DNA of 64,000 bases, from assembly GCF_018129005.1 (NCBI RefSeq), contig NZ_JAAEDL010000021.1, forward strand, positions 1-64,000, read 5' to 3'. The notes beneath the pieces are model-generated. The model ran no database searches, was not told where the DNA came from, and worked only from the letters and a program-made list of their open reading frames with translations. Shown here one piece after another: positions 1 through 64,000 of the stretch. The first letter of the stretch is position 1. Each line of letters begins with the position of its first letter. The translations under genes and the position numbers were made by a program. Origin of the DNA: Neoroseomonas eburnea. GTDB taxonomy: Bacteria > Pseudomonadota > Alphaproteobacteria > Acetobacterales > Acetobacteraceae.

Positions 1-1498
1 CGTCGGAGGTCTGCAGCCCGGCGACCTGGGTGGCGGTCAGCGCACCCACCTGCGTCGTGGTCAGCGCACCCACCTGCGTCGTGCTCAGCGCACCGATCTG
101 GGAGGCGACCAGGCCGCGGATCTGGGTGGTGGTCAGCGCGGCGAGATCGGTGGTCTCGACCGCGGCGATCTGCGTCGTGGTCAGGGAACCGAGCTGCGTC
201 GCCGTCAGCCCGGCGACCTGAGTGGTGGTCAGCGCGGCGACGTCGGTGGTGTCGAGCCCTTGAAGCTGCGCCGTGGTCAGCGCGGCGACCTGGCTGGAGG
301 CCAGCGCGCCGATCTGTGTCGTGGTCAGCGCCGCCACCTGGGTCGAGGTCAGGCCGAGGAGCTGGGTGGCGGCGAGACTGCCGATCTGCGTCGTCGTCAG
401 CGCGCCGATCTGGGTGGTGGTCAGGGCGCCGATGCTGGACGCCCGGAGGCCGCGCAGCTGGGTGGTGGTCAGCACGGCGAGGTCCGTGGTCTCCAGCCCG
501 CGCAGCTGGGTGGTGTTCAGCACCATGAGCTGCAGGCTGGACAGCGCACCGATCTGCGTCGTGCTGAGGGCGGCGAGGTCGGTGCTTTCGAGCCCGGTGA
601 TGTGGCGGGTGGTGAGGCCGGCGACCTGGGTGGTGCTCAGCGCACCGATCTGGGTGGTGGACAGCGCCGCGATCTGGGTGGTGGAGAGACCGAAGATCTG
701 CGTGGTGGTGAGGGTGGCGAGGTCGGTGGTCTCGATGGCGGCGACCTGGGTGGTGGTCAGGCCGGCGGTCTGGACGGCGCGCAGGCCGGCGATCTGGGTG
801 GTGGTCAGGCCGGCGATGTCGGTGGTGTCGAAGCCGCGGAGCTGGACGGTGCTCAGGCCGGAGATCTGGGTGGAGCTGAGGGCGCCGAGCTGGGTGGTGG
901 TCAGCGCCGAAACCTGGGTGGAGTTCAGCCCGAAGAGCTGGGTGGTGGTCAGCCCGCCGATCTGGGTGGTGGACAGGGCGCCGAGCTGGGTGGTGGTCAG
1001 CGCCGCGATCTGCGACGACGCCAGCCCACGAAGCTGGGTGGTGGTCAGCGCCGCGAGGTCGGTGGTCTCCAGCGCGCGGACCTGCGCCGTGCCGAGCGCG
1101 GCCGCCTGCGTGCTGGTCAGCGCCCCGATCTGCGTCGTGGTGAGCGCGGCGACGTCGGAGGTCTGCAGCCCGGCGACCTGGGTGGCGGTCAGCGCACCCA
1201 CCTGCGTCGTGGTCAGCGCACCCACCTGCGTCGTGCTCAGCGCCGCGATGTGCGTCGCTGCGAGCCCGCGGATCTGGCTGCTGCTCAACACCGCCAGATC
1301 CGTCGTCTCCAGCGCACCAAGCTGGGTCGTGGTCAGCGCCGCGATCTGCGTGGTGCTCAGCACCGCGACCTGCGTCGTGGTCAGCGCCTCGAGCTGCGTC
1401 GCGGCCAGGCTGCGGATCTCGGTCGTGGTGAGGCCGGCGATGGTCGTGGTGGTCAGACCCTGGATCTGCGTAGTGTTCAGGGCGGAAAGGACAGGCAT
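1..1498 (-). CDS. Octapeptide-repeat protein, probable type I secretion cargo (partial)
   Basis: The reading frame starts at ATG 1498 and stays open to the left edge, giving at least 499 residues with the C-terminus outside the window. After the short leader MPVLS, everything visible is a tandem octapeptide of consensus [A/G]-L-[T/S]-T-T-Q-[I/V/L]-[A/G/R], with 61 complete units and a partial 62nd. There is no Sec signal peptide, no cysteine and no membrane segment. It lies downstream of a HlyD adaptor and a type I ABC transporter on the same strand (174 bp gap), so the natural inference is an exported surface or biofilm protein with a C-terminal secretion signal beyond the edge. The fold is not known to me. 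The low-complexity composition makes any homology call weak; the gene and frame are solid because no other frame gives a regular protein. Confidence 0.8.
   Translation of the reverse strand, partial: MPVLSALNTTQIQGLTTTTIAGLTTTEIRSLAATQLEALTTTQVAVLSTTQIAALTTTQLGALETTDLAVLSSSQIRGLAATHIAALSTTQVGALTTTQVGALTATQVAGLQTSDVAALTTTQIGALTSTQAAALGTAQVRALETTDLAALTTTQLRGLASSQIAALTTTQLGALSTTQIGGLTTTQLFGLNSTQVSALTTTQLGALSSTQISGLSTVQLRGFDTTDIAGLTTTQIAGLRAVQTAGLTTTQVAAIETTDLATLTTTQIFGLSTTQIAALSTTQIGALSTTQVAGLTTRHITGLESTDLAALSTTQIGALSSLQLMVLNTTQLRGLETTDLAVLTTTQLRGLRASSIGALTTTQIGALTTTQIGSLAATQLLGLTSTQVAALTTTQIGALASSQVAALTTAQLQGLDTTDVAALTTTQVAGLTATQLGSLTTTQIAAVETTDLAALTTTQIRGLVASQIGALSTTQVGALTTTQVGALTATQVAGLQTSD
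1..1498 (-). repeat. 24-bp coding tandem repeat with a 576-bp super-repeat
   Basis: The 24-nt period is unbroken from 1483 down to the left edge. Most units carry Gln at position 6, but ten units carry Asp there (for example ETTDLA or QTSDVA). Counting from the N-terminus these are units 8, 14, 18, 28, 32, 38, 42, 52, 56 and 62, so the spacing is 6, 4, 10, 4, 6, 4, 10, 4, 6. That is an exact 24-unit (192-residue, 576-nt) super-period. Units ending in Arg (3 and 27, 17 and 41, 19 and 43) follow the same period. Positions 1-91 are identical to 1153-1243, an offset of exactly 48 units, which points to recent segmental duplication or gene conversion. Confidence 0.95.
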
Positions 1499-1672
1499 CG
1501 CAGGCTCCCGGCAGGGCGTGTCCGTGCTGGACAGCAGCGCCACTCGGCGGGGGCCGGATGGCGGCATAGACACACGGCTTGGACGTCCTGTCGGCGCGGT
1601 GTCGTCACTGACGGTGACTCGGACCCGCTTTCGCAATGGTAAACCGGCCGTGATAAATCGTGCGTCCGCCGG

Positions 1673-3048
1673 TCACGGTTCGCGCAGGCTCTCCTGCACG
1701 CCGCGGATCAGCGGAAAGAGGAAGTAGGACAGCACGCTGCGCGATCCGACACGGATCTCCGCCGTCACCGTCATGCCGGCGATCGGCCGCGCGCCCTCCG
1801 GCGGATGGCGCAGCCCGGTCGCATCGAGCTCCACCTGTGCCCGATGCAGCGGGCCGCCGGCGGCCTGGCCGGGTTCCCCCTCCCCGCCTGGGCGCGGCGC
1901 CTGGGATTCCTGCGCCACCGCGCGCAACCGGCCGGCCAGCGTGCCGTGGCGCTGGAAGGGGAAGGCATCCACCTTGATGACCGCCGGGTCGCCCGCCCGC
2001 ACCTGGCCGATATCGGCCGAGCGCAGTGCCACCTCGGCGATCAGCGGCGCAGCGGCGGGCACCAGGCTGATCAGCGGTTCTGCCTCCCGCAGCACGGAGC
2101 CGGCGGAGCGGCGCGCCACCTCCAGAACGGTCCCGTCCTCGGGCGCGGTGACCAGCGTCAACTCGGCGAGCCGTGTCGCCTTGGCAAGCGATTCCTCGAC
2201 GCGCGAGAGCTCCCCACGCACGCGCGCCACCTCCTCGATCACCTGGCGGCGCCAGTCGTCGAGGAAGCCCTGCCGCTCCGCGCGCTTCTGTTCCAGCGCG
2301 TGGCGCAGCTCACGCAGGCGGCCGCGGTCCTGGTCGCGCTGCTGCTCGGCCGCGATCCGCCGCGCGCGCGCTTCCAGGTAATGCAGGCGGGAGCCGATCT
2401 GACCTTCCAGCAGCCGGGCGCGCAGCGCCTCCACGTCGCGGGCAATGGCGATCTGCTCGGCGGAAGCGGCCTCGGCTTCCTCCAGCGTGAGGATGGCGGC
2501 CTGCTGGCCCCGCATCTCCTCCTCGAGCGCCCGCAACCGGGCGGCGAGGAAGGCCTGGCGCCGGGCGTGCAGCCCGGCCTGGAGCGCGCTGTCGCGGTCT
2601 TCTCCCGGGGGGGCGGGCAGGTCCGCGAGCTCGGCTTCCAGCCGCGCGAGCAGCGACGCCAGCGCCCGGCGCTGCGCCGCCAGCGCGGCGCGGTCCGCCT
2701 CGGCGAAGGCGGGGTCGAGCACCGCCAGCACCTGGCCGCGCCGCACCACGTCGCCGGGGCGGACGCGGATCTCGCGGATCACCGCCCGTTCCATCGGCTG
2801 CAGCACGATCGGCGGGGCGTCCGGGGCGAGCCGCCCGGCGCCGGTCACCACCACATCCACCTCGGCCAGCGTCGCCACTGCCAGCAGGGCGACGAACAGC
2901 GCCGCGACCAGCCAGTACAGGCCCCGCAGGAAGGGCGGGGGCGGTTCGGCGATCAGCGCCTCCAGCGGATCCTGGAAGGGCAGCGCCTCCGGCGCAAGGC
3001 GCGGCGTCGGCGGGCTGGCGCGGCGGCGCGCGAGGCTGCGCCGGCCGC

Positions 3049-3052
<4 letters not shown>
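1673..3052 (-). CDS. HlyD-family type I secretion membrane fusion protein
   Basis: This is the periplasmic adaptor that bridges the inner-membrane ABC exporter to a TolC-type outer-membrane channel. A cytoplasmic N-terminus is followed by one membrane anchor near residues 45-64 (LYWLVAALFVALLAVATLA), a lipoyl-like beta strand region (VVRRGQVLAVLDP), a long Arg/Glu/Ala-rich coiled coil, and a C-terminal beta-barrel region ending in the family-typical VLSYFLFPL segment. Its 459 residues suit the HlyD/PrtE group. I start it at 3052 because that ATG overlaps the stop of the upstream ABC gene as ATGA; an in-frame ATG 27 bases earlier (3079) is possible. It sits directly between the transporter and the repeat protein. 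No outer-membrane channel gene is visible here. Confidence 0.92.
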
Positions 3053-5187
<2,135 letters not shown>

Positions 5188-5297
5188 CCTGTCCGGCCCG
5201 ATCCAGGGGCGGAGAGTACCGGAGCACCCTTGCGCGGCCGTTAAGCCGCGCGGTCATTCCTGCGCAGCGCCGTGGATAGGTGCTGGTTCGCGTGGAT

Positions 5298-5433
5298 CGA
5301 GGGGGCTTTGCCCCCTCGCACTCCCCCAGCAGGGGACACGGTCCCCTGCACCCGCGGTGACCTGAAGTATTGGTTTCCAAAGGCCTTTCGGCCTTTGGCG
5401 GGGAGAGTTTGAGAGGGGCGGCGCCCCTCTCAA
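5298..5433. repeat. Four consecutive perfect hairpins (REP-like intergenic element)
   Basis: Four perfect inverted repeats lie head to tail: 5298-5318 (9-bp stem, loop TTT), 5329-5349 (9-bp stem, loop ACG), 5377-5398 (9-bp stem CCAAAGGCC, loop TTTC) and 5409-5433 (11-bp stem TTGAGAGGGGC, loop GGC). None is followed by a T-run. The element lies between divergently transcribed genes, where no transcript should end, so it is unlikely to be a terminator. It looks like a dispersed palindromic element, or a structured leader of the rightward gene. Confidence 0.8.
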
Positions 5434-5486
5434 CCCCATCGATCCATGCGGCTGCTAGGATGCCGTCGACCCGCAGGGAGATGCCG

Positions 5487-6500
5487 ATGGGCTGGCCGGT
5501 ACAGGAAGGTGTCTTTGACCTGGGCGAGTTGGCGCTGCATCGCGGCGGCACGCTGCCCGGTGCGCGGGTGGCCTGGCGTGCGCATGGCACGCTCTCGGCG
5601 GCGCGCGACAATGTGGTGCTCTATCCCACCAGCTACGGGGCGCAGCACCCGGACCTGGAATGGCTGATCGGGCCGGAAGGCATCCTCGACCCGACACACT
5701 GGTTCGTCGTCATCCCGAACATGTTCTCCAATGGGCTGTCCTCCTCGCCAAGCAACGTCGCGCCCTGGCCGCGGCTGGTGACGGCCTGGGACAATGTGGC
5801 CGCCCAGCGCCGCCTGCTGCGCGAGGTCTTCGGCATCGAGCGCCTGCACGCCGTCTATGGCTGGTCCATGGGCGCGCAGCAGGCCTATCACTGGGCCGCC
5901 GCCTATCCCGAGGAGGTCGCGCGCATCGTGGTCAACTGCGGCAGTGCGCGGACCAGCGTACACAACCGCATCTTCCTCGCCGGGCTGATGGCGACGCTGG
6001 AAGCCGCGCCGGAATATGACGGCACGGCGCTGTTCTCCGCCCAGCCGAAGGCGGCGCTGCGCGCCTTCGGCCGCATCTATGCCGGCTGGGCGCTGAGCCA
6101 GGATTTCTATCGCGCCGGGTTGCACCTGACAGCGTTGAAGGCGCCGGACCTCGAAACCTTCCTGCGCACCGACTGGGAGGAACGCTTCGCCCGCCGCGCC
6201 GCCGCCGACCTCCTGGCGCAGCTTCGCACCTGGGATGCGGGAGACATCGCGGACCATCCGCGCTACGGCGGCGACCTGTCGCGCGCGCTGAACGCGATCG
6301 AGGCGCGCGTGCTGCTGATGCCCTCCGAGACCGATCTCTATTTCCGCGTCGCCGACAATGCGGCTGAACTGCCGCAGCTGAAACGCGGGGTGCTGAAGCC
6401 CATTCCCTCGATCTGGGGCCATCGCGCCGGCAACCCGGTGGCGAACCCGGAGGACGCGGCCTTCATCCGGCGCGAGGTGCGCGCCCTGCTCGACGGCTGA
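5487..6500 (+). CDS. Alpha/beta-fold hydrolase, homoserine O-acetyltransferase-like
   Basis: A 337-residue alpha/beta hydrolase of the MetX-like (homoserine acetyltransferase) group. The nucleophile elbow GWSMGAQQAYHWA places Ser at residue 127, followed by a helix and AAAYPEEVARIVVNCG; the C-terminal IWGHRAGNP gives the catalytic His at about 312, and the acid is probably in the MPSETDLYF strand. These motifs also occur in non-MetX hydrolases of the superfamily, so the acyl substrate is not settled. I use ATG 5487 because AGGGAG (5475-5480) lies 6 nt upstream; an upstream TTG at 5370 would put the start inside the hairpin element and is rejected. There is no signal peptide, so it is cytoplasmic. 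It stands alone, divergent from the secretion genes and convergent with the dehydrogenase on its right. Confidence 0.85.
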   Translation: MGWPVQEGVFDLGELALHRGGTLPGARVAWRAHGTLSAARDNVVLYPTSYGAQHPDLEWLIGPEGILDPTHWFVVIPNMFSNGLSSSPSNVAPWPRLVTAWDNVAAQRRLLREVFGIERLHAVYGWSMGAQQAYHWAAAYPEEVARIVVNCGSARTSVHNRIFLAGLMATLEAAPEYDGTALFSAQPKAALRAFGRIYAGWALSQDFYRAGLHLTALKAPDLETFLRTDWEERFARRAAADLLAQLRTWDAGDIADHPRYGGDLSRALNAIEARVLLMPSETDLYFRVADNAAELPQLKRGVLKPIPSIWGHRAGNPVANPEDAAFIRREVRALLDG

Positions 6501-6503
6501 ACG

Positions 6504-7268
6504 TCACTCCGCCGTCCAACCTCCGTCGACCATCACCGAGGACCCGGTCATCAGCGCCGCGGCGTCGGAACAGAGGAAGACGATCGCCCCCATCAGGTCC
6601 TCGACCTGGCCGATGCGGCCGAGCTTGATCTTCTGCAGCACGCTCGCCTTGAAGGCCTCGTCTTCGAAGAACGGCCTGGTCAGCGGCGTCTCGATGAAGG
6701 TGGGGCAGAGCGTGTTCACGCGGATGCCGTGCGGCGCCAGGTCGATCGCCATGGCGCGCGCCAGGCCCTCGATCGCCCATTTGGACGCGCAGTAGACGCT
6801 GCGCCGTCCGCCGCCGACATGGCCCATCTGGGAGGAGACATGCACGATCGCGCCGCCGATCCCGGCCTCGATCATCCCACGCGCCACCGCCTGCGCGGCG
6901 AAGAAGGCGGCACGGACATTGAGCGACATGATGGCGTCGAAATCGGCGACGGTGACATCCTGGAAGGGCGCCGGCCGGTTGGTGCCGGCGTTGTTCACCA
7001 GCGCATGGAAAGGCCCGGCCCTGGCGATGGCGCGCGTCGCGGCGTCGAGGTCGTTGACGTCGAGCGGCAGCGCCGCGGCCTTGCCGCCCTCGGCGCGGAT
7101 GGCGGCGGCGGCTTCCTCGATCTCCTCGGCGGTGCGCGCGGTCAGCACCACCTCGGCGCCGGCCTGCGCCAAGGCCGCCGCGGCCGCGAGGCCGATGCCG
7201 CGCCCCGCGCCCGTCACCAGCGCGCGGCGCCCGTCGAGCCGGAAGGATGGCGTGCGAGGCAATTCCAT
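6504..7268 (-). CDS. Short-chain dehydrogenase/reductase (SDR)
   Basis: A classical SDR of 254 residues that oxidises or reduces an alcohol/carbonyl with NAD(P). The Rossmann glycine motif TGAGRGIG is at residues 19-26, the structural NNAG at about 92-95, and the catalytic set has Ser145/146 in IVHVSSQMGH, Tyr159 and Lys163 in the motif YCASK. The C-terminal TGSSVMVDGGWTAE is typical. The start at 7268 shares one base with the stop of the HisD paralogue (TGATG), so the two are translationally coupled and probably act on the same metabolite. The pairing recalls sulfopropanediol degradation (HpsN with SDR partners), but no sulfolyase gene is present, so the substrate is open. Confidence 0.9.
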   Translation of the reverse strand: MELPRTPSFRLDGRRALVTGAGRGIGLAAAAALAQAGAEVVLTARTAEEIEEAAAAIRAEGGKAAALPLDVNDLDAATRAIARAGPFHALVNNAGTNRPAPFQDVTVADFDAIMSLNVRAAFFAAQAVARGMIEAGIGGAIVHVSSQMGHVGGGRRSVYCASKWAIEGLARAMAIDLAPHGIRVNTLCPTFIETPLTRPFFEDEAFKASVLQKIKLGRIGQVEDLMGAIVFLCSDAAALMTGSSVMVDGGWTAE

Positions 7269-8575
7269 CACTCGGCCGCCTGCCCATAGGGGATATTCCG
7301 TCCGCCATAGCGCCGCAGGCGGATATTCGCCTGCTCGGCATGGCCGACGAAGCCCTCCAGCATGCAAAGCCGCGAGCAATAGGCGCCGATCATCGCGCTC
7401 GCCTCATCGGTCAGCACGCGCTGGTAGGTGACGGTCTTGAGGAACTTGCCGACCCAAAGCCCGCCCGTATAGCGCGCAGCCCCCAGCGTCGGCAGCGTGT
7501 GGTTGGTGCCGATCACCTTGTCGCCATAGGAGACATTGGTGCGCGGCCCAAGGAACAGGGCGCCGTAGTTGGTCATGTTCTTGAGGAAGAAATCGTCGTC
7601 CGAGGTCATCACCTGCACGTGCTCGGAGGCGATGCGGTCGGCCTCGCGCAGCATCTCGGCCTTGTCCTCGCAGAGGATGACCTCGCCGTAGTCCGCCCAG
7701 GACCTGCGCGCGATCTCCGCAGTCGGCAGGATGCCGAGCAGGCGCTCGACCTCGGCCATGGTGTCGCGCGCGAGCTTCTCGGAATCCGTCAGCAGGATGG
7801 CGGGGCTGGTCGGGCCGTGCTCGGCCTGGCCGAGCAGGTCGGTGGCGCAGATCTCTCCGTCCACCGTCTCGTCGGCGATGACCAGCGTCTCGGTCGGCCC
7901 GGCGAAGAGGTCGATGCCGACGCGGCCGAACAACTGCCGCTTGGCCTCCGCGACGAAGGCATTGCCGGGGCCGACCAGCATGTCGACCGGCCTGATGCTC
8001 TCGGTGCCGAGCGCCATCGCGCCCACAGCCTGTACGCCGCCCAGGCAGTGGATCTCGTCCGCCCCGGCGAGGTGCTGCGCGGCGACGATCGCCGGCGCCG
8101 GGCGCCCGTTGTAGGGCGGCGCGCAGGTGACGATGCGCGGCACGCCCGCCACCTTCGCCGTCACCACCGACATATGCGCCGAGGCCAGCAGCGGGTACTT
8201 CCCGCCCGGCACGTAGCAGCCGACCGAGTTCACCGGGATGTTCCTGTGGCCCAGCACCACGCCGGGCAGCGTCTCCACCTCGATGTCGCGCAGCGCCTCC
8301 TTCTGGTGACGGGCGAAGTTGCGCACCTGCTCCTGGGCGAAGCGGATGTCGTCCAGCGCGCGGGCGGGGAGTTCCGACAGGCAGGCGCGGATCTCAGCAT
8401 CCGTCAGGCGGAAATCCGTGCGGTCCCAGTTGTCGAAGCGGCGGGACATCTCGCGCACCGCGGCGTCGCCGCGTGTCGCGATGTCCTCCAGCAGCTTCTC
8501 GACGGTCGCGCGCACCTCGGCCTGCGCCGCCGCCTTGTCCGATGCGCCGATCGAGCGCTTCAGCCACCGTGCCAT
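7268..8575 (-). CDS. Histidinol-dehydrogenase-family protein (HisD/HpsN-like)
   Basis: A 435-residue NAD-dependent alcohol dehydrogenase of the HisD fold. Family zinc ligands and catalytic residues can be read: Gln and His in LLGQAEHGP, the Glu-His pair in IASEHVQV, Asp in [15 protein letters not shown], and the late His in [25 protein letters not shown] and [14 protein letters not shown] are family signatures. True HisD is usually found with other his genes; here it is coupled to an SDR and preceded by a drug-efflux unit, so a catabolic paralogue such as HpsN (sulfopropanediol 3-dehydrogenase) is more likely. That assignment is inference from context and the MARWLK-type N-terminus. Confidence 0.85.
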
Positions 8576-8644
8576 GTCCCGGGTTCCTCAGGGTGTCTTG
8601 CCGCGCGCACTCTGCGGGCGAGGGCGCGGGGCCGGCAAGTCCGG

Positions 8645-10231
8645 CTATTTCCTGCCGCCCCAGCGCATGATCGCCACCGGCACCAGCGCCGCCAGGCAGG
8701 CGAGCGCGACCAGCAGGAAGGTGTCGCGGAAAGCGAGCATGCTCGCCTGGGAGAGGATCATCTGGCCGAGATAGTCCTGCGCCATGGCCTGGCGCGTGCC
8801 CTCGGCGATGCCGTCCCCGGCCAGCAGCCGTTCCAGCTCCCGCAGCAGTTCCCGGGTCGCCGCGCCGCCTTCCTGCGTCGCGGTCAGCGCCTGGCTGTGG
8901 AACTGTGTCCGGCGCTCGAGGTGGATCGACAGCAGGTTCACCCCGAGCGCACCGCCGAATTGCCGCGCGAAGTTGATCGCCCCCGACCCCTGCCCGACCC
9001 AGCGCGGCGGCAGGGCGCGCAGCCCACCGGCATTCATGCTCGGCATCGCCAGCCCGAAGCCGACGCGTCCGACCAGGATCCACAGCGCGAAGCTCCAGAA
9101 GGGCGTGTCGGTGCCGACTCCTGCCATCAGCCAGACCGACAGGCCGAACAGCACCAGTCCCGTCGCGATCGGCGCCGGTGGCGAAAATCGGTCGGCCAGA
9201 CGCCCGGCGATCGGGAAGACCACCACCATCGCGAGCCCCGCCGGCATCAGCAGCAGCCCGGCCCGCGTCGCCGAGAAGCCCTGGATGGTCTGGACGAAGA
9301 GAGGAATGAGGTAGGTCGACCCGAACAGCCCCGCGCCATAGACAAGCCCGACCGCAGCCGAGCAGGCGAAGCCGCGCACCGCAAACAGCCGCGGGTTCAG
9401 CATCGGCGCGTCGGTGCGCAGCTCCCACAGCACGAAGCCGATCCCCGCCGCGGCGGCGAGGCCGAGTTCCATCATCACGCGGTTGGACGCCCAGCCCTCC
9501 CGCTGCCCGCTGGCGAGCCCCGTCAGCAGCGCGAGCAGCGCCGTCACCAGCAGCACGAAGCCCGGCCCGTCGAAGCGCCGCCGCACCCCGTCCCGCGCCG
9601 GCCCCGGCAGGAAGACCAGTCCCAGGGCCAGGCCGAGCAGCGCGACGGGCACGCCCATGAAGAACACCGCGCGCCAGCCGAAGCCGTCCACGATCACGCC
9701 GCCGAGCGTCGGCCCGAGCGCCGGCGCCAGCACCACGCCCACGGCGTAGAGCCCCATGGCCGAGCCGCGCTTCTCCGGCGGGAAGACCTGGAAGATGATC
9801 TGCATGCCGAGCGGCTGCACCATCCCGGCCGCCGCGCCTTGCAGCACGCGGCCGACGATCAGCACGCCCTCGTTCGGCGCCGCGCCGGAGACGACGGACC
9901 CCGCGACGAACATCGCGATCGCCGCGGCGAAGGTCAGGCGGCAGCCGAAGCTGTCCACCAGCCAGCCGTTCAGCAGCATCGTGCCCGTCACCGCCGCGAG
10001 GAAGGCGGTGGAGATGAGCTGCGCATGGTCCTGCCCGATGCCGAAGGCGCCCATCACCTGCGGCAGCGCGACGTTGACGATGGTGGCGGACAGGATGGTC
10101 GCGACGGTGCCGATCATCGCCGCCAGCGTCACCAGCCAGCGATAGGAGGCACCCCAGCGCGCCGCGAGCTCCGGCAGGGTCGGCCCTGCCCAGCCGCCGA
10201 AGGCGCCGGGCCCGAGTGCCGCGTCACTCAC
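8645..10231 (-). CDS. MFS drug efflux permease, DHA2 (EmrB/QacA-like)
   Basis: A 528-residue permease with about 14 predicted membrane helices, the size of the DHA2 group. The first helix segment holds the typical LSATIVNVALPQVMGAFGI, and the cytoplasmic loop motif after helix 2 is represented by GWLVDSFGCRL. It would export hydrophobic or toxic compounds by proton antiport, working with the HlyD-type adaptor encoded just upstream and an outer-membrane channel. Its ATG overlaps the adaptor stop by 8 nt, indicating one transcript. The MarR repressor at the head of this unit suggests induction by a small phenolic or lipophilic ligand. Confidence 0.92.
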   Translation of the reverse strand: MSDAALGPGAFGGWAGPTLPELAARWGASYRWLVTLAAMIGTVATILSATIVNVALPQVMGAFGIGQDHAQLISTAFLAAVTGTMLLNGWLVDSFGCRLTFAAAIAMFVAGSVVSGAAPNEGVLIVGRVLQGAAAGMVQPLGMQIIFQVFPPEKRGSAMGLYAVGVVLAPALGPTLGGVIVDGFGWRAVFFMGVPVALLGLALGLVFLPGPARDGVRRRFDGPGFVLLVTALLALLTGLASGQREGWASNRVMMELGLAAAAGIGFVLWELRTDAPMLNPRLFAVRGFACSAAVGLVYGAGLFGSTYLIPLFVQTIQGFSATRAGLLLMPAGLAMVVVFPIAGRLADRFSPPAPIATGLVLFGLSVWLMAGVGTDTPFWSFALWILVGRVGFGLAMPSMNAGGLRALPPRWVGQGSGAINFARQFGGALGVNLLSIHLERRTQFHSQALTATQEGGAATRELLRELERLLAGDGIAEGTRQAMAQDYLGQMILSQASMLAFRDTFLLVALACLAALVPVAIMRWGGRK

Positions 10232-11369
10232 GCGCCAGCGCCTCGACCTCCACCATCATGCCCGGCCGCAGCAGGCCGACGGCGTCCTCCGGCCGCAATG
10301 CGATGCGCACCGGCAGGCGCTGGGTGATCTTGGTGAAGTTGCCGGAGGGGTTGGGGCTCGGCAGCAGGGCGAATTCGCTGGTGGCGGCGGCGCCGACACG
10401 TTCCACCGTGCCCTCGAAGCGCCGGCCCGGATAGGCATCGACGCGCAGCGATACCGGTACGCCGGGGCGGAAGTAGCGGATCTCGGTCTCCTTGACGTTG
10501 GCCTCGACGCGCACGCGGGCAGGGTCGTGCACCAGCAGCAGGCGCTGGCCCGGCGTGACGTATTCGCCGGCATCGGCGAAAACCCGGCCGACCACGCCGT
10601 CGAAGGGCATCAGCAGCGTGCGGTCGCGGATCTCGAGCGCGATGCGGTCGCGCTGGGCCGCGAGTTCGCGCTGCTGCGGTTCCATGGCGTCGAGCTGGCG
10701 GCGGAGCACCGTCAGCTCCTCCCGCGCCGCGCCGGCGTTCGCAAGCTGCGCCTCGACATTGCGGATCTCGGCGGCGACGGCGAGGACACGCTGCGCCGCC
10801 GTCTCAAGCTGGGCGCGGGTCTGTTCGTGGCGCTGGCGCGTGCCGCTGCCGGTGCCGAACAACTGCACGGCACGGGCGAATTCGCCCTCGGCGTAGAGGC
10901 GCTCGGCCTCGGCGGCAGGCAGGGCGGCGCGGGCGGCTTCCAGGCGGGCGCGCTGGGCGTCCTGCTGGCTGCCGGTCTGGCGGTCCACCATGGCGAGGCG
11001 CGCTTCCAGCTCCGCCCGGCGGGCGGCGATGCCGGCGAGCCGCGCCTCGATCTCGCGCAGCGTCAGCTCGGCCTCCCTGCTGTCGATGCGCAGCAGCACC
11101 TGGCCGGCGCGCGGGGTGTCGCCGGCAATGACGGTGACTTCCGTGACCCAGCCGGGCAGGCGGCTCGACAGCACCACCATGTCGGCGGCGATTCGCGCAT
11201 CATCGACGAAGACGGTGGTGAACTGGCGGTGCACCCAGACAGTGCCGGCGGCGAGCATGCAGAGTGCGGCCGTCACCGTCGCGGCCAGGCGCAGGCGGCG
11301 GCGCGCCGTGGCCCGGCGCGGCGCAGCGGCACGCGCGCCCGCCTGGCTGCTAGGGGGGCCGATGTCCAA
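10224..11369 (-). CDS. EmrA-type membrane fusion protein (HlyD family)
   Basis: A 381-residue periplasmic adaptor: a short Arg-rich cytoplasmic N-terminus, one membrane anchor near residues 28-46 (AATVTAALCMLAAGTVWV), the EmrA-characteristic TVFVDDARIAADMVVLSSRLPGWV strand region (here split by wording), a lipoyl half-motif (DTPRAGQVLLRIDSRE), a coiled coil of about 130 residues, and barrel strands with GVVGRVFADAGEYVTPGQ. It connects the DHA2 permease to the outer membrane. The start overlaps the end of the MarR gene by 20 nt and its end overlaps the permease, so marR-emrA-emrB form one operon. Confidence 0.92.
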   Translation of the reverse strand: MDIGPPSSQAGARAAAPRRATARRRLRLAATVTAALCMLAAGTVWVHRQFTTVFVDDARIAADMVVLSSRLPGWVTEVTVIAGDTPRAGQVLLRIDSREAELTLREIEARLAGIAARRAELEARLAMVDRQTGSQQDAQRARLEAARAALPAAEAERLYAEGEFARAVQLFGTGSGTRQRHEQTRAQLETAAQRVLAVAAEIRNVEAQLANAGAAREELTVLRRQLDAMEPQQRELAAQRDRIALEIRDRTLLMPFDGVVGRVFADAGEYVTPGQRLLLVHDPARVRVEANVKETEIRYFRPGVPVSLRVDAYPGRRFEGTVERVGAAATSEFALLPSPNPSGNFTKITQRLPVRIALRPEDAVGLLRPGMMVEVEALARE

Positions 11370-11832
11370 CCGACGGCTCCTCCTCCATCCGTGCCAATCC
11401 TTCGCCCACGCGTTGCAGCACCGCGAGGCAGAGGGCGAGCTCCTCCTCCGGGATGCCGGCGAGGATCTCGGCGCGCACGACGCTGGCCTCGGCTTCGATG
11501 CGCTGCAGGACGGGGCGGGCGGCTTCGGTCAGATGAATGGTCTTGGCGCGGCGATCGCGCGGAGCGGCGCGGCGCTCGACAAAGCCCTGGGCTTCCAGCC
11601 AGTCGAGGGTGCGCACCAGGGTCGGCGCCTCGATGCGCAGCCGGGCGGCGAGGCCCTTCTGGGTGATGCCGTCGCCCCGCCGCGCGAGCGACAGAAGGAC
11701 CAGCCAGCGCGCCTCGGTCAGCCCGAAGGGCGCGATGCGCTGATCGAGCCGCGCGCGCCAGCGACGGGCGATCTGCCCGATCGCGACGCCAAGCTGCCAG
11801 CGTGTCTCGGCGAGGCTGTTGCCGTCCGGCAT
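11350..11832 (-). CDS. MarR-family transcriptional regulator
   Basis: A 160-residue winged-helix regulator. The recognition helix region GITQKGLAARLRIEAPTLVR is followed by the wing, with the conserved Asp-Arg of the family in APRDRRAKTIHLT. It heads the efflux operon and overlaps the adaptor gene, an arrangement in which MarR proteins usually repress their own operon and release DNA on binding an aromatic or lipophilic ligand. I could not pick out a convincing palindromic operator in the 168-bp upstream spacer by eye. Confidence 0.92.
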   Translation of the reverse strand: MPDGNSLAETRWQLGVAIGQIARRWRARLDQRIAPFGLTEARWLVLLSLARRGDGITQKGLAARLRIEAPTLVRTLDWLEAQGFVERRAAPRDRRAKTIHLTEAARPVLQRIEAEASVVRAEILAGIPEEELALCLAVLQRVGEGLARMEEEPSVGHRPP

Positions 11833-12000
11833 GGCGTCACGCTAGGCCCGGATCGGTTAGGTGGCAAATGAATAGGCGCACAACGACCTGGCGGCGCAGA
11901 GCCCGTTTGCGAATGTCGGCACGCGCGGCGGCCCCCTGGCCAAGCCGGGGCCCTCCCGCCTATCCATCGGCGATCAACTTCCTCTTCGGCGGCACAGACC

Positions 12001-12258
12001 ATGACAACCACCCCCTCCGGCCCCGTCCATCTCCGCTGGCGCGCTTCCGGCGCCGCGGCCGAGACCGAGGCCTTTCCCGACCTCGATGCCGCGCTCGATG
12101 CGGTGGAGGAACGCTGGGAGACGCTGCGCCACCAGGCGCCACAGATCCTGGATGCCCGTCGCATCCTGCTGATCACCACCGAGCAGCTCGAAGCCGCCAT
12201 GATCGAGGAAGAGGACGAGAGCGAGGCGGGCGGCCCGGACCCTGATCGCGAAGGCTGA
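12001..12258 (+). CDS. Small acidic hypothetical protein
   Basis: An 85-residue protein of unknown function, rich in Glu and Asp (AMIEEEDESEAGGPDPD near the C-terminus), with a single compact predicted domain and no signal peptide or membrane helix. The FPDLDAALDAVEERWETL stretch is an amphipathic helix. No strong Shine-Dalgarno is visible upstream of ATG 12001. Support comes from natural codon use and a perfect hairpin starting nine bases after the stop. It faces the MarR gene across a 168-bp spacer and converges with the CHAT gene. Confidence 0.55.
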   Translation: MTTTPSGPVHLRWRASGAAAETEAFPDLDAALDAVEERWETLRHQAPQILDARRILLITTEQLEAAMIEEEDESEAGGPDPDREG

Positions 12259-12266
12259 AGGCCGCA

Positions 12267-12299
12267 GCGGTTGCCGTGAGCCAGGCCCGCGGCAACCGC
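12267..12299 (+). terminator. Terminator-like hairpin after the small acidic protein
   Basis: A perfect 10-bp stem (GCGGTTGCCG at 12267-12276 pairing with 12290-12299) with a 13-nt loop begins nine bases after the stop at 12258. There is no T-run, so strength is uncertain. Confidence 0.5.
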
Positions 12300-12485
12300 C
12301 CGATGCTCGCGACCTGAACGGCGCGTGCCGCAGTGACCTGGGTGCACGGCCTCGCCGGCGGTTCACGCCGGATCCGGTTTCCTGGCGCGATTCCCGGTCG
12401 CCCCGGCTTACGATGACCACCCAGGCCTTTCGCTTTCGGGGGCATCCGCATCCGATCGGGTGATTCCGCCTGATCGGGATCCGCT

Positions 12486-15461
12486 TCAACCCCCCGACGG
12501 GCCCGCCGACGCCGTCTGCCCCGCTCGCCCCGATGGCCCGGGCCCGACCAGCCCGAAGCCGCCCCACAAGGCGGGATGCGAGCCGCCGGCCACGTTCCGC
12601 GCGAGGTCGAGCTGCGCACTCCGCAGCGCCTCGATCATGCCCTGGCCTTGCTGCAGGTTGCGCAGCGAATAGGCCACGATGCGGGTCGCCGCGGCGTCGT
12701 TGATGTACCAATGCGTGACCAGCAGCGACCGCGCGCCTGCGAAGAAGATGGATCGGGCCAGGCCGGAAAGGCTTTCCCCCGCTCCGCCGCCGCCGGAGTT
12801 GCACGCGGAGAGCACCACCACATCCGCGTCAAGCTCGATGTCGAGCAGCGTCCCCGCCAGCAGCAGCGCATTCGTGGCATCGGGCGCGCCGGGCGACGGC
12901 GAGGCGACGATCGCGGCCTCCTGAAGGCAGGACAGTTCGCCCGGCAACAGGCCGTGCGTCGCGAAGTGCAGCACCCGGAAATCGCGCAGCGATGCCCTGC
13001 GCACCGTATCGGCGGTGAAGGCACGCCCGGTCCGCTGGTCCCCCGGCCGTGCCCCCATGAGCTGCCCCGAGGCCTGCAATTCGAGCCCCGCCGTCGGCAG
13101 CGCCGGCAGCGCGGCAAGCAGACGCCCGCACTGCGCCGAGGCCGGGAAGGTGCGCGCGGCCTGCGCCACCGGCACGGGCAGCGGCGCGCCGAAGCCGAAC
13201 CAGGGCTGCGAGGCGCGAGACGGCCCCGCGCGCCGCAGCGCGACGAAGCTCGCCGGCGCCGGCACATGGCCGATGGGCAGGCGCGCGAGCAGGAAGGAGA
13301 CACCCTCATGCCCCGTCGGCGCCGGCGGCGGCGTATCGACCAGGACCCCGAAGGGAACGGAGAGGAGCTGCCCCGACGGCGCGACGATCAGCCGGCGCGC
13401 CCCGGCGAGCGGTCCCGCCACCTCGGCAAAGAGGGCGCGATAGATGCCGTGTGCCGCGGCGGCGTCGAAGGGCTTCTCGCCGTTGCCGTCCTCCAGGCTC
13501 GCCCGCAGCCGCTGGACCAGGGCATCCATCTGCGTCCCGGTCCCGCCGATAGGTCCGGCGGCGATCCGCCCGTCACGCAGCACGAAGCTCCAGCCCGCGC
13601 CCTCCGGGGGCAGGAAGACCGAGGCGAGCGCCTCGCCCGGTTCGAGCATCGCGAAGACCTCGGAGGCCGAAGCGACCGATTGCAGAAGTTGCGCGAAGCC
13701 CGGTGCGGCCGTCTGCGCGGCCTGGTCGGCCTCGATCAGCGCCTCCTGTGCTTCCGAGATCTGGCTGTCGAGATCCTGCACCGAGGGCCCGCCGCCCCGC
13801 CCCGCCGCGACCGAAGCCTCGTCGCGCGCACGATAGAGCGTGGCGAGGCGCCGACCGGCCTCGTCCCGCTGGCGGATCGCCGCGCCTGCGGCGGGGTTGC
13901 GCGCTGATTCGCTGAGCCGCGCCGCGGCACGGGCGATCTGCGTCGTGGTGATGCTCCCCTGCGCGAGCTGCGCGGCTTCGAAGGCTTCCGCGAGAAGCGT
14001 CTGCGAATCACCGCCGGCGCTGCGCGCGAAGGCATCCACGCAGGGGGCGATGGACTGGGCCGTGGTGCCTTCGCGCAGTTCGCGCAGCACCGCGGTGGCC
14101 TGGCGGCAGACGTTCAGGATCGCCCCGGCCGGCGCGCCGGCATCCGCGGCGGCAGCGGCTTCGAGCAGCAGCGTATCCGCATAGGGGCGGGAACGCGGTG
14201 CGCCGCGGGCGAAGCGGGCCGCGGCGCGCGTGAACTCCCCGCGCGCCCGGGCCGGCGCGCCGGCGCTGTCCGCCGCGGCGCCCGTGGTCCGGGCGACGCG
14301 CGCGGCGATCAGATCCGCCCCCGGCAGGCCGGGCGCGACGGCGGCGAGCTGCGCCGCCGCGGCGGAGGCAGCCTCCGCCTCCGCGATGCGGCCTTCGCTC
14401 CGGAGGACCGCCGCCCGGTTGCGCCGCACCTCCACCATGCCGACCACGGCGCGGGCCGCCAGCGGATCGACGATATTGGCGCCGGTCGCCAAGGTGGCGG
14501 CGCGGGAGCCCGCACCGCCGCTGCGCAGCTCGGGCGGCACTTCCCTGCCGTACAGCGCCTCCGCCTGCCCGAAGGCCGCGAGGGCGGCCTCCGCCTGCCG
14601 CCGGTTCGCCTCGTGCAGGCCCCGGTAGTGCTGGAGCTGGGCGCGCGCGAGCGGATCCGAGGCCCGGCCGGCGAGCGGCGCGGCCCGCGCGAAGAGCGCC
14701 TCCGCCTCGGGGTGGCGCCCCTGGTTCGAGAGCTGCAGCGCGAGCCGGATCATCGGCCCGAAACTGTCGGGCGCGCCGGCACCGAGCATCCTTTCCTGCG
14801 CGCCGAGCGCCGCGCGATAGGCGGTCTCGGCGGCGACGAAGCGCTCGGCCTGGTTGGCTTCCCGGCCGAGGGTCATGAGCTGTTCGAAGCGCGCCAGGTC
14901 GTTCGCGCCGAAGGCTTCACGCGAGAGGCGCGCCGCCATCATGTCGAGCGCAGCGGATGGCGGCAGCGCCCCCTCCGGGCTGGCGAGGCCGGCGAGGATC
15001 CCGATGGCGCGCTCCGCCGCCGGCAGGGCCGGCAGCACCCCGTCCGCCTCGTAGGCATTCCCGCCGGCGGTCGCCACCAGGGCAAAGGCCGGCCAGCCGC
15101 CGACATGCCGCCGACAATTCATCACGGCGGCCGGCTGGCCGCCGAGCACGGTGGTCGGCGTCGGCGCATCGCATGACATGCGGCCCGCCTGCGCCGTCGT
15201 GGCCCTCGCGGCGAGTTCGGGCACCGGGGCACCGGCCACCTGCCGCACCCGCGCCGAGGGTGACTCCCACGCCCCGCAGAAGACCTCCGCGCCGCCGCCG
15301 CTGCGCAGCATCCGGCAGGCCTCGCCACGGGCATTGCTGCCGATCGCCACGGCCGTGGCCGCGGTGGCGGAGCTGCCGCCGGGCACATAGGCCTCGGGCG
15401 GCGGCCTGACGCAGCCGGCCAGCAGCAGGGCCAGGGCGGCGGACCGGAAGCATGCGCGCAT
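12486..15461 (-). CDS. CHAT-domain (caspase-like) lipoprotein with TPR-like repeats
   Basis: A 991-residue protein beginning with a lipoprotein signal (MRACFRSAALALLLAGC), so it should be lipid-anchored outside the cytoplasmic membrane. The middle (about 190-560) is Ala-rich helical repeat of TPR character (AAETAYRAALGAQERML, PEAEALFARAAPLA). The C-terminal third is a CHAT peptidase domain: catalytic His836 in VLHFATHGLLPGE and Cys887 in VVLSACNSGGGG, both intact, followed by LARSIFFAGARSLLVTHW. CHAT proteins are caspase/separase relatives. Its ATG 15461 shares one base with the stop of the TpsA-like gene (TGATG), so it is translationally coupled to a two-partner secretion system. A processing, surveillance or toxin role for the protease is inference. 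Confidence 0.88.
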   Translation of the reverse strand: MRACFRSAALALLLAGCVRPPPEAYVPGGSSATAATAVAIGSNARGEACRMLRSGGGAEVFCGAWESPSARVRQVAGAPVPELAARATTAQAGRMSCDAPTPTTVLGGQPAAVMNCRRHVGGWPAFALVATAGGNAYEADGVLPALPAAERAIGILAGLASPEGALPPSAALDMMAARLSREAFGANDLARFEQLMTLGREANQAERFVAAETAYRAALGAQERMLGAGAPDSFGPMIRLALQLSNQGRHPEAEALFARAAPLAGRASDPLARAQLQHYRGLHEANRRQAEAALAAFGQAEALYGREVPPELRSGGAGSRAATLATGANIVDPLAARAVVGMVEVRRNRAAVLRSEGRIAEAEAASAAAAQLAAVAPGLPGADLIAARVARTTGAAADSAGAPARARGEFTRAAARFARGAPRSRPYADTLLLEAAAAADAGAPAGAILNVCRQATAVLRELREGTTAQSIAPCVDAFARSAGGDSQTLLAEAFEAAQLAQGSITTTQIARAAARLSESARNPAAGAAIRQRDEAGRRLATLYRARDEASVAAGRGGGPSVQDLDSQISEAQEALIEADQAAQTAAPGFAQLLQSVASASEVFAMLEPGEALASVFLPPEGAGWSFVLRDGRIAAGPIGGTGTQMDALVQRLRASLEDGNGEKPFDAAAAHGIYRALFAEVAGPLAGARRLIVAPSGQLLSVPFGVLVDTPPPAPTGHEGVSFLLARLPIGHVPAPASFVALRRAGPSRASQPWFGFGAPLPVPVAQAARTFPASAQCGRLLAALPALPTAGLELQASGQLMGARPGDQRTGRAFTADTVRRASLRDFRVLHFATHGLLPGELSCLQEAAIVASPSPGAPDATNALLLAGTLLDIELDADVVVLSACNSGGGGAGESLSGLARSIFFAGARSLLVTHWYINDAAATRIVAYSLRNLQQGQGMIEALRSAQLDLARNVAGGSHPALWGGFGLVGPGPSGRAGQTASAGPSGG

Positions 15462-18400
15462 CAGTAGTCTCCGCCACGGATGTCGGGGGGAGCGAGCTCG
15501 CTCTCCTCGGTCGGGTCGCGGGTCGGCTGGAGGCTGAGATCTGGCGTCGGCGGCCGCAGCTGGTCGACCGCCGCGAGGAGCAGCGCCGGGTCGAGCACCG
15601 CGAGCACCGCCGCAGGGTTGGCGAGCGGCAGCGGAACCAGCGGAACGCCGCAGATCGATGCGCCGATCGGGCAGGCGTTGAAGGTGAAGTCCTCCATCTG
15701 CGGCGGCGGGTCGGGCAGCAGCGTGCCGCCCGCATCGGCGCGGCGGCCGCGGGCGGCTGCGGCCGGGCCGGCGATGCCGGCGATGGTGCCGGTCAGCGCC
15801 GCCCCGCGGCCGCCCTGCACGAGCAGCCCCCCCGCATCCAGCGCGCCCTGGGCAAAGCCCGTCGATCCGAGGTCGATCCGCACGTCGGCCGTGCGCGCAT
15901 CGAGCCCGCCGAAGGTGACGGTAGGGCTGACGATCAGCAGCGCATTGCCGGTGCTGGCGATGCCGGCGAGGTTCGCCGCAAGCGAGGCCTCGATCACGAT
16001 GTTGCCGGCCGCCGCGGCGAGCCCCGCCAGCGTCACGGCAGGCGCCCGCAGCAACAGCGAGCCGCTGCGGGCGATGGCGGAGAAGCCGTTCACCGTCAGC
16101 GCGGTGCCGGCGAGCAGCGAGGTCGTCGCGCCGGTGACCGTGCCATCCACCAGCAGCTCGCCGCCAGTCACATCGATCACCAGCGCGCCGCCGGCGGAGA
16201 CGGTCGTTCCTCCGGGAACGCTGAGCAGCGGACCCTGGCTCAAGAGGCGGAAATCGCCGCCGGCCTCGAAGCCGGCCAGAATCGTCACGGCGTTGCCGGG
16301 ATTCTCGAGCAGCGTCGTGCCACCCGAAGCGCCGGTCAGCGTGCCGACGACGAGGTCGGCCCCGGCCTCCTGCGCGATGGTCGTCAGGCTGCGCAGGTCG
16401 AGAGTGCCCGGGATGGTCAGTGCCGCCGCGATCGTCAGGCCGTCCGCCGTGGTCGTCAGCGCGCCGTCGAAGGTCGTCGCACCGAGGCGCAGCGTCTGGA
16501 AGGACATGCGCGAGAGCGTCTCGGCGGTGACGCCGAATTCCGCCGCGTTCGGCGTCGCGATCGGAATTCGCATCGGCGTCACGGCGAAGGGCGCGATCTC
16601 GACGAGGGCCGCGGTGACGAGGGCATCGGGCTCCACCTCGAGCGCGCCCACGCGGAAGGAGGCGCGGCCCGCATCGCCGGTCGCCGTGATCGCAGCACCC
16701 TCGGCGATCAGGACCGTCCCGCCGGTGCGCAGCCCGATGGTGCCCGCGGTCCCCAGGGTCTCGTAGCTCGGCCCGGTTTCGACCAGCAGGTCGTTCAGCC
16801 CGTTGTCGAGGAGGAAATCGCCGGCCACCTCGAAGGAGCTGAGCGTCTGGATCGCGTTGGCCGAACTGCCGAGCAGCGCGTCGCCACCCGAGGTGACGAA
16901 GATCGAGCCGGTCGTGATCCCGCCCGCGGTCTGCGTGATGCCGCCCTGCCCTGCCTCCAGGATGACGGCCCCGCCGGGGGCGGAGACATTGCCGGCCAGG
17001 CTCAGCGCGCCGGGCAGCGAAGGATCGACCGAGCCGGATTCGCCCATCGCCGCCGCGAGCCGGACGAGATTCGCCGCCAGCGCGTCGACCGTCACGCTGC
17101 CTGCCGCGGTGAGCGCCAGGTTCCCCGAGGCGGTCAGCGACACCAGCCCGAAACCCTCTGCGGCCGTGGCGAGGATCGGCGCCGCGACGGTGAGGTCCCC
17201 GCCCACCACATCGATGCCGATGATCGCGTTGCCGCCGCTTTCCACGGTGACCGGCCCCGCGACCGTCAGGCTCCCGGTGTTGCGCAGGTAGATCTGGTCG
17301 CCCGCCGTGAGTTCCGCGACCGTGCCGATCCTGTTGTCGCCGGCAAGGTTGATGCCGGAATCCGTCGTCACCGCGAGCTGCGCCGTCTCGATGACGGAGG
17401 GCGCGGACTGGGTGACGCCGGTCAGGGGTTCGAGGGTCAGGCCGCCGCCCACGCGCACCAGCCCGCTGACCGTGAGCGGCGCCCCGACATCGCTGAGTTC
17501 GGTGCTGCGCAGCAGGAAGTCGCCGGCGACGTCGGAATCGGCCAGCGTGCCGACCTGGTTGCCCGGCATCGTGTCCACGGGCACGAGGCCGAGCAGCGCG
17601 CTGCCCGTCGTGCGGACCTGCAGCGTCCCGGCCCGGATGGAGCCGGTCTGGCTGATCCCGCCCGCCCCGGCCTGCAGGTCGACGACCTCGGTGCTCGAGA
17701 TGGCCGGCCCGCCCGTGCTGAAGCCGCCGTTGATCAGGATGGCATTGCCCGCCACGATCGAGACGCCTGCGCCGCCTTCCGCGTCGCGCAGCGCGGCGTT
17801 CGTGTCGAGCAGCACATTGCCCGCCTGCGCCGCCAGGCTGATGCCCTGGAAGCCGTCGATCACCGTGTCTGTCGTGATGCTGCCGCCGGCGACGGCGGTG
17901 AGCGCATTGCCGCCGCCGATGAACTGCCCGCCCCCGAGGAACATGTCGCCCGTGCGCGCGAACAGGTCCAGCGCGCCTGCGGACTGCAGGCCCGCGTTGA
18001 TCGTCAGGTTCCGGCCGGCATCGAGCGTCAGCGCGCCGTCCCCCGTGATCGGCGCATTGATGGCGATGTCCCGGCCCGCATCGAGCGTCAGCCCGCCGCC
18101 GACGCGGTTGATGGCGGCGTTGACCGTGATGTCGTTGGACGCTTCCAGGATGACGTCGCCGGTCAGCGACTCGAACTGTGAAGGGTAGAGGAAGGCGTTG
18201 TCCGGCGGGTCCTCGGCGCCGAGCACGTTGCCGGTGAGGCTCGCCTGGTCGGCTCCGGGCAGGGTGTCGTTCTCGGCGATGATCGTCAGGTCGACCGGGT
18301 CGATCAGGATGGTGCCGGGGGCGCCTGCCGGCGCACCCGTGTCGATGCTGCCGAGCACCAGCAGCCCGCCTTGGCCCGAGACCTCCACGAAGCCGCCATC

Positions 18401-19597
18401 GCCGCCCTGCGGGCCACCACGCGCCGAGATGGTCCCGCCATGGGCCGTGTAGTCCGCGGAATTGACGATGACGGTGCCACCCTGGCCTCGCCCGGTCGCG
18501 TCCGCCCGTACGGTCGCGCCCTGTACGATGCCCGCGCGGCGGGCGAGACGCGGATTCGCCGCGCCGCGCAGCGTGGTGCCGACCGCGACCTCGCCGCCGC
18601 CGGCCTCGCCGGAGGCGTCCACCCGGGCACCCCGATCGATCAGCACGCGATCGGCGACCACCTCGATGCGCCCGCCACGGGTGCCGGAGGCGGTGCCGAC
18701 GGCGCGCACCTCGCCTTCGACCCGCACGGCACCGCCGGTGCCGGAGATGGTGATCTGCCCTGCCCGCCCCGTCGTCGCATCCGTGTCGGCCGAGATGCGG
18801 CCGCCGGCGCGCACCAGGTCCTGCACGATGCCGTCCGCCGCCGCGGCGGTGATCTGCACCGTGCCGCCCACCGCCTCGATCACGCCGGTGTTGGTCACCA
18901 GCGCGGCGCCGCCCGAGGGGGCCTGGCGCACGGCGCCGGTGACCTCGATGGAGAGCAGGCCGTCGCCGTAGAGATCGACGACATGCGTCTCGGCGCCTGC
19001 CAGCGAGACGCGCCCCAGCCGCGCGCTGATGGTGCCGCGATTGGCGACCTGCGGCGCGACCAGCGCGGCGAGCCCGGTCTCGCGCACGGTGATGGTCCCG
19101 GCGTTCTCGATGCGCGCATCGGGCCGCCCGGCCTGGTCGAACACCATCCTGCCGGCGAGGAAGTTCTCGTTGGTGATATTGGCCGAGGAGACGACGAGGC
19201 CCGCCGCATTCACCTGCGCTCCCTGGGTGAAGACGACGCCGGACTGGTTGACGATGGCGATCTGCCCATTCGCGGTGATGCGCCCCGCGATCACCGAGGG
19301 GTCGGGCGTGGTCACGCGGTTCAGCGTCACGGAGGACGTGCCGGGCTGCTGGAAGCGGACATGGTGGTCCTGCCCGATGTTGAAGCTGCGCCATTCGACG
19401 ATGCCGCGCTGCTGCGCCTGGTTCACGACCGTCTGCGCCGTGCCCTGCTGCACGGTGATGCCGCCGGCGACGACGCGGTCGAGCACCGGCGCGGTGTTGG
19501 GCGCGAGGGTCTGGGCGGCAGCCGCGACGGGCAGCACCAGCGCCGTTCCGGCCAGGAGGACGGATCGGAAGCGAGGAAGTCCCTGCATCGTCGTCAC
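15461..19597 (-). CDS. Filamentous-haemagglutinin-type TpsA exoprotein
   Basis: A 1378-residue secreted beta-helix protein. A Sec signal (LLAGTALVLPVAAAAQT) precedes the TPS domain, about residues 30-250, with its standard landmarks: VEWRSFNIGQDHHVRFQQP, ITANGQIAIVNQSGVVF, and the AGLVVSSANITNENFLAG strand. The remainder is degenerate beta-strand repeats rich in Thr, Gly and Leu (for example AGTALTVNGFSAIA). It would cross the outer membrane through the TpsB protein encoded 6 bp upstream and act as an adhesin or surface fibre. The C-terminus holds a Pro-rich segment (TLLPDPPPQMEDF) and two Cys (ACPIGASICG), a common tail in this class. The next gene, the CHAT lipoprotein, is coupled by TGATG. 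Confidence 0.92.
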   Translation of the reverse strand: MTTMQGLPRFRSVLLAGTALVLPVAAAAQTLAPNTAPVLDRVVAGGITVQQGTAQTVVNQAQQRGIVEWRSFNIGQDHHVRFQQPGTSSVTLNRVTTPDPSVIAGRITANGQIAIVNQSGVVFTQGAQVNAAGLVVSSANITNENFLAGRMVFDQAGRPDARIENAGTITVRETGLAALVAPQVANRGTISARLGRVSLAGAETHVVDLYGDGLLSIEVTGAVRQAPSGGAALVTNTGVIEAVGGTVQITAAAADGIVQDLVRAGGRISADTDATTGRAGQITISGTGGAVRVEGEVRAVGTASGTRGGRIEVVADRVLIDRGARVDASGEAGGGEVAVGTTLRGAANPRLARRAGIVQGATVRADATGRGQGGTVIVNSADYTAHGGTISARGGPQGGDGGFVEVSGQGGLLVLGSIDTGAPAGAPGTILIDPVDLTIIAENDTLPGADQASLTGNVLGAEDPPDNAFLYPSQFESLTGDVILEASNDITVNAAINRVGGGLTLDAGRDIAINAPITGDGALTLDAGRNLTINAGLQSAGALDLFARTGDMFLGGGQFIGGGNALTAVAGGSITTDTVIDGFQGISLAAQAGNVLLDTNAALRDAEGGAGVSIVAGNAILINGGFSTGGPAISSTEVVDLQAGAGGISQTGSIRAGTLQVRTTGSALLGLVPVDTMPGNQVGTLADSDVAGDFLLRSTELSDVGAPLTVSGLVRVGGGLTLEPLTGVTQSAPSVIETAQLAVTTDSGINLAGDNRIGTVAELTAGDQIYLRNTGSLTVAGPVTVESGGNAIIGIDVVGGDLTVAAPILATAAEGFGLVSLTASGNLALTAAGSVTVDALAANLVRLAAAMGESGSVDPSLPGALSLAGNVSAPGGAVILEAGQGGITQTAGGITTGSIFVTSGGDALLGSSANAIQTLSSFEVAGDFLLDNGLNDLLVETGPSYETLGTAGTIGLRTGGTVLIAEGAAITATGDAGRASFRVGALEVEPDALVTAALVEIAPFAVTPMRIPIATPNAAEFGVTAETLSRMSFQTLRLGATTFDGALTTTADGLTIAAALTIPGTLDLRSLTTIAQEAGADLVVGTLTGASGGTTLLENPGNAVTILAGFEAGGDFRLLSQGPLLSVPGGTTVSAGGALVIDVTGGELLVDGTVTGATTSLLAGTALTVNGFSAIARSGSLLLRAPAVTLAGLAAAAGNIVIEASLAANLAGIASTGNALLIVSPTVTFGGLDARTADVRIDLGSTGFAQGALDAGGLLVQGGRGAALTGTIAGIAGPAAAARGRRADAGGTLLPDPPPQMEDFTFNACPIGASICGVPLVPLPLANPAAVLAVLDPALLLAAVDQLRPPTPDLSLQPTRDPTEESELAPPDIRGGDY

Positions 19598-19603
19598 TCC
19601 CGG

Positions 19604-21349
19604 TCAGAAACGGAACAGCACGCGCCAGTAGAAGGCGTCGGTCTTCAGCTCCTCGCTGCCGGCGCCGTTCGGCCGGCGCTCGAAGCGTCGCACACCCTCG
19701 AGCTGGACTTCCGCGTTCCGTGTCACACCGAAGCGGGCTCCGAGGCCGGCGGAGGAAATCCGGCGGTCCGGGTCGAGCGGCTGGTTCTCCCAGGTCTCGC
19801 CCCAGTCGTAGAAAGCGTAGAAGACAGGATCGACGGGGACGGTCTGGCCGAAGATCGGCACCTCATAGGCGACGGAGAGCTGCAGTTCCGCCGTCGCCGC
19901 GAGCGCGCTGTCGCCCGTGACCTCGCCGGCATAGTAGCCGCGCCCGAGCCGCGAGCCGCCGAGGTAGAACTTCTCCGCCTGCGGCAGGATGTCGTTCGAC
20001 CACTGTCCGGCCACGATGCCCAGCACGGAGACGGTCGCCCCCGACCAGGGGGAGAACAGGGCCTGGGTGCGGCTGAGCTCGAAGGTGATCTTGGTGAAGT
20101 CGGTCTGCGCTCCCACCCGGCTCAGCGAGGCGCTGCCGCTCGCGCTGGCGCCGAGCCCGGAAAGGCCCTGATGCAGCCGCAATGAGGCGACATTCACGGC
20201 CGAACGTTCATCGCCGAGCAACCGGTCGTAGATCGCCCATTCGCCGCCGACGCGCAGCACGCGCAGCGAATCCTGGCTCAGCACCTGGTCGCCGAAGGGG
20301 CTGTCCTCCAGCTTGATCTCGGTCTCGACGAGATCGAATGCCGCCGCCAGGGTCAGGCTCTGCTGCCGGCGGCGGATGAGCGGATAGGCGACGGAGATGC
20401 CGGCCACCGAGGTCGTGCCCTGGTAGCCGATGTCGCGCAGCGGTGCCGCGGGCGTCGTCTCGCCCGTGCCGGCATAGAGCCGCACCCTCGTGCCCTGGCC
20501 GCCGACGAAGAACTCCGTCGAGGCCTGGCCGTACACGGATGTCCGGCCATTGGCGTAGTAGAGTTGCAGTTCCGTCCGCTCCGCGAGGGAGGTGAAGGAG
20601 TTGAACTGCACCGCGGCCATGCCCTGCTGCGTGCCGGTCAGGCGGTAGGCGCGGTTGTCGGCGGCGATGTAGCCGGTGACCGCCTGCCGCCCGACCTGCG
20701 CGACGAGGCTGAGCGCCCCGGGCGTCGTGCCGGCCGGGCGCAGCACCGCGCGCATGGTCACGCCGGGCATGTCCTCGACCAGCAGCAGCCAGCGTTCGAG
20801 CGTCGCGGTATCGATCGGCCGCACGCCGCGCAGGTTCTCGAGGAAGCGCAGGACCTGCGTGCCGGCGGGGCCGATGTCCCCGTCGAGCCTCACCTCGACG
20901 ATCTCGGCCTCGCCGACGGTCAGCCGCAGCCGGCCGTCGCGCTCGACCACGGCATCGACGACGGTGAAGACGTAGCCGGCGTCGCGATAGAGGTTGAGGA
21001 TGGCAACGCGCGCCTCCTCCACCCTCTGGAGCGGCACGACGCCGGTCATGGGACCGATTGCCGTTTCGATCCGCGCCGGCGGGAAAGCCGTCGCGCCTTC
21101 GACCGCGACGGAGGTGATGGTGACGGTTCTCGCGAGAGCCGGGTCCTGCGATGCCGCGGGCGCGGGACCCCTGGGCGTGCCCGGGCCGACGCGCGGCTGC
21201 GTCGAAGGCGCGATTTCCGGCACGCGCGTCCCCTGCGGAGGAATGACGGCGCCTGCCGGGCCTTGAGCCTGAGAGGGGCGAGGCAAGCTGAAGACCAGGG
21301 CGGCGAGGAGGACGACCACCATCTTCGAAACGCCACGAGGTTGACACAT
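19604..21349 (-). CDS. ShlB/FhaC/HecB-family outer-membrane transporter (TpsB)
   Basis: A 581-residue Omp85-superfamily pore that secretes the TpsA partner. After a signal peptide (MVVVLLAALVFSLPRPSQAQ) and a Pro-rich linker come two POTRA domains: the first around residues 75-145 (ITSVAVEGATAFPPARIE, GYVFTVVDAVVE) and the second around 150-225. A 16-strand barrel follows, with the conserved LGRGYYAGEVTGDSALA region near 470. The chain ends in Phe (LFRF), the usual outer-membrane assembly signal. ATG 21349 is used; an internal ATG at 21322 would still keep the signal peptide. It is the first gene of the tpsB-tpsA-CHAT unit. Confidence 0.93.
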   Translation of the reverse strand: MCQPRGVSKMVVVLLAALVFSLPRPSQAQGPAGAVIPPQGTRVPEIAPSTQPRVGPGTPRGPAPAASQDPALARTVTITSVAVEGATAFPPARIETAIGPMTGVVPLQRVEEARVAILNLYRDAGYVFTVVDAVVERDGRLRLTVGEAEIVEVRLDGDIGPAGTQVLRFLENLRGVRPIDTATLERWLLLVEDMPGVTMRAVLRPAGTTPGALSLVAQVGRQAVTGYIAADNRAYRLTGTQQGMAAVQFNSFTSLAERTELQLYYANGRTSVYGQASTEFFVGGQGTRVRLYAGTGETTPAAPLRDIGYQGTTSVAGISVAYPLIRRRQQSLTLAAAFDLVETEIKLEDSPFGDQVLSQDSLRVLRVGGEWAIYDRLLGDERSAVNVASLRLHQGLSGLGASASGSASLSRVGAQTDFTKITFELSRTQALFSPWSGATVSVLGIVAGQWSNDILPQAEKFYLGGSRLGRGYYAGEVTGDSALAATAELQLSVAYEVPIFGQTVPVDPVFYAFYDWGETWENQPLDPDRRISSAGLGARFGVTRNAEVQLEGVRRFERRPNGAGSEELKTDAFYWRVLFRF

Positions 21350-21800
21350 CAGCTTCAGTTTCCAGGCCCCATTTATGAGAACAGAAGAACGTATCGACGG
21401 CGCATGAAAACTAAAGGCAGCAGGTGGAGGATGTCACGGGCAAATGCCTGCCGCGTCGGAACATGTGCAGGTCGTGGTGCGGATGCTGCTCCCCTCGGCG
21501 CTCGTCACGCTGCTCCTTCTTGTGCTGGTGCATCGCCGCGGCCGGCGCGCCGCCTCACCTGCCGGATGGCATTCGGGGCCAAACCTCTCGACGCCGGGCA
21601 CGGCCCGCCGGCCCTGTCGATCGACCATTGGCGGACCGCAGCGGCTGGCCCAGGCGGGGCATCGACCTGCCGGCCTGGTCATTGACGGTGCGGCGGCGCC
21701 TCGGCACGACTTGCGCCGTGTGACGTGGGATGACCGGCGAGATGACAAGTTGGACCCTCTGCATGGTGGTGACCGATCGGCAGGAGGGGCGCGGCCCGTG
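21350..21800. other. Divergent intergenic region between tpsB and the acylase
   Basis: This 451-bp spacer should hold the promoters of the leftward tpsB operon and the rightward acylase. It is more AT-rich just beyond tpsB (21360-21420). Reading frames open here give no recognisable protein, and I see no clear hairpin or repeat. Confidence 0.5.
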
Positions 21801-24101
21801 ATGCACCCCGCCGGCGAGACGCTGTCGCTGCCCGGACTGGGCGCCGAGGCGGAGATCCTGGTCGATCGCTGGGGCATCCCGCACATCTACGCCGCCAGTC
21901 AGCGGGACGCCTTCTTCGTGCAGGGCTTCAACGCCGCGCGCGACCGGCTGTGGCAGATCGACCTGTGGCGCAAGCGCGGCCTCGGTCTCATGGCCGGCGA
22001 CCTCGGCCCCGCCTACGCGGAGCGCGACCGCGCCGCGCGCCTTCTGCTCTACCGCGGCGACATGGCCGCGGAATGGGCCTGCTACGGCGCGGATGCCGAG
22101 CTGCGCACCACGGCCTTCGTCGCCGGGATCAACGCCTATATCGACCTCCTGGAGCGCGAGCCGGCGCGGCTGCCGATGGAGTTCCGCGCTCTCGGCACGC
22201 GGCCCGCACGATGGAGCCCGGAGGACGTGGTGCGCTGCCGCGCCCATGCGCGCGTGCGCAACCTGGATTCCGAGGTGACGCGGGCGACCATCGTCGCCAG
22301 GTTCGGGCTGGAGACGGACCGGCTGCACAAGGGGCTGCAACCCGAATGGCGGGTGCAGGTGCCGCAAGGGCTGGAGCCGCACGTCATCCCGCCCGAAGTG
22401 ATGCGCACCTACCTGCTCGGCTGCGAGCCCCACCCCATTGACGGCGCGGATCCGGCCGAGCCGCTGGCGGAGGCCGGCGAGTGGGGGAGCAACAACTGGG
22501 CATTGTCGCCGGCCCGCACCGCCACCGGCCGCGCCATCCTGGCGAGCGACCCGCACCGCGTGCACGACCAGCCGTCCCTGCGCTACATCGCGCATCTCGT
22601 CGCGCCCGGGCTCGACGTGATCGGCGCGGGCGAGCCGGCCATTCCGGGCGTCAGCCTGGGGCACAACGACCGGCTGGCCTTCTCCCTCACCATCCATCCC
22701 GCCGATCAGGAAGACCTCTATGTCCATGAGCTGAACGAGGCGGATCCCGATCTCTACCGCTACGGCGAGGGGTGGGAACGCATGCGGGTGGTCACGGAGA
22801 GCATCCCCGTGCGCGGCGGCGATCCGATCCCCACGGAGCTGCGTTTCACGCGCCACGGCCCGGTGCTGCATGTCGATCGCGCGGCCCGCCGCGCCTACGC
22901 GCTGCGCAGCGTGTGGTGGGAGCCCGGCACGGCGGCCTACATGGCGAGCCTCGCCTATCTCACCGCCGGCAGCTTCGAGGAGTATCAGCGCGCGCTGGAA
23001 GGATGGGGCGCGCCCTCCACGAACCATGTCGTGGCGGATGTCGACGGGCATATCGGCTGGCAGGCGGCGGCGAAGATCCCCGTGCGGCCAAGCTGGGACG
23101 GGTTGATGCCCGTGCCCGGCGATGGCCGCCACGAATGGGCGGGCACCATCCAGGCTTCCTCGCTGCCCTGCGCGAAGAACCCGGATTGCGGCTGGCTCGG
23201 TTCCGCCAACCAGATGAACCTGCCGCCGGATTTCGATCATCGCCGGCACAAGACGGGCTTCGAATGGACCGACGGCGCCCGCTACGCGCGCCTGTCCGAG
23301 GCGCTGGCCGGCGACAGGCGCTGGTCGGTCGAGGAGACGCTGGCGCTGCAGACGGACGTGTTGAGCATGCCCGCGCGCCGGCTCTGTGCGCTCCTGGCCG
23401 GGGCAGGCGGCACGGAGGCGGCCGAGGCCCGCGCGTTCCTCGCCGGCTGGGATCATCGGCTGGAGGCGGGCAGCGGCCCTGCCGCCCTCTTCGAGATCTG
23501 GTTCACCAACCACCTCATGCCGGCCATTCCGAAGGCGCTCGGGCCCGAAGGCCTGGACAGGCTGATCGGCGTGCCGGACACCGCCCTCTATGTGGAACTG
23601 CTGGAGGCGGCGAAGGATGCCGGCTTCGGTCCCGCCCCGAAGGCCGCTCGCGACACGTTGCTGCTGGACACGCTGGCGGCTGCCTGGGCCGAGGCGCGGC
23701 AGCGCATGGGGGATGAAACCGCGAGCTGGAGCTGGGGACGGATCCATCAGGGCTATTTCAGCCATCCGCTCTCCCGGCTCGCGCCGCCGGAGCTCACGGC
23801 CAGGCTGGATGTGGGGCCGGCCCCGAAGGGGGGCTCCAACCTGACGATCAACAACAACGGCTACCGCGGCAGCGACTTCCGAGTGATGTCCGGCGCGTCC
23901 TGGCGGATGGTGCTGGATGTCGGCAACTGGGATGCGAGCTGGACCATCAACGCACCCGGCCAATCCGGCGACCCGGCCAGCCCGCACTACCGCGATCTCT
24001 TTCCGCTCTGGGCGAAGGACGAATACGTGCCGTTGCTCTACAGCCGCACAGCGGTCGAAGGTGCCGTCGAACGCCGCATCCGGCTGCTGCCCGGGGGCTG
24101 A
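21801..24101 (+). CDS. Penicillin-acylase-family Ntn hydrolase
   Basis: A 766-residue self-cleaving amidohydrolase. The alpha-chain region starts with the family opening VDRWGIPHIYAASQRDAFF and FNAARDRLWQIDLWRKRG. Autocleavage would occur before Ser230 in the motif EWGSNNWALSP, making Ser230 the N-terminal nucleophile of the beta chain; PGVSLGHNDRLAFSLT and the late NLTINNNGYRGSDFRVMSG are further family blocks. Members hydrolyse penicillin G, cephalosporins or acyl-homoserine lactones; the substrate cannot be read here. There is no signal peptide on this start, which is unusual because most relatives are periplasmic. AGGAGG at 21782-21787 supports GTG 21798 or ATG 21801; an open upstream extension lacks coding character. 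Confidence 0.88.
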   Translation: MHPAGETLSLPGLGAEAEILVDRWGIPHIYAASQRDAFFVQGFNAARDRLWQIDLWRKRGLGLMAGDLGPAYAERDRAARLLLYRGDMAAEWACYGADAELRTTAFVAGINAYIDLLEREPARLPMEFRALGTRPARWSPEDVVRCRAHARVRNLDSEVTRATIVARFGLETDRLHKGLQPEWRVQVPQGLEPHVIPPEVMRTYLLGCEPHPIDGADPAEPLAEAGEWGSNNWALSPARTATGRAILASDPHRVHDQPSLRYIAHLVAPGLDVIGAGEPAIPGVSLGHNDRLAFSLTIHPADQEDLYVHELNEADPDLYRYGEGWERMRVVTESIPVRGGDPIPTELRFTRHGPVLHVDRAARRAYALRSVWWEPGTAAYMASLAYLTAGSFEEYQRALEGWGAPSTNHVVADVDGHIGWQAAAKIPVRPSWDGLMPVPGDGRHEWAGTIQASSLPCAKNPDCGWLGSANQMNLPPDFDHRRHKTGFEWTDGARYARLSEALAGDRRWSVEETLALQTDVLSMPARRLCALLAGAGGTEAAEARAFLAGWDHRLEAGSGPAALFEIWFTNHLMPAIPKALGPEGLDRLIGVPDTALYVELLEAAKDAGFGPAPKAARDTLLLDTLAAAWAEARQRMGDETASWSWGRIHQGYFSHPLSRLAPPELTARLDVGPAPKGGSNLTINNNGYRGSDFRVMSGASWRMVLDVGNWDASWTINAPGQSGDPASPHYRDLFPLWAKDEYVPLLYSRTAVEGAVERRIRLLPGG

Positions 24102-24157
24102 GGACCGGAGCGCTTCGCCGCGACATCAGCGCAGCGGTGCCGACCTTTGCAGTGAGA

Positions 24158-24196
24158 CGCGGGGACCCGATGCCGAACAGGCGGCGGGTCCCCGCG
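24158..24196. terminator. Bidirectional terminator-like hairpin
   Basis: A perfect 11-bp stem (24158-24168 with 24186-24196, core GCGGGGACCC) with a 17-nt loop lies between the converging acylase and dodecin genes. No T-run follows on either strand, which is common in very GC-rich genomes. Confidence 0.55.
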
Positions 24197-24212
24197 CCCA
24201 CTCCTCAACCCG

Positions 24213-24416
24213 TCAGCCTTCGAGAATGAAGGTGACTTCCATGGTGACTCGGAACTCGGAAATCTTGCCGTTCACCACGCTCGCCTTCTGCTCGACCACG
24301 TGCAGGCCGGTGATGCCGCGCAGTGTCTTGCTGGCGCGTTCGAGGCCTTCGCGGACAGCTGCGTCGAAGCTCTGTGTGGATGCCGCCGTGATCTTCGACA
24401 CGCTTGCGACTGCCAT
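24213..24416 (-). CDS. Dodecin (flavin-binding)
   Basis: A 67-residue dodecin, a small protein that assembles into a hollow dodecamer and stores or buffers flavins. The family pattern is complete: VSKITAASTQSFDAAVREGL, then RASKTLRGITGLHVVEQKA, then the last two strands FRVTMEVTFILEG. It stands alone, facing away from the oxidase operon. A second, more divergent dodecin lies at 32115, and the two bracket the oxidase region. Confidence 0.93.
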   Translation of the reverse strand: MAVASVSKITAASTQSFDAAVREGLERASKTLRGITGLHVVEQKASVVNGKISEFRVTMEVTFILEG

Positions 24417-25027
24417 GGTTGCCTCCCTGGGTTATGCCGCTCCGAATTGACCGGACCGGCACGGGCACCATAGCCGACATCCATGCTCCGCCATGAGCGC
24501 GCAGCGAGAGGGCGAAGGGAATGACGGGAGCATGCGCAATCATCGGATCTCCCCGAACAGCGCGCCGCCCTGGGTGCCGACGCCCGTGTCACGGTCCATG
24601 TCCCATTGAGCATCCGGCGCAGGTCGCGGTGATGACGCCGGCCTCGGAGCCGCGTCCGCTGCGATCGCCGGTCGGTCGGCCACGAATTTGACTGGCGCGG
24701 CGATACAGGCTCAATTATAGGATTGCGCTGCGATTTGCTCGGCGACAGTGACCAGCTTCTGCGTAACCCACCGCGGACCATCGGCCCGGAGGGAAACGGA
24801 GACGACACGGCCATGGAAAGCGCGGTTGTTCCAGGTGCTCGGATCACGGGGGCCTATCGCCCGCGTGAGGTTGCGCTCGCCGCTATGCGCCCGGCACCCG
24901 CATCGAGGCAGACCAAAGCCGAGCCCCCGACAGCAGCGTCGTCGATCCGCCCTCGCCAGCCGATGCGCCGCCGCGGCCCGGCAGCGCGCGTCACGCTTCG
25001 TTTCCCCCATACAGGGACGCAGCCCCG
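24417..25027. other. Divergent spacer between dodecin and the oxidase operon
   Basis: A 611-bp region expected to carry the promoters of dodecin (left) and the oxidase operon (right). Frames open across it give only Arg/Pro-rich nonsense-like peptides. I see no gene, hairpin or repeat that I would defend. Confidence 0.5.
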
Positions 25028-25828
25028 ATGCTGGTAGCGATCGCTCTCGCCCTGGTGGCCATCGGCTCCGTCGTCTTCCACGTCATGAGCCCGTGGTGGT
25101 GGACGCCCATCGCCTCGAACTGGGGCTACATCGACGACACGCTGATCGTCACCTTCTGGATCACCGGCATCGCCTTCACGGCGATCGTCCTGTTCCTGGC
25201 GTATTGCGTCCTGCGGTTCCGCAACCGGCCTGGCCACAGGGCGGAGCACGAACCCGAGAACAAGCGGCTCGAATGGTGGCTCACCATCGGCACGACGATC
25301 GGCGTCGCGGCACTGCTCGCACCCGGGCTGATCGTCTGGCACCGCTTCATCACCGTGCCGCCCGAGGCGACCGAGATCGAGATCGTCGGCCAGCAGTGGC
25401 AGTGGAGCTTTCGCCTGCCCGGCCGCGACGGGCGCCTCGGCGCGGTTTCCGTGCGCCTGATCGGGCCGGACAATCCGCTCGGCATCGATCCCGCCGATCC
25501 TGCCGGCCAGGACGATGTGATCGTCGAAGGCGGGGAACTGCGCCTGCCGATCGGTCGCCCGGTGAAGGTGCTGCTGCGCGCGGTCGACGTGCTGCACAAT
25601 TTCTACGTGCCGGAGTTCCGGGCGAAGATGGACATGGTCCCCGGGCAGGTCACCTTCTTCTGGTTCACGCCGACGCGCACCGGCGCCTTCGAAGCGGTCT
25701 GTGCCGAGCTCTGCGGCCTCGGGCACGCCGTGATGCGCGGGCGCGTCGTCGTGGTGGAGGAATCGGAATACCACGCGTGGCTCGAGCGCCAGCCGACCTT
25801 CGCGCCGCGCCTGGCCGCGGCGCAATAG
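25028..25828 (+). CDS. ctaC: Cytochrome c oxidase subunit II
   Basis: A 266-residue subunit II that takes electrons from cytochrome c through a CuA centre. Two transmembrane hairpin helices (about 1-24 and 38-65) anchor it, and a periplasmic cupredoxin domain follows. The CuA ligands are present: His in VLHNFYVPEF and the Cys-x3-Cys-x3-His-x2-Met set in CAELCGLGHAVM; the aromatic electron-entry patch is GQQWQWSF. No haem c motif is fused. Another helix at about residues 85-110 is of ordinary topology for this variant. It opens a five-gene operon (II, I, III-like, III, IV) like the alternative aa3 oxidases of rhizobia. Confidence 0.95.
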   Translation: MLVAIALALVAIGSVVFHVMSPWWWTPIASNWGYIDDTLIVTFWITGIAFTAIVLFLAYCVLRFRNRPGHRAEHEPENKRLEWWLTIGTTIGVAALLAPGLIVWHRFITVPPEATEIEIVGQQWQWSFRLPGRDGRLGAVSVRLIGPDNPLGIDPADPAGQDDVIVEGGELRLPIGRPVKVLLRAVDVLHNFYVPEFRAKMDMVPGQVTFFWFTPTRTGAFEAVCAELCGLGHAVMRGRVVVVEESEYHAWLERQPTFAPRLAAAQ

Positions 25829-25849
25829 AGCCGCCGGGAGGGTCACACG

Positions 25850-27610
25850 ATGAGCACCACATCCGATCGGCTCGATGGCATCCCGGCAGCCGAGGTGGCG
25901 GATGTCGAACTCTACCATCCCAGGAGCTGGATCACGAAGTACGTCTTCTCGCAGGACGCCAAGATCATCGGCATCCAGTATGCGCTGACGGCGACGGCGA
26001 TCGGCCTGGTGGCGCTGGCATTGTCCTGGCTGATGCGGCTGCAGCTCGGCTTCCCGGGCGTGTTCGACTTCATCACCCCGGCCGAGTACTATCAGTTCAT
26101 CACCATGCACGGCATGATCATGGTGGTGTACCTGCTGACCGCGCTGTTCCTCGGCGGCTTCGGCAACTACCTGATCCCGCTGATGATCGGCGCGCGGGAC
26201 ATGGTGTTCCCCTACGTCAACATGCTGTCCTACTGGATCTACCTGGTCGCGGTGCTGGTGCTGGCGGCAAGCTTCTTCGCGCCCGGCGGACCGACCGGGG
26301 CGGGATGGACGCTCTACCCGCCGCAGGCGATCCTCTCGGGCACGCCGGGCGGGCAGGACTGGGGCATCCTGCTGATGCTCCTTTCGCTCATGCTCTTCAT
26401 CATCGGCTTCACCATGGGTGGGCTGAACTACGTCGTTACCGTGCTGCAGGCGCGCGCGCGGGGCATGACGCTGATGCGCATGCCGCTGACGGTGTGGGGG
26501 ATCTTCACCGCGACGGTGATGGCGCTGCTCGCCTTCCCCGCGCTCTTCGTGAGCTGCGTGATGATGATGCTGGACCGGCTGCTCGGCACCAGCTTCTTCA
26601 TGCCGGCCCTGGTGGAGATGGGCCAGCGGCTGAACCACGATGGCGGCAGCCCGCTGCTGTTCCAGCACCTGTTCTGGTTCTTCGGCCATCCGGAGGTCTA
26701 CATCGTGGCGTTGCCGGCTTTCGGCATCGTCTCCGACCTCATCAGCACCCATGCGCGGCGGAACATCTTCGGCTACCGCCAAATGGTCTGGGCGATCGTC
26801 ATCATCGGCGCGCTGAGCTTCGTGGTGTGGGCGCACCACATGTACGTCAGCGGCATGAACCCCTATTTCGGGTTCTTCTTCGCCACCACCACGCTGGTCA
26901 TCGCGGTGCCGACGGCGATCAAGGTCTACAATTGGCTGCTGACACTGTGGCGCGGCGACATCCACCTGACGGTGCCGATGCTGTTCGCCCTGGCCTTCAT
27001 CGTCACCTTCGTCAATGGAGGTCTGACCGGGCTCTTCCTCGGCAACGTCGTGGTGGACGTGCCCCTGTCGGACACCATGTTCGTCGTCGCCCACTTCCAC
27101 ATGGTGATGGGCGTGGCGCCGATCTTCGTCATCTTCGGTGCCATCTACCATTGGTACCCGAAGATCACGGGCCGGATGCTGAACGAGGCGATGGGCCGGA
27201 TCCACTTCTGGGTGAGCTTCCTCGGCGCCTACCTGATCTTCTTCCCGATGCACTACATCGGGCTCCTCGGCGTGCCGCGGCGCTATCACGAGATCGGCGA
27301 GACGGCCTTCGTTCCCGCCTCCGCCCACACGCTCAACGCCTTCATCAGCGTCATGGCGCTGATCGTCGGCGCGGCGCAGATCCTCTTCCTGTTCAACCTC
27401 GCCTGGAGCATCCGGCGCGGCAGGCCCGCCGGCGGCAATCCGTGGAATGCGACGTCGCTCGAATGGCAGACGCCGGAGACACCGCCGCCGCACGGCAACT
27501 GGGGGCGGGACCTGCCGGTGGTCTACCGCTGGGCCTACGACTACAGCGTGCCGGGCGCGGCGCGGGACTTCATCCCGCAGAACCAGCCCCCCGCGAGAGC
27601 CGCGGAATGA
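25850..27610 (+). CDS. ctaD: Cytochrome c oxidase subunit I
   Basis: The catalytic 586-residue subunit with haem a, haem a3 and CuB. Twelve helices can be traced. The haem a ligand region is FITMHGMIMVVYLL, and the CuB/cross-linked Tyr motif is HPEVYIVALPAFG, followed by the adjacent CuB ligands in WAHHMYVSGMNP. The two haem-binding His are in VVAHFHMVMG. It is of A-type, with a Tyr in HPEVY and a normal K-channel layout. A GGGAGG-like ribosome site precedes ATG 25850. Its last codons overlap the next gene as ATGA. Confidence 0.97.
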   Translation: MSTTSDRLDGIPAAEVADVELYHPRSWITKYVFSQDAKIIGIQYALTATAIGLVALALSWLMRLQLGFPGVFDFITPAEYYQFITMHGMIMVVYLLTALFLGGFGNYLIPLMIGARDMVFPYVNMLSYWIYLVAVLVLAASFFAPGGPTGAGWTLYPPQAILSGTPGGQDWGILLMLLSLMLFIIGFTMGGLNYVVTVLQARARGMTLMRMPLTVWGIFTATVMALLAFPALFVSCVMMMLDRLLGTSFFMPALVEMGQRLNHDGGSPLLFQHLFWFFGHPEVYIVALPAFGIVSDLISTHARRNIFGYRQMVWAIVIIGALSFVVWAHHMYVSGMNPYFGFFFATTTLVIAVPTAIKVYNWLLTLWRGDIHLTVPMLFALAFIVTFVNGGLTGLFLGNVVVDVPLSDTMFVVAHFHMVMGVAPIFVIFGAIYHWYPKITGRMLNEAMGRIHFWVSFLGAYLIFFPMHYIGLLGVPRRYHEIGETAFVPASAHTLNAFISVMALIVGAAQILFLFNLAWSIRRGRPAGGNPWNATSLEWQTPETPPPHGNWGRDLPVVYRWAYDYSVPGAARDFIPQNQPPARAAE

Positions 27611-28275
27611 GCGCCATCATCCTCTACATCGCGGTCATCGGGACCATCGCGGCCTGGTGGCTCTCGCGGCAGCGGCTGATGGCAAAGCCGTGGCTGGAGG
27701 TCGGCGTGGCAGGCGAGGCACCGGGCACCGGAGCGTCCGAGATCCCGCCTGCCAAGCTTGGACTCTGGGTCTTCCTGGCCGTGGTGGGTGCGCTGCTGAC
27801 GCTCTTCGTCAGTGCCTACCTGATGCGCATGCACATGTCGCATGACTGGCGCCCTCTGCCGACGCCGTGGATGCTCTGGTTCAACACGGTCCTGCTCGCG
27901 CTCAGCAGCTTCGGCCTGCACCGCGCCCAGGTGGCCGCGCGCATCGGCTGGCGGCAGGGGATCGAGGTCGGGCTGATCGCCGGCGGCCTCGCCGCGCTGG
28001 CCTTCCTGGCCGGGCAGTACCTCGCCTGGCAGCAGGTGATGGCTGAAGGCTTCGGCGTCGCCACCAACCCGTCCAGCTCCTTCTTCTATCTGATCACGGC
28101 GGTGCATGGGCTGCATCTGCTGGGCGGGCTCGTCGCGCTCGGCCGGACGACGTACCGCGCATCGCGGGGTGCCGGTCTTGCGCAGCTCCGCCTGAGCGTC
28201 GAGCTGTGCGCCACCTACTGGCATTTCCTCCTGGTGGCCTGGATCGCGCTGTTCGGCCTGCTGCTGCACGGTTAG
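27607..28275 (+). CDS. Cytochrome c oxidase subunit III-like protein (first copy)
   Basis: A 222-residue membrane protein coupled to subunit I by an ATGA overlap. It has about six helices and carries subunit-III landmarks: AKLGLWVFLAVVGALLTLFVS, SSSFFYLITAVHGLHLLGGL and the C-terminal ELCATYWHFLLVAWIALFG. Together with the next gene it gives two subunit-III homologues in one operon, an arrangement I recall for the alternative oxidase coxMNOP type of Bradyrhizobium; that comparison is from memory. The Glu near the lipid pocket of standard subunit III is not evident here. Confidence 0.85.
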   Translation: MSAIILYIAVIGTIAAWWLSRQRLMAKPWLEVGVAGEAPGTGASEIPPAKLGLWVFLAVVGALLTLFVSAYLMRMHMSHDWRPLPTPWMLWFNTVLLALSSFGLHRAQVAARIGWRQGIEVGLIAGGLAALAFLAGQYLAWQQVMAEGFGVATNPSSSFFYLITAVHGLHLLGGLVALGRTTYRASRGAGLAQLRLSVELCATYWHFLLVAWIALFGLLLHG

Positions 28276-28289
28276 GGAGGTCCGCGACG

Positions 28290-29003
28290 ATGGAAGGCAT
28301 CGCTCAGACACAGGCCGCGGAACGGCCGGGCGGCATGGAAGGCTTCGTCGCCGACTGGAGCTCGGACCAACGGGTATTCAAGAACGTCTCCTGGGGGAAG
28401 GCCATGATGTGGATCTTCCTCCTCAGCGACACCTTCGTGTTCGGCTGCTTCCTGCTGGCCTACATGACCGTGCGCATGTCCACCACGGTGGCCTGGCCCA
28501 ACCCGAGCGAGGTCTTCGCGCTGGAGATCTTCGGCACCCACATGCCGCTGATCCTGATCGCCATCATGACCTTCGTGCTGATCACCAGCAGCGGCACCAT
28601 GGCCATGGCGGTCAACTTCGGCTATCGCCGCGACCGCAGGCGCACGGCGCTCATGCTGGTCGTCACGGCGATCTTCGGCGCGCTCTTCGTCGGCATGCAG
28701 GCCTTCGAGTGGACGAAGCTGATCCATGAAGGCGTGCGGCCCTGGGGCAACCCGTGGGGCGCGGAGCAGTTCGGCTCCGCCTTCTTCATGATCACCGGCT
28801 TCCACGGAACCCATGTGACGATCGGCGTCATCTTCCTGCTGATCGTCGCGCGCAAGGTCTGGCGCGGGGACTACGACACCGGCCGGCCGGGCTTCTTCAC
28901 CAGCCGCGGCGGCCGCTACGAGATCGTCGAGATCACCGGCCTCTACTGGCACTTCGTCGACCTGGTCTGGGTCTTCATCTTCGCGCTGTTCTATCTCTGG
29001 TAG
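28290..29003 (+). CDS. ctaE: Cytochrome c oxidase subunit III (second copy)
   Basis: A 237-residue subunit III. It stabilises subunit I and lines the oxygen path. Landmarks are MMWIFLLSDTFVFGCFLLAY, GMQAFEWTKLI, FGSAFFMITGFHGTHV and ITGLYWHFVDLVWVFIFALF. AGGGAGG at 28274-28280 is nine bases before ATG 28290 and fixes the start. It follows the first subunit-III-like gene by 14 bp. Confidence 0.93.
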   Translation: MEGIAQTQAAERPGGMEGFVADWSSDQRVFKNVSWGKAMMWIFLLSDTFVFGCFLLAYMTVRMSTTVAWPNPSEVFALEIFGTHMPLILIAIMTFVLITSSGTMAMAVNFGYRRDRRRTALMLVVTAIFGALFVGMQAFEWTKLIHEGVRPWGNPWGAEQFGSAFFMITGFHGTHVTIGVIFLLIVARKVWRGDYDTGRPGFFTSRGGRYEIVEITGLYWHFVDLVWVFIFALFYLW

Positions 29004-29013
29004 GAGGCGAGGC

Positions 29014-29394
29014 ATGGCGCACGCAGCGGATGTGCATGCGGGGCACGGCGCGGCCGTTCATGCTCCGGTCGCGCAGGAAGTGGGGCAGCAGCACCCGATC
29101 CGGCTCTATCTCGTGGTCTGGATCTGGCTGTTCGTGCTCAGCACCTTCTCCTACCTGGTGGACTTCTTCCACCTGCAGGGGCTGTTGCGCTGGTCGCTGA
29201 TCCTGGCCTTCATGATGCTGAAGGCGGGGCTGATCGTCGCCGTCTTCATGCACATGAAGTGGGAGAGGCTGGCCCTCGGCTATGCCATCCTGGTGCCGCC
29301 GGTGGCGGTGCTGATCTTCGTCGCGATCATGGTGCTGGAAGCCGACAACACGCTGCTGTCGCGGCTGCAGTTCTTCAGCCGCGCCCCCGGCTGA
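29014..29394 (+). CDS. Cytochrome c oxidase subunit IV family protein
   Basis: A 126-residue prokaryotic subunit IV with a His/Ala-rich N-terminal tail and three helices (LYLVVWIWLFVLSTFSYLV, WSLILAFMMLKAGLIVAVFM and LGYAILVPPVAVLIFVAIMV). The MMLKAGLIVAVFMHMKWE block is characteristic of the CyoD/COX4 family. It is the last gene of the operon, 10 bp after subunit III, followed by a hairpin. Confidence 0.92.
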   Translation: MAHAADVHAGHGAAVHAPVAQEVGQQHPIRLYLVVWIWLFVLSTFSYLVDFFHLQGLLRWSLILAFMMLKAGLIVAVFMHMKWERLALGYAILVPPVAVLIFVAIMVLEADNTLLSRLQFFSRAPG

Positions 29395-29400
29395 AGCGCA

Positions 29401-29428
29401 GCCCGGTGGCCGCATGTGGCCACCGGGC
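29401..29428. terminator. Terminator of the oxidase operon
   Basis: A perfect 11-bp stem (GCCCGGTGGCC at 29401-29411 with 29418-29428) and 6-nt loop, followed by ATTT. It starts seven bases after the subunit IV stop and lies between convergent genes, so it may serve both. Confidence 0.7.
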
Positions 29429-29455
29429 ATTTCGCGGGGTTGCGGGCGGTTCGGT

Positions 29456-30250
29456 TCAGCCCTCGATGACCCGGCGATAGAGGTGCCAGGTCGCATGCCC
29501 CAGCAGCGGCATCACCACCGCGAGGCCGACGAAGATCGGCAGGCAGCCAAGAGCGAGAAGAACCGCCACGATGACGCCCCAGGCCGCCATCGGCAGCGGG
29601 TTCCGCAGCACCGCGCGCACCGAGGTCTGCACCGCGACGCGCAACCCGACATCCCGGTCGAGCAGCAGGGGGAAGGAGACGACGGTGAGCGTGAGGATCA
29701 GCAGGGCGAAAAAGAAGCCCACCACATTCCCCCACAGGATCAGGCTCCAACCGGCGGAGGTGGTCAGCACCTGGCCGAGCAGCGCCCAGAAGGAGTCGGG
29801 CAGCTCGTTGCCCATGGTCGCTCGATACACGGCCTGGGCCGCAAAGAGCCAGGCGACGAAGACCACGCTCATGATCACGCCGAGCGCCGCGATCGAGCCG
29901 ATCGCCGGTGAGCGAAGGACATCGAAGGCGTTGAGCCAGGTGGTCGGGAGCCCCTTCTCATGCCGCCGACTCAGCTCGTAGATGCCGAGCGCCGCGATCG
30001 GTCCCATCAGCGACAGCCCGGCGACCAAAGGGTAGAGCAGCGGCAGCAGCGCTCCACCGGATGCCGCCCTTGCCGCGACGAAACCGACGATCGGATAGAT
30101 CACGCCGAGAAAGATCAGCTGCGTCGGCATCTCCATGAAATCCTCGTAGCCCTTGGCCAGGGCGATCCGGATGTCGGAAAGGCCGATTGCGCGGACGACA
30201 GGCTCAGCCTGGTCGGGGTTGGCCTGGGAAGCCAGCGAGACCTGGGCCAT
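29456..30250 (-). CDS. DUF2189-type integral membrane protein
   Basis: A 264-residue membrane protein with about six helices matching the DUF2189 pattern: an N-terminal DIRIALAKGYEDFMEMPTQL, then FLGVIYPIVGFVAARAA, and LMGPIAALGIYELSRRHEKG before the later helices and the closing LGHATWHLYRRVIEG. The function of the family is unknown to me; it is often encoded near cytochrome oxidase or other respiratory genes in alphaproteobacteria. It converges with the oxidase operon. Confidence 0.88.
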   Translation of the reverse strand: MAQVSLASQANPDQAEPVVRAIGLSDIRIALAKGYEDFMEMPTQLIFLGVIYPIVGFVAARAASGGALLPLLYPLVAGLSLMGPIAALGIYELSRRHEKGLPTTWLNAFDVLRSPAIGSIAALGVIMSVVFVAWLFAAQAVYRATMGNELPDSFWALLGQVLTTSAGWSLILWGNVVGFFFALLILTLTVVSFPLLLDRDVGLRVAVQTSVRAVLRNPLPMAAWGVIVAVLLALGCLPIFVGLAVVMPLLGHATWHLYRRVIEG

Positions 30251-30552
30251 CGCGTTCCCTCCTCATGAACCACACGCAGCCTCCCCTGCCGTGACGCGGT
30301 GCCACGGAGGCTGGCCTTGCAGCCTGCGGTGTCGAGGGTGACCAAGTGTCCGTCGAACGACAGGCTCACAGGCCAACAACTGCACCACGGTTGGTAGCAT
30401 ATCTGGCGCCGCTTCGCACGCACGGATGCTGGCCCGCGCGCGGCAGGGCTGAGGGATGCGTCGAAGGTCCGGACGAGAGCCGCCCGCCGCCGGTCGGCGT
30501 GGCCGTCCGTTGGGGGCGCCGAAAGGGTTGTCGGGGGCGGGCCGCGCGACGA
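30251..30552. other. Spacer upstream of the DUF2189 gene
   Basis: About 300 bp that should carry the leftward DUF2189 promoter and the 3' end of the CoxF-like transcript. No gene, hairpin or repeat stands out. Confidence 0.45.
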
Positions 30553-30759
30553 TCAGGGGGACGACCCCGCAGCCGTCTGGCGGGCTGCGGCATGTTCCCC
30601 GAGCCGGGCAACCGTCACACCATAGAACAGGGCCACCAGGCCGAGGAGAACGATCAGCAGCGCGCGTGACCGCGACCGCCGGCGCAACAACGCCACCCGC
30701 ACGACATCACTGTCGTGGTGCTGCGACTCAACACTGGAAAGGCGCTGGCCGTTCATCAT
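30553..30759 (-). CDS. CoxF-like small oxidase-assembly membrane protein
   Basis: A 68-residue single-pass protein. A basic stretch LLRRRSRSRALL leads into a helix with the block LVALFYGVTVARLG, which resembles the Arg-rich-then-LFY pattern of CoxF/small cytochrome oxidase assembly proteins normally found between ctaB and ctaG. Here it stands alone, one gene away from an oxidase operon on the opposite strand. Two adjacent ATGs (30759 and 30756) are possible starts. The assignment rests on this short motif and context, and could be coincidence. Confidence 0.55.
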   Translation of the reverse strand: MMNGQRLSSVESQHHDSDVVRVALLRRRSRSRALLIVLLGLVALFYGVTVARLGEHAAARQTAAGSSP

Positions 30760-30983
30760 CCGCCGCGCATCCAGAACGGATCACCTATATCACGATGCCG
30801 CCCGGCGAGGCAGGTTCGTCGTGTTCATTGTTCCCCATGACGCAGCCACTGCCCTGTGCCGCGGGGGCGCCGATCGCCACTGGCCGCCGCTCGAATCTGC
30901 CGATCGGCCATCGCCCAACCGCGGCGTCGTGCCGTCCGATGGCTGGCTTCGATGGGATGCTGCGGCTGGTGTGGCCTCCTGGC

Positions 30984-31523
30984 CTACCCGCACGCCGCGC
31001 ATGTCATCAGCCCGCGCTGTTCGCGCGGCCGCTCGACCAGGTAGCCGCAGCGAATGCAATTCGCCCCATCATCATCCGCGTCGAACGGATCGGCGACGCG
31101 CCTGCTGCTGCCGCGGCCAGGTCGGCCGCAGGAAGGGATGGCCCTTGCCTCCTCCGGGGCATGGGGTGCTTGGCTTGGCGCCAGGCGCGTGCCCTCGGCC
31201 GCCGGAGACGCAGGCTCCCACATCGGCATCACATGGGTCACCGGCTCCGCCGCGCCGGGCGCCGCGGGCGCGATGCCGGCAGGAAGCCGCGCAGCCGGCC
31301 TGGCCGGAAACCCGTCGTCCCATGTCTCCGAACGCAGGCTGAAGGCGGACCGTCGCGGCGCCTCCTTGCCGGGCTGCGCGCCGCCCGATCGTACATGCAC
31401 GACCTCGACGACCCTGCTGCCGGGCGAGCCGCCCCTGCGTGGGATGTTCACCAGCTCGCGCTTGTCGCTCGAAGCGTGCTTCTTCGGGCCAAGTCGGGAG
31501 AAGACGCGATCAATGTCGGACAT
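30984..31523 (-). CDS. Hypothetical protein with C-terminal zinc ribbon
   Basis: A 179-residue protein: an N-terminal segment starting MSDIDRVFSRLGPKK, a long Pro/Ala/Arg-rich disordered middle, and a C-terminal Cys4 zinc-ribbon made of the pair CIRCGY and the pair CAACG separated by about 13 residues, preceded by the acidic DPFDADDDGAN. The last Cys pair sits at the extreme C-terminus. Function unknown; the ribbon suggests nucleic-acid or protein binding. No helix or signal peptide. It lies between the CoxF-like gene (same strand) and a divergent dodecin. Confidence 0.62.
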   Translation of the reverse strand: MSDIDRVFSRLGPKKHASSDKRELVNIPRRGGSPGSRVVEVVHVRSGGAQPGKEAPRRSAFSLRSETWDDGFPARPAARLPAGIAPAAPGAAEPVTHVMPMWEPASPAAEGTRLAPSQAPHAPEEARAIPSCGRPGRGSSRRVADPFDADDDGANCIRCGYLVERPREQRGLMTCAACG

Positions 31524-32114
31524 GGGTCCTCAGGCTTGCCGGGCGCATTGCATGCATGGGCGGCGCCTAATGGTCTCAGCGAGCGACATGGTGGCTCGGA
31601 GATGGTCTTGCGAGCACGACCGCCGAGGCCATCAGGGGCGCAGGAATCAATATCTGGTTGCCGCTGAAAGCAGCATGAAGTCAATCGCTTAAAGCTTGGA
31701 GGCAAAGTCCTGCGACCCTCAGGGTCTGTCAGCCCCGCTCACCTCGGCATGCATGCGCCTCCGGCTTCGCGGTTGCCTCATCTTCCGTAAGCTGGATGGC
31801 ATCGGCGCGGCAAGGCCGATGAAGCCAGGCAGGACACGCCGGTTCCGGCGCCGCGTCCTCGATCGCGAGGATTGCGCCGGCGCTGCGGAGCCGCCCAGTG
31901 GTACTTTCGGTGCAGGCGACGCCCGCTCGCAGGACCACGCCATCCAGCGCCACCGGCAGGCCGGAGGCGGACGCGGCCGCGCACCCCGCAGGGGGAGGGC
32001 CCCGCTTCGGCCTCATGCGTAGCGGAACGGACACCGACAGGCCCGTCGCACGCACACCCTGTCGCGGTGCTACCATCACGCCGCCCACCAACGGGCCGAC
32101 CAAGGGAGGCAACG
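31524..32114. other. Divergent spacer upstream of the zinc-ribbon gene and dodecin
   Basis: About 590 bp. The part at 31600-31720 is notably AT-richer than its surroundings and probably holds the leftward promoter; AGGGAGG at 32103-32109 is the dodecin ribosome site. I see no gene remnant that can be named. Confidence 0.5.
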
Positions 32115-32327
32115 ATGCAGGAGGAACCCGTCTATCGCAGGACCGACCTGGTCGGCAGTTCGAAGCAGTCGGTCAGCGATGCGATCGAGACCGCCATTGC
32201 CCGTGCGGCGAAGACGCTTCGACACATCGAATGGTTCGAGGTCAGCGAGATCCGTGGCCGCGTCCAGGATGGCAAGGTCGCGCAGTACCAGGTCAGCATC
32301 AAGGTCGGCTTCCGCGTCGAGGAATGA
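32115..32327 (+). CDS. Dodecin (second copy)
   Basis: A 70-residue dodecin-family protein with an Arg-rich N-terminus: VYRRTDLVGSSKQSVSDAI, then ARAAKTLRHIEWFEVSEIRG, then the C-terminal strands VAQYQVSIKVGFRVEE. The Trp in HIEWFEV is where flavin-stacking Trp sits in haloarchaeal and many bacterial dodecins; the first copy at 24213 has Leu-His there, so this one may be the better flavin binder. AGGGAGG five bases before ATG 32115 fixes the start. Confidence 0.92.
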   Translation: MQEEPVYRRTDLVGSSKQSVSDAIETAIARAAKTLRHIEWFEVSEIRGRVQDGKVAQYQVSIKVGFRVEE

Positions 32328-32409
32328 CGTCGATCTTCGCGCGGATAGGCCGACCGACGAGCCAGCTCCCGCCAGGCCGCCCAATCTCCCCATGCGGCGT
32401 GGATGGTGG

Positions 32410-32958
32410 TCACCCGACCTCGATGGGCAAAAAGACGTCCTTGGCCCACTCGCTCATGGATGCGTCGTAAACTGCGAGGTCGGCATGGCGGAGCTGGTGC
32501 AGCAGGAAGGCGCCCGGCGTCGCCGCGATGCCGCCGCCGCAGTGGAGGATGATCCGCTTCGATCGATCCGCCCCGGCGGCGGCGAAGGTGGCAGCAACTT
32601 GCTCCCGCGACCGGAACGTCATTGACCGGGGATCCACGCACGACGCCACCGGCACGTTGACGCTTCCCGGCATCCGCCCCGGCCGCCCGTATCGCGGGTT
32701 CTCCCCGCCATGCGGATTCGGCGCGAGCGCGCTGATGGTGCAGATACCCGCGTCGCCAGTCGCGGCCTTCGCCTCCATCTTGCCGACGAGCAGGCCGGAA
32801 CGGGGTCGGGCGGTCAGCCGTGAGCCAGCAATCGCTGCATCGAGCAGAATTCCTGGAGGCATCGCGCGAAGATCATGCACGCGGAGATCCTTGAGGTCGT
32901 GGCGACGATCTCCTCCGGCAGGATCTCGGCCCGTTGGCCGCGCGGCATGCTCCGCCAT
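32410..32958 (-). pseudogene. N-terminally truncated rhodanese/sulfurtransferase
   Basis: The last ~140 residues match the second rhodanese domain of tandem-domain thiosulfate/3-mercaptopyruvate sulfurtransferases: RPRSGLLVGKMEAKAATGD, then RYGRPGRMPGSVNVPVA, then the active-site loop HCGGGIAAT and the closing VYDASMSEWAKD. The catalytic Cys is kept. The first domain and the linker Trp-rich segment are missing; the 40-60 residues before the match are Arg/His-rich and not rhodanese-like. I therefore read it as a 5'-truncated gene. A free-standing single-domain enzyme is possible but would be unusual because the match begins mid-protein. Confidence 0.6.
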
Positions 32959-33329
32959 GCGGCAACGGGCGGCATCGCCGACATCGCCCGCGCTGCGCCG
33001 CCCTGCTGAGGATCATGCGCGGGCGTCGGAGAGCATCGTCATCGTCAGGGCCCGATTCGGCACCCGGTCATCCGGGTGCTGCCGGCCCGAACCGAGCAAT
33101 TTGCGCCTCAGCCGGGCTGCGCGGCATTCGCCGCGCCCGCATCTGCTCGCCCGGAAGCGGCATGAAGCTCGGCGAAGATCGCCATCCGGGCGTCGTCCTG
33201 CGATGCGGACAGGCGGATCGGAGACTTGAGCCGCGACGGGCGGGCGGAATCGGGAGCGCTGCCCGCGCATTGTCGCAACTTGGTGGAGCTGGGACCATTC
33301 GAGCGGTCGTCACCGACACATGGGGTGGA
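32959..33329. other. Gap between the truncated sulfurtransferase and lysR
   Basis: About 370 bp with no recognisable gene. It is where the missing first rhodanese domain would lie, but translation of the minus strand shows no rhodanese motif, so that part appears deleted rather than frameshifted. Confidence 0.5.
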
Positions 33330-34223
33330 TCAGGAGCCAAGCAGCCTCGGCACCTCCCGCCGCAGGTGCGTGACGAAGCGTGTCATGAGGGCAGAGCGCG
33401 GCGCCGAGCGGGCGCGGATCAAGAGCGTCTTCATCTCGATCCGCGGCCGCAGGGGCCGCGCCACCAGTCCCGGCAGCGGCAGGGTACTGAGCAGGAAGGG
33501 CTCGACCAGCGCGATCCCCGCGCCGTGGTAGGCGAGCGCCATGCCGGTCATGGACATGCTGACCTGGACGCTGATGTGCGGCACCACCCCGGCATCGGAC
33601 AGCGCCCTGTCCACATAGCCACGAAGCGGGGCACGCGAGAGGAAGGTGGTGATCGACATGCCGTCGAGCTGGCCGATCGCGATCTCCTCCTGCCCCGCGA
33701 GCGGATGGTCATCGCGCATCACGCAGGCGACGCCGGATGAGACGAGGACCTCGGTTTCCACCTCCGGATGGACCACCGGCTCGAGGCCGACGCCGAGTTC
33801 CACCTCTCGACTGACCACGCGGTCGATGAGTTCGGACGAGGTGAGCGCCTGGAGCACGATCCGCACACCCGGCCGCTCGGCGAGGAAGGAGGCGACGGTA
33901 GCGGCCAGGTAGCCATTGGCGATGGGAAAGGCGCCGGCGAGCGACAGCGTGCCGATGCTGCCTCCCTTGAGGTCACGGAGCTGGCGGCCGACGGAATCGA
34001 GCCGGGCGAAGATGGCTTCGATGTCCGGCAGGATGGCCTCGGCCTCCGGCGTCGGATGCAGCCGCCCGCCGATGCGGCGGAACAGCGGCATGCGCAACTG
34101 CGTCTCGCAATGCTTCAGCACCGTGCTCACGGAAGGCTGCGTGACGCCGAGCAGCCGCGCCGCACCTGTAACGGTGCCGGCGCGCATCACGGCATGGAAG
34201 ACCTCCAACTGACGCAGGTTCAT
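33330..34223 (-). CDS. LysR-family transcriptional regulator
   Basis: A 297-residue LysR protein. Residues 1-60 form the winged helix-turn-helix (MNLRQLEVFHAVMRAGTVT, AARLLGVTQPSVSTVLKHCE), and about 90-297 is the two-lobed effector-binding domain. I start at 34223 because this gives the standard family N-terminus; open sequence upstream is not LysR-like. It is divergent from the catabolic operon at 34481-39714, the usual arrangement for LysR control of a neighbour, and a T-N11-A palindrome lies 25 bp upstream of its start. Confidence 0.93.
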   Translation of the reverse strand: MNLRQLEVFHAVMRAGTVTGAARLLGVTQPSVSTVLKHCETQLRMPLFRRIGGRLHPTPEAEAILPDIEAIFARLDSVGRQLRDLKGGSIGTLSLAGAFPIANGYLAATVASFLAERPGVRIVLQALTSSELIDRVVSREVELGVGLEPVVHPEVETEVLVSSGVACVMRDDHPLAGQEEIAIGQLDGMSITTFLSRAPLRGYVDRALSDAGVVPHISVQVSMSMTGMALAYHGAGIALVEPFLLSTLPLPGLVARPLRPRIEMKTLLIRARSAPRSALMTRFVTHLRREVPRLLGS

Positions 34224-34247
34224 GGCGCATTCTCCCTGCATCGCAGC

Positions 34248-34262
34248 ATAAACGCCGTCTAT
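34248..34262. promoter_or_regulatory. LysR-type operator (T-N11-A palindrome)
   Basis: ATAAACGCCGTCTAT is a near-perfect 15-bp dyad (six of seven base pairs match) and contains the LysR motif T-N11-A (34249-34261). It sits 25 bp upstream of the lysR start and about 220 bp upstream of the divergent operon. Confidence 0.6.
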
Positions 34263-34480
34263 GGCTTCTGGCAGGCATTCCATTGGACCGGGCGGTTCCG
34301 GGCTGGAATGCTCGCCTTCAGGACGCCGAACGGCGCCCCCGACGGGATGGAAGCGCTTCGACCGATGGCTCCGCGCCGGCCGGCCCCATGGCCCCGGCCG
34401 CACATGGCCTGGCTTCGCCGCGCCCTACGCCCGCCGCGCACCCGCGCCGCGACCGCCGCGACGCTGCTCAGGAGACCGCC

Positions 34481-34816
34481 ATGGCCGCTCCGCCTTCCGC
34501 CCGCCGCGACCGCATCAACCCGCATTTCCCGAAGCTCGTGGAAATGACGAACACCTACGTCTATGGCGATGTGTGGGAACGGCCGCAGCTCTCGAAGCGC
34601 GACCGCAGCATCGTCACCATCGCCGCCCTCGTGGCCCTCGGCTGGCAGGACCAGCTCAACAGCCATATCGGCCGCGGCCTCGGCAACGGCCTGACGCGCG
34701 AGGAGGTGAGCGAGATCATCACCCACCTGTCGATGTATTCCGGCTGGCCCTCCGCCATGACCGCCGCCCACGTCGCCGTGGACGTGTTCGAGGCCCAGGA
34801 CAAGGCGAAGGGCTGA
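34481..34816 (+). CDS. Carboxymuconolactone-decarboxylase-family protein
   Basis: A 111-residue all-helical CMD/AhpD-fold protein. KLVEMTNTYVYGDVWERPQL, SKRDRSIVTIAALVALGW and GNGLTREEVSEIITHLSMY follow the family pattern. It has no cysteine at all, so it cannot be an AhpD-type peroxidase; the His in QLNSHIGRG fits the decarboxylase branch. AGGAG six bases before ATG 34481 fixes the start; open sequence upstream is rejected. First gene of the LysR-linked operon. Confidence 0.88.
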   Translation: MAAPPSARRDRINPHFPKLVEMTNTYVYGDVWERPQLSKRDRSIVTIAALVALGWQDQLNSHIGRGLGNGLTREEVSEIITHLSMYSGWPSAMTAAHVAVDVFEAQDKAKG

Positions 34817-34820
34817 CGCG

Positions 34821-35756
34821 ATGAAGGTGGGATTCATCGGCCTCGGCACGATGGGGGCCTTCATGGCCGCCAATATCCAGAAGGCCGGCCATGCGCTCGT
34901 CATCCACGACATCCGTCGGGAGGCAGGCGCGAACCGCCTCGCCGCCGGCGCCGTCTGGGCCGACAGCCCCAAGGCCGTCGCCGAGCAATGCGAGGTGATC
35001 TTCACCTCCCTGCCCGGCCCCAAGGAAGTCGAGCCCGTCGTCTTCGGCCCGGAGGGCATCCTCGCCGGCGTCCAGAAGGGCGCGGCCTATTTCGACCTCT
35101 CGACCAACTCCCAGGCGCTGGTGCGCCGCTTCGCCGAGGCGCTGGCCGAGAAGGGCGCCTTCGGCTTCGACGCCCCGGTCAGCGGCGGCCCGAAGGGGGC
35201 TGAGAGCGGCAAGCTCGCCATCTGGGTCGGCGGCGACAAGGCAGTGTTCGACAAACACAAGCCGCTGCTCGACAGCTTCGGCGACCAGGCCGCCCATATC
35301 GGCCCGACCGGCACCGCGACGGTGGCGAAGCTGGTGCACAACATGGCCGGCTACGCCATCCAGACCGCGATGGCCGAGGTCTTCTCCATGGGGGTGAAGG
35401 CGGGGATGGACCCGCTCGATCTGTGGAAGGCGATCCGCCAGGGCTCGCTTGGCCGGCGGCGCACCTTCGACCGCGTCACCGACCAATTCCTGATCGACAA
35501 ATACGACCCGCCGGCCTTCTCGCTGAAGCTCGCGCACAAGGATGTCACGCTCGCCGTGCAGATGGGCCGCGACCTCGGCGTGCCCATGCGCTTCTGCAAC
35601 CTCACGCTCGAGGAGATGAACGAGGCGATGAACCGCGGCTGGGAGGCGCTTGACAGTCGCGTGCCGATGAAGCTGCAGCTTGAACGTGCGGGCGTATCCA
35701 TCGCCTGCGACCCGGCCGCGGTGCAGGCGGTGCTCGACGCGGACAAGGCGAAATGA
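34821..35756 (+). CDS. NAD(P)-dependent beta-hydroxyacid dehydrogenase (3-HIBADH family)
   Basis: A 311-residue enzyme with the N-terminal dinucleotide motif GFIGLGTMGAFMAANI and the family substrate loop DAPVSGGPKGAESGKL; the catalytic Lys is in the KLVHNMAGYAI helix (about residue 173). Substrates are 3-hydroxy acids such as 3-hydroxyisobutyrate, tartronate semialdehyde or hydroxymethyl-glutarate. It is 4 bp after the CMD gene and overlaps the flavin reductase by ATGA, so it belongs to the same pathway. Confidence 0.9.
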   Translation: MKVGFIGLGTMGAFMAANIQKAGHALVIHDIRREAGANRLAAGAVWADSPKAVAEQCEVIFTSLPGPKEVEPVVFGPEGILAGVQKGAAYFDLSTNSQALVRRFAEALAEKGAFGFDAPVSGGPKGAESGKLAIWVGGDKAVFDKHKPLLDSFGDQAAHIGPTGTATVAKLVHNMAGYAIQTAMAEVFSMGVKAGMDPLDLWKAIRQGSLGRRRTFDRVTDQFLIDKYDPPAFSLKLAHKDVTLAVQMGRDLGVPMRFCNLTLEEMNEAMNRGWEALDSRVPMKLQLERAGVSIACDPAAVQAVLDADKAK

Positions 35757-37741
35757 GCATGCCGTCGCTGTTGCAGCAGCCGGGGATGATCGGTCCCCTG
35801 CGCATGAAGAACCGCCTCGTCATGGCGCCGATGGGGACGAATTTCAGCACCAGCGACGGGCTCTCGACTGAACGCGACCGCGCCTATTACGAGGAACGCG
35901 CCAAGGGCGGCGTCGCCGCCATAGTCACCGAGGCGATGGCGGTCAGCGCCGGCGGCCGCGCCCACACCAACTCCCTCTGGCTCTACCATGACCGCTTCAT
36001 CCCCGGCCTCGCGCGGCTGGTGGAAGCGATCAAGCGCCATGACTGCCTGACCATCGGCCAGCTCAACCACCGCGGCGGGCTGCTGCGGCGCATGGTACTG
36101 AACACCGAGCCGGTCGGCCCCTCCCCCTGGCACAACCCGAATACCGGCGATGCGGTGCGGCCGCTGGACAAGGCCGAGATCGTCGGGATCCAGAAGGATT
36201 TCGTCGCTGCCGCGCGGCGCCTGTGGCAGGCGGGCTATGACGCGGTCGAACTGCACGCCGCCAATGGCTACCTCTTCCAGCAATTCCTGACGTCGCGCAT
36301 CAACAGGCGCGGTGACGAATACGGCGGCAGCCTGGAGAACCGCGCGCGGCTGCTGCTGGAAACCGTGCACCGCCTGCGCGACGCGCTGCCCGACTTCCCG
36401 CTCTGGGTGCGCATCTCCTGCACCGAATATTGCGAGGACGGCTATCCGATCGAGGAGATGGTCGAACTCGCCCGCATGCTGGAAGCGGCGGGGGTGACGG
36501 CGCTCGACCTGTCTGGCGGCACGAATGAAAGCCCGGCGCTGTCGCGCTTCTGCATCCAGCCGCCCTCGATGCCGCGCCGCACCCTCGAACCTCATGCGCG
36601 CCCGATCACCGAGGCGGTGGGCATCCCCACCATCATCGCCGGCCGTATCGTGACGCCCGAGGACGCCGAGGCCGTGCTGGCCAGCGGTGCCGCCGACTAC
36701 GTCTCGCTCGGCCGCGCCCTGACGGCGGATGCGCATTGGCCGCGCAAGGCCTTCGGGGAATCGGCGACGCCGATCCGCCTCTGCATCTCCTGCAATGTCT
36801 GCTTCGAACGGCTGACGCTCGAGCGCGACGTCGCCTGCGTGACCAACCCGATGCTGGGGACGGAACTGGAAGCCCCGGAATTCGCCGAGCCGCCTCTCGC
36901 ACCCGCGGCGCGCCGGCAGCGCATCCTGGTCCTCGGCGCCGGCGTCGGCGGCATGGAGGTCGCGCGCCTCGCCGCCGCCCGCAGCCATGAGGTCGAGGTC
37001 TGGGAGAAAGCCGCGCGCCCGGGCGGGCAGATCCATCTCGCCGTCGCAGCGCCGGACAAGGAGGAGGTGCGCCCGCTCTGGACCTGGCGCTGGGACCAGG
37101 CGATCGCCGCGGGCGTGCGCGTCCGCTGCGGCGTCGATGCGACGGCGGCCATGATCCACGCCTTCGCGCCGGACCATGTCGTGATCGCGACCGGCGCCCG
37201 GCCACGCCCCTACACCCTGCCGGGAGCGGCGCCGCTCCAGGCATGGGACGTCATCGCCGACCCGTCGCTGGTGCCCGAAGGCGCCGGCGTCGCGGTGATC
37301 GGCGGCGGCATCGTCGGGCTGGAGGTCGCCGAGATGCTGACCCTGCGCGGCTGCCGCATCGCGGTGCTGGAAGCGCTGACCGCCATCGCCCCCGCCATGG
37401 CGCGCAACAACCGCACCGACATGATGATCCGCCTGCGCGCGGCGGACGTCGCCTTCCACATCGGGGCGCGGGCGGATCGCCTCGAAGGCGGCACGCTGCA
37501 CTTCACCGAAGGCGGCACATCCCACCGCATCGACGGCATCACGCATGTGATCGCCGCGGTCGGCGCCCTGCCGAACCGCGAACCGCTCCCGGCGGTCGAG
37601 GCCACCGGGCTGCCCCATACGCTGGTCGGCGATGCCAACCAGCCCGGCGACTACCTTTCCGTGCTGCGCGACGCCTGGATGGTCGGGCTCGCGCTCGGCC
37701 TGCGCCCGGACGCCGCGGCGCCCCAGGAGAACGCGGCGTGA
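35753..37741 (+). CDS. FMN/Fe-S/FAD enoate reductase (2,4-dienoyl-CoA reductase type)
   Basis: A 662-residue three-cofactor reductase. Residues 1-340 are an Old-Yellow-Enzyme TIM barrel binding FMN (GPLRMKNRLVMAPMGTN, ELHAANGYLFQQFLTSRIN, NRRGDEYGGSLENRARLLLE). A Cys cluster at C344, C347, C350 and C362 would bind [4Fe-4S]. Then come an FAD motif (VLGAGVGGMEVARLAA, near 385) and an NAD(P)H motif (VAVIGGGIVGLEVAEML, near 515). Such enzymes reduce enoates or dienoyl-CoAs. It is coupled by ATGA to the dehydrogenase and by GTGA to the hydrolase, so its substrate is an intermediate of this operon rather than a fatty acid. Confidence 0.92.
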   Translation: MSMPSLLQQPGMIGPLRMKNRLVMAPMGTNFSTSDGLSTERDRAYYEERAKGGVAAIVTEAMAVSAGGRAHTNSLWLYHDRFIPGLARLVEAIKRHDCLTIGQLNHRGGLLRRMVLNTEPVGPSPWHNPNTGDAVRPLDKAEIVGIQKDFVAAARRLWQAGYDAVELHAANGYLFQQFLTSRINRRGDEYGGSLENRARLLLETVHRLRDALPDFPLWVRISCTEYCEDGYPIEEMVELARMLEAAGVTALDLSGGTNESPALSRFCIQPPSMPRRTLEPHARPITEAVGIPTIIAGRIVTPEDAEAVLASGAADYVSLGRALTADAHWPRKAFGESATPIRLCISCNVCFERLTLERDVACVTNPMLGTELEAPEFAEPPLAPAARRQRILVLGAGVGGMEVARLAAARSHEVEVWEKAARPGGQIHLAVAAPDKEEVRPLWTWRWDQAIAAGVRVRCGVDATAAMIHAFAPDHVVIATGARPRPYTLPGAAPLQAWDVIADPSLVPEGAGVAVIGGGIVGLEVAEMLTLRGCRIAVLEALTAIAPAMARNNRTDMMIRLRAADVAFHIGARADRLEGGTLHFTEGGTSHRIDGITHVIAAVGALPNREPLPAVEATGLPHTLVGDANQPGDYLSVLRDAWMVGLALGLRPDAAAPQENAA

Positions 37742-38532
37742 CCGAGCCCATCTATCGCATCTACGCCCTGCGCTACGCCACGCGCGACGCACGGCGCCAC
37801 GAGCACTTCATCGGCGGCGATCCGCATGATGCGCCGATGCCCATGGACTACTTCGTCTGGGTCGCGGTGAATGACGACCGCGCCATCGTCATCGACACCG
37901 GCTTCACCGCCGAGGTCGCCGCCCGGCGCAAGCGCAACCACCTGCGCTGTCCGGTCGAGAGCCTGCCCCTGCTCGGCGTCGATCCGGACACGGTGGAGGA
38001 CGTCATCATCTCCCACCTGCACTACGACCATGTCGGCAGCTTCCACAAATTCGCGAAGGCGCTCTTCCACCTCCAGGAAGCCGAGATGCACTACGCCTGC
38101 GGCCACTACATGAAGCACCACAAGCTGCGCCATTCCTTCGAGGTCGAGGACGTGGTCGGCATCGTGCGCATGACCTATGCCGACCGCACCGTCTTCCACC
38201 TGGGCGATGGAGAGGTCGCGCCGGGCATCACCGTCCATGCCGTGGGCGGCCATTCCATGGGCCTGCAATGCGTGCGGGTGAACAGCGCGCGCGGCCAAGT
38301 CGTGCTCGCCTCCGACGTCACGCATTTCTACGAGAACATGGACAGCGGCCGCCCCTTCACCACGGCCTTCCATGTCGGCGCGATGCTCGACGGCTTCGAC
38401 ACGCTGCGCGCCCTCGCCCCCAGCCCGCAGCACATCGTCCCCGGCCACGACCCCGAGGTGATGCGCCGCTACCCGGCCGTCCCCGGCCTCAAAGGCATCG
38501 CCGTCGAATTGCACCGCGATCCATCGGCCTGA
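37738..38532 (+). CDS. Metallo-beta-lactamase-fold hydrolase (AHL-lactonase-like)
   Basis: A 264-residue MBL-fold hydrolase. The binuclear zinc motif is SHLHYDHVGS, with further ligands His in VGGHSMGLQ, Asp in ASDVTHFYEN and His in VPGHDPEV. This is the N-acyl homoserine lactonase/AttM subfamily layout, but in this catabolic operon a lactone produced by an upstream step is a more likely substrate than a quorum signal. The start is GTG 37738, overlapping the previous stop as GTGA; no ATG gives a sensible N-terminus. Confidence 0.88.
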   Translation: MTEPIYRIYALRYATRDARRHEHFIGGDPHDAPMPMDYFVWVAVNDDRAIVIDTGFTAEVAARRKRNHLRCPVESLPLLGVDPDTVEDVIISHLHYDHVGSFHKFAKALFHLQEAEMHYACGHYMKHHKLRHSFEVEDVVGIVRMTYADRTVFHLGDGEVAPGITVHAVGGHSMGLQCVRVNSARGQVVLASDVTHFYENMDSGRPFTTAFHVGAMLDGFDTLRALAPSPQHIVPGHDPEVMRRYPAVPGLKGIAVELHRDPSA

Positions 38533-38547
38533 GAGACCATTTGGAAA

Positions 38548-38664
38548 GTCCGGCACCGGCCCGCACCCCACACGGCACCCACTTCAGCATGCTGTCGTCG
38601 GGTGGCCGGGTTGGGGGTGCGGGCCGGTGCCGGACACGGAAACGCGCCGAGAGGCGCGTTTCCG
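38548..38664. repeat. Long inverted repeat plus perfect 12-bp hairpin
   Basis: A perfect 22-bp inverted repeat pairs 38548-38569 with 38614-38635 around a 44-nt loop. One base later a second perfect hairpin pairs 38637-38648 (CGGAAACGCGCC) with 38653-38664, loop GAGA. No T-run follows. It lies inside an apparent operon, between the MBL hydrolase and the Bug receptor. Confidence 0.85.
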
Positions 38665-38724
38665 AACAGACTCTGAGATCCAAGGCGCATGTCCAAGGCG
38701 CCGCGCAACAGGGAGAAGAAGACC

Positions 38725-39714
38725 ATGACGAACGTGACCCGCCGCCTCCTGCTCGGCGCCGCGCTGGCCGCCCCGGGCATCGCCCGCGCCGAGGATTTCC
38801 CCACCCGCTCGCTGCGCCTTGTCGTCCCCTTCCCGCCCGGCGGGGCGGCCGACATCACCGCGCGCCTGGTCGCCGAGCGCATGACGCCGCTGCTCCGCGG
38901 GCAGCCGGTCGTGATCGACAACCGCCCCGGCGCAGGCGGCAACATCGCCGGCGAGGTCGTGGCGCGCAGCACGCCGGACGGCTACACGCTCTTCCTCGGC
39001 GGCGCGACGATCCTCTGCGCGAACAAGTACCTCTACCGCAACGGCATGCCCTTCGACGGGCTGACGGATTTCGCGCACATCTCCCGCGTCTCGGTCGGCA
39101 CGACGCTGATGGTCGCGCGGGCCGACAAGCCCTGGCGGAACTTCCAGGACTTCGTCGCCGATGCGAAGCGACGGCCGGGGCAGATCACCGCCGGTTCCTC
39201 GGGCCTCGGCACGATCAGCCATCTCAGCCTGTCGAAGCTGATGCGCTCCGCGGATATCGACATCACCCACGTGCCCTATCGCGGCCTCTCCCCGAGCCTC
39301 AACGACCTGCTCGGCGGACAGGTGGACATCCTGTTCGACGGCATCCCGGCCCTCATCCCCCATGTGCGGGAGGGACGGCTGCGCGCGCTCGCCGTCGGCA
39401 GCCAGCAGCGGGTCACCTATGTCCCGGGGCTTGAGCAGACGCCGGGCATGGCGGAACTGCTGCCGGGCTCCGGCATGGACATGGAATTCTGGTACTGCAT
39501 TTCCGGTGCAGCGGGCACGCCGGCGCCGGTCATGCTGGCGCTGCATCGCGCGACGGTCGGCGCCGTGCGTCGGCCCGACTACCGCGAGAAGCTGATGCCG
39601 CTCGGCTTCACGCCGGTCTGGGATGAGAGCCCCGACACCCTCGCCGCCTTCATCCGCAGCCAGGCTCCGGTGTGGAGGGACCTGGTCGCGCTCTCGGGTG
39701 CGCGGCTCGATTGA
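38725..39714 (+). CDS. Tripartite tricarboxylate transporter receptor (Bug family)
   Basis: A 329-residue periplasmic solute receptor. A Tat-like signal (RRLLLGAALAAPGIARAED) is followed by the Bug hallmarks RLVVPFPPGGAADITARLV, VIDNRPGAGGNIAGEVVA and PDGYTLFLGG. It would capture a carboxylate or aromatic acid for uptake; no TctA/TctB membrane partners are in the window. AGGGAG nine bases before ATG 38725 fixes the start (an earlier in-frame ATG at 38689 lies just past the hairpin). Likely the uptake arm of the LysR-controlled operon. Confidence 0.92.
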   Translation: MTNVTRRLLLGAALAAPGIARAEDFPTRSLRLVVPFPPGGAADITARLVAERMTPLLRGQPVVIDNRPGAGGNIAGEVVARSTPDGYTLFLGGATILCANKYLYRNGMPFDGLTDFAHISRVSVGTTLMVARADKPWRNFQDFVADAKRRPGQITAGSSGLGTISHLSLSKLMRSADIDITHVPYRGLSPSLNDLLGGQVDILFDGIPALIPHVREGRLRALAVGSQQRVTYVPGLEQTPGMAELLPGSGMDMEFWYCISGAAGTPAPVMLALHRATVGAVRRPDYREKLMPLGFTPVWDESPDTLAAFIRSQAPVWRDLVALSGARLD

Positions 39715-40099
39715 GGCGAGCCAGACGCTCGCACTGTCGTTGCCCTGGGGGCAGCCCCTGCGGGGCTGGGCTGGCTGTGGTTGCGGGGCCGACAAGCAAC
39801 GGCCCGCTGCCTCCGATGGGCAGCCGCGGGCATGCCCGCGCCATGCCGCGCCGCGATTGCTGACAACAGGGCGGCTCCCCGGGGGCTGGAGCGTTGCGTA
39901 GGTGGCCGCTGCGGCCGGCTCGGCGCGCCATCGAAGGTGGGCCGGCAGGGTGATGCCTCGTGGATCACGCTTCGCCCTGCGCCGGAATTCCCCTCTCAAG
40001 CTCGCTCATATTTATTGCCGCACCTCGATGCGATCTCGTATCGTCACGCATGAAGGTCTTGTAACCCACGGTCGGGTGGGAACGCCGTGTGGGGACGCC
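39715..40099. other. Spacer between the Bug receptor and the dioxygenase operon
   Basis: About 385 bp. A small hairpin (CAGCCCC/GGGGCTG, 39752-39768) may end the upstream operon. The stretch 40005-40075 is more AT-rich and is the likely promoter region of the next operon. No gene seen. Confidence 0.5.
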
Positions 40100-41953
40100 A
40101 TGGCAGCATCGCTGACGGATCGTCTTCTGGCTTGGCTTGCTTCGGCGACAAGTCGCTCGCGGCCCTGGTACCATTGGCCGTTCCTTGTCGCAGTCCCGAT
40201 CATCGTCGGTCACCGCGTCACCATGCGGCGCGAGAATCTGACGGACATGGAAACGGAGCCGCCGCGCGTTTCCCCGCCGGCGGGGTTCGACGTGCGTGGC
40301 ATGCGGACGGCGGATGGCTCGTTCAATGACCTCGCACAGCCCTGGATGGGCATGGCCGGCGCGCGCTTCGGGCGCAACATGCCGATCGCCGATGTCTTCG
40401 GCGAGCGTGCACCGGAGCTCTTCGAACCCAGCCCGCGTCTGATCAGCAATGAGCTGCTGGCGCGGCGGGAATTCGTGCCCGTGCCGCACCTGAACCTCCT
40501 GGCTGCGGCCTGGATCCAGTTCATGGTGCATGACTGGTTGAGCCACGGCTCCAACGACAAGGAAGCCACCCCGCACGACGTGCCGCTGCCGCCGGGCGAT
40601 ACCTGGCCGGAAGGTCGGATGGCCGTGCTGCCGACCGACCCCGATCCGCCGAATGCCACCGATGCCGGGCGACCGACGGCCTACACCAATGTCGAGACGA
40701 GCTGGTGGGACGCGTCGCAGATCTACGGATCCTCCCAGGCGCGACAGGACCTGGTGCGGCGCGACCCCGCGACGGGCCTGGCGCGCGCCGACGGCAAGCT
40801 CCATCTCGAGCCGAACGGGCTGCTGCCGATCGAGGATCGAACGCTCCGCGGCAAGGCGAGCCCCCATCTCGAACTGGCCGGCGTGAACGGCAACTGGTGG
40901 ATCGGCCTGTCGGTCCTGCACACGCTCTTTGCGCGGGAGCACAACGCGATCGTGGATCGCCTGCGCATCGACCATCCGGACAAGGACGGCGAGTGGCTGT
41001 TCCAGAAGGCACGGCTGGCGAATGCGGCCCTCCTGGCGAAGATCCACACCGTCGAGTGGACGCCGGCGCTGATGAACTCGCCGGAAGGCCGCATGGCGAT
41101 GCGCGGCAATTTCTGGGGCCTGCTCGGCGAGGCGTACAATCGCGCCCATGGGCGTGTCGGACAGGGCGAGATCCTGTCGGGCATACCCGGATCGCCGGCC
41201 GACCATCACACCGCGCCCTACGCGATGACGGAGGAGTTCGCGGCGGTCTACCGGCTGCACTCGCTGATGCCCGACGAATTCTCCTTCCGCCGCAGCTTCG
41301 ACGATTCCGAGGCCTTCCGCCGCGATCTGCCCAAGGTCGCCGGCGGCCAGGCGCGGGAGATCCACGAGCAACTGCCGTTCGACGACGTCGTCTACTCGCT
41401 AGCGACCAGCCATCCGGGGGCGCTGGTGCTGCACAACTTCCCGAACGGGCTGCGCCGCCTGGACCGGCTCGACGAGCATGGCGTGCATCTCGACATCGCG
41501 ACCGTGGATATCCTGCGCGACCGGGAGCGCGGCGTGCCGCGATATTGCGCCTTCCGCCGCCGTATCCAGGCCCATGTGCCGCGGGACTTCGACGAGCTGA
41601 CCGACAACCCCGACTGGCAGCGCGAGCTCCGGGCGATCTATGGCAGCGTGGAGAAGGTGGACCTGCAGGTCGGCATGATGGCCGAGAGCCAGAACAGCCG
41701 CTATGGCACGCCGCCCGGCTTCGGCTTCTCCGATACCGCCTTCCGCATCTTCATCCTGATGGCGTCGCGCCGGCTCAAGAGCGACCGCTTCTTCACCGAC
41801 GACTTCCGGCCGGAGGTCTACACGCCGGCCGGCTTCGACTGGGTGCGCGACAACTCCCTGCGCACCGTGTTCGAGCGCCATTGCCCGGCGCTGCGCACGC
41901 ATTTCGCCGATGCGCGCAACGTGTTCTTCCCCTGGGCGCGCGGCGGGGGGTGA
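40100..41953 (+). CDS. Animal-type haem peroxidase, cyclooxygenase/alpha-dioxygenase-like
   Basis: A 617-residue member of the peroxidase-cyclooxygenase superfamily. The distal His144 is in AWIQFMVHDWLSHG. The proximal site reads YRLHSLMPDEF, giving His387 as haem ligand and Tyr384 three residues before it, the same Tyr-x-x-His spacing as the radical-forming Tyr and proximal His of prostaglandin H synthase and plant alpha-dioxygenase. TLFAREHNAIVDRLR and NNWW-like WWIGLSVLH blocks also match that group. This suggests a fatty-acid oxygenase rather than a halide peroxidase. One N-terminal hydrophobic stretch (WPFLVAVPIIVGH) may tether it to membrane. Start at ATG 40100; earlier open sequence is not coding-like. 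It heads a five-gene unit with 3-bp to overlapping spacings. Confidence 0.88.
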   Translation: MAASLTDRLLAWLASATSRSRPWYHWPFLVAVPIIVGHRVTMRRENLTDMETEPPRVSPPAGFDVRGMRTADGSFNDLAQPWMGMAGARFGRNMPIADVFGERAPELFEPSPRLISNELLARREFVPVPHLNLLAAAWIQFMVHDWLSHGSNDKEATPHDVPLPPGDTWPEGRMAVLPTDPDPPNATDAGRPTAYTNVETSWWDASQIYGSSQARQDLVRRDPATGLARADGKLHLEPNGLLPIEDRTLRGKASPHLELAGVNGNWWIGLSVLHTLFAREHNAIVDRLRIDHPDKDGEWLFQKARLANAALLAKIHTVEWTPALMNSPEGRMAMRGNFWGLLGEAYNRAHGRVGQGEILSGIPGSPADHHTAPYAMTEEFAAVYRLHSLMPDEFSFRRSFDDSEAFRRDLPKVAGGQAREIHEQLPFDDVVYSLATSHPGALVLHNFPNGLRRLDRLDEHGVHLDIATVDILRDRERGVPRYCAFRRRIQAHVPRDFDELTDNPDWQRELRAIYGSVEKVDLQVGMMAESQNSRYGTPPGFGFSDTAFRIFILMASRRLKSDRFFTDDFRPEVYTPAGFDWVRDNSLRTVFERHCPALRTHFADARNVFFPWARGGG

Positions 41954-41956
41954 GCC

Positions 41957-42862
41957 ATGGGGCGCGCGATCCGGCTGCCGTGGCTCGCAGACCTCCTGGT
42001 CTGCGACGACCCTGCGGGCATTGCGGCGCTCGCGGCCGAGCCGCGGCTCGATCGCCGCTTCAGCGCGTCCGGCCCGCTGCTCAACCGGCTGCTGGCCGGC
42101 CGCATCCGCCGCGTTCTGGTTCTGGACGGCAGGCCGCTTCCGCCCGTCGCACCGCGCGACGAGGACGGTGGCGCCCCGGCGCGGCAACTGCTGGAGGCAA
42201 CGGTCACGGCGCGCGCGGCCGAGGCACCCTGCGATCCGGGGACGCTCGACCGTCTCGCGGAAGGCGTGCTGCACGGGGCGGATCGCGCGGCGTTCGGTCC
42301 GGTGGCGCAGACCGCGATCGGGCGCCTGTTCCGCCCTGACTTCGCCGGCACCGCGGACACCTGGCAGGCTGCACTGCTCCTCGATGCCGCGGTGCGCAGC
42401 TTCAATCCGCTCCGCCGCCTGCGCTGGAGGCTCGACGGCAGCATCGAGGCGGCGCGCGCAAGCCTCGCCGAGGCGGTGGCGCGGGACCCGGCGGCGCTGC
42501 ATGCGGTCGGCATCGCCGTGCACCATCTGGTGGAGTCATTCGTGCGCATGGCCGCGCTGGCGGCGGGACCGGCTGCACTGCGGAGCGTGGCGGGACCGGA
42601 GGCCGCATCGCGCTGCCTCGTCGCGCCCGCGCGCGTGCTGCGCCGGGCCGAGGCCATGGGCGAGACCGCCCAGGGTGCGTTCCGCCCCGGCACCCTCGTG
42701 CTGCTCGACCTCGAGGCAGCGCGCACCCGCAGCTCGCGGCGGGACATCGCCTTCCTGACCGGCGCCTGGAGCGCCTGCCCGGCCCATGCCTGGGTGCCGG
42801 CCCTGCTGGCGGCGGTGTGGGAACGCGCGAGCGCGATGACCTTGACCGAGGCGCGGTCATGA
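41957..42862 (+). CDS. Short P450-like protein of unknown function
   Basis: A 301-residue protein I cannot place firmly. Its last third follows the order of P450 landmarks: CLVAPARVLRRAEAMGE (as in the Pro-x-x-x-x-Arg meander before the sheet), AFRPGTLVLLDLEAARTR (as the PxGTxVxLxxxAANRD strand) and FLTGAWSACPAHAWV, where Cys274 could be the thiolate ligand, although the Phe-to-Cys spacing is one longer than in ordinary P450s. The N-terminal half of a normal 400-500-residue P450 is missing or unrecognisable. It starts 3 bp after the dioxygenase gene and overlaps the reductase gene by ATGA, so it must work with them. Alternatively it is an unrelated helical protein. Confidence 0.6.
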   Translation: MGRAIRLPWLADLLVCDDPAGIAALAAEPRLDRRFSASGPLLNRLLAGRIRRVLVLDGRPLPPVAPRDEDGGAPARQLLEATVTARAAEAPCDPGTLDRLAEGVLHGADRAAFGPVAQTAIGRLFRPDFAGTADTWQAALLLDAAVRSFNPLRRLRWRLDGSIEAARASLAEAVARDPAALHAVGIAVHHLVESFVRMAALAAGPAALRSVAGPEAASRCLVAPARVLRRAEAMGETAQGAFRPGTLVLLDLEAARTRSSRRDIAFLTGAWSACPAHAWVPALLAAVWERASAMTLTEARS

Positions 42863-44241
42863 GCGCCGCCTCCCTCGCCGCCAAGGGGCCGACGGCCGAC
42901 GAGGCCGATCCCATCTTCGCGCCGCTGCGCTTCCGCAACCTGACGGTGAAGAACCGCGTCTTCCGTTCCAACATCTCCGGCCGCTTCGACAACGAGGACG
43001 GATCGCTGACCCAGACACGCATCAACTGGGAGAGCCGCTTCGCCCGGGGCGGCGTCGGCGCGATCATTTCCTCCTATGTCCCGGTGGCGATGGAGGGGCG
43101 CATCATCGCGGGCTACGCCACCATCCACAGGGACGAGTTCATCCCGCTCTGGCAGAAGCTCGGGGAGGCGGTGCATGCCTTCGACTGCCACTTCATCCTC
43201 CAGCTCAGCCATTCCGGCCGGCAGATGGACCTGCCCGGCATCCACAACCAGGACCGCCCGGCGCCGAGCGCGACCGGCCGCAAGGAATCCCTTCACGGCT
43301 TCCTCTGCCGCGCGATGGGCACCGGGGAGATAGAACGCCTGGTCGCCGCCTTTGCCCGCGCTGCCTGGCGGGCGAGGGAGGCCGGGCTCGACGGGGTGGA
43401 GCTGCACGCGGCGAACGGCTACCTGTTCACGCAGTTCCTCAGCTCCGGGATCAACGACCGGACGGACCGCTACGGCGGCTCGCTGACCAACCGTGCGCGG
43501 TTCCTGCTCGAGGTCATCGAGGCGATCCGCGCCAGAGTCGGCCGTGGCTTCCATCTGCAGGTCAAGCTCAGCGCGGTGGACCGCAACGACATCCTGCCCT
43601 GGGAAGGCAAGGGCAACACGCTGCAGGACACGATCGCCGTCGCGCGCTGGTGCGAGGCGGTCGGCGCGGATGCGATCCACGTCTCGACCGGCTCGCTCTT
43701 TCCGCACCCGCTGAACCCGCCTGGCGAGCTGCCTCTCGAGGTGCTGGCGGTGACCTACGACGCGATGATCTCTTCGGGCATCGACGGGTTCCGCAACTTC
43801 CTCTTCTTTCGCTACCCGGCATTGCGGCCGCTGTTCCGCTGGCTCTGGTTCCGCCACAAGCGTGGCCGGCCGAACGAGGCGATCAGCATCGACGAGGCGC
43901 GGGCGATCCGCGCCGCCGTCTCCATCCCGGTGATCAGCACGGGCGGCTACCAGAGCGCATCCGTCGTGCGTGCCGGGCTTGCCTCCGGGGCGTTCGACGC
44001 GGTGGCGATCGCGCGTTCCCTCGTTGCCAATCCCGACCTGCCGCAGCACTGGCGGGCGGGGCGCGAGCGGCCCGAGCGGCCCTGCACCTATTGCAACAAG
44101 TGCCTGATGAACGCGCCGAAGAACCCCATGGGCTGCTACGAGGAATCGCGCTTCCCGAGCCGCGAGGCAATGCTCGAGGAGATCGTCTCGGTCTATCGCC
44201 CGCGGCCGGCGCTGCGCGTGCCCCGGCCGTCGGAGCCCTAG
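42859..44241 (+). CDS. Old-Yellow-Enzyme-family NADH:flavin oxidoreductase
   Basis: A 460-residue FMN TIM-barrel reductase without the C-terminal FAD/NAD domains. Landmarks: APLRFRNLTVKNRVFRSNI, HFILQLSHSGRQMDLP, VELHAANGYLFTQFLSSGIN, DRTDRYGGSLTNRARFLLEV, and VISTGGYQSASVVRAGLASG. A C-terminal Cys set (CTYCNKCLMNAPKNPMGC) could bind an Fe-S cluster. An insertion at about 300-345 (FRNFLFFRYPALRPLFRWL) is hydrophobic and unusual, perhaps a membrane-association helix for a lipid substrate. ATG 42859 overlaps the P450-like stop (ATGA). In this company a role like that of plant 12-oxophytodienoate reductase is conceivable, but is inference. Confidence 0.9.
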   Translation: MSAASLAAKGPTADEADPIFAPLRFRNLTVKNRVFRSNISGRFDNEDGSLTQTRINWESRFARGGVGAIISSYVPVAMEGRIIAGYATIHRDEFIPLWQKLGEAVHAFDCHFILQLSHSGRQMDLPGIHNQDRPAPSATGRKESLHGFLCRAMGTGEIERLVAAFARAAWRAREAGLDGVELHAANGYLFTQFLSSGINDRTDRYGGSLTNRARFLLEVIEAIRARVGRGFHLQVKLSAVDRNDILPWEGKGNTLQDTIAVARWCEAVGADAIHVSTGSLFPHPLNPPGELPLEVLAVTYDAMISSGIDGFRNFLFFRYPALRPLFRWLWFRHKRGRPNEAISIDEARAIRAAVSIPVISTGGYQSASVVRAGLASGAFDAVAIARSLVANPDLPQHWRAGRERPERPCTYCNKCLMNAPKNPMGCYEESRFPSREAMLEEIVSVYRPRPALRVPRPSEP

Positions 44242-44243
44242 CC

Positions 44244-45857
44244 ATGCCGCGCGCCGCCCCCGTCACCGCGGTGGAGATGGCGCTGGCGAGGCGCCGCCGC
44301 CTGACCCTGCCGTTGGGCCTGCTGCTGCTGCTCGCGCTCATGCTCGGGCTGGCGGTGATCGCGATCGCGGCCTGGCATGGACCGCGCTTCCTGCGTGGCG
44401 ACCGCACGCCGACTTTCGCCAGCGAACTGGACCACTTCAAGTACGGCTCGATCGGCGCCGAGCGCGACAGCGGGATCCCCTACCTCGCCTGGCAGGCCCT
44501 GCCGCGCCTCTTTCCCGAGGTGTTCGGCGACGCGGCGCAGCAGGCGGCGGCGCGCGCAGGCGGGGAAGGCCCCTACGCAGTCTTTGGCTTCCTCTACGAG
44601 CCGGTCTCGGCCGGCAGCGCAGCGCCGCGCGACCTGCCCATCGGCATCGCCCGGCGGGAGGTGCGTGGGGTGGAGATGGTGTGGTTCAACTGCGCCGTCT
44701 GCCACACAGGCACGGTGCGGGAGAGGGAGGACGGGCCACGCCGCATCGTCGTGGGCATGACCTCGAACAACCTCGACTTCCACCGCTTCGTCGCCTTCGT
44801 CGTGTCCATCGCCGCAGACCCGCGCCTCGCCCCGGATCCGCTGCTCGAAGCGATCGAGGCGGGCGGGACGCGGCTCGGCCTGGTGGACCGGCTGCTCTGG
44901 CGCTTCGTCGTCGCGCCGAACCTGCGTGAGGGCCTGCTGGAACGCCGCGCGCAACTGGCGCCGCTGCTGGCCATGCAGCCGGCCTGGGGGCCTGGGCGGG
45001 TCGACACCTTCAACCCCTACAAGGTGGTGCAGCTTGGCCAGCGTGCCGGCAGCGGCGCGCCGGAACAGTGGATCGGCGCCGCCGATTTCCCGACGGTCTT
45101 CCACCAGCGCGAGCGGCAGGGCATGCAGCTGCACTGGGACGGCAACAACCCGTCGCTCGCCGAGCGGAACCTCTCCGCGGCCGTCGGCGCCGGCCTACGG
45201 CTCGACCGCGCGACCGAAGCCGACCATGCCTCCATCCGGCGCGTCGCGACCTGGCTGCTCGACCTGCCGGCGCCGCCGAGCCCCATGCGCGCGACGGCCG
45301 ATGCGGGGGCGGTGACGGAGGGGAGCAGGATCTACCGGCAGCATTGCGCCGCCTGCCACGGCCATCATGACGGCGCCCGCCACGTGTTCCGCGGCGACCG
45401 CCTGGGCCGCGTCACGCCCATCGCCGAAATCGCGACGGATCGCGCGCGGCTCGATTCCTACACGCCGGACTTCATGTCCATGCAGCACCGCGTCCTCGGC
45501 CTCACCGCCTTCGTCAAGACGGACGGCTACGCCAACCACCCGCTCGACGGGCTATGGCTGCGCGGCCCCTATCTGCACAACGGCTCGGTACCGACGCTCG
45601 AGGCCCTGCTGCTGCCCGCCGCGGAGCGACCCCGCTTCTTCCTGCGCGGCGACGACACGCTGGACCGTACGCGCGGCGGCTTCCGCTCCGAGACCTTCGA
45701 AACCGGGGAGGCTTGCCTGGAGGCGGCCCGGCGCACGCGCGGGCGCTTCTGCTTCGACACGCGCCAGCCCGGCAACGGAAATGGCGGCCACGACTACGGG
45801 ACGCGCCTCGGCCAGGCCGAACGCGACGCGTTGCTGGCGTATCTCAGGACGTTCTGA
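44244..45857 (+). CDS. Membrane-anchored di-haem cytochrome c (RoxA/peroxidase-like)
   Basis: A 537-residue periplasmic protein with one N-terminal anchor (about residues 20-45, LPLGLLLLLALMLGLAVIAI) and two haem c sites, C150-x-x-C153-H154 (NCAVCHTG) and C368-x-x-C371-H372 (HCAACHGH). Blocks such as FKYGSIGAERDSGIPYLAWQ, GPGRVDTFNPYK, LHWDGNNPSLAERNLSA and GPYLHNGSVPTLEALLLP resemble the MauG/RoxA group of di-haem enzymes, some of which are dioxygenases of unsaturated hydrocarbons. It may therefore be an oxygenase or an electron partner for the haem enzymes of the operon. It starts 2 bp after the reductase stop. Confidence 0.85.
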   Translation: MPRAAPVTAVEMALARRRRLTLPLGLLLLLALMLGLAVIAIAAWHGPRFLRGDRTPTFASELDHFKYGSIGAERDSGIPYLAWQALPRLFPEVFGDAAQQAAARAGGEGPYAVFGFLYEPVSAGSAAPRDLPIGIARREVRGVEMVWFNCAVCHTGTVREREDGPRRIVVGMTSNNLDFHRFVAFVVSIAADPRLAPDPLLEAIEAGGTRLGLVDRLLWRFVVAPNLREGLLERRAQLAPLLAMQPAWGPGRVDTFNPYKVVQLGQRAGSGAPEQWIGAADFPTVFHQRERQGMQLHWDGNNPSLAERNLSAAVGAGLRLDRATEADHASIRRVATWLLDLPAPPSPMRATADAGAVTEGSRIYRQHCAACHGHHDGARHVFRGDRLGRVTPIAEIATDRARLDSYTPDFMSMQHRVLGLTAFVKTDGYANHPLDGLWLRGPYLHNGSVPTLEALLLPAAERPRFFLRGDDTLDRTRGGFRSETFETGEACLEAARRTRGRFCFDTRQPGNGNGGHDYGTRLGQAERDALLAYLRTF

Positions 45858-45884
45858 CGGGATGTGGGCAAGGAGGAGACGCAG

Positions 45885-46319
45885 GTGGACCAGACGCTCA
45901 GCCTGGGTTGGATGCAGAGCGAGGCCGCGGCGCGACGCGCCGCCTTCCGTCGCGTCCTCGGTGTCAATCTGGTGCTGCAGGGGGTGATCGGCGTCGCGGC
46001 GGTCCTGGCGCCGGGCTGGCTCTCGGCGCTCCTCGGGCTCGGCGGGACGCTGCAGCCGGGCTGGGTGAGCGCCTGGGGCGGGATGCTCCTGCTGGTGGCC
46101 GCGCTCTACCTGCCGGGCTACCAGGAGCCGGCACGGGCGCGGTGGCCCAATCTGGTTGGCATCCTGGGCCGGTTCGGCTTCGCGCTGCTCTACGTGGTCC
46201 TGGCGCTGGGCGGGGCCCCTGGCTTCCTGTGGCTCGCGGCCTTCGACCTCGGCTTCGGCGTGTCGTTGGCGATGCTTTACCTCTCGCTCGGCCGGGCCGA
46301 GCTGATGAGTCGGCCATAG
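45885..46319 (+). CDS. Small integral membrane protein
   Basis: A 144-residue protein with four hydrophobic helices (VNLVLQGVIGVAAVLAPGW, WGGMLLLVAALYLPGY, LGRFGFALLYVVLALGG and LWLAAFDLGFGVSLAMLYL). I do not recognise the family. AGGAGG at 45871-45876 is eight bases before GTG 45885 and favours that start over the in-frame GTG at 45864. It closes the dioxygenase operon, 27 bp after the di-haem cytochrome, so it could be an anchor or a lipid-handling partner. Confidence 0.75.
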   Translation: MDQTLSLGWMQSEAAARRAAFRRVLGVNLVLQGVIGVAAVLAPGWLSALLGLGGTLQPGWVSAWGGMLLLVAALYLPGYQEPARARWPNLVGILGRFGFALLYVVLALGGAPGFLWLAAFDLGFGVSLAMLYLSLGRAELMSRP

Positions 46320-46505
46320 GTCGTCCCCGGGGACGGCGAGATGCCGATCCCGAGGTGCCTGAACGAAGACCGCTCCAGGTGCCCGCGACACTCCCGTCGC
46401 GAGCCATCTGCCGACCTCTGCCAGCATGGCCTCGGCCGCCTCGACAGCCCCGCATGCCATGTCGCCGCGCCTTGCCGATAGCGTTGCCGACAAGGCGCGG
46501 CGGCA

Positions 46506-47381
46506 TCAGTCGGCCGCCATCAGCTTGTCCTGCGTTCTCGTGTCGAAGTCGCCGGCGTCGTGGCGTTCCCAGAGCTGGCTGGCCGGATCGCCCTGGACAC
46601 GGTTGACCATCCGTCCCCGCTGCACGGCCGGCCGCTCACCGATCATGTCGGCCCAACGCTGCACATGCCGGTAGGATTGCACGTCGAGGAACTCGGCGGC
46701 GCCGTAGAGCCAACCCTTTGCCAGCCCGCCATACCACGGCCAGATCGCCATGTCCGCGATAGTGTAGTCGGGACCTGCCACATAGGTGGTCTCGGCCAGG
46801 CGCCGGTCGAGCACGTCGAGCTGGCGCTTCACCTCCATCGCGAACCGATCGATCGGATATTCCATCTTCGTCGGGGCATAGGCGTAGAAGTGCCCGAAGC
46901 CACCGCCAAGGTAGGGTGCGCTGCCCATCTGCCAGAACAGCCAGGAGAGGCATTCCGCCCGCGCGGCGCCGTCGGTCGGCAGGAAGGCACCGAACTTCTC
47001 GGCGAGGTGGACGAGGATGGCGCCGGACTCGAATACCCTGACCGGCTTCGGTCCGCTGCGGTCGAGCAGAGCCGGGATCTTCGAGTTGGGGTTGACGGCG
47101 ACGAAGCCGCTGCCGAACTGCTGGCCTTCGCCGATGCGGATGAGCCACGCATCGTATTCCGCCCCCGCATGGCCGAGGGCCAGGAGTTCCTCGAGCATGA
47201 CAGTGACCTTCACGCCGTTCGGCGTGGCGAGCGAATAGAGCTGCAGGGGATGATGACCGATCGGCAGGTCCTTCTCGTGTGTCGGTCCCGCGACCGGCCG
47301 GTTGATGTTCGCGAATCGTCCGCCATTGGCTGTGTTCCAGCGCCAGATGCTGGGCGGGATGTACTCGGGTGACGTGCTCAT
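46506..47381 (-). CDS. yghU: YghU-like glutathione transferase / disulfide-bond oxidoreductase
   Basis: A 291-residue GST-fold protein of the YghU (Nu) class. The N-terminal extension YIPPSIWRWNTANGGRFANINRPVAGPTHE (shown here in two parts by function) is class-specific, then comes the thioredoxin-like domain (LYSLATPNGVKVTVMLEELL, VNPNSKIPALLD) and the helical domain (WLFWQMGSAPYLGGGFGHF, YTIADMAIWPWYGGL). The Thr/Asn residues in place of a catalytic Cys fit a class that binds two glutathiones and reduces disulfides. AGGAG eight bases upstream supports ATG 47381. Monocistronic as far as I can see. Confidence 0.92.
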   Translation of the reverse strand: MSTSPEYIPPSIWRWNTANGGRFANINRPVAGPTHEKDLPIGHHPLQLYSLATPNGVKVTVMLEELLALGHAGAEYDAWLIRIGEGQQFGSGFVAVNPNSKIPALLDRSGPKPVRVFESGAILVHLAEKFGAFLPTDGAARAECLSWLFWQMGSAPYLGGGFGHFYAYAPTKMEYPIDRFAMEVKRQLDVLDRRLAETTYVAGPDYTIADMAIWPWYGGLAKGWLYGAAEFLDVQSYRHVQRWADMIGERPAVQRGRMVNRVQGDPASQLWERHDAGDFDTRTQDKLMAAD

Positions 47382-47735
47382 CAAGCTCGCTCCTGGTGAT
47401 TGGCTGACAGGCAGCAGTGCCGCGAGGCAGGTGGGGGCGCTTCCGAGATCGCGCCAGGGGACGCGAAAGCGTGAACAGCGGTCCGCGCACGGGCTCACGC
47501 GACCATCGGATATGCTCGCATGCCGTTGCCCCGCGGCATCGGGGTTCTTCGGCGCGGGTGCGGGTGCGACACGGCCTGGGATGGCTCGATCCGCGTCATC
47601 GGCTTGGCCCCCTGACGTGCACTGGCTCGGCTGTGCGCCCGAAGCGATCTTTGCGGCGCATGGCGAGGCGGCGGCCGCTGCGATTCTGCGCATCCGGACG
47701 GCGATCGACGCCCATGTCAGGCCCGATGGAGGCGA
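47382..47735. other. Spacer between yghU and the radical SAM gene
   Basis: About 350 bp between two minus-strand genes. It should hold the yghU promoter. A plus-strand frame here has some protein-like composition (around 47600-47760) but runs antisense into the radical SAM gene and has no known motif, so I do not call it. Confidence 0.45.
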
Positions 47736-49724
47736 CTACCGCGTAAGGTCGGAGCCGAATTCCGACACCTCGGTCGCCCCGCTGCTGCATGCCGTTCCTG
47801 TGCCAGGCATCGTGCCGCCCCTGGCAAGCCTGGCGCGGTTCAGCGCGCGTCGCCGCCCAGGCCCGGTCAGGAAGAGTGCCAATGCAGCCCCGTCCTCTTC
47901 GACAAGAAAACCGCGCTGCAGCAGGGTCGCCATCGCATTCCGCACCTGGGCTGCGCCGAACTCTCCGGCAAGCCGGGCGCGAATCTCGTGCTCCGGGGTT
48001 ATTCGCCAGCAGAGCCTGGCGACCGCCGCTTCGCAACCGACGAGCGTCGTCGTCTGTCGCGGCCACCCCCAGCGCTCGTCGTGCACCACCAACACCCCAT
48101 TCTCGTCGCAGGCATGGAGCGCACTCTCCGCATGATGGAGGTTCCAGCTCGTCTGCTCCGTCTTCATCGGCGCCACGACTGACTCTATCCGGTCCAGCGC
48201 GTCGGAATGCATGTCGAAATGATAGGCGAGCCTGCCGACGCCTTCGTCACCGAACGGGTAGATGTAGCGGTACCCGGCACAGGGCCGGAGCGTGACGCCG
48301 AATGCGGCCGGCCGCTCGAAGTACGGACTGAACCGATCGGCCAGGGCGCGCCCCGTGTCGTTCGGCGGCTGCAGATGGCGCAGAAGCGGGATCAGGCGTG
48401 CTGTCCGCGCATAGGCGGCTTCGCTCTCGCCGGGAAAGCCGTAGAGCAGGTTCCAGGCGACCGAGATGCCGAACTCCGCAGCCATCTTCAGGGTCTGGAC
48501 GTTCTGAAGCATGGTGCAGCCCTTGCGCATCAGCGTCAGGAGCTCGGTGTCCAGCGCCTCGATGCCGGGCTGGATGCGCCGCACCCCCGCCTGCGCAAGA
48601 AGCTCCATCTGGTCCGGGCGCAGATTCGCCTTCATCTGCCAGTAGATGCTCGCATCCGGGCCTTGGCTTGCGAGCAGCGGCAGAAACTCCTCGAAATAGC
48701 GAAGATCGAGGATCGCGTCCGTCGTGACGACGTCACCGCCGTGGCGCGCGACGAGGTGTGCCAGCTCATCGTAGGCGCGGCGCTGCGACTTGCTGCGATA
48801 GGCCATGGAGCGCCCGTTCAGCCCGCAGAAGGTGCAGTGATGCTTGGCGCCCCACCAGCAGCCGCGCGCCGCTTCAAAGATGACGGCCGGCACGGCGTGC
48901 GGTTCCGCTGCAGTGGCGGCCCGCTGGGCATAGAAGTCATCGAGATCGGGATAAGGCAGCGTATCGAGATCGCTGATCCGATCCGCGTCGATCCTGGGCA
49001 GGCTCGTCTGCCCCTCCGCCGAGCGGATGACCATGCCGGGCAGCCCTGCGAGATCTTCCCGCGCCAGGTGCCGGCACACCAGTTCGGGGAAGGTACGGTC
49101 GCCCTCGCCGAGGCAGACGACATCGATGAAGGGATAGCGGCGATGCAGCTCGACGCCCATCTCGCCCTGGCAGTTCGGCCCGCCCAGGACGATCAGCACA
49201 TGCGGAGCGCGCTCCTTCACCCGGCGGGCGAAAGCCAGCGTCGCCATGTTCTGCTGGAACGCGGTGGACAGGCCAAGGACGGCATAGCGATCCCAGTCGA
49301 TCGATGCGGCGCAATGCTCGATGAACGCCTCGGCGCCTTCGCGGGCAGCCAGGATCAGCAGCAGCCTGGCCACGTATTCGCGCTCCGGGCAGACGGCCCG
49401 GAAGACATGCGTCAGAAAGCCGAGATCCGCCGCCTCATCTGCGGCGGATGGCATCCGCGCGGCCCGTGCGAATACCCATTCCCCGACCATGCTCGTGTGG
49501 TAGGCGGTATCGGTGAGACAGGAGAACGTCTCGCTTCCGACCGACGCGACGTAGTCGAGCGAAAAGTAGCGCACGTCACAGGGAATGCCCCTCGCCGCGA
49601 TGCCCGATTTCAGCAGCCCGAGTGCCAGGCTCGGGTAGCGCGCCGAGGCCAGTGGCAGCGAGGCCAGCAGGACACCGCCACGGCCCGCCGCGTGGGGCGT
49701 GTGGTCAGCCCCTGGCCTCGGCAT
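47736..49724 (-). CDS. B12-binding radical SAM RiPP maturase (C-methyltransferase type)
   Basis: A 662-residue enzyme. The N-terminal 230 residues look like a cobalamin-binding Rossmann domain (VLLASLPLASARYPSLALGL, VLIVLGGPNCQGEMGVEL, VVCLGEGDRTFPELV). The radical SAM cluster motif is C289-x7-C297-x2-C300 in RGCWWGAKHHCTFCGLNG; the x7 spacing and the CWWG/CGLNG flanks are the mark I know for the RiPP-maturation C-methyltransferase group. The C-terminal third has the GIEALDTELLTLMRKGCTML block. It would C-methylate or otherwise modify a ribosomal peptide; the leader-like peptide gene just upstream overlaps its start by 20 nt. Confidence 0.87.
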   Translation of the reverse strand: MPRPGADHTPHAAGRGGVLLASLPLASARYPSLALGLLKSGIAARGIPCDVRYFSLDYVASVGSETFSCLTDTAYHTSMVGEWVFARAARMPSAADEAADLGFLTHVFRAVCPEREYVARLLLILAAREGAEAFIEHCAASIDWDRYAVLGLSTAFQQNMATLAFARRVKERAPHVLIVLGGPNCQGEMGVELHRRYPFIDVVCLGEGDRTFPELVCRHLAREDLAGLPGMVIRSAEGQTSLPRIDADRISDLDTLPYPDLDDFYAQRAATAAEPHAVPAVIFEAARGCWWGAKHHCTFCGLNGRSMAYRSKSQRRAYDELAHLVARHGGDVVTTDAILDLRYFEEFLPLLASQGPDASIYWQMKANLRPDQMELLAQAGVRRIQPGIEALDTELLTLMRKGCTMLQNVQTLKMAAEFGISVAWNLLYGFPGESEAAYARTARLIPLLRHLQPPNDTGRALADRFSPYFERPAAFGVTLRPCAGYRYIYPFGDEGVGRLAYHFDMHSDALDRIESVVAPMKTEQTSWNLHHAESALHACDENGVLVVHDERWGWPRQTTTLVGCEAAVARLCWRITPEHEIRARLAGEFGAAQVRNAMATLLQRGFLVEEDGAALALFLTGPGRRRALNRARLARGGTMPGTGTACSSGATEVSEFGSDLTR

Positions 49725-49935
49725 CGAGCGTGGCTGCGGCAGCGCTCATCCGCGCTTCGAAGTTCGCCTCCGTCAGGCTGTCGAAGAAGATCACCCATTG
49801 CGGCTCGGGTCGCAGGCCCTGCCCTCTCAGCGCCGTCGCCGTATCATCGAGCAGGCTGCGCCGGAATGCCGGATCGGCCTTGGCCAGGGCGAAGAGGAGC
49901 TTGAAGGAGCCGAGCGTGATAGGTTCCAGAGGCAT
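49705..49935 (-). CDS. RiPP precursor-like peptide with NHLP/Nif11-like leader
   Basis: A 76-residue peptide beginning MPLEPITLGSFKLLFALA. The block KADPAFRRSLLDDTATALRG resembles the leader of NHLP (nitrile-hydratase-like) and Nif11-type precursors (helix, Asp-Pro-x-Phe, then Leu-rich helix). There is no Gly-Gly cleavage site and no Cys; the possible core or partner region is QWVIFFDSLTEANFEARMSA with its Phe-Phe and Arg-Met. It overlaps the radical SAM start, the usual coupling of a precursor with its maturase. ATG 49935 is used (GGAG nine bases upstream); an upstream open extension is not conserved-looking. It might instead be a leader-like accessory protein. Confidence 0.7.
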   Translation of the reverse strand: MPLEPITLGSFKLLFALAKADPAFRRSLLDDTATALRGQGLRPEPQWVIFFDSLTEANFEARMSAAAATLDAEARG

Positions 49936-50047
49936 GGATCCAATCTCCGTCGCGAAGGCGCGGTTGCGTCGCGATGGGTCCATCCGGCCACGACCATGGA
50001 CGTCGCCGGCCCACGTTTCGCGATCATCCGTTTCACAATCGCACCAG

Positions 50048-50067
50048 ATTATATGTTGGTCAACCAA
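50048..50067 (-). promoter_or_regulatory. TATAAT box with adjoining TTGGT-CA-ACCAA dyad
   Basis: On the minus strand a perfect TATAAT lies at 50053-50048, about 113 bp before the precursor ATG and just after the cyclase gene ends. Abutting it upstream is the dyad TTGGTCAACCAA-type (arms 50056-50060 and 50063-50067), similar in shape to GntR/FadR-family operators. A good -35 is not obvious, which fits activator or repressor control. Confidence 0.4.
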
Positions 50068-50087
50068 TGAGTCGCGCCCTTGCCGGG

Positions 50088-53000
50088 CTACCGCGGCGCG
50101 TCTCCGCAGTCGCCGTGCAGGATGTCCGTATCCACGCCGATGCGAAGGCCGAGACCGACAAGAGCCGCTTCCGCCCTCTCGGCCGCCGCAGCCATGCCGC
50201 AGCCCCGGTACTCTTCGGCCGCCATGGTCAGTGCTTCTGTCGCTTCGACGCCGCGGCCCTGGCGCGCCAGCAGCCGCCCCAATCCGAACTGGCTCTCGGC
50301 GAGTTCAGGCCGCATGCCGATCGTGCGGGCCAGGCCGAGGGCTTCGCGGAATGCGGCCTCGGCTCGCTGCAACGCCGCTGCATCGCCCTCCTGCGCGGAG
50401 CCGATCTCACCGATGAGTCGGGTCGCATGGGCAGCGAGCGGACGGTAGCCATAGCGGTGCGCCAACTCCGCCGCCGCCGCGGCGTGGCGCTCCGCCTCGC
50501 CATCGGCGCCGGCCACGTGGTGGGCGAGGGCGAGCGACGCGGTGCACCAGCCTTCCAGTGCCGCAAGCTTGTGCGAGCGGGCCTGGACGATCGCTTCCTC
50601 GAGCAGAGGAATGGCCGGATCGGGGCGTCCGGAAAGGGCGTAGGCGCGGCCGAGATAGCGCGCCGCATGCGGCATCAGAAGCACAATCTCATTGGCGCGC
50701 GCGATCCGGAGGGAGTCCTCGAGTAGCGGTATCGCCGCATCGATCGCCCCGCCCATGAGGTGCGCGAGGCCGAGCGCCGCCTGGGTATAGCTTAGATCGT
50801 AGGGGCGCTTCGTAGCTTCCGCGAGATCGAGCGCCTCGCCCGCTCGCGCCAGAGCCTGCTTCCAACGCCCGAGAAAGCTCTGAACATGGGAGAGCGAGAC
50901 CAGGCACATGACCGACGCCGTGCCGGTGGTCGCGGACTGGCCGCGGCGCTGGTCCTCGGTCGCCCGCTCGAGCGTGGTGGTGAGGATCTGCTCGGCTGCG
51001 GCGAAATCGCCTCGGCTCCAAAAGGCCTGGCCAAGCGCGAAGCCCGAGCTGATGAAGGAGGAGATGTCGCCCAGGCGCTCCGCGAGAGCCCTTCCCTGCC
51101 TGCCGGCCTCCACCGCCACATCGAGCCCGCCGAAGTTGGATTGGATCGTCGACCGGCTGATGACGATCTGCATGAGGCGCCGCTCGTCGCCGATCGCCCG
51201 GGCCAGCGTCTCCGCCTCGGCGAGGTGGCCAAGCACCTCCTCCAGGTCGGCGCTCGCCGCGAGAGCGACGCGCAGCCCCAGGCGGATGTCGATGCACAGC
51301 TCGGCGTTGCCGCGATCGGCAGGCAGGTGGACCGCTGCGTCAAGGGCGCGTCGGAAGAAGGTGGCGGCAGCGCGGTGCGCGGAATGCGCGTTGGCCTTCT
51401 GGCCCGCCTTGAATGCGTAGGCGGTGGCCTTGTCCCAGACCTCGCCGCGCAGCGCGTGATCGGCCAGCCGCTCCGTGAACTCGTCGATCCTCTCGGCGAA
51501 GCTCGCCTCGATGGCTGCGAGCGCCTGGCGGTGAAGAGCACGCCGATGGCGCTGGAGCATGCTGTCGTAGGCGACGGTGTGGGTCAGTGCATGCTTGAAG
51601 GTGTATTCCACGCCGGGCATGCCGCCGTGCTCGTAGAGGAACTCCTGCGCCTGCAGCTCCTGCAGGAGCCGCGCGAGCTGATCCGGCCCCATGCCGGCGA
51701 TCGCGCGGAGCAGGGCAACCGGCACGTCCTTGCCGATGATCGAGGCCACCTGGAGCAGGGTCCGCGCCTCGCTCGGCAGCCCGTCGATGCGCGCCGCGAT
51801 GACGCTCTGCACCGAATCCGGGATCTCCACGTCCTCGGCGCTGCGCGTCAGGCGAAAGCGCTGCGGTTCGCTGACCAGCACGCCGGTCTCGACCAGGGAG
51901 CGGGCGATCTCCTCGAGGAAGAGCGGCGTCCCGCCCGTCTGTTCGATCATGCGCTCGCGCAGGCTGCTCAGCTCCGGCGTGCCGCCGATCAGGTTCCGCA
52001 GCAGGCGATCGGAGGCGTCCCGGTCCAGCGGGCCGAGCTGCACCAGCGAAAAGTAGCTGAGCCGCGACCAGCGGTTCTCGAACTCGGGCCGATAGGTCGC
52101 GATGATCAGGACCCTCGCGCCGCCAAGACTGTCGATCACCGCATCGATCACCGACCGGCTTTCGGCATCCGCCCAGTGCATGTCCTCGATGAGCAGGATG
52201 ACGGGGCGGGAGGCGGCGGCGCGCAACACGAGGGCGCGCAGGGCATCGTGGGTGACGCGGCGCCGGTGCGCGGGGTCGAGGCCAGACCATGCGGCATCCG
52301 GGATGGGCAGCGCCAGGAGCGAACGCAGCGCCGCGTGTTCAAGGGAATCGGACCGACCGAGCGCCGCCAGCGCCTCGGCGAGCTTCGCATCGATGGTCAA
52401 CTGGGTATCGTCCACGCCGACGCCAAGCCAATCGGACAGCAGTTCGGCGATCAGCCTGTAGGGCGTGTGCCGGTCATGCGGCATGGCTGCCGCCGAGACC
52501 AGGGTCGCGGCCATGAAGCCGGTGTCGCGCAGGAACTCATGGGCCAGGCGGGACTTGCCCATGCCCGCCTCGCCCGAGATGGCGACGACCTGCCCACGGC
52601 CGGCCTCGAAGCGTCGCAGCGCATCCGTCAGGATCGCTGCCTCCGTGCCACGCCCGACGAAGGGCGTCAGCCGATGCGCGGACGACCGGACCTGCCAGCG
52701 TGTCTGGCCGGCCGTGCTCACCAGTTCGAACACCTCGACGGGCCGTGACGTTCCCTTCACCTCGACCGGCCCGCGCGACCGCAATTGCACGAACCCGCTG
52801 ACAAGACGCGCCGTGCGAGCCGTGAGACATGCCGTGCCCGGCTGCGCCAACTGCTCCATGCGGCTCGCGAGATGGGTGGTGGGCCCGACCGCCTCGTATT
52901 CGAGCGACAGATCATGGCCCCTGGCACGCACCACCACCTCACCGGAATTGAGTCCGACGCGCAGCTCGACGGAGGCCTCCCCGAGGCGCGAGGCCGCCGC

Positions 53001-53516
53001 GATCATCTCCTGCGCGGCGAAGCAGGCCCGGACGGCATGATCCTCGAAGGCGAGCGGGGCACCGAACACCGCCATCATCCCGTCGCCCTGCCAGCGGTTG
53101 ACCGTGCCGCCATAGCGGTGCACCGCCTCCGCCATGGCTGTGAGGCCCGGCTCCAGCCGGCGGATGGCCTGCTCGGGATCGAGGTCTTGGATCAGCGCCG
53201 TGGAATCCCGGATGTCGGCGAAGAGAACCGTCACCTGCTTCCGTTCGCCCTCCCGGGCGAAGCGCGAGTTCAGCAACGTTGCCAGGGGTGAAGGAAAGGG
53301 CCTGGCGACGGCCCCTTCGGTCTCGCCGGCCTCGTGAAGCCCCGCATTGTCGGCGCCCTCGTCGCCCGCGAGGGCGCGGCCGCAGCCGCCGCAGAACCGG
53401 GCGCCGGGGCGGCTGACGTGGCCGCACACCACGCAGCGGGTCGGCAATGGAGCGCCACAGGCGTCGCAGAAGCGATTCCCGTCGGCACTATGGCCACCGC
53501 AGCTGGCGCAGAGCAT
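50088..53516 (-). CDS. Class III nucleotide cyclase with zinc ribbons, ATPase and TPR
   Basis: A 1142-residue signalling protein. Two Cys4 zinc ribbons (about 3-21 and 28-46; CASCGG...CDACGAP and CVVCGH...CGGCGRA) precede a class III cyclase domain (about 90-265) with metal-binding Asp in LFADIRDST and in WQGDGMMAVFG. An STAND/AAA-type ATPase follows (about 295-560; Walker A GEAGMGKSRLAHEF, Walker B VILLIEDMHWADAE), then a long TPR-like helical C-terminus. Family members make cAMP in response to signals sensed by the repeats. AGGAGG nine bases upstream supports ATG 53516. It lies just upstream of the RiPP unit on the same strand, with a promoter of its own between them. Confidence 0.9.
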   Translation of the reverse strand: MLCASCGGHSADGNRFCDACGAPLPTRCVVCGHVSRPGARFCGGCGRALAGDEGADNAGLHEAGETEGAVARPFPSPLATLLNSRFAREGERKQVTVLFADIRDSTALIQDLDPEQAIRRLEPGLTAMAEAVHRYGGTVNRWQGDGMMAVFGAPLAFEDHAVRACFAAQEMIAAASRLGEASVELRVGLNSGEVVVRARGHDLSLEYEAVGPTTHLASRMEQLAQPGTACLTARTARLVSGFVQLRSRGPVEVKGTSRPVEVFELVSTAGQTRWQVRSSAHRLTPFVGRGTEAAILTDALRRFEAGRGQVVAISGEAGMGKSRLAHEFLRDTGFMAATLVSAAAMPHDRHTPYRLIAELLSDWLGVGVDDTQLTIDAKLAEALAALGRSDSLEHAALRSLLALPIPDAAWSGLDPAHRRRVTHDALRALVLRAAASRPVILLIEDMHWADAESRSVIDAVIDSLGGARVLIIATYRPEFENRWSRLSYFSLVQLGPLDRDASDRLLRNLIGGTPELSSLRERMIEQTGGTPLFLEEIARSLVETGVLVSEPQRFRLTRSAEDVEIPDSVQSVIAARIDGLPSEARTLLQVASIIGKDVPVALLRAIAGMGPDQLARLLQELQAQEFLYEHGGMPGVEYTFKHALTHTVAYDSMLQRHRRALHRQALAAIEASFAERIDEFTERLADHALRGEVWDKATAYAFKAGQKANAHSAHRAAATFFRRALDAAVHLPADRGNAELCIDIRLGLRVALAASADLEEVLGHLAEAETLARAIGDERRLMQIVISRSTIQSNFGGLDVAVEAGRQGRALAERLGDISSFISSGFALGQAFWSRGDFAAAEQILTTTLERATEDQRRGQSATTGTASVMCLVSLSHVQSFLGRWKQALARAGEALDLAEATKRPYDLSYTQAALGLAHLMGGAIDAAIPLLEDSLRIARANEIVLLMPHAARYLGRAYALSGRPDPAIPLLEEAIVQARSHKLAALEGWCTASLALAHHVAGADGEAERHAAAAAELAHRYGYRPLAAHATRLIGEIGSAQEGDAAALQRAEAAFREALGLARTIGMRPELAESQFGLGRLLARQGRGVEATEALTMAAEEYRGCGMAAAAERAEAALVGLGLRIGVDTDILHGDCGDAPR

Positions 53517-53759
53517 CGCCCGTTGCCTCCTTGCGAGTCCCGCCGCGGCGCTTCCGCTCCCCTCCGCGCGCGAACGCGGCAGCGCCCAGTCTATGTGGAT
53601 GCATCACCCGGATAGAATGGTTTGTTTCCATTCGCCGACAAACTCGGTTGCGGATGTCAGGTTCGGCGATATATGAGTCGAAATCGAAATAATGAAGCCC
53701 CCGCCTGACTCGAGGGGCGCGGGCCGTCCGCGGACGAGACATCGTCGGAGGAGGGCAAC

Positions 53760-55742
53760 ATGCCGGCGAAGGTTGAGCTCGAGAATGCGGCATTGCTGGA
53801 CGATTTCCTGGCCCGTCGGACGCCGCTTTGCCTCAACGAATGCGACACCCTGGTCAGCGAGGCGATCAAGGTGCTCGAGGGGCTCTATGTCCATCTGCCC
53901 CCGAAGCGCGCCCTCTATGCCGTCGATCCCGTGCGTCGCCTGCGGCTCCTGGCCATGCGGATCCGACGGAAGATGGAGGCGAACGGCGTGGACCGCGGTG
54001 CCTCGCTCCCCGACGACATGTGGTTCCATCGGGAACTGAGCGAGATCATGACCTCGATGCGGGACCTGCATACGATGTACGTGCTGCCCGCGCCCTTCGA
54101 CCAGGCGATCGCATTTCTCCCCTTCCAGATCGAAGGCTGCATCGAGAACGGCGAACATCGGTATCTCGTCTCCAACATCATCGATGGGCTGTCCTGGTTC
54201 AGCGCTCCGCAGAGCTTCGAGCGCGGCGTCGTGGTGACACACTGGAACAACGTGCCGATCGATCGCGCCGTGGAACTGTCCGGAGAGCGCAACGCCGGAA
54301 GCAATCCCGAAGCGCGCCGGGCGCGCGGCGTGGCCCGGCTGACGATGCGCCCTCTCGCCAAGTCGCCGCCGCCCGACGATGCGCGGGTCGCCCTGCGTTA
54401 CCTCGCGAGGGACGGAAGCGCCCACGAGCTGGTGGAGGAATGGCGGGTGGCCGAAGTGGAAGGGAAGGATGATCTTCCCGTCGACGGCCGGCCCATCGTC
54501 GAGGCGCTGGACTACGAAATCGATCAGGTGAGGCTTCTCCGGCGCGAGAACTTCTCGCGCCTTGCGCAGCGGTCGAGGAAGCCGGCAAGCGAGAAGACGA
54601 GCTGGCTGCGCCAGGACCGGGCCGTCTCGGACGAGGATGGCCTCACGGAAGTGGATACCATGCTTCCGGGCGTATTCCGGGCTGCGAAACTCCGGACGGA
54701 GGAAGGGCTGTACGGCTACATCCGCATCTACACGTTCCAGACAAGGGAGAAGCTCGTTGACGAGTTCATCCGGCTGCTCGGGGTCATGCCGGAGGATGGG
54801 CTCATCATCGATATCCGCGACAATCCGGGGGGCCTGGTCGCGCATGGCGAGTGCATCCTCCAGACGCTGACGCCGCGGCACATCCAGCCGGCGCCTGCCC
54901 AGTTCATCAGCACGCCGCTCACCGCGGAGTTCTGCCGCCGCTTGCCCGCCTTCGGGGAGTGGAGCGTCTCGGTCGAACGCGCGCTGGAGACCGGCGCCAC
55001 CTATTCCGCAGCCTTCCCGATGACGGCGCCCGTCTTCGCCAACGCTATCGGCCAGCGCTACCAGGGCCCCGTGGTGCTCATCGTCAATGCGCTCTCCTAC
55101 AGCACGTCCGATATCTTCGCCGCCGGCTTCCAGGACCACGGGATCGGCGCCGTGCTGGGCACCGACGGTTTGACCGGCGCCGGCGGCGCCCAGGTCATCA
55201 CGCATTCGGAACTGCACAACCAGTTCCCCGATGCGGAGGAGGATTGGCCGCTTGGTACCCTGGTCGCCGGCCGCGGCGACATTCGCTTCGCCCTCCGGCG
55301 AACCCTGCGCGTCGGCGAGCTCAATCCCGGGATGGAGCTGGAGGACCGCGGCGTCGAACCTGACGACCGCTACACGATGAGCAGGTCGGATGTCCTGGGC
55401 CGCAATCTCGGGTTGCTCCAGAAGGCCGCCGCCATGCTCGGCAGCAAGAAGGAGGAGCGGTATTGCCTGAAGCCCGCCGGTCCCCTGAAGCGGGACGCCG
55501 GCATCATCACCGCGCCCGTGTCGGTACGTGGAATCGACCGCCTCGACGTTCTCCTCGATGGCTGGGCCAGCGCATCGCTGAAGGTCACGGGCGATACCAT
55601 CCCGATCGTCGCCACCTTGCCGCCCGAGCCCTGGCCCAATCCGACGACCCTGCAATTGCGCGGCTACCGGCGATCGGACGGCAAGCTGGTCGCTGCATGG
55701 AATGAGCCGCTGCCCGACGATCTGTTCACGACCGGGACGTGA
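53760..55742 (+). CDS. S41-family peptidase-like protein
   Basis: A 660-residue protein with an S41/C-terminal-processing-protease core at about 325-510: YIRIYTFQTREKLVDEF, the LIIDIRDNPGGLVAHGE strand, and the nucleophile region VNALSYSTSDIFAAGFQDHG. After it the usual Lys-bearing TxGKG loop reads DGLTGAGGAQ, so the general-base Lys of the Ser-Lys dyad is missing; a tricorn-like mechanism or loss of activity is possible. There is no signal peptide and no obvious PDZ domain, unlike standard periplasmic members. The N-terminal 300 residues are helical and unrecognised. A GGAGGAGGG site precedes ATG 53760. It is divergent from the cyclase gene. Confidence 0.75.
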   Translation: MPAKVELENAALLDDFLARRTPLCLNECDTLVSEAIKVLEGLYVHLPPKRALYAVDPVRRLRLLAMRIRRKMEANGVDRGASLPDDMWFHRELSEIMTSMRDLHTMYVLPAPFDQAIAFLPFQIEGCIENGEHRYLVSNIIDGLSWFSAPQSFERGVVVTHWNNVPIDRAVELSGERNAGSNPEARRARGVARLTMRPLAKSPPPDDARVALRYLARDGSAHELVEEWRVAEVEGKDDLPVDGRPIVEALDYEIDQVRLLRRENFSRLAQRSRKPASEKTSWLRQDRAVSDEDGLTEVDTMLPGVFRAAKLRTEEGLYGYIRIYTFQTREKLVDEFIRLLGVMPEDGLIIDIRDNPGGLVAHGECILQTLTPRHIQPAPAQFISTPLTAEFCRRLPAFGEWSVSVERALETGATYSAAFPMTAPVFANAIGQRYQGPVVLIVNALSYSTSDIFAAGFQDHGIGAVLGTDGLTGAGGAQVITHSELHNQFPDAEEDWPLGTLVAGRGDIRFALRRTLRVGELNPGMELEDRGVEPDDRYTMSRSDVLGRNLGLLQKAAAMLGSKKEERYCLKPAGPLKRDAGIITAPVSVRGIDRLDVLLDGWASASLKVTGDTIPIVATLPPEPWPNPTTLQLRGYRRSDGKLVAAWNEPLPDDLFTTGT

Positions 55743-55926
55743 CGGCGCTGCACCGCGCATCGGACATGACCAGGACGAGCATCCAGGAAGGGGCGCCCGG
55801 CCGCTGATCAGGCCGGGCGCAGGAGGTCGGCGCGGGATCCGACGCGAAGCGCGCGCCGGCAGGATCACCCGGCCCTTTCCGGCGGCCGCGCGGCATCTCG
55901 GTCGCGCGGCCGCCGCGAGGCCATCG

Positions 55927-56271
55927 TCACGGCGATCCGCTCTCGAACGTCACGAGAGGCCGCTCCTCCCCCCTGGGCTCGAAGCGCATCGGGGCGGAGT
56001 CGAAGGCACTCGCATGCGGGAGCACCGGCGCGCGGGTCACCTCGACGGAATAGGTGTGCGCGCTCTCGCCCCACCCCTCGGTCACCGAGACGAGCGGCGC
56101 CTTGGGGCCCGGCGCTGCCGAAAAGGCGCCGCGGGCGCGCGGGTCCTCCGGACCGACATAGATGACGTCGCCGTTCTCCCACACGGCGAAGCGGTCCTGC
56201 GCAAGGACGGGGTTGCTCAGGAGAGCCCCCGCGACGAAGGCGAAGCGGATAGCGCTGTCTCTGACGAACAT
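55927..56271 (-). CDS. Small secreted hypothetical protein
   Basis: A 114-residue protein with a signal peptide (FAFVAGALLSNPVLAQ, cleavage after LAQ) and a compact mature part (FAVWENGDVIYVGPEDPRA). AAGGAGGACTCC precedes ATG 56271 and fixes the start. No known family. It is 168 bp downstream of the Crp/Fnr gene on the same strand, so it may be a target of that regulator. Confidence 0.7.
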   Translation of the reverse strand: MFVRDSAIRFAFVAGALLSNPVLAQDRFAVWENGDVIYVGPEDPRARGAFSAAPGPKAPLVSVTEGWGESAHTYSVEVTRAPVLPHASAFDSAPMRFEPRGEERPLVTFESGSP

Positions 56272-56438
56272 CTTGGAGTCCTCCTTCCTCGCCCGACGAT
56301 GAATTCGTCGAAGCGGCACGAGGACGGTGAGCCCTTCGATGACGCAATTCGGTGCGAACGCGCACAGGACGCTGCGGCCACGTGCGGAACGCGTCACCCG
56401 CTGCCGAGCGGGCCGAAGGGCCGGCCGGCCGGCCGGCA

Positions 56439-57224
56439 TCAGAGATCGGTCTCGGCCTCCAGCTCGGCGTCCAGTGCGCGACGGAGCGCATCCGGGCGCC
56501 GGATGACGATGCCGCCGCGTTCCCGGGCGATGGTGCCTTGGCGCATCAACTCCCCGAACTCGCGCGAAACCGCCTCCCGTCGTGCGCCGATCCGCGCGGC
56601 GAGCACGTGCTGACGCGGGGGCGGGCTGATCACCCGCTCCTCTCCGGAGGTCCGGCCGTCATTCCCGGTGCGCGGGCGCGAAAGGCGCAGCAGCTCGGCA
56701 TGAACGCGCAGGCGCACCGGCAGCGCCTCGCGCTCGAGCAGGCGCTTCGATTGACGCCTCAGGATCTCCGTCACGTGCCGCAGCAGATCGCGGCACGCCG
56801 CCGGCGTGCTGCAGGCCGCATCGAGAAAGGCCGCCGCCGGCAGCATGCAGAGGCTCGACTTCACGAGCGCGGTCGCGGCGGCCGTGCGTGGTGCGCCATC
56901 GATCGCCGCGATCTCGCCGAACATGCCACCGGCGGGAATGTCGGTGAGAATGAGTTCGCGCCCCGCAGGCGTTCGGACCTGGATGCGCACCGCGCCTTCC
57001 AGCACGAACCAGACGTCGCTCGAGGCATCTTCAAGGTCGAGGATCAACCCGCCGGGACCATAGCTGCGCCAGGAGGCGACCTCGGCCGCGTGTCGCAGGG
57101 AATCCTCGGAGGCCTTGCTCAGAATGGCCAGGCGGCGCAGGCGTTCGAGAGAAGCGGTCCCGACCATTGTCGCGGCCGCGGATGGCGCGACAGGCGCGCC
57201 ACCATGCGTCGGCTGTGCACACAT
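56439..57224 (-). CDS. Crp/Fnr-family transcriptional regulator
   Basis: A 261-residue regulator: a cyclic-nucleotide-binding-like beta roll (about 30-150; WFVLEGAVRIQVRTPAG, PAGGMFGEIAAIDGAPRTA), a dimer helix, and a C-terminal winged helix (VLAARIGARREAVSREFGEL). No cysteine cluster for an Fnr-type iron-sulfur centre is present. Of three in-frame starts I choose 57224 because GGAGG lies nine bases upstream. Effector unknown. Confidence 0.88.
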   Translation of the reverse strand: MCAQPTHGGAPVAPSAAATMVGTASLERLRRLAILSKASEDSLRHAAEVASWRSYGPGGLILDLEDASSDVWFVLEGAVRIQVRTPAGRELILTDIPAGGMFGEIAAIDGAPRTAAATALVKSSLCMLPAAAFLDAACSTPAACRDLLRHVTEILRRQSKRLLEREALPVRLRVHAELLRLSRPRTGNDGRTSGEERVISPPPRQHVLAARIGARREAVSREFGELMRQGTIARERGGIVIRRPDALRRALDAELEAETDL

Positions 57225-57687
57225 CTCCGCCACCCTCCAAGGTCTGCGCAATCCTGCGCCGCGCCCAGGCGTCGTTCAACAATAGCAACGACTTCGGCGG
57301 GGGGTCCATGCAACAGGCCATCGGAAGTTGAAGTTGCCCTGCTTCGGTCGACGGATTGCGAACCGCGATCGGTCCTTCATGGCGATGTTCGTCGCCTCGT
57401 CTTCGAGGAGCGAGCGGTGCATCAGCACCGAGTGCCGCCTGATTGGATCGTGGAAGCCCCTTACGAATTGGAACACAGCCATGCGGGCTCCGGCCATCGG
57501 CGATGCACCGCATGTCACGCGCCGGCCGCGGTTCAACAACAGTCGCGCAACCGACCCTCCGCGTACGCGTGGTCGTTGATCACGGGGCGCGTCAGCCCGA
57601 ATCCTCAGGCCGACCGCGCAAGCGCCCTTCGATTCTCCTGGAAGGACCGGGCGCAGGAATCCCGGACCGGCTGGATAAGGTAGCGCC
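57225..57687. other. Spacer between crp/fnr and the IS21 remnant
   Basis: About 460 bp with no recognisable gene. It should hold the leftward crp/fnr promoter. It may contain eroded IS DNA upstream of the recognisable IstA fragment, but nothing can be aligned by eye. Confidence 0.4.
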
Positions 57688-58110
57688 GGAAGGTACGCTC
57701 CCCCCAGTTGGACAGCCTCAGCCTAAGCTCGGTGCGTGGCGTGGCGAGTTGGACTGCCTGCTGAAGGAGAATGCGGGTCGGGCGAGCCGGGAGCGGTTGA
57801 CACTGATGCGCGTGTTCGAGGCGCTGCGCGGCCCTCGCTATGGCCGACCATCTCTGTCGCGTCGATCTCGTTGTGCGACGAGGTCGGCGACCTGCCGTTC
57901 GCGCAATCGGACGGGCAGTTGCTGTTCCGCCTGGTCAGCCGGCTGTACGAGCAGACCTCGACCCCGGTGACGACTACCCTTGCCTTTGGCGAATGGCTGA
58001 GCGTGTTCGGCGACGCCAAGATGATCACAGTGCTGCTCGATCGCCTGACACATCGCTGCGACATCGTCGAAGCCGGCAACGACAGCTGGCGGTTCAAGAA
58101 CGGCGCCTGA
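57688..58110 (+). pseudogene. IS21-family remnant: istA fragment joined to istB end
   Basis: Two IS21 pieces are joined out of frame. From about 57688 to 57840 one frame reads [20 protein letters not shown] and [16 protein letters not shown], like an internal piece of the IstA transposase. From about 57843 to 58110 another frame reads [39 protein letters not shown] and [20 protein letters not shown], matching the C-terminal half of the IstB ATPase including its Asp-Glu Walker B. The middle of both genes is deleted. It separates the Crp region from the sox genes. Confidence 0.75.
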
Positions 58111-58418
58111 TCCCCCACCGGCGGTGCCGCCGCGCCCGGGTTGCCCGGCGCTGCGCCTACGGCTCGGCGCCAGCCAACCCGCGTGTGCTCGCGCAAACGA
58201 AACGCGTCCTTTCCGCACGCCGATCGGGGGTCCCGTTTGCGTCCCGATTGCCAGGGCATCTTCGCCGCCACCCTCGAACTCGGCGCGGCAACGCTCTCGG
58301 TAGCGGCGAAGAAGCGCGGCGTGCCGAGTTATCCTGACGACCGAACCGTCTGCGCCGGGCCACCATGGCCCCACGCGCGACACCCAGCGCGCAAGGGCCG
58401 GCCCTTGTGCCCCGGGCA
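58111..58418. other. Spacer between the IS21 remnant and dsrE
   Basis: About 310 bp, Arg/Pro-rich in all frames. It probably includes the end of the degraded IS and the 3' end of the sox transcript. No gene or clean hairpin seen. Confidence 0.4.
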
Positions 58419-58877
58419 TCAGATCTTGATGTAGGCGAAGCCGTCCCATTGCAGCCGGCCGAGCTGCCCCACGCCGCTTGGTACCAGGTCGTCCTCGCCG
58501 GCGTCGTAGAGCTCCTCGATCCGGATGTTGCTATTGCGCAGAGTGATGCGGCAGATCTCGAAGCGCACGCCGGCGAGCTTCAGCTCGTCGATCCGGGCGG
58601 CCACCTGCGGGTCGTGCTTCGCCGCGATGCGCAACAGGTTCACGCCCGGCCCGTGCATGACGACGCGGAAGTCGAACTGCCCCGGCGTGAGCACGGTGAG
58701 GTGGTTGGCGACGTTCACGAGGAACTGCCGATAGAAGGCGAACTCCTCCCCGCCCGGCTGGTTGAGATGATAGACGACCTTCTCGCGCGGGCCGCTGACC
58801 TGCGCCGCCGCGGGCGTCACCGCGCCCATGGCGGCGAGCGCAGCGATCCCGCCGCGGCGACCGACCTTCCGCTTCAT
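58419..58877 (-). CDS. Secreted DsrE-family protein
   Basis: A 152-residue DsrE/DsrF-fold protein with a signal peptide (GIAALAAMGAVTPAAAQ). The core VVYHLNQPGGEEFAFYRQFL, FRVVMHGPGVNLLRIA and GVRFEICRITLRNSNIRIEE is typical. Its one Cys, in FEICRITL, is where sulfane-carrying Cys sits in relatives. As the last gene of the soxE-F-C-D group it is a likely periplasmic sulfur-handling protein. Confidence 0.88.
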   Translation of the reverse strand: MKRKVGRRGGIAALAAMGAVTPAAAQVSGPREKVVYHLNQPGGEEFAFYRQFLVNVANHLTVLTPGQFDFRVVMHGPGVNLLRIAAKHDPQVAARIDELKLAGVRFEICRITLRNSNIRIEELYDAGEDDLVPSGVGQLGRLQWDGFAYIKI

Positions 58878-58910
58878 GTCTCCCGTCCCCCTCCCAGTGA
58901 TATCCGGCGG

Positions 58911-59696
58911 CTATTGCGGCTCGGCGGTTCCCGATTCCGAACCGGGCGGCACGAATTGCCGGCTGTCCATGGTGACGGTGACCGGGCGGCCCTGGCGGCA
59001 ATTCGTCATGCAGGCGGCATTCGGCGTATCGGGCCGCGCCTCCAGCACGAAGCCGTCGCGGTTCGGCATCTGCACGCGCGGCAGGCTGTCGCGGTCGATC
59101 ACGACCTCCTCGCCGATCAGCTCGTTGATGAACAGGACATAGGCCGTCAGCGCGTAGTACTCGTCGTTCGTCAGGCTTTGCGGCGCCGCATAGGGCATGG
59201 CGCGGCGGATGTAGTCGAAGACGCCCGGCGCGTGCTGCCAGAAGGACCCCACGGTGCGCCGCGGCTGGTCGCTGCGCAGGCTGTCGCGCCCGCCCATCAG
59301 CGCCGGCCAGCGGTCCAGCCCCTCGCCGAAATCGCCGTGGCAGGCCGCGCAATGGGTGGCGAACAGATCCTCACCCTCCTTCACCGTGCCGCGGCCTGGC
59401 GGCAGATTGTGGCCATCCCCGCGCACCGCGATGTCCCAGCCCGCGACCTCGGCTGCGGTCGCGGCGCGGCCGACGCCCGGGATCGGTGCGGGCAGCACGC
59501 CGGGCGCGATCGCCGGCGCCGGCCAGGCGACGTCCGCGCGGGTCCGTTCCCCCGGCGGCGCCTGGAACGGGCGATACAGTGCCGCGATGTCGGTTTGGGC
59601 GGGCGCGGGCTGCGGCGCCTGCTGCGCGATCGCGAAGCCCGCGAGCGCGAGCAGCGGGGCGCCGATCGCGACCGCCTTACGCATCGATCTGGACAT
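58911..59696 (-). CDS. soxD: SoxD, cytochrome c subunit of sulfane dehydrogenase
   Basis: A 261-residue secreted cytochrome c that takes electrons from SoxC. Signal peptide AIGAPLLALAGFAIAQQ; one haem c site in HCAACHGDFGEGLDRWP; a likely Met axial ligand in RAMPYAAPQSL. The C-terminal extension with two Cys (ACMTNCRQG) is common in this family. It overlaps soxC by up to 20 nt; an internal ATG at 59684 would reduce the overlap to 8. Confidence 0.92.
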   Translation of the reverse strand: MSRSMRKAVAIGAPLLALAGFAIAQQAPQPAPAQTDIAALYRPFQAPPGERTRADVAWPAPAIAPGVLPAPIPGVGRAATAAEVAGWDIAVRGDGHNLPPGRGTVKEGEDLFATHCAACHGDFGEGLDRWPALMGGRDSLRSDQPRRTVGSFWQHAPGVFDYIRRAMPYAAPQSLTNDEYYALTAYVLFINELIGEEVVIDRDSLPRVQMPNRDGFVLEARPDTPNAACMTNCRQGRPVTVTMDSRQFVPPGSESGTAEPQ

Positions 59697-60963
59697 TGAC
59701 CACCGTCCCTTCGCGATCGACCAGCCAGGTGTGGATGCTGTTCTTGTGATAGATGCTCTCGGTGCCCCGCGCGCGGCGCAGCTCCGTGATGGTCGGCTGC
59801 ACGCGGCCGGTCTCGTCCATCGCGCGGCTCTGCAGGTAGGCGGTCTGCCCCTCCCGCCATTCCCACGGTATGCGGAACCGCGTCAGCGCCTTGGGCAGCA
59901 CCGGATCCTGCAGCGCGGCGGTGCGCCAGGTGTCGCCGCCATCGACCGAGACATCCACGCGCGTGACGCGCCCCGCGCCCGACCAGGCCAGGCCGGAGAT
60001 CTCGACGAAGCCCGGCCGGCCGCGCAGCGGCTTCTCCGGGCAGGGCTGGGTGATGACCGAATTCACCTCGTTGACGAAGGTGAACTGGCGCGACAGCCCG
60101 TCCGGCATCAGGTCCGTGTAGGTGCGCGTCTCCCAGCGCGTGAACCAGGGACGATCGCCGACCTCGATGCGGCGGATCCACTTGATCCACATGTTGCCCT
60201 CGTAGCCGGGCAGCACCAGGCGCACGGGATAGCCCTGCTGCGGGCGCACAGCCTCCCCGTTCTGACCGAAGGCGACGATGGCGTCGTCGAGCGCCTTGGC
60301 CAGCGGGATCGACCGCGCGAGATGCGAGGCGTCCGAGGCCTCCGCCAACAGCCAGGAGGCGCCGCTGCGCAGCCCCGCCTGCGCGAGCAGCGCCTTGAGC
60401 GGCACGCCTGTCCATTCCGAGCAGGAGAGCATGCCGTGCGTGAACTGCACGCCCGACATCTGCGCCCCGCGCCATTCCATGCCGCCATTGGCAGGGCATT
60501 CGATGAAGTGGATCCGGCTGACCGAGGGCATCCTCTTCAGGTCCTCGAGCGTGAAGACCAGCGGGCGCTCCACCATGCCGTGGATCATCAGCCGGTAGTC
60601 GGCCGGGTCGATGTCCGGCACGCCGCCATGGTGGCGTTCGAAATGCAGGCCGGAGGGCGTGATGATGCCGTGCATCTCCGCGAGCGGCGTGAAGGAGACC
60701 GAGGAGATGCGGTCCGGCGTCAGCCAGGGCACGTAGCGACGTACCGCCGTCTCGTGCCGGCTGCGCGTGCCGTAGGTCTCCTCGATCACGCCAGGCCCGA
60801 GGCTGCGGCTCCATTCGGGCAGGTTGGGCGGCTGGTTCTCGGGATTGCCGGCGGCGAGCGCGATGGCGCCCCCGCCACCGAGGCCCGCGGCCGCGCCCGC
60901 GCCGGCCGCCGCGCGGAGCAAGCCGCGGCGCGACGGCCGTTCCGTGTGCTGTCTCGTCGTCAT
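59677..60963 (-). CDS. soxC: SoxC, molybdopterin sulfane dehydrogenase
   Basis: A 428-residue molybdenum enzyme of the sulfite-oxidase fold. A twin-arginine signal (SRRGLLRAAAGAGAAAGLG) directs folded export. The Mo-coordinating Cys is in HFIECPANGGMEW; GYPVRLVLPGYEGNMWIKWI and the C-terminal dimerisation domain (VDVSVDGGDTWRTAAL) are family blocks. With SoxD it oxidises SoxY-bound sulfane sulfur, taking thiosulfate fully to sulfate. The start at 60963 is preceded by a 28-bp gap from soxF. Confidence 0.95.
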   Translation of the reverse strand: MTTRQHTERPSRRGLLRAAAGAGAAAGLGGGGAIALAAGNPENQPPNLPEWSRSLGPGVIEETYGTRSRHETAVRRYVPWLTPDRISSVSFTPLAEMHGIITPSGLHFERHHGGVPDIDPADYRLMIHGMVERPLVFTLEDLKRMPSVSRIHFIECPANGGMEWRGAQMSGVQFTHGMLSCSEWTGVPLKALLAQAGLRSGASWLLAEASDASHLARSIPLAKALDDAIVAFGQNGEAVRPQQGYPVRLVLPGYEGNMWIKWIRRIEVGDRPWFTRWETRTYTDLMPDGLSRQFTFVNEVNSVITQPCPEKPLRGRPGFVEISGLAWSGAGRVTRVDVSVDGGDTWRTAALQDPVLPKALTRFRIPWEWREGQTAYLQSRAMDETGRVQPTITELRRARGTESIYHKNSIHTWLVDREGTVVNVQIDA

Positions 60964-60991
60964 GTCTGCTCCATCGGACAGTCCGGCGCGG

Positions 60992-62278
60992 TCAGCCGAA
61001 CATCTCGTTCGTGATGCTCTCGTACCAGCCGTCGGCGTAGAGCGCTTCGAGATGACGGTGCTCGCGGCGCCGCTGCGGCGACATGGTCGCGTTGCGCGGG
61101 CTGATGCCGCCCGATCCTTCCACCTCCACCAGCGACGTCGGGCCAGGGCGGTACACGCCCACGATGGAGATGCCGTAGTCCGGTCCGACATGGCTGTAGC
61201 AGGTGTTGAAGAAGGTCGCGGCCGGCGGCGCGCGGCCCGCCAGCGACGCCGCGATGCAGGCGATCGCGTGCTTGGCGTGGGAGGATGCGGCGAAGCCCGA
61301 CTTCGGCATCGGCGCGGCGATGGTCGCGTCGCCGAGCACCCAGATGCCCTCGACCTGTGCGCTCTCGAAGGTGGCAGGCTTCACCGGGCACCAGCCGGAC
61401 TGGTTGGCCAGTCCCGCGTCGCGCGCGATCCTCGCGGCCATCTGCGGCGGGATGACGTTGACGACGGCGCCCTTCACCTTCTCGCCGAACTCGGTTTCCA
61501 CCTCCATCGTCGCGGGATGCACGCGCATCACCCGCCCGTCGCTCGAGGCGCCGCGCCATTCGACGATGCCGGGATAGAGCTCCTCCCACGCGTCCTGGAA
61601 CAGCGGCTGCTTGGAGAAGCCGTTCTTGGCGTCGAGCGCGATCAGCTTGCTGCGCGGCTTGGCCTGCTTGAGGTATTCCGCAACCATGCTGATCCGCTCA
61701 TAGGGGCCGGGCGGGCAGCGGAAGGGGTTGTCCGGGATCGCCATGACGAAGGTGCCGCCGTCGGGCATCTCCTGGAGTTGGCGCGCGAGCAGCGTGATCG
61801 GCTGCAGCGACGGGATCCAGCCGTGCGGCATGCGCGCGCTGGCAGCCTCGTCATAGCCCTCGATCGCGCCCCAGCGCAGGTCGATGCCGGGCGACATCAC
61901 CAGACGGTCGTAAGGCACGTCGGTGCCGTCGGCGAGGCGCACGCGCCTGCCGGCGGGATCGACCGCCGTGACGCTCTGGTGCACCACGCGCACGCCGCGC
62001 GCCGCGAGGCGGTCGTAGCCGAAGGTGATGCTCTCGACGGTGCGCCGGCCAGCGAGCACGAGGTTGCCGTAGGGGCAGGTGGTGAAGGTCTGGCTGCGCT
62101 CGATCAGCGTGATGTCGAGCGCGGGGAAGCGGTCACGGGCGAACCGTGCGGCGGAAGCGCCGCCGAAGCCGCCGCCGATGATGACGACGCGGCCCGCGCC
62201 GGCTTGCGCGAAGGCGAGGCGCGGCGTGGCGAGCGCGACCGGGACGGCGGCCAGCAGGGCGCGGCGGGAGATGGTCAT
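60992..62278 (-). CDS. soxF: SoxF / FccB, flavoprotein sulfide dehydrogenase
   Basis: A 428-residue FAD protein. Tat signal SRRALLAAVPVALATPRLAFA, then the FAD motif VVIIGGGFGGASAARFA. The redox-active Cys pair of flavocytochrome c is present: one in FTTCPYGN near residue 67 and one in FFNTCYSHVG near 360. It oxidises sulfide and passes electrons to the small cytochrome c encoded 15 bp upstream. Confidence 0.93.
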   Translation of the reverse strand: MTISRRALLAAVPVALATPRLAFAQAGAGRVVIIGGGFGGASAARFARDRFPALDITLIERSQTFTTCPYGNLVLAGRRTVESITFGYDRLAARGVRVVHQSVTAVDPAGRRVRLADGTDVPYDRLVMSPGIDLRWGAIEGYDEAASARMPHGWIPSLQPITLLARQLQEMPDGGTFVMAIPDNPFRCPPGPYERISMVAEYLKQAKPRSKLIALDAKNGFSKQPLFQDAWEELYPGIVEWRGASSDGRVMRVHPATMEVETEFGEKVKGAVVNVIPPQMAARIARDAGLANQSGWCPVKPATFESAQVEGIWVLGDATIAAPMPKSGFAASSHAKHAIACIAASLAGRAPPAATFFNTCYSHVGPDYGISIVGVYRPGPTSLVEVEGSGGISPRNATMSPQRRREHRHLEALYADGWYESITNEMFG

Positions 62279-62293
62279 GACGGTGTCCTCCCC

Positions 62294-62587
62294 CTACTGC
62301 GCGCGGGCGTAGTGGGCGGCGAGCAGGGCGATCTGCTCGTCCGTGTAGCCGCGCGCGATCCGCCCCATCACGGTCGCCTCGCGCTGGTTGGCGCGGAAGG
62401 CCTGGAGCAGCGCGACGAACTCGGCGCGGCTGTGCGCGTCCTTGATCAGCGGAATGCCGTGCGAGCCTTGTCCGGCGACGCCATGGCAGCCCTGGCAGGC
62501 ACCGGCGAGCACGGCCGGGTCGGACGTCTGCGCGAGCGCGGGAGCCACCGCAAGCAACAGAAACGGCAGGATCTGCCTGACATTCAT
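62294..62587 (-). CDS. soxE: SoxE / FccA-like monohaem cytochrome c
   Basis: A 97-residue secreted cytochrome (signal LPFLLLAVAPALAQ) with one haem c site, GACQGCHGVAGQG, and a likely Met ligand in EATVMGRIARGY. It is the electron partner of SoxF. GGAGG is too close to the first ATG (62596), so I use the ATG at 62587, eleven bases downstream. Confidence 0.88.
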   Translation of the reverse strand: MNVRQILPFLLLAVAPALAQTSDPAVLAGACQGCHGVAGQGSHGIPLIKDAHSRAEFVALLQAFRANQREATVMGRIARGYTDEQIALLAAHYARAQ

Positions 62588-62615
62588 CGACGTCATATCC
62601 TCCGCTGCCCTCTTG

Positions 62616-62636
62616 TCGGGAAAAATATTTTAGCGA
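62616..62636. promoter_or_regulatory. AT-rich palindrome between divergent sox units
   Basis: AAAATATTTT (62622-62631) is a perfect palindrome inside a 12-base AT run, in a GC-rich spacer of about 117 bp between soxE and the rightward cytochrome gene. It may be a divergent promoter core or a regulator site. Confidence 0.4.
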
Positions 62637-62704
62637 AGACTAATGCAAACGCGCCACACCAGTCCATACCCAATCCGGTACACGCGCGAACTGGAGGAAG
62701 CCCG

Positions 62705-63091
62705 ATGCAACTTCGCCCCGCCCTTCTCGCGCTCGCGCTGCTTACCGCGCCGGCCGTCGCCTCGGCGCAGGACGCTGCGGCGGGCCAGCGTGTCTTCAAC
62801 CAGTGCCGCGCCTGCCACACGGTCGACCAGGGCGGGCGGAACGGCGTCGGGCCCAACCTGCATGGCGTCTTCGGCCGGCGCGCCGGCAGCATCGAGGGCT
62901 TCCGATACTCGGCGCCGATGCGCGCGAAGTCGGCCGAGGGACTGACCTGGAACGAGGCTACGCTGCGCGCCTACATCGCCGACCCGAAGGGCATCGTGCC
63001 GGCGGGGTCAATGGCGTTTGCGGGCCTGCGCAGCGAGCAGCAGCTCAACGACCTGATCGCCTACCTGCGCCAAGCGGCCGGCGCGCAGTAG
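62705..63091 (+). CDS. Class I cytochrome c (c2/c550-like)
   Basis: A 128-residue secreted cytochrome: signal LLALALLTAPAVASAQ, haem site QCRACHTVDQGGRNGVGPNL and Met ligand in VPAGSMAFAGL, with the usual C-terminal helix LNDLIAYLRQ. It is first in the rightward sox unit and is the likely soluble carrier from Sox enzymes to an oxidase. Confidence 0.93.
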   Translation: MQLRPALLALALLTAPAVASAQDAAAGQRVFNQCRACHTVDQGGRNGVGPNLHGVFGRRAGSIEGFRYSAPMRAKSAEGLTWNEATLRAYIADPKGIVPAGSMAFAGLRSEQQLNDLIAYLRQAAGAQ

Positions 63092-63096
63092 CCGCG

Positions 63097-63477
63097 ATGC
63101 GACGCCGCGCCCTGCTGCCGCTGCTCCTGGTCGCCCTGCGCGCGCAGGCGGCGGAGGCGGCGGCACGGCTCGTGATGTTGGAACGCCACGACTGCCCCTG
63201 GTGCCGGCGCTGGCTGCGCGAGGTGGGACAGCAGTCGTGGAACCTTTCGGACCTGGGCCGGCGCGCGCCGCTGCGGCGCGTGGACGTGGCGCAAGGCCTG
63301 CCCGAGGACCTGCGCCACCTCGTGAACTGGCGCTTCACGCCGACCTTCGTGCTGGTCGCGGACGGGCGCGAGGTCGGTCGCATCATCGGCTACCAGGCCG
63401 ACCTCTTCTTCTGGCAGCAGGCCGAATCGCTGCTGGCGAGACTTCCCGAAGGACCCGAACAGGAGAGACGCCCATGA
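63097..63477 (+). CDS. soxS: SoxS-like periplasmic thioredoxin
   Basis: A 126-residue exported thioredoxin-fold protein. After a short signal (LLPLLLVALRAQAAEA) comes the redox motif HDCPWCRRW and the cis-Pro region FTPTFVLVADGREVG. SoxS keeps the SoxY carrier Cys reduced/active in thiosulfate oxidation. It follows the cytochrome gene by 5 bp and overlaps the next gene as ATGA. Confidence 0.88.
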   Translation: MRRRALLPLLLVALRAQAAEAAARLVMLERHDCPWCRRWLREVGQQSWNLSDLGRRAPLRRVDVAQGLPEDLRHLVNWRFTPTFVLVADGREVGRIIGYQADLFFWQQAESLLARLPEGPEQERRP

Positions 63478-63971
63478 AGAGGATCATGCTCGCCGCCGCC
63501 GTCCTCGCCGCGACCGCCGTGGCGGTGCCGTCGCGCGCGCAGGACTTCACCACTTTCCGCGTCATGGCGCCGTCGCTTGCGCTCGACCTCGCGCGGGCGG
63601 CGCTGAAGGCGTGCCAGGACCGCGGCTTCCAGGTCGCCGTCGCGGTGGTGGACCGCTTCGGCGTCACGCAGGTGCTGCTGCGCGACGCGCTGGCCGGCGC
63701 GCATACGCCCGACACGGCGGCGGCCAAGGCGCGCGCGGCGGTGTCCTTCCGCACCTCGACCGAACAGCTCAACGCCCTGACCCAGGCGGGGCAGATCAAC
63801 AGCGCGATCCGCCATCTGCCTGGCTATGTCTTCCTCGGCGGCGGCGTGCCGGTGGAAGCCGCCGGATCGATCGTCGGCGGCGTCGGCATCTCCGGCGCGC
63901 CGGGCGGCCCGGAGGACGACGCCTGCGCCCGCGCCGGCATCGCCGAGGTCGAGGACCGCCTGCTCATGTAG
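63474..63971 (+). CDS. Exported HbpS/GlcG-family (DUF336) protein
   Basis: A 165-residue protein with a signal peptide (LAAAVLAATAVAVPSRAQD) and the HbpS/GlcG fold: ACQDRGFQVAVAVVDRFGV, TAAAKARAAVSFRTST, and the closing IVGGVGISGAPGGPEDDACA. Family members bind haem or cobalamin-like ligands or assist oxidative metabolism; the role next to sox genes is unknown. It ends 29 bp before the right edge. Confidence 0.88.
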   Translation: MKRIMLAAAVLAATAVAVPSRAQDFTTFRVMAPSLALDLARAALKACQDRGFQVAVAVVDRFGVTQVLLRDALAGAHTPDTAAAKARAAVSFRTSTEQLNALTQAGQINSAIRHLPGYVFLGGGVPVEAAGSIVGGVGISGAPGGPEDDACARAGIAEVEDRLLM

Positions 63972-64000
63972 CCGCGCGGCCCGCGGCAAGGCCCCGGACC

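Follow-up and report, generated by a model that had tools for sequence, protein, structure and literature searches.

A candidate fatty-acid alpha-oxidation operon in Neoroseomonas eburnea built around an alpha-dioxygenase and a small P450-like protein

Five genes of Neoroseomonas eburnea (A to E), beginning with an alpha-dioxygenase (alpha-DOX), apparently represent an operon that is common to many proteobacteria and not yet described; no proteobacterial alpha-DOX operon was found in the open-licence literature at the level of titles and the first parts of abstracts. The genes lie in the window, by which we mean the whole 64,000-nucleotide stretch of contig NZ_JAAEDL010000021.1 that was analyzed. 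We infer both the product and the role of the operon. Our leading interpretation, to which we give a little under an even chance, is that the 5 genes would form one fatty-acid alpha-oxidation or oxylipin operon that takes free fatty acids as substrate and in which B would process the 2-hydroperoxide. The features are as follows.

39712..40099, no strand: putative promoter region of 388 bases before A, assigned by position and taking in the stop of the TctC-type gene that precedes A
40100..41953, + strand: A, alpha-dioxygenase, 617 aa (Pfam, PDB chain similarity, active-site residues)
41957..42862, + strand: B, probable P450-derived heme-thiolate protein, 301 aa, with invariant H182, R229, and C274 (alignment, profile comparison)
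42859..44241, + strand: C, OYE-family FMN enzyme, 460 aa, with H183/N186/Y188 and an Fe-S-type motif at Cys 409/412/415/426 (Pfam, alignment)
44244..45857, + strand: D, di-heme protein, 537 aa, with CxxCH at 150 and 368 and PYLHNG at 442 (Pfam, motifs)
45864..46319, + strand: E, small hydrophobic protein outside any named family, in which about four membrane helices can be made out by eye

All 5 open reading frames are intact and on the + strand within 40100-46319. The near-zero spacing described in a first-pass annotation of this DNA was borne out, with gaps of 3, -4, 2, and 6 bases between neighbors and the ATG of C overlapping the stop of B. E as called starts at the GTG at 45864, while its homologs point instead to the GTG at 45885. 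A profile search of all 5 proteins, which the first-pass annotation had proposed, returned Pfam matches for A (An_peroxidase, 1.8e-103), C (Oxidored_FMN, 7e-64), and D (RoxA-like Cyt-c, 4e-14) and none for B or E. The enzyme classes named in that annotation were right: its heme dioxygenase with a Tyr-x-x-His proximal pair is A, where the pair is present as Y384-R-L-H387, its possible P450 is B, which is probably P450-derived on the evidence of invariant His, Arg, and Cys residues, their spacing, and a class-I profile match, its OYE-type reductase is C, which combines the Oxidored_FMN match with the OYE active-site set, and its RoxA-like di-heme protein is D, with the RoxA-like match and 2 CxxCH motifs.

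A is assigned as an alpha-dioxygenase, and its active site is intact. Its closest solved relatives are plant alpha-DOX chains, matched over the whole length (4kvj, E 2.4e-102), far ahead of lactoperoxidase as the next family (7.6e-27) and of COX-2 (1.1e-9). These far lower scores rule out a halide peroxidase, the grouping that the first-pass annotation had named as contrary to its proposal. Weaker heme-peroxidase matches in the order sample (at most 39%, partial) were taken as other peroxidases. By analogy with rice alpha-DOX, we take H144 to be the distal and H387 the proximal His, Y384 the catalytic Tyr, H316/R558 the carboxylate ligands, and T321 the positioning Thr. Y384, H387, H316, and R558 are kept in 80 of 81 rows, the remaining row being a gap. 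We take 4kvj and 4kvl to be rice alpha-DOX and 4hhr to be the Arabidopsis enzyme. A passage of PMC8720084 pairs related PDB codes with rice and Arabidopsis in the opposite way, and gives the 2-hydroperoxide as the product of alpha-DOX.

The 80 best of 114 alpha-DOX loci located by two peptide patterns were compared, and A-B-C-D occurs on the same strand and in the same order in 33 of them. For each of the six pairs among these four proteins, pairwise tree distances are correlated (r 0.80-0.87, n=34), with 0/1000 permutations as high. This conserved order and these correlated trees indicate more than a chance neighborhood, so the operon unit of the first-pass annotation holds up as a conserved set. 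Every genuine B match in samples of 299, 398, and 386 genomes was beside or within an alpha-DOX gene, and in one cyanobacterial locus (L086) alpha-DOX is fused to a B-like domain, ending FGTGSPERACVF. Carriers include Elioraea tepidiphila, Ectothiorhodospira, and Halomonas. In four loci, from Methylobacterium and its relatives, A and E are retained but B, C, and D are missing, and 42/80 loci have no separate B, L086 with its fused domain among them, so B is not required in every setting. Other alpha-DOX neighborhoods were also seen. On a Streptomyces plasmid, the neighbors of alpha-DOX are a genuine P450, an oxidase of GlcD type, and an annotated benzoylformate decarboxylase gene, a set that would be in keeping with a C-2 route. 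In Pseudomonas and relatives, alpha-DOX carries a fused C-terminal domain that is catalase-like by eye; hhalign gave this likeness no support, in a weak test with some rows possibly in wrong frames.

Sequence searches of Pfam, NCBIfam, and the PDB gave no credible match for B, which is probably a shortened P450-derived heme-thiolate protein. H182, R229, and C274 are invariant in 41/41 relatives, and the H182-R219-R229 spacing of 37 and 10 compares with 38 and 10 in the class-I P450s examined. Set against the P450 heme-ligand loop FxxGxxxCxG, F266 is kept in 40/41 relatives, C274 in all 41, and Gly269 in 10/41; the loop ends W-x-x-CPA, unlike the usual P450 ending, and the L086 domain reads FGTGSPERAC. 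The K-helix ExxR is absent, with Glu in 1/41 and Arg in 26/41 relatives, and the I-helix motif A/G-G-x-D/E-T was not found in the 38-row B alignment (A2), where the region holds the invariant His182. In full profile alignment, C274 aligns with the heme Cys of class-I P450s. hhalign of B against 47 class-I P450s scored 34.0 (P 0.001, 0/1000 column shuffles as high), with a probability of only 21% and a P-value that was not planned in advance, the class-I set having been picked after the spacing was noticed. Forty extra P450 stretches were taken from a listing and not by spacing, and 38 gave usable protein.

Other comparisons scored lower. Against 25 or 26 mixed P450s, B scored 19.9 to 22.4. In one of these comparisons the P450s ranked first of 36 rows (the others being 33 further ORF clusters of these loci and two reversed controls), which is not significant on its own since the runner-up scored 22.1. 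Against the alpha-DOX-linked P450 L147 the score was only 17.2, and the B-like domain of L086 alone gave 21-22.5 (P 0.027-0.037). The 27.6 obtained for B against the A alignment is due to the L086 fusion row being in both alignments, and falls to 18.1 once 15 of the 86 rows, those with long ORFs, are removed. Several apparent matches were set aside: chance stretches of CoA-transferase, PdxS, and exonuclease 1 in the PDB, chance Pfam matches in 1-3 of 38 B members (none p450), the apparent relatives L004/L030, dropped as chance, and L153/L154, dropped as an FeoB-like protein by eye. It is a tentative proposal, held at slightly less than even confidence, that B would be a new type of P450-derived heme-thiolate enzyme of about 300 aa, perhaps the smallest known, that has a distal His but no ExxR and whose dedicated task would be to rearrange or reduce the 2-hydroperoxides made by alpha-DOX. 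A and B would then be a bacterial dioxygenase-P450 oxylipin pair, once fused, that parallels fungal DOX-CYP.

C is classed as an old yellow enzyme with an Fe-S motif. It keeps the FMN-barrel active-site set H183/N186/Y188, and its 4-Cys Fe-S motif is present in 38/38 rows. A FAD/NAD(P)H module was not found in C, nor an obvious electron donor for it, and the stretch at about 280-340 was left unaligned by OYE models. D is placed in the RoxA/Ods superfamily of di-heme proteins. It matches RoxA and CytoC_perox models, with 154 bits versus a cut-off of 150 for the di-heme cytochrome c peroxidase model NF040606, and has the two CxxCH and the PYLHNGSV that are FadCcp/Ods traits. An N-terminal hydrophobic segment seen by eye indicates that D is probably membrane-anchored and periplasmic. 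D is 26-27% identical to P. aeruginosa OdsA/OdsB and falls outside their group in a midpoint-rooted tree that left out RoxA and MauG, with 51 rows on the D side (0.97) and 11 with OdsA/OdsB (1.0). PMC4496055 reports that OdsA/OdsB oxygenate fatty acids, so the superfamily of D is capable of this reaction. E is predicted to be a membrane protein of no named family.

In the proposed pathway, a tyrosyl radical at Y384 of A would abstract the alpha hydrogen of a fatty acid, and addition of O2 would give the 2(R)-hydroperoxide, which if unprocessed would lose CO2 to yield the Cn-1 aldehyde. B, without a reductase, would bind the 2-hydroperoxide, with H182 serving as acid-base and the C274-ligated heme splitting the O-O bond, and the outcome would be one defined product of the 2-hydroxy, dihydroxy, or 2-oxo kind. 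To this product C could then add a hydride pair, or remove one from it, while D, across the membrane, may clear left-over peroxide or oxygenate a second position and E may act as anchor or exporter. Counted for this interpretation were the similarity and kept residues of A, the invariants, spacing, and profile of B, the fusion, the constant association of B with alpha-DOX, the conserved operon, the Streptomyces plasmid, and the OdsA/OdsB precedent; counted against it were the 21% B-P450 probability, the late choice of the class-I set, the 17.2 with L147, the 21-22.5 of the L086 domain, the failure of B to match a family, the missing ExxR Glu, the distance of D from OdsA/OdsB, the loci without B, and the lack of an obvious donor for C.

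Simple alpha-oxidation, which we consider unlikely though worth keeping in view, would have the product of A decarboxylate spontaneously to Cn-1 aldehydes, which would serve to shorten chains or to make odd-chain lipids, with B as a heme-free accessory or substrate-delivery protein and C, D, and E disposing of aldehyde, peroxide, and electrons. The failure of B to match any family and the 42/80 loci having A without a separate B (one with the fused domain) fit this, as do the cyanobacterial alpha-DOXs that yield aldehydes according to PMC8720084; the invariant Cys, Arg, and His of B and its P450-like spacing and profile do not. Alpha-DOX is activated by H2O2, and an operon that clears H2O2 and fatty hydroperoxides, with A and D mainly as peroxidases, would also agree with the fit of D to NF040606 and with the relief of OdsA toxicity by OdsB in P. 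aeruginosa (PMC4496055). Such a defense is improbable given that A keeps H316/R558 and T321, needless for a plain peroxidase, and that occurrence is patchy.

A jasmonate-like route, from mid-chain hydroperoxide through P450 rearrangement and OPR-type reduction to a signal, was the parallel with plant and fungal oxylipins favored by the first-pass annotation, and it draws on the gene order of heme dioxygenase, P450-like protein, and OYE and on the His/Asn/Tyr set kept in C. This reading is weak and we rate it as quite improbable, because alpha-DOX oxygenates C-2, not mid-chain as in the jasmonate and LDS routes, and C lacks OPR-like support, having an Fe-S motif and no OPR label among the best 60 of its 138 solved relatives. 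A chance assembly of unrelated neighbors, for which one could cite the lack of known function in B and E, is contradicted by the A-B-C-D order in the best loci, the correlated trees, and the alpha-DOX/B-like fusion, and we give it almost no credence.

The operon interpretation suggests a bacterial way to oxidized fat molecules that unites a plant-type C-2 oxygenase with an unusually small P450-like protein and with three redox or membrane proteins, and it could be a source of enzymes for 2-hydroxy or 2-oxo fatty acids. The conserved operon gives alpha-DOX defined partners, where passages of the alpha-DOX literature present an enzyme that makes aldehydes on its own, and its presence in named carriers makes the alpha-DOX product testable. 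B may illustrate the reduction of a P450 fold to 300 residues. Oxylipin roles are described as largely unidentified in prokaryotes in PMC5155153.

Among known systems, the plant alpha-DOX chains (4kvj, 4hhr) resemble A over the whole length and in the catalytic Tyr, heme His, and carboxylate-binding residues. These and the cyanobacterial CalDOX and LepDOX are treated in passages of PMC8720084 as stand-alone enzymes, with a product that breaks down to aldehyde, whereas A has four conserved operon partners; the comparison with A by alignment covered the plant chains. C shares the OYE barrel and C-terminal Cys motif of the 2,4-dienoyl-CoA reductase type of Fe-S OYE (1ps9), but these have a C-terminal FAD/NADPH module that C lacks, and C has its unaligned stretch. 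Like D, P. aeruginosa OdsA/OdsB (PA2077/PA2078, FadCcp) belong to the RoxA-like superfamily and have a pair of CxxCH motifs and PYLHNG(S)V, while the heme spacing is 218 in D versus 235/245 in OdsA/OdsB, on opposite sides of the tree. The fungal linoleate DOX-CYP fusions (LDS, EAS, AOS; PMC13049297) likewise join a heme dioxygenase to a P450-type partner, as the one cyanobacterial fusion does. In the fungal proteins, a mid-chain dioxygenase is fused to a full-length CYP that has Asn, Thr, or a nonpolar residue in the region to which profile alignment assigns the invariant His of B, whereas here an alpha-DOX-type A acting at C-2 accompanies a separate 301-aa B without ExxR.

Five + strand genes fill window positions 40100-46319, and the near-zero spacing noted in the first-pass annotation is borne out by intergenic gaps of 3, -4, 2 and 6 bases. 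These genes (A to E), and a pair upstream of A, are:

35753-38532: a second old yellow enzyme (OYE), with an FAD module, and a metallo-beta-lactamase-fold gene
40100..41953, + strand: A, alpha-dioxygenase (alpha-DOX) by sequence; Pfam An_peroxidase
41957..42862, + strand: B, probable P450-derived protein; no Pfam match
42859..44241, + strand: C, OYE; Pfam Oxidored_FMN
44244..45857, + strand: D, di-haem protein; Pfam RoxA-like Cyt-c
45864..46319, + strand: E, small membrane protein; no Pfam match

A TctC-type binding protein also lies upstream, ending a little short of 400 bases 5' of A, and together with the second OYE and the metallo-beta-lactamase-fold protein it apparently forms a set separate from A-E.

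When A was compared with all solved chains, the alpha-DOX sequences 4kvj, 4kvl and 4hhr ranked top (1e-102 to 1e-99), with lactoperoxidase (7.6e-27), myeloperoxidase and COX far below. A grouping of A with halide peroxidases, which would have counted against the first-pass annotation, is rejected on these scores, and by sequence A is an alpha-dioxygenase. In the rice enzyme we take the functional residues to be His157 (distal), His311/Arg559 (carboxylate ligands), Thr316 (positioning), Tyr379 (radical) and His382 (proximal), which correspond to H144, H316/R558, T321, Y384 and H387 of A (chain numbering offset 3). 4kvl is presumably the Y379F mutant, and in the search with A it differed from 4kvj precisely at the aligned Tyr. 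Relatives of A were gathered by scanning a species-genome collection with two peptide patterns, which gave 114, and the best 80 were kept. Over 81 rows (the window plus these 80 loci), H316, Y384, H387 and R558 are each kept in 80, the remaining row being a gap, while T321 is kept in 78 (2 Ser, 1 gap) and H144 in 75 (5 Arg, 1 gap).

When genes up to 9 kb downstream of A on its own strand are counted, the full A-B-C-D-E set occurs in 24 of the best 80 loci and A-B-C-D, the Halomonas type, in 9; the rest have AB (3), ABE (1), ABD (1), AD (1), AE (4) or A alone (37). The order A-B-C-D is kept in 33/33 loci, with B starting no more than 66 bases after the last codon of A, and in the 3 Halomonas-type loci checked for the next ORF, the one after D encodes an E-like membrane protein. 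L079 and the Acidobacteria loci L081-L083 lack a downstream C, yet a gene related to it (55-58%) is present immediately upstream or in divergent orientation, and in locus L074 a B relative sits between two alpha-DOX genes. Carriers are mostly labelled alphaproteobacteria, along with Ectothiorhodospira, Halomonas and two metagenome bins labelled Burkholderiales (L035) and Anaerolineae (L057). Of 299 genomes sampled from the window's order, 16 match A at E <=0.001, but full-length matches come only from the window genome and a second member of its family (76%), so occurrence is patchy. A turned up in 20 of 72,556 plasmid records at E 1e-40, and B in 1. Pairwise tree distances are correlated between A, B, C and D (r 0.80-0.87, n=34, 0/1000 permutations as high for each of the six pairs); common descent by itself can push up such correlations.

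B is linked to alpha-DOX. True matches were found in 2/299 genomes of the order (a third was a spurious ORF), in 4/398 of the phylum by profile search (two more were chance) and, with a cyanobacterial B-like domain as query, in 1/386 of that domain's phylum; every one sits immediately 3' of an alpha-DOX gene or is fused to it. The fusion, in Iningainema tapete (L086, 9914-12757), is one 948-codon frame encoding alpha-DOX and then a B-like domain, and was not found in the other 385 genomes of its phylum sample. When 1248 ORFs were scored with the profile of B, this domain (E 1.7e-9) ranked next after the separate B proteins; it ends FTFGTGSPERACVFQDFF (FGTGSPERACVF), a near-match to a P450 cysteine loop.

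Whether B is a P450, a possibility raised in the first-pass annotation, was examined through its residues, spacing and profile. H182, R229 and C274 are invariant in 41/41 relatives, and P224, F266, W271, P275 and A276 are each present in 40/41. Spacing could be measured in 23/26 P450s. In 8 of the 23, I-helix Thr and ExxR Arg are 38 residues apart, as is usual for class I, and in 7 of the 8 the next Arg comes 10 residues later and the haem Cys a further 58-59; in B, H182-R219 is 37, R219-R229 10 and R229-C274 45. The B profile scored 22.4 against 26 mixed P450s (not significant), 28.7 against 9 class-I P450s (P 0.0066) and 32.8 against 47 (0/300 shuffles as high), rising to 34.0 with two more B sequences (P 0.001, probability 21%; 0/1000 shuffles as high, the best 28.9). 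The reversed profile gave 13.3, and other cassette proteins 15-18 once fusion rows were removed. In the full-length alignment C274 falls on the P450 haem Cys. Against the assignment, B has only 301 residues, Pfam p450 was absent from 38/38 members at E up to 10, the ExxR Glu occurs in 1/41 relatives, no I-helix threonine motif appears in their alignment, the L086 domain alone scored only 21-22.5, and B against an alpha-DOX-linked Streptomyces P450 alone only 17.2. B is not a canonical P450; in our judgement P450 ancestry is quite probable.

In C, the OYE set H183/N186/Y188 and four Cys (C-x2-C-x2-C-x10-C) are present in 38/38 rows, window included; the 39th row was left out, being a Myxococcus stretch of only 50 residues downstream of alpha-DOX (L078:11959-12111), with 63% identity to C and perhaps a remnant of it. 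The best solved relatives of C are NemA, dienoyl-CoA reductase and similar proteins, and Pfam found no FAD/NADPH module in it, whereas the second OYE at 35753 has one. Judged by eye, the N-terminus of D includes a hydrophobic segment; the protein also has two CxxCH motifs (150, 368) and PYLHNG at 442, and lies narrowly above the NF040606 cut-off (154 vs 150 bits). Immediately upstream of alpha-DOX, nine Halomonas-type loci (L058, L061-L067, L072) carry a second di-haem gene resembling D (38-40%), in divergent orientation. Two D-like di-haem genes stand in tandem in a Pseudomonadaceae genome (L191:15753-18797), one 43-45% identical to the window D, with no alpha-DOX match within the 19 kb read. 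E, a hydrophobic protein conserved in 27 rows, matched no named family.

Other alpha-DOX genes have other partners. A VAO/lactone-oxidase-type flavoprotein adjoins alpha-DOX in L059, L101, L146 and L193, where B is present, and in L088, L075 and L076 (in L076 as 57 residues at a contig end). On a Streptomyces plasmid (L147) alpha-DOX occurs with a hydrolase, a divergent P450, a GlcD-like FAD oxidase and an annotated benzoylformate decarboxylase, and in Calothrix a GMC oxidoreductase and a patatin-like phospholipase lie within 5 kb, with a transposase between. These neighbours suit fatty-acid release and C-2 oxidation but prove neither. In 14 loci (L098, L100, L102-L112, L114) from Pseudomonas, Marinobacter, Atopomonas, Bermanella, Thalassolituus and relatives, alpha-DOX carries a different C-terminal domain of ~300 aa, with no credible match in Pfam (4 members) or PDB (1 member); it looks catalase-like by eye, but hhalign gave no support. 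Separately, the - strand at window 47736-53516 encodes a radical SAM C-methyltransferase (TIGR03975, 582 bits, above cut-off) together with two proteins that score under cut-off, one small with a weak NHLP-type match and one large and TOMM kinase/cyclase-like, and is likely a RiPP cluster. Large cyclase-like regulatory proteins lie ~10 kb or less from alpha-DOX here (50088-53516) and at L037:5713-9012, L038:5576-8785 and L193:2205-5357; by sequence the first three cluster together and the fourth is alike by eye, and their proximity may be chance.

A would most likely form a 2(R)-hydroperoxide, which B could handle through a thiolate haem and distal His, needing neither O2 activation nor a reductase; this fits its absent ExxR and I-helix motifs. 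C would carry out a flavin/Fe-S step, D would act on a peroxide or second site outside the membrane, and E may be an anchor or exporter. The enzyme classes alone are supported by sequence; we infer the step order and product.

The P. aeruginosa fatty-acid oxygenases OdsB/OdsA were recognised in L185 by the motifs tested and the haem spacings given in PMC4496055. D shares 26-27% identity with this pair and is placed across the root from it in a midpoint-rooted tree of 62 rows, which includes 6 of 30 single Pseudomonadaceae loci and leaves out RoxA and MauG. According to PMC8720084, alpha-DOX sequences are known across bacteria, including Proteobacteria, and two cyanobacterial ones are characterised. 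In open-licence literature we found neither this operon nor B described, and we rate the operon as a dioxygenase-P450-type pair on the alpha-DOX branch.
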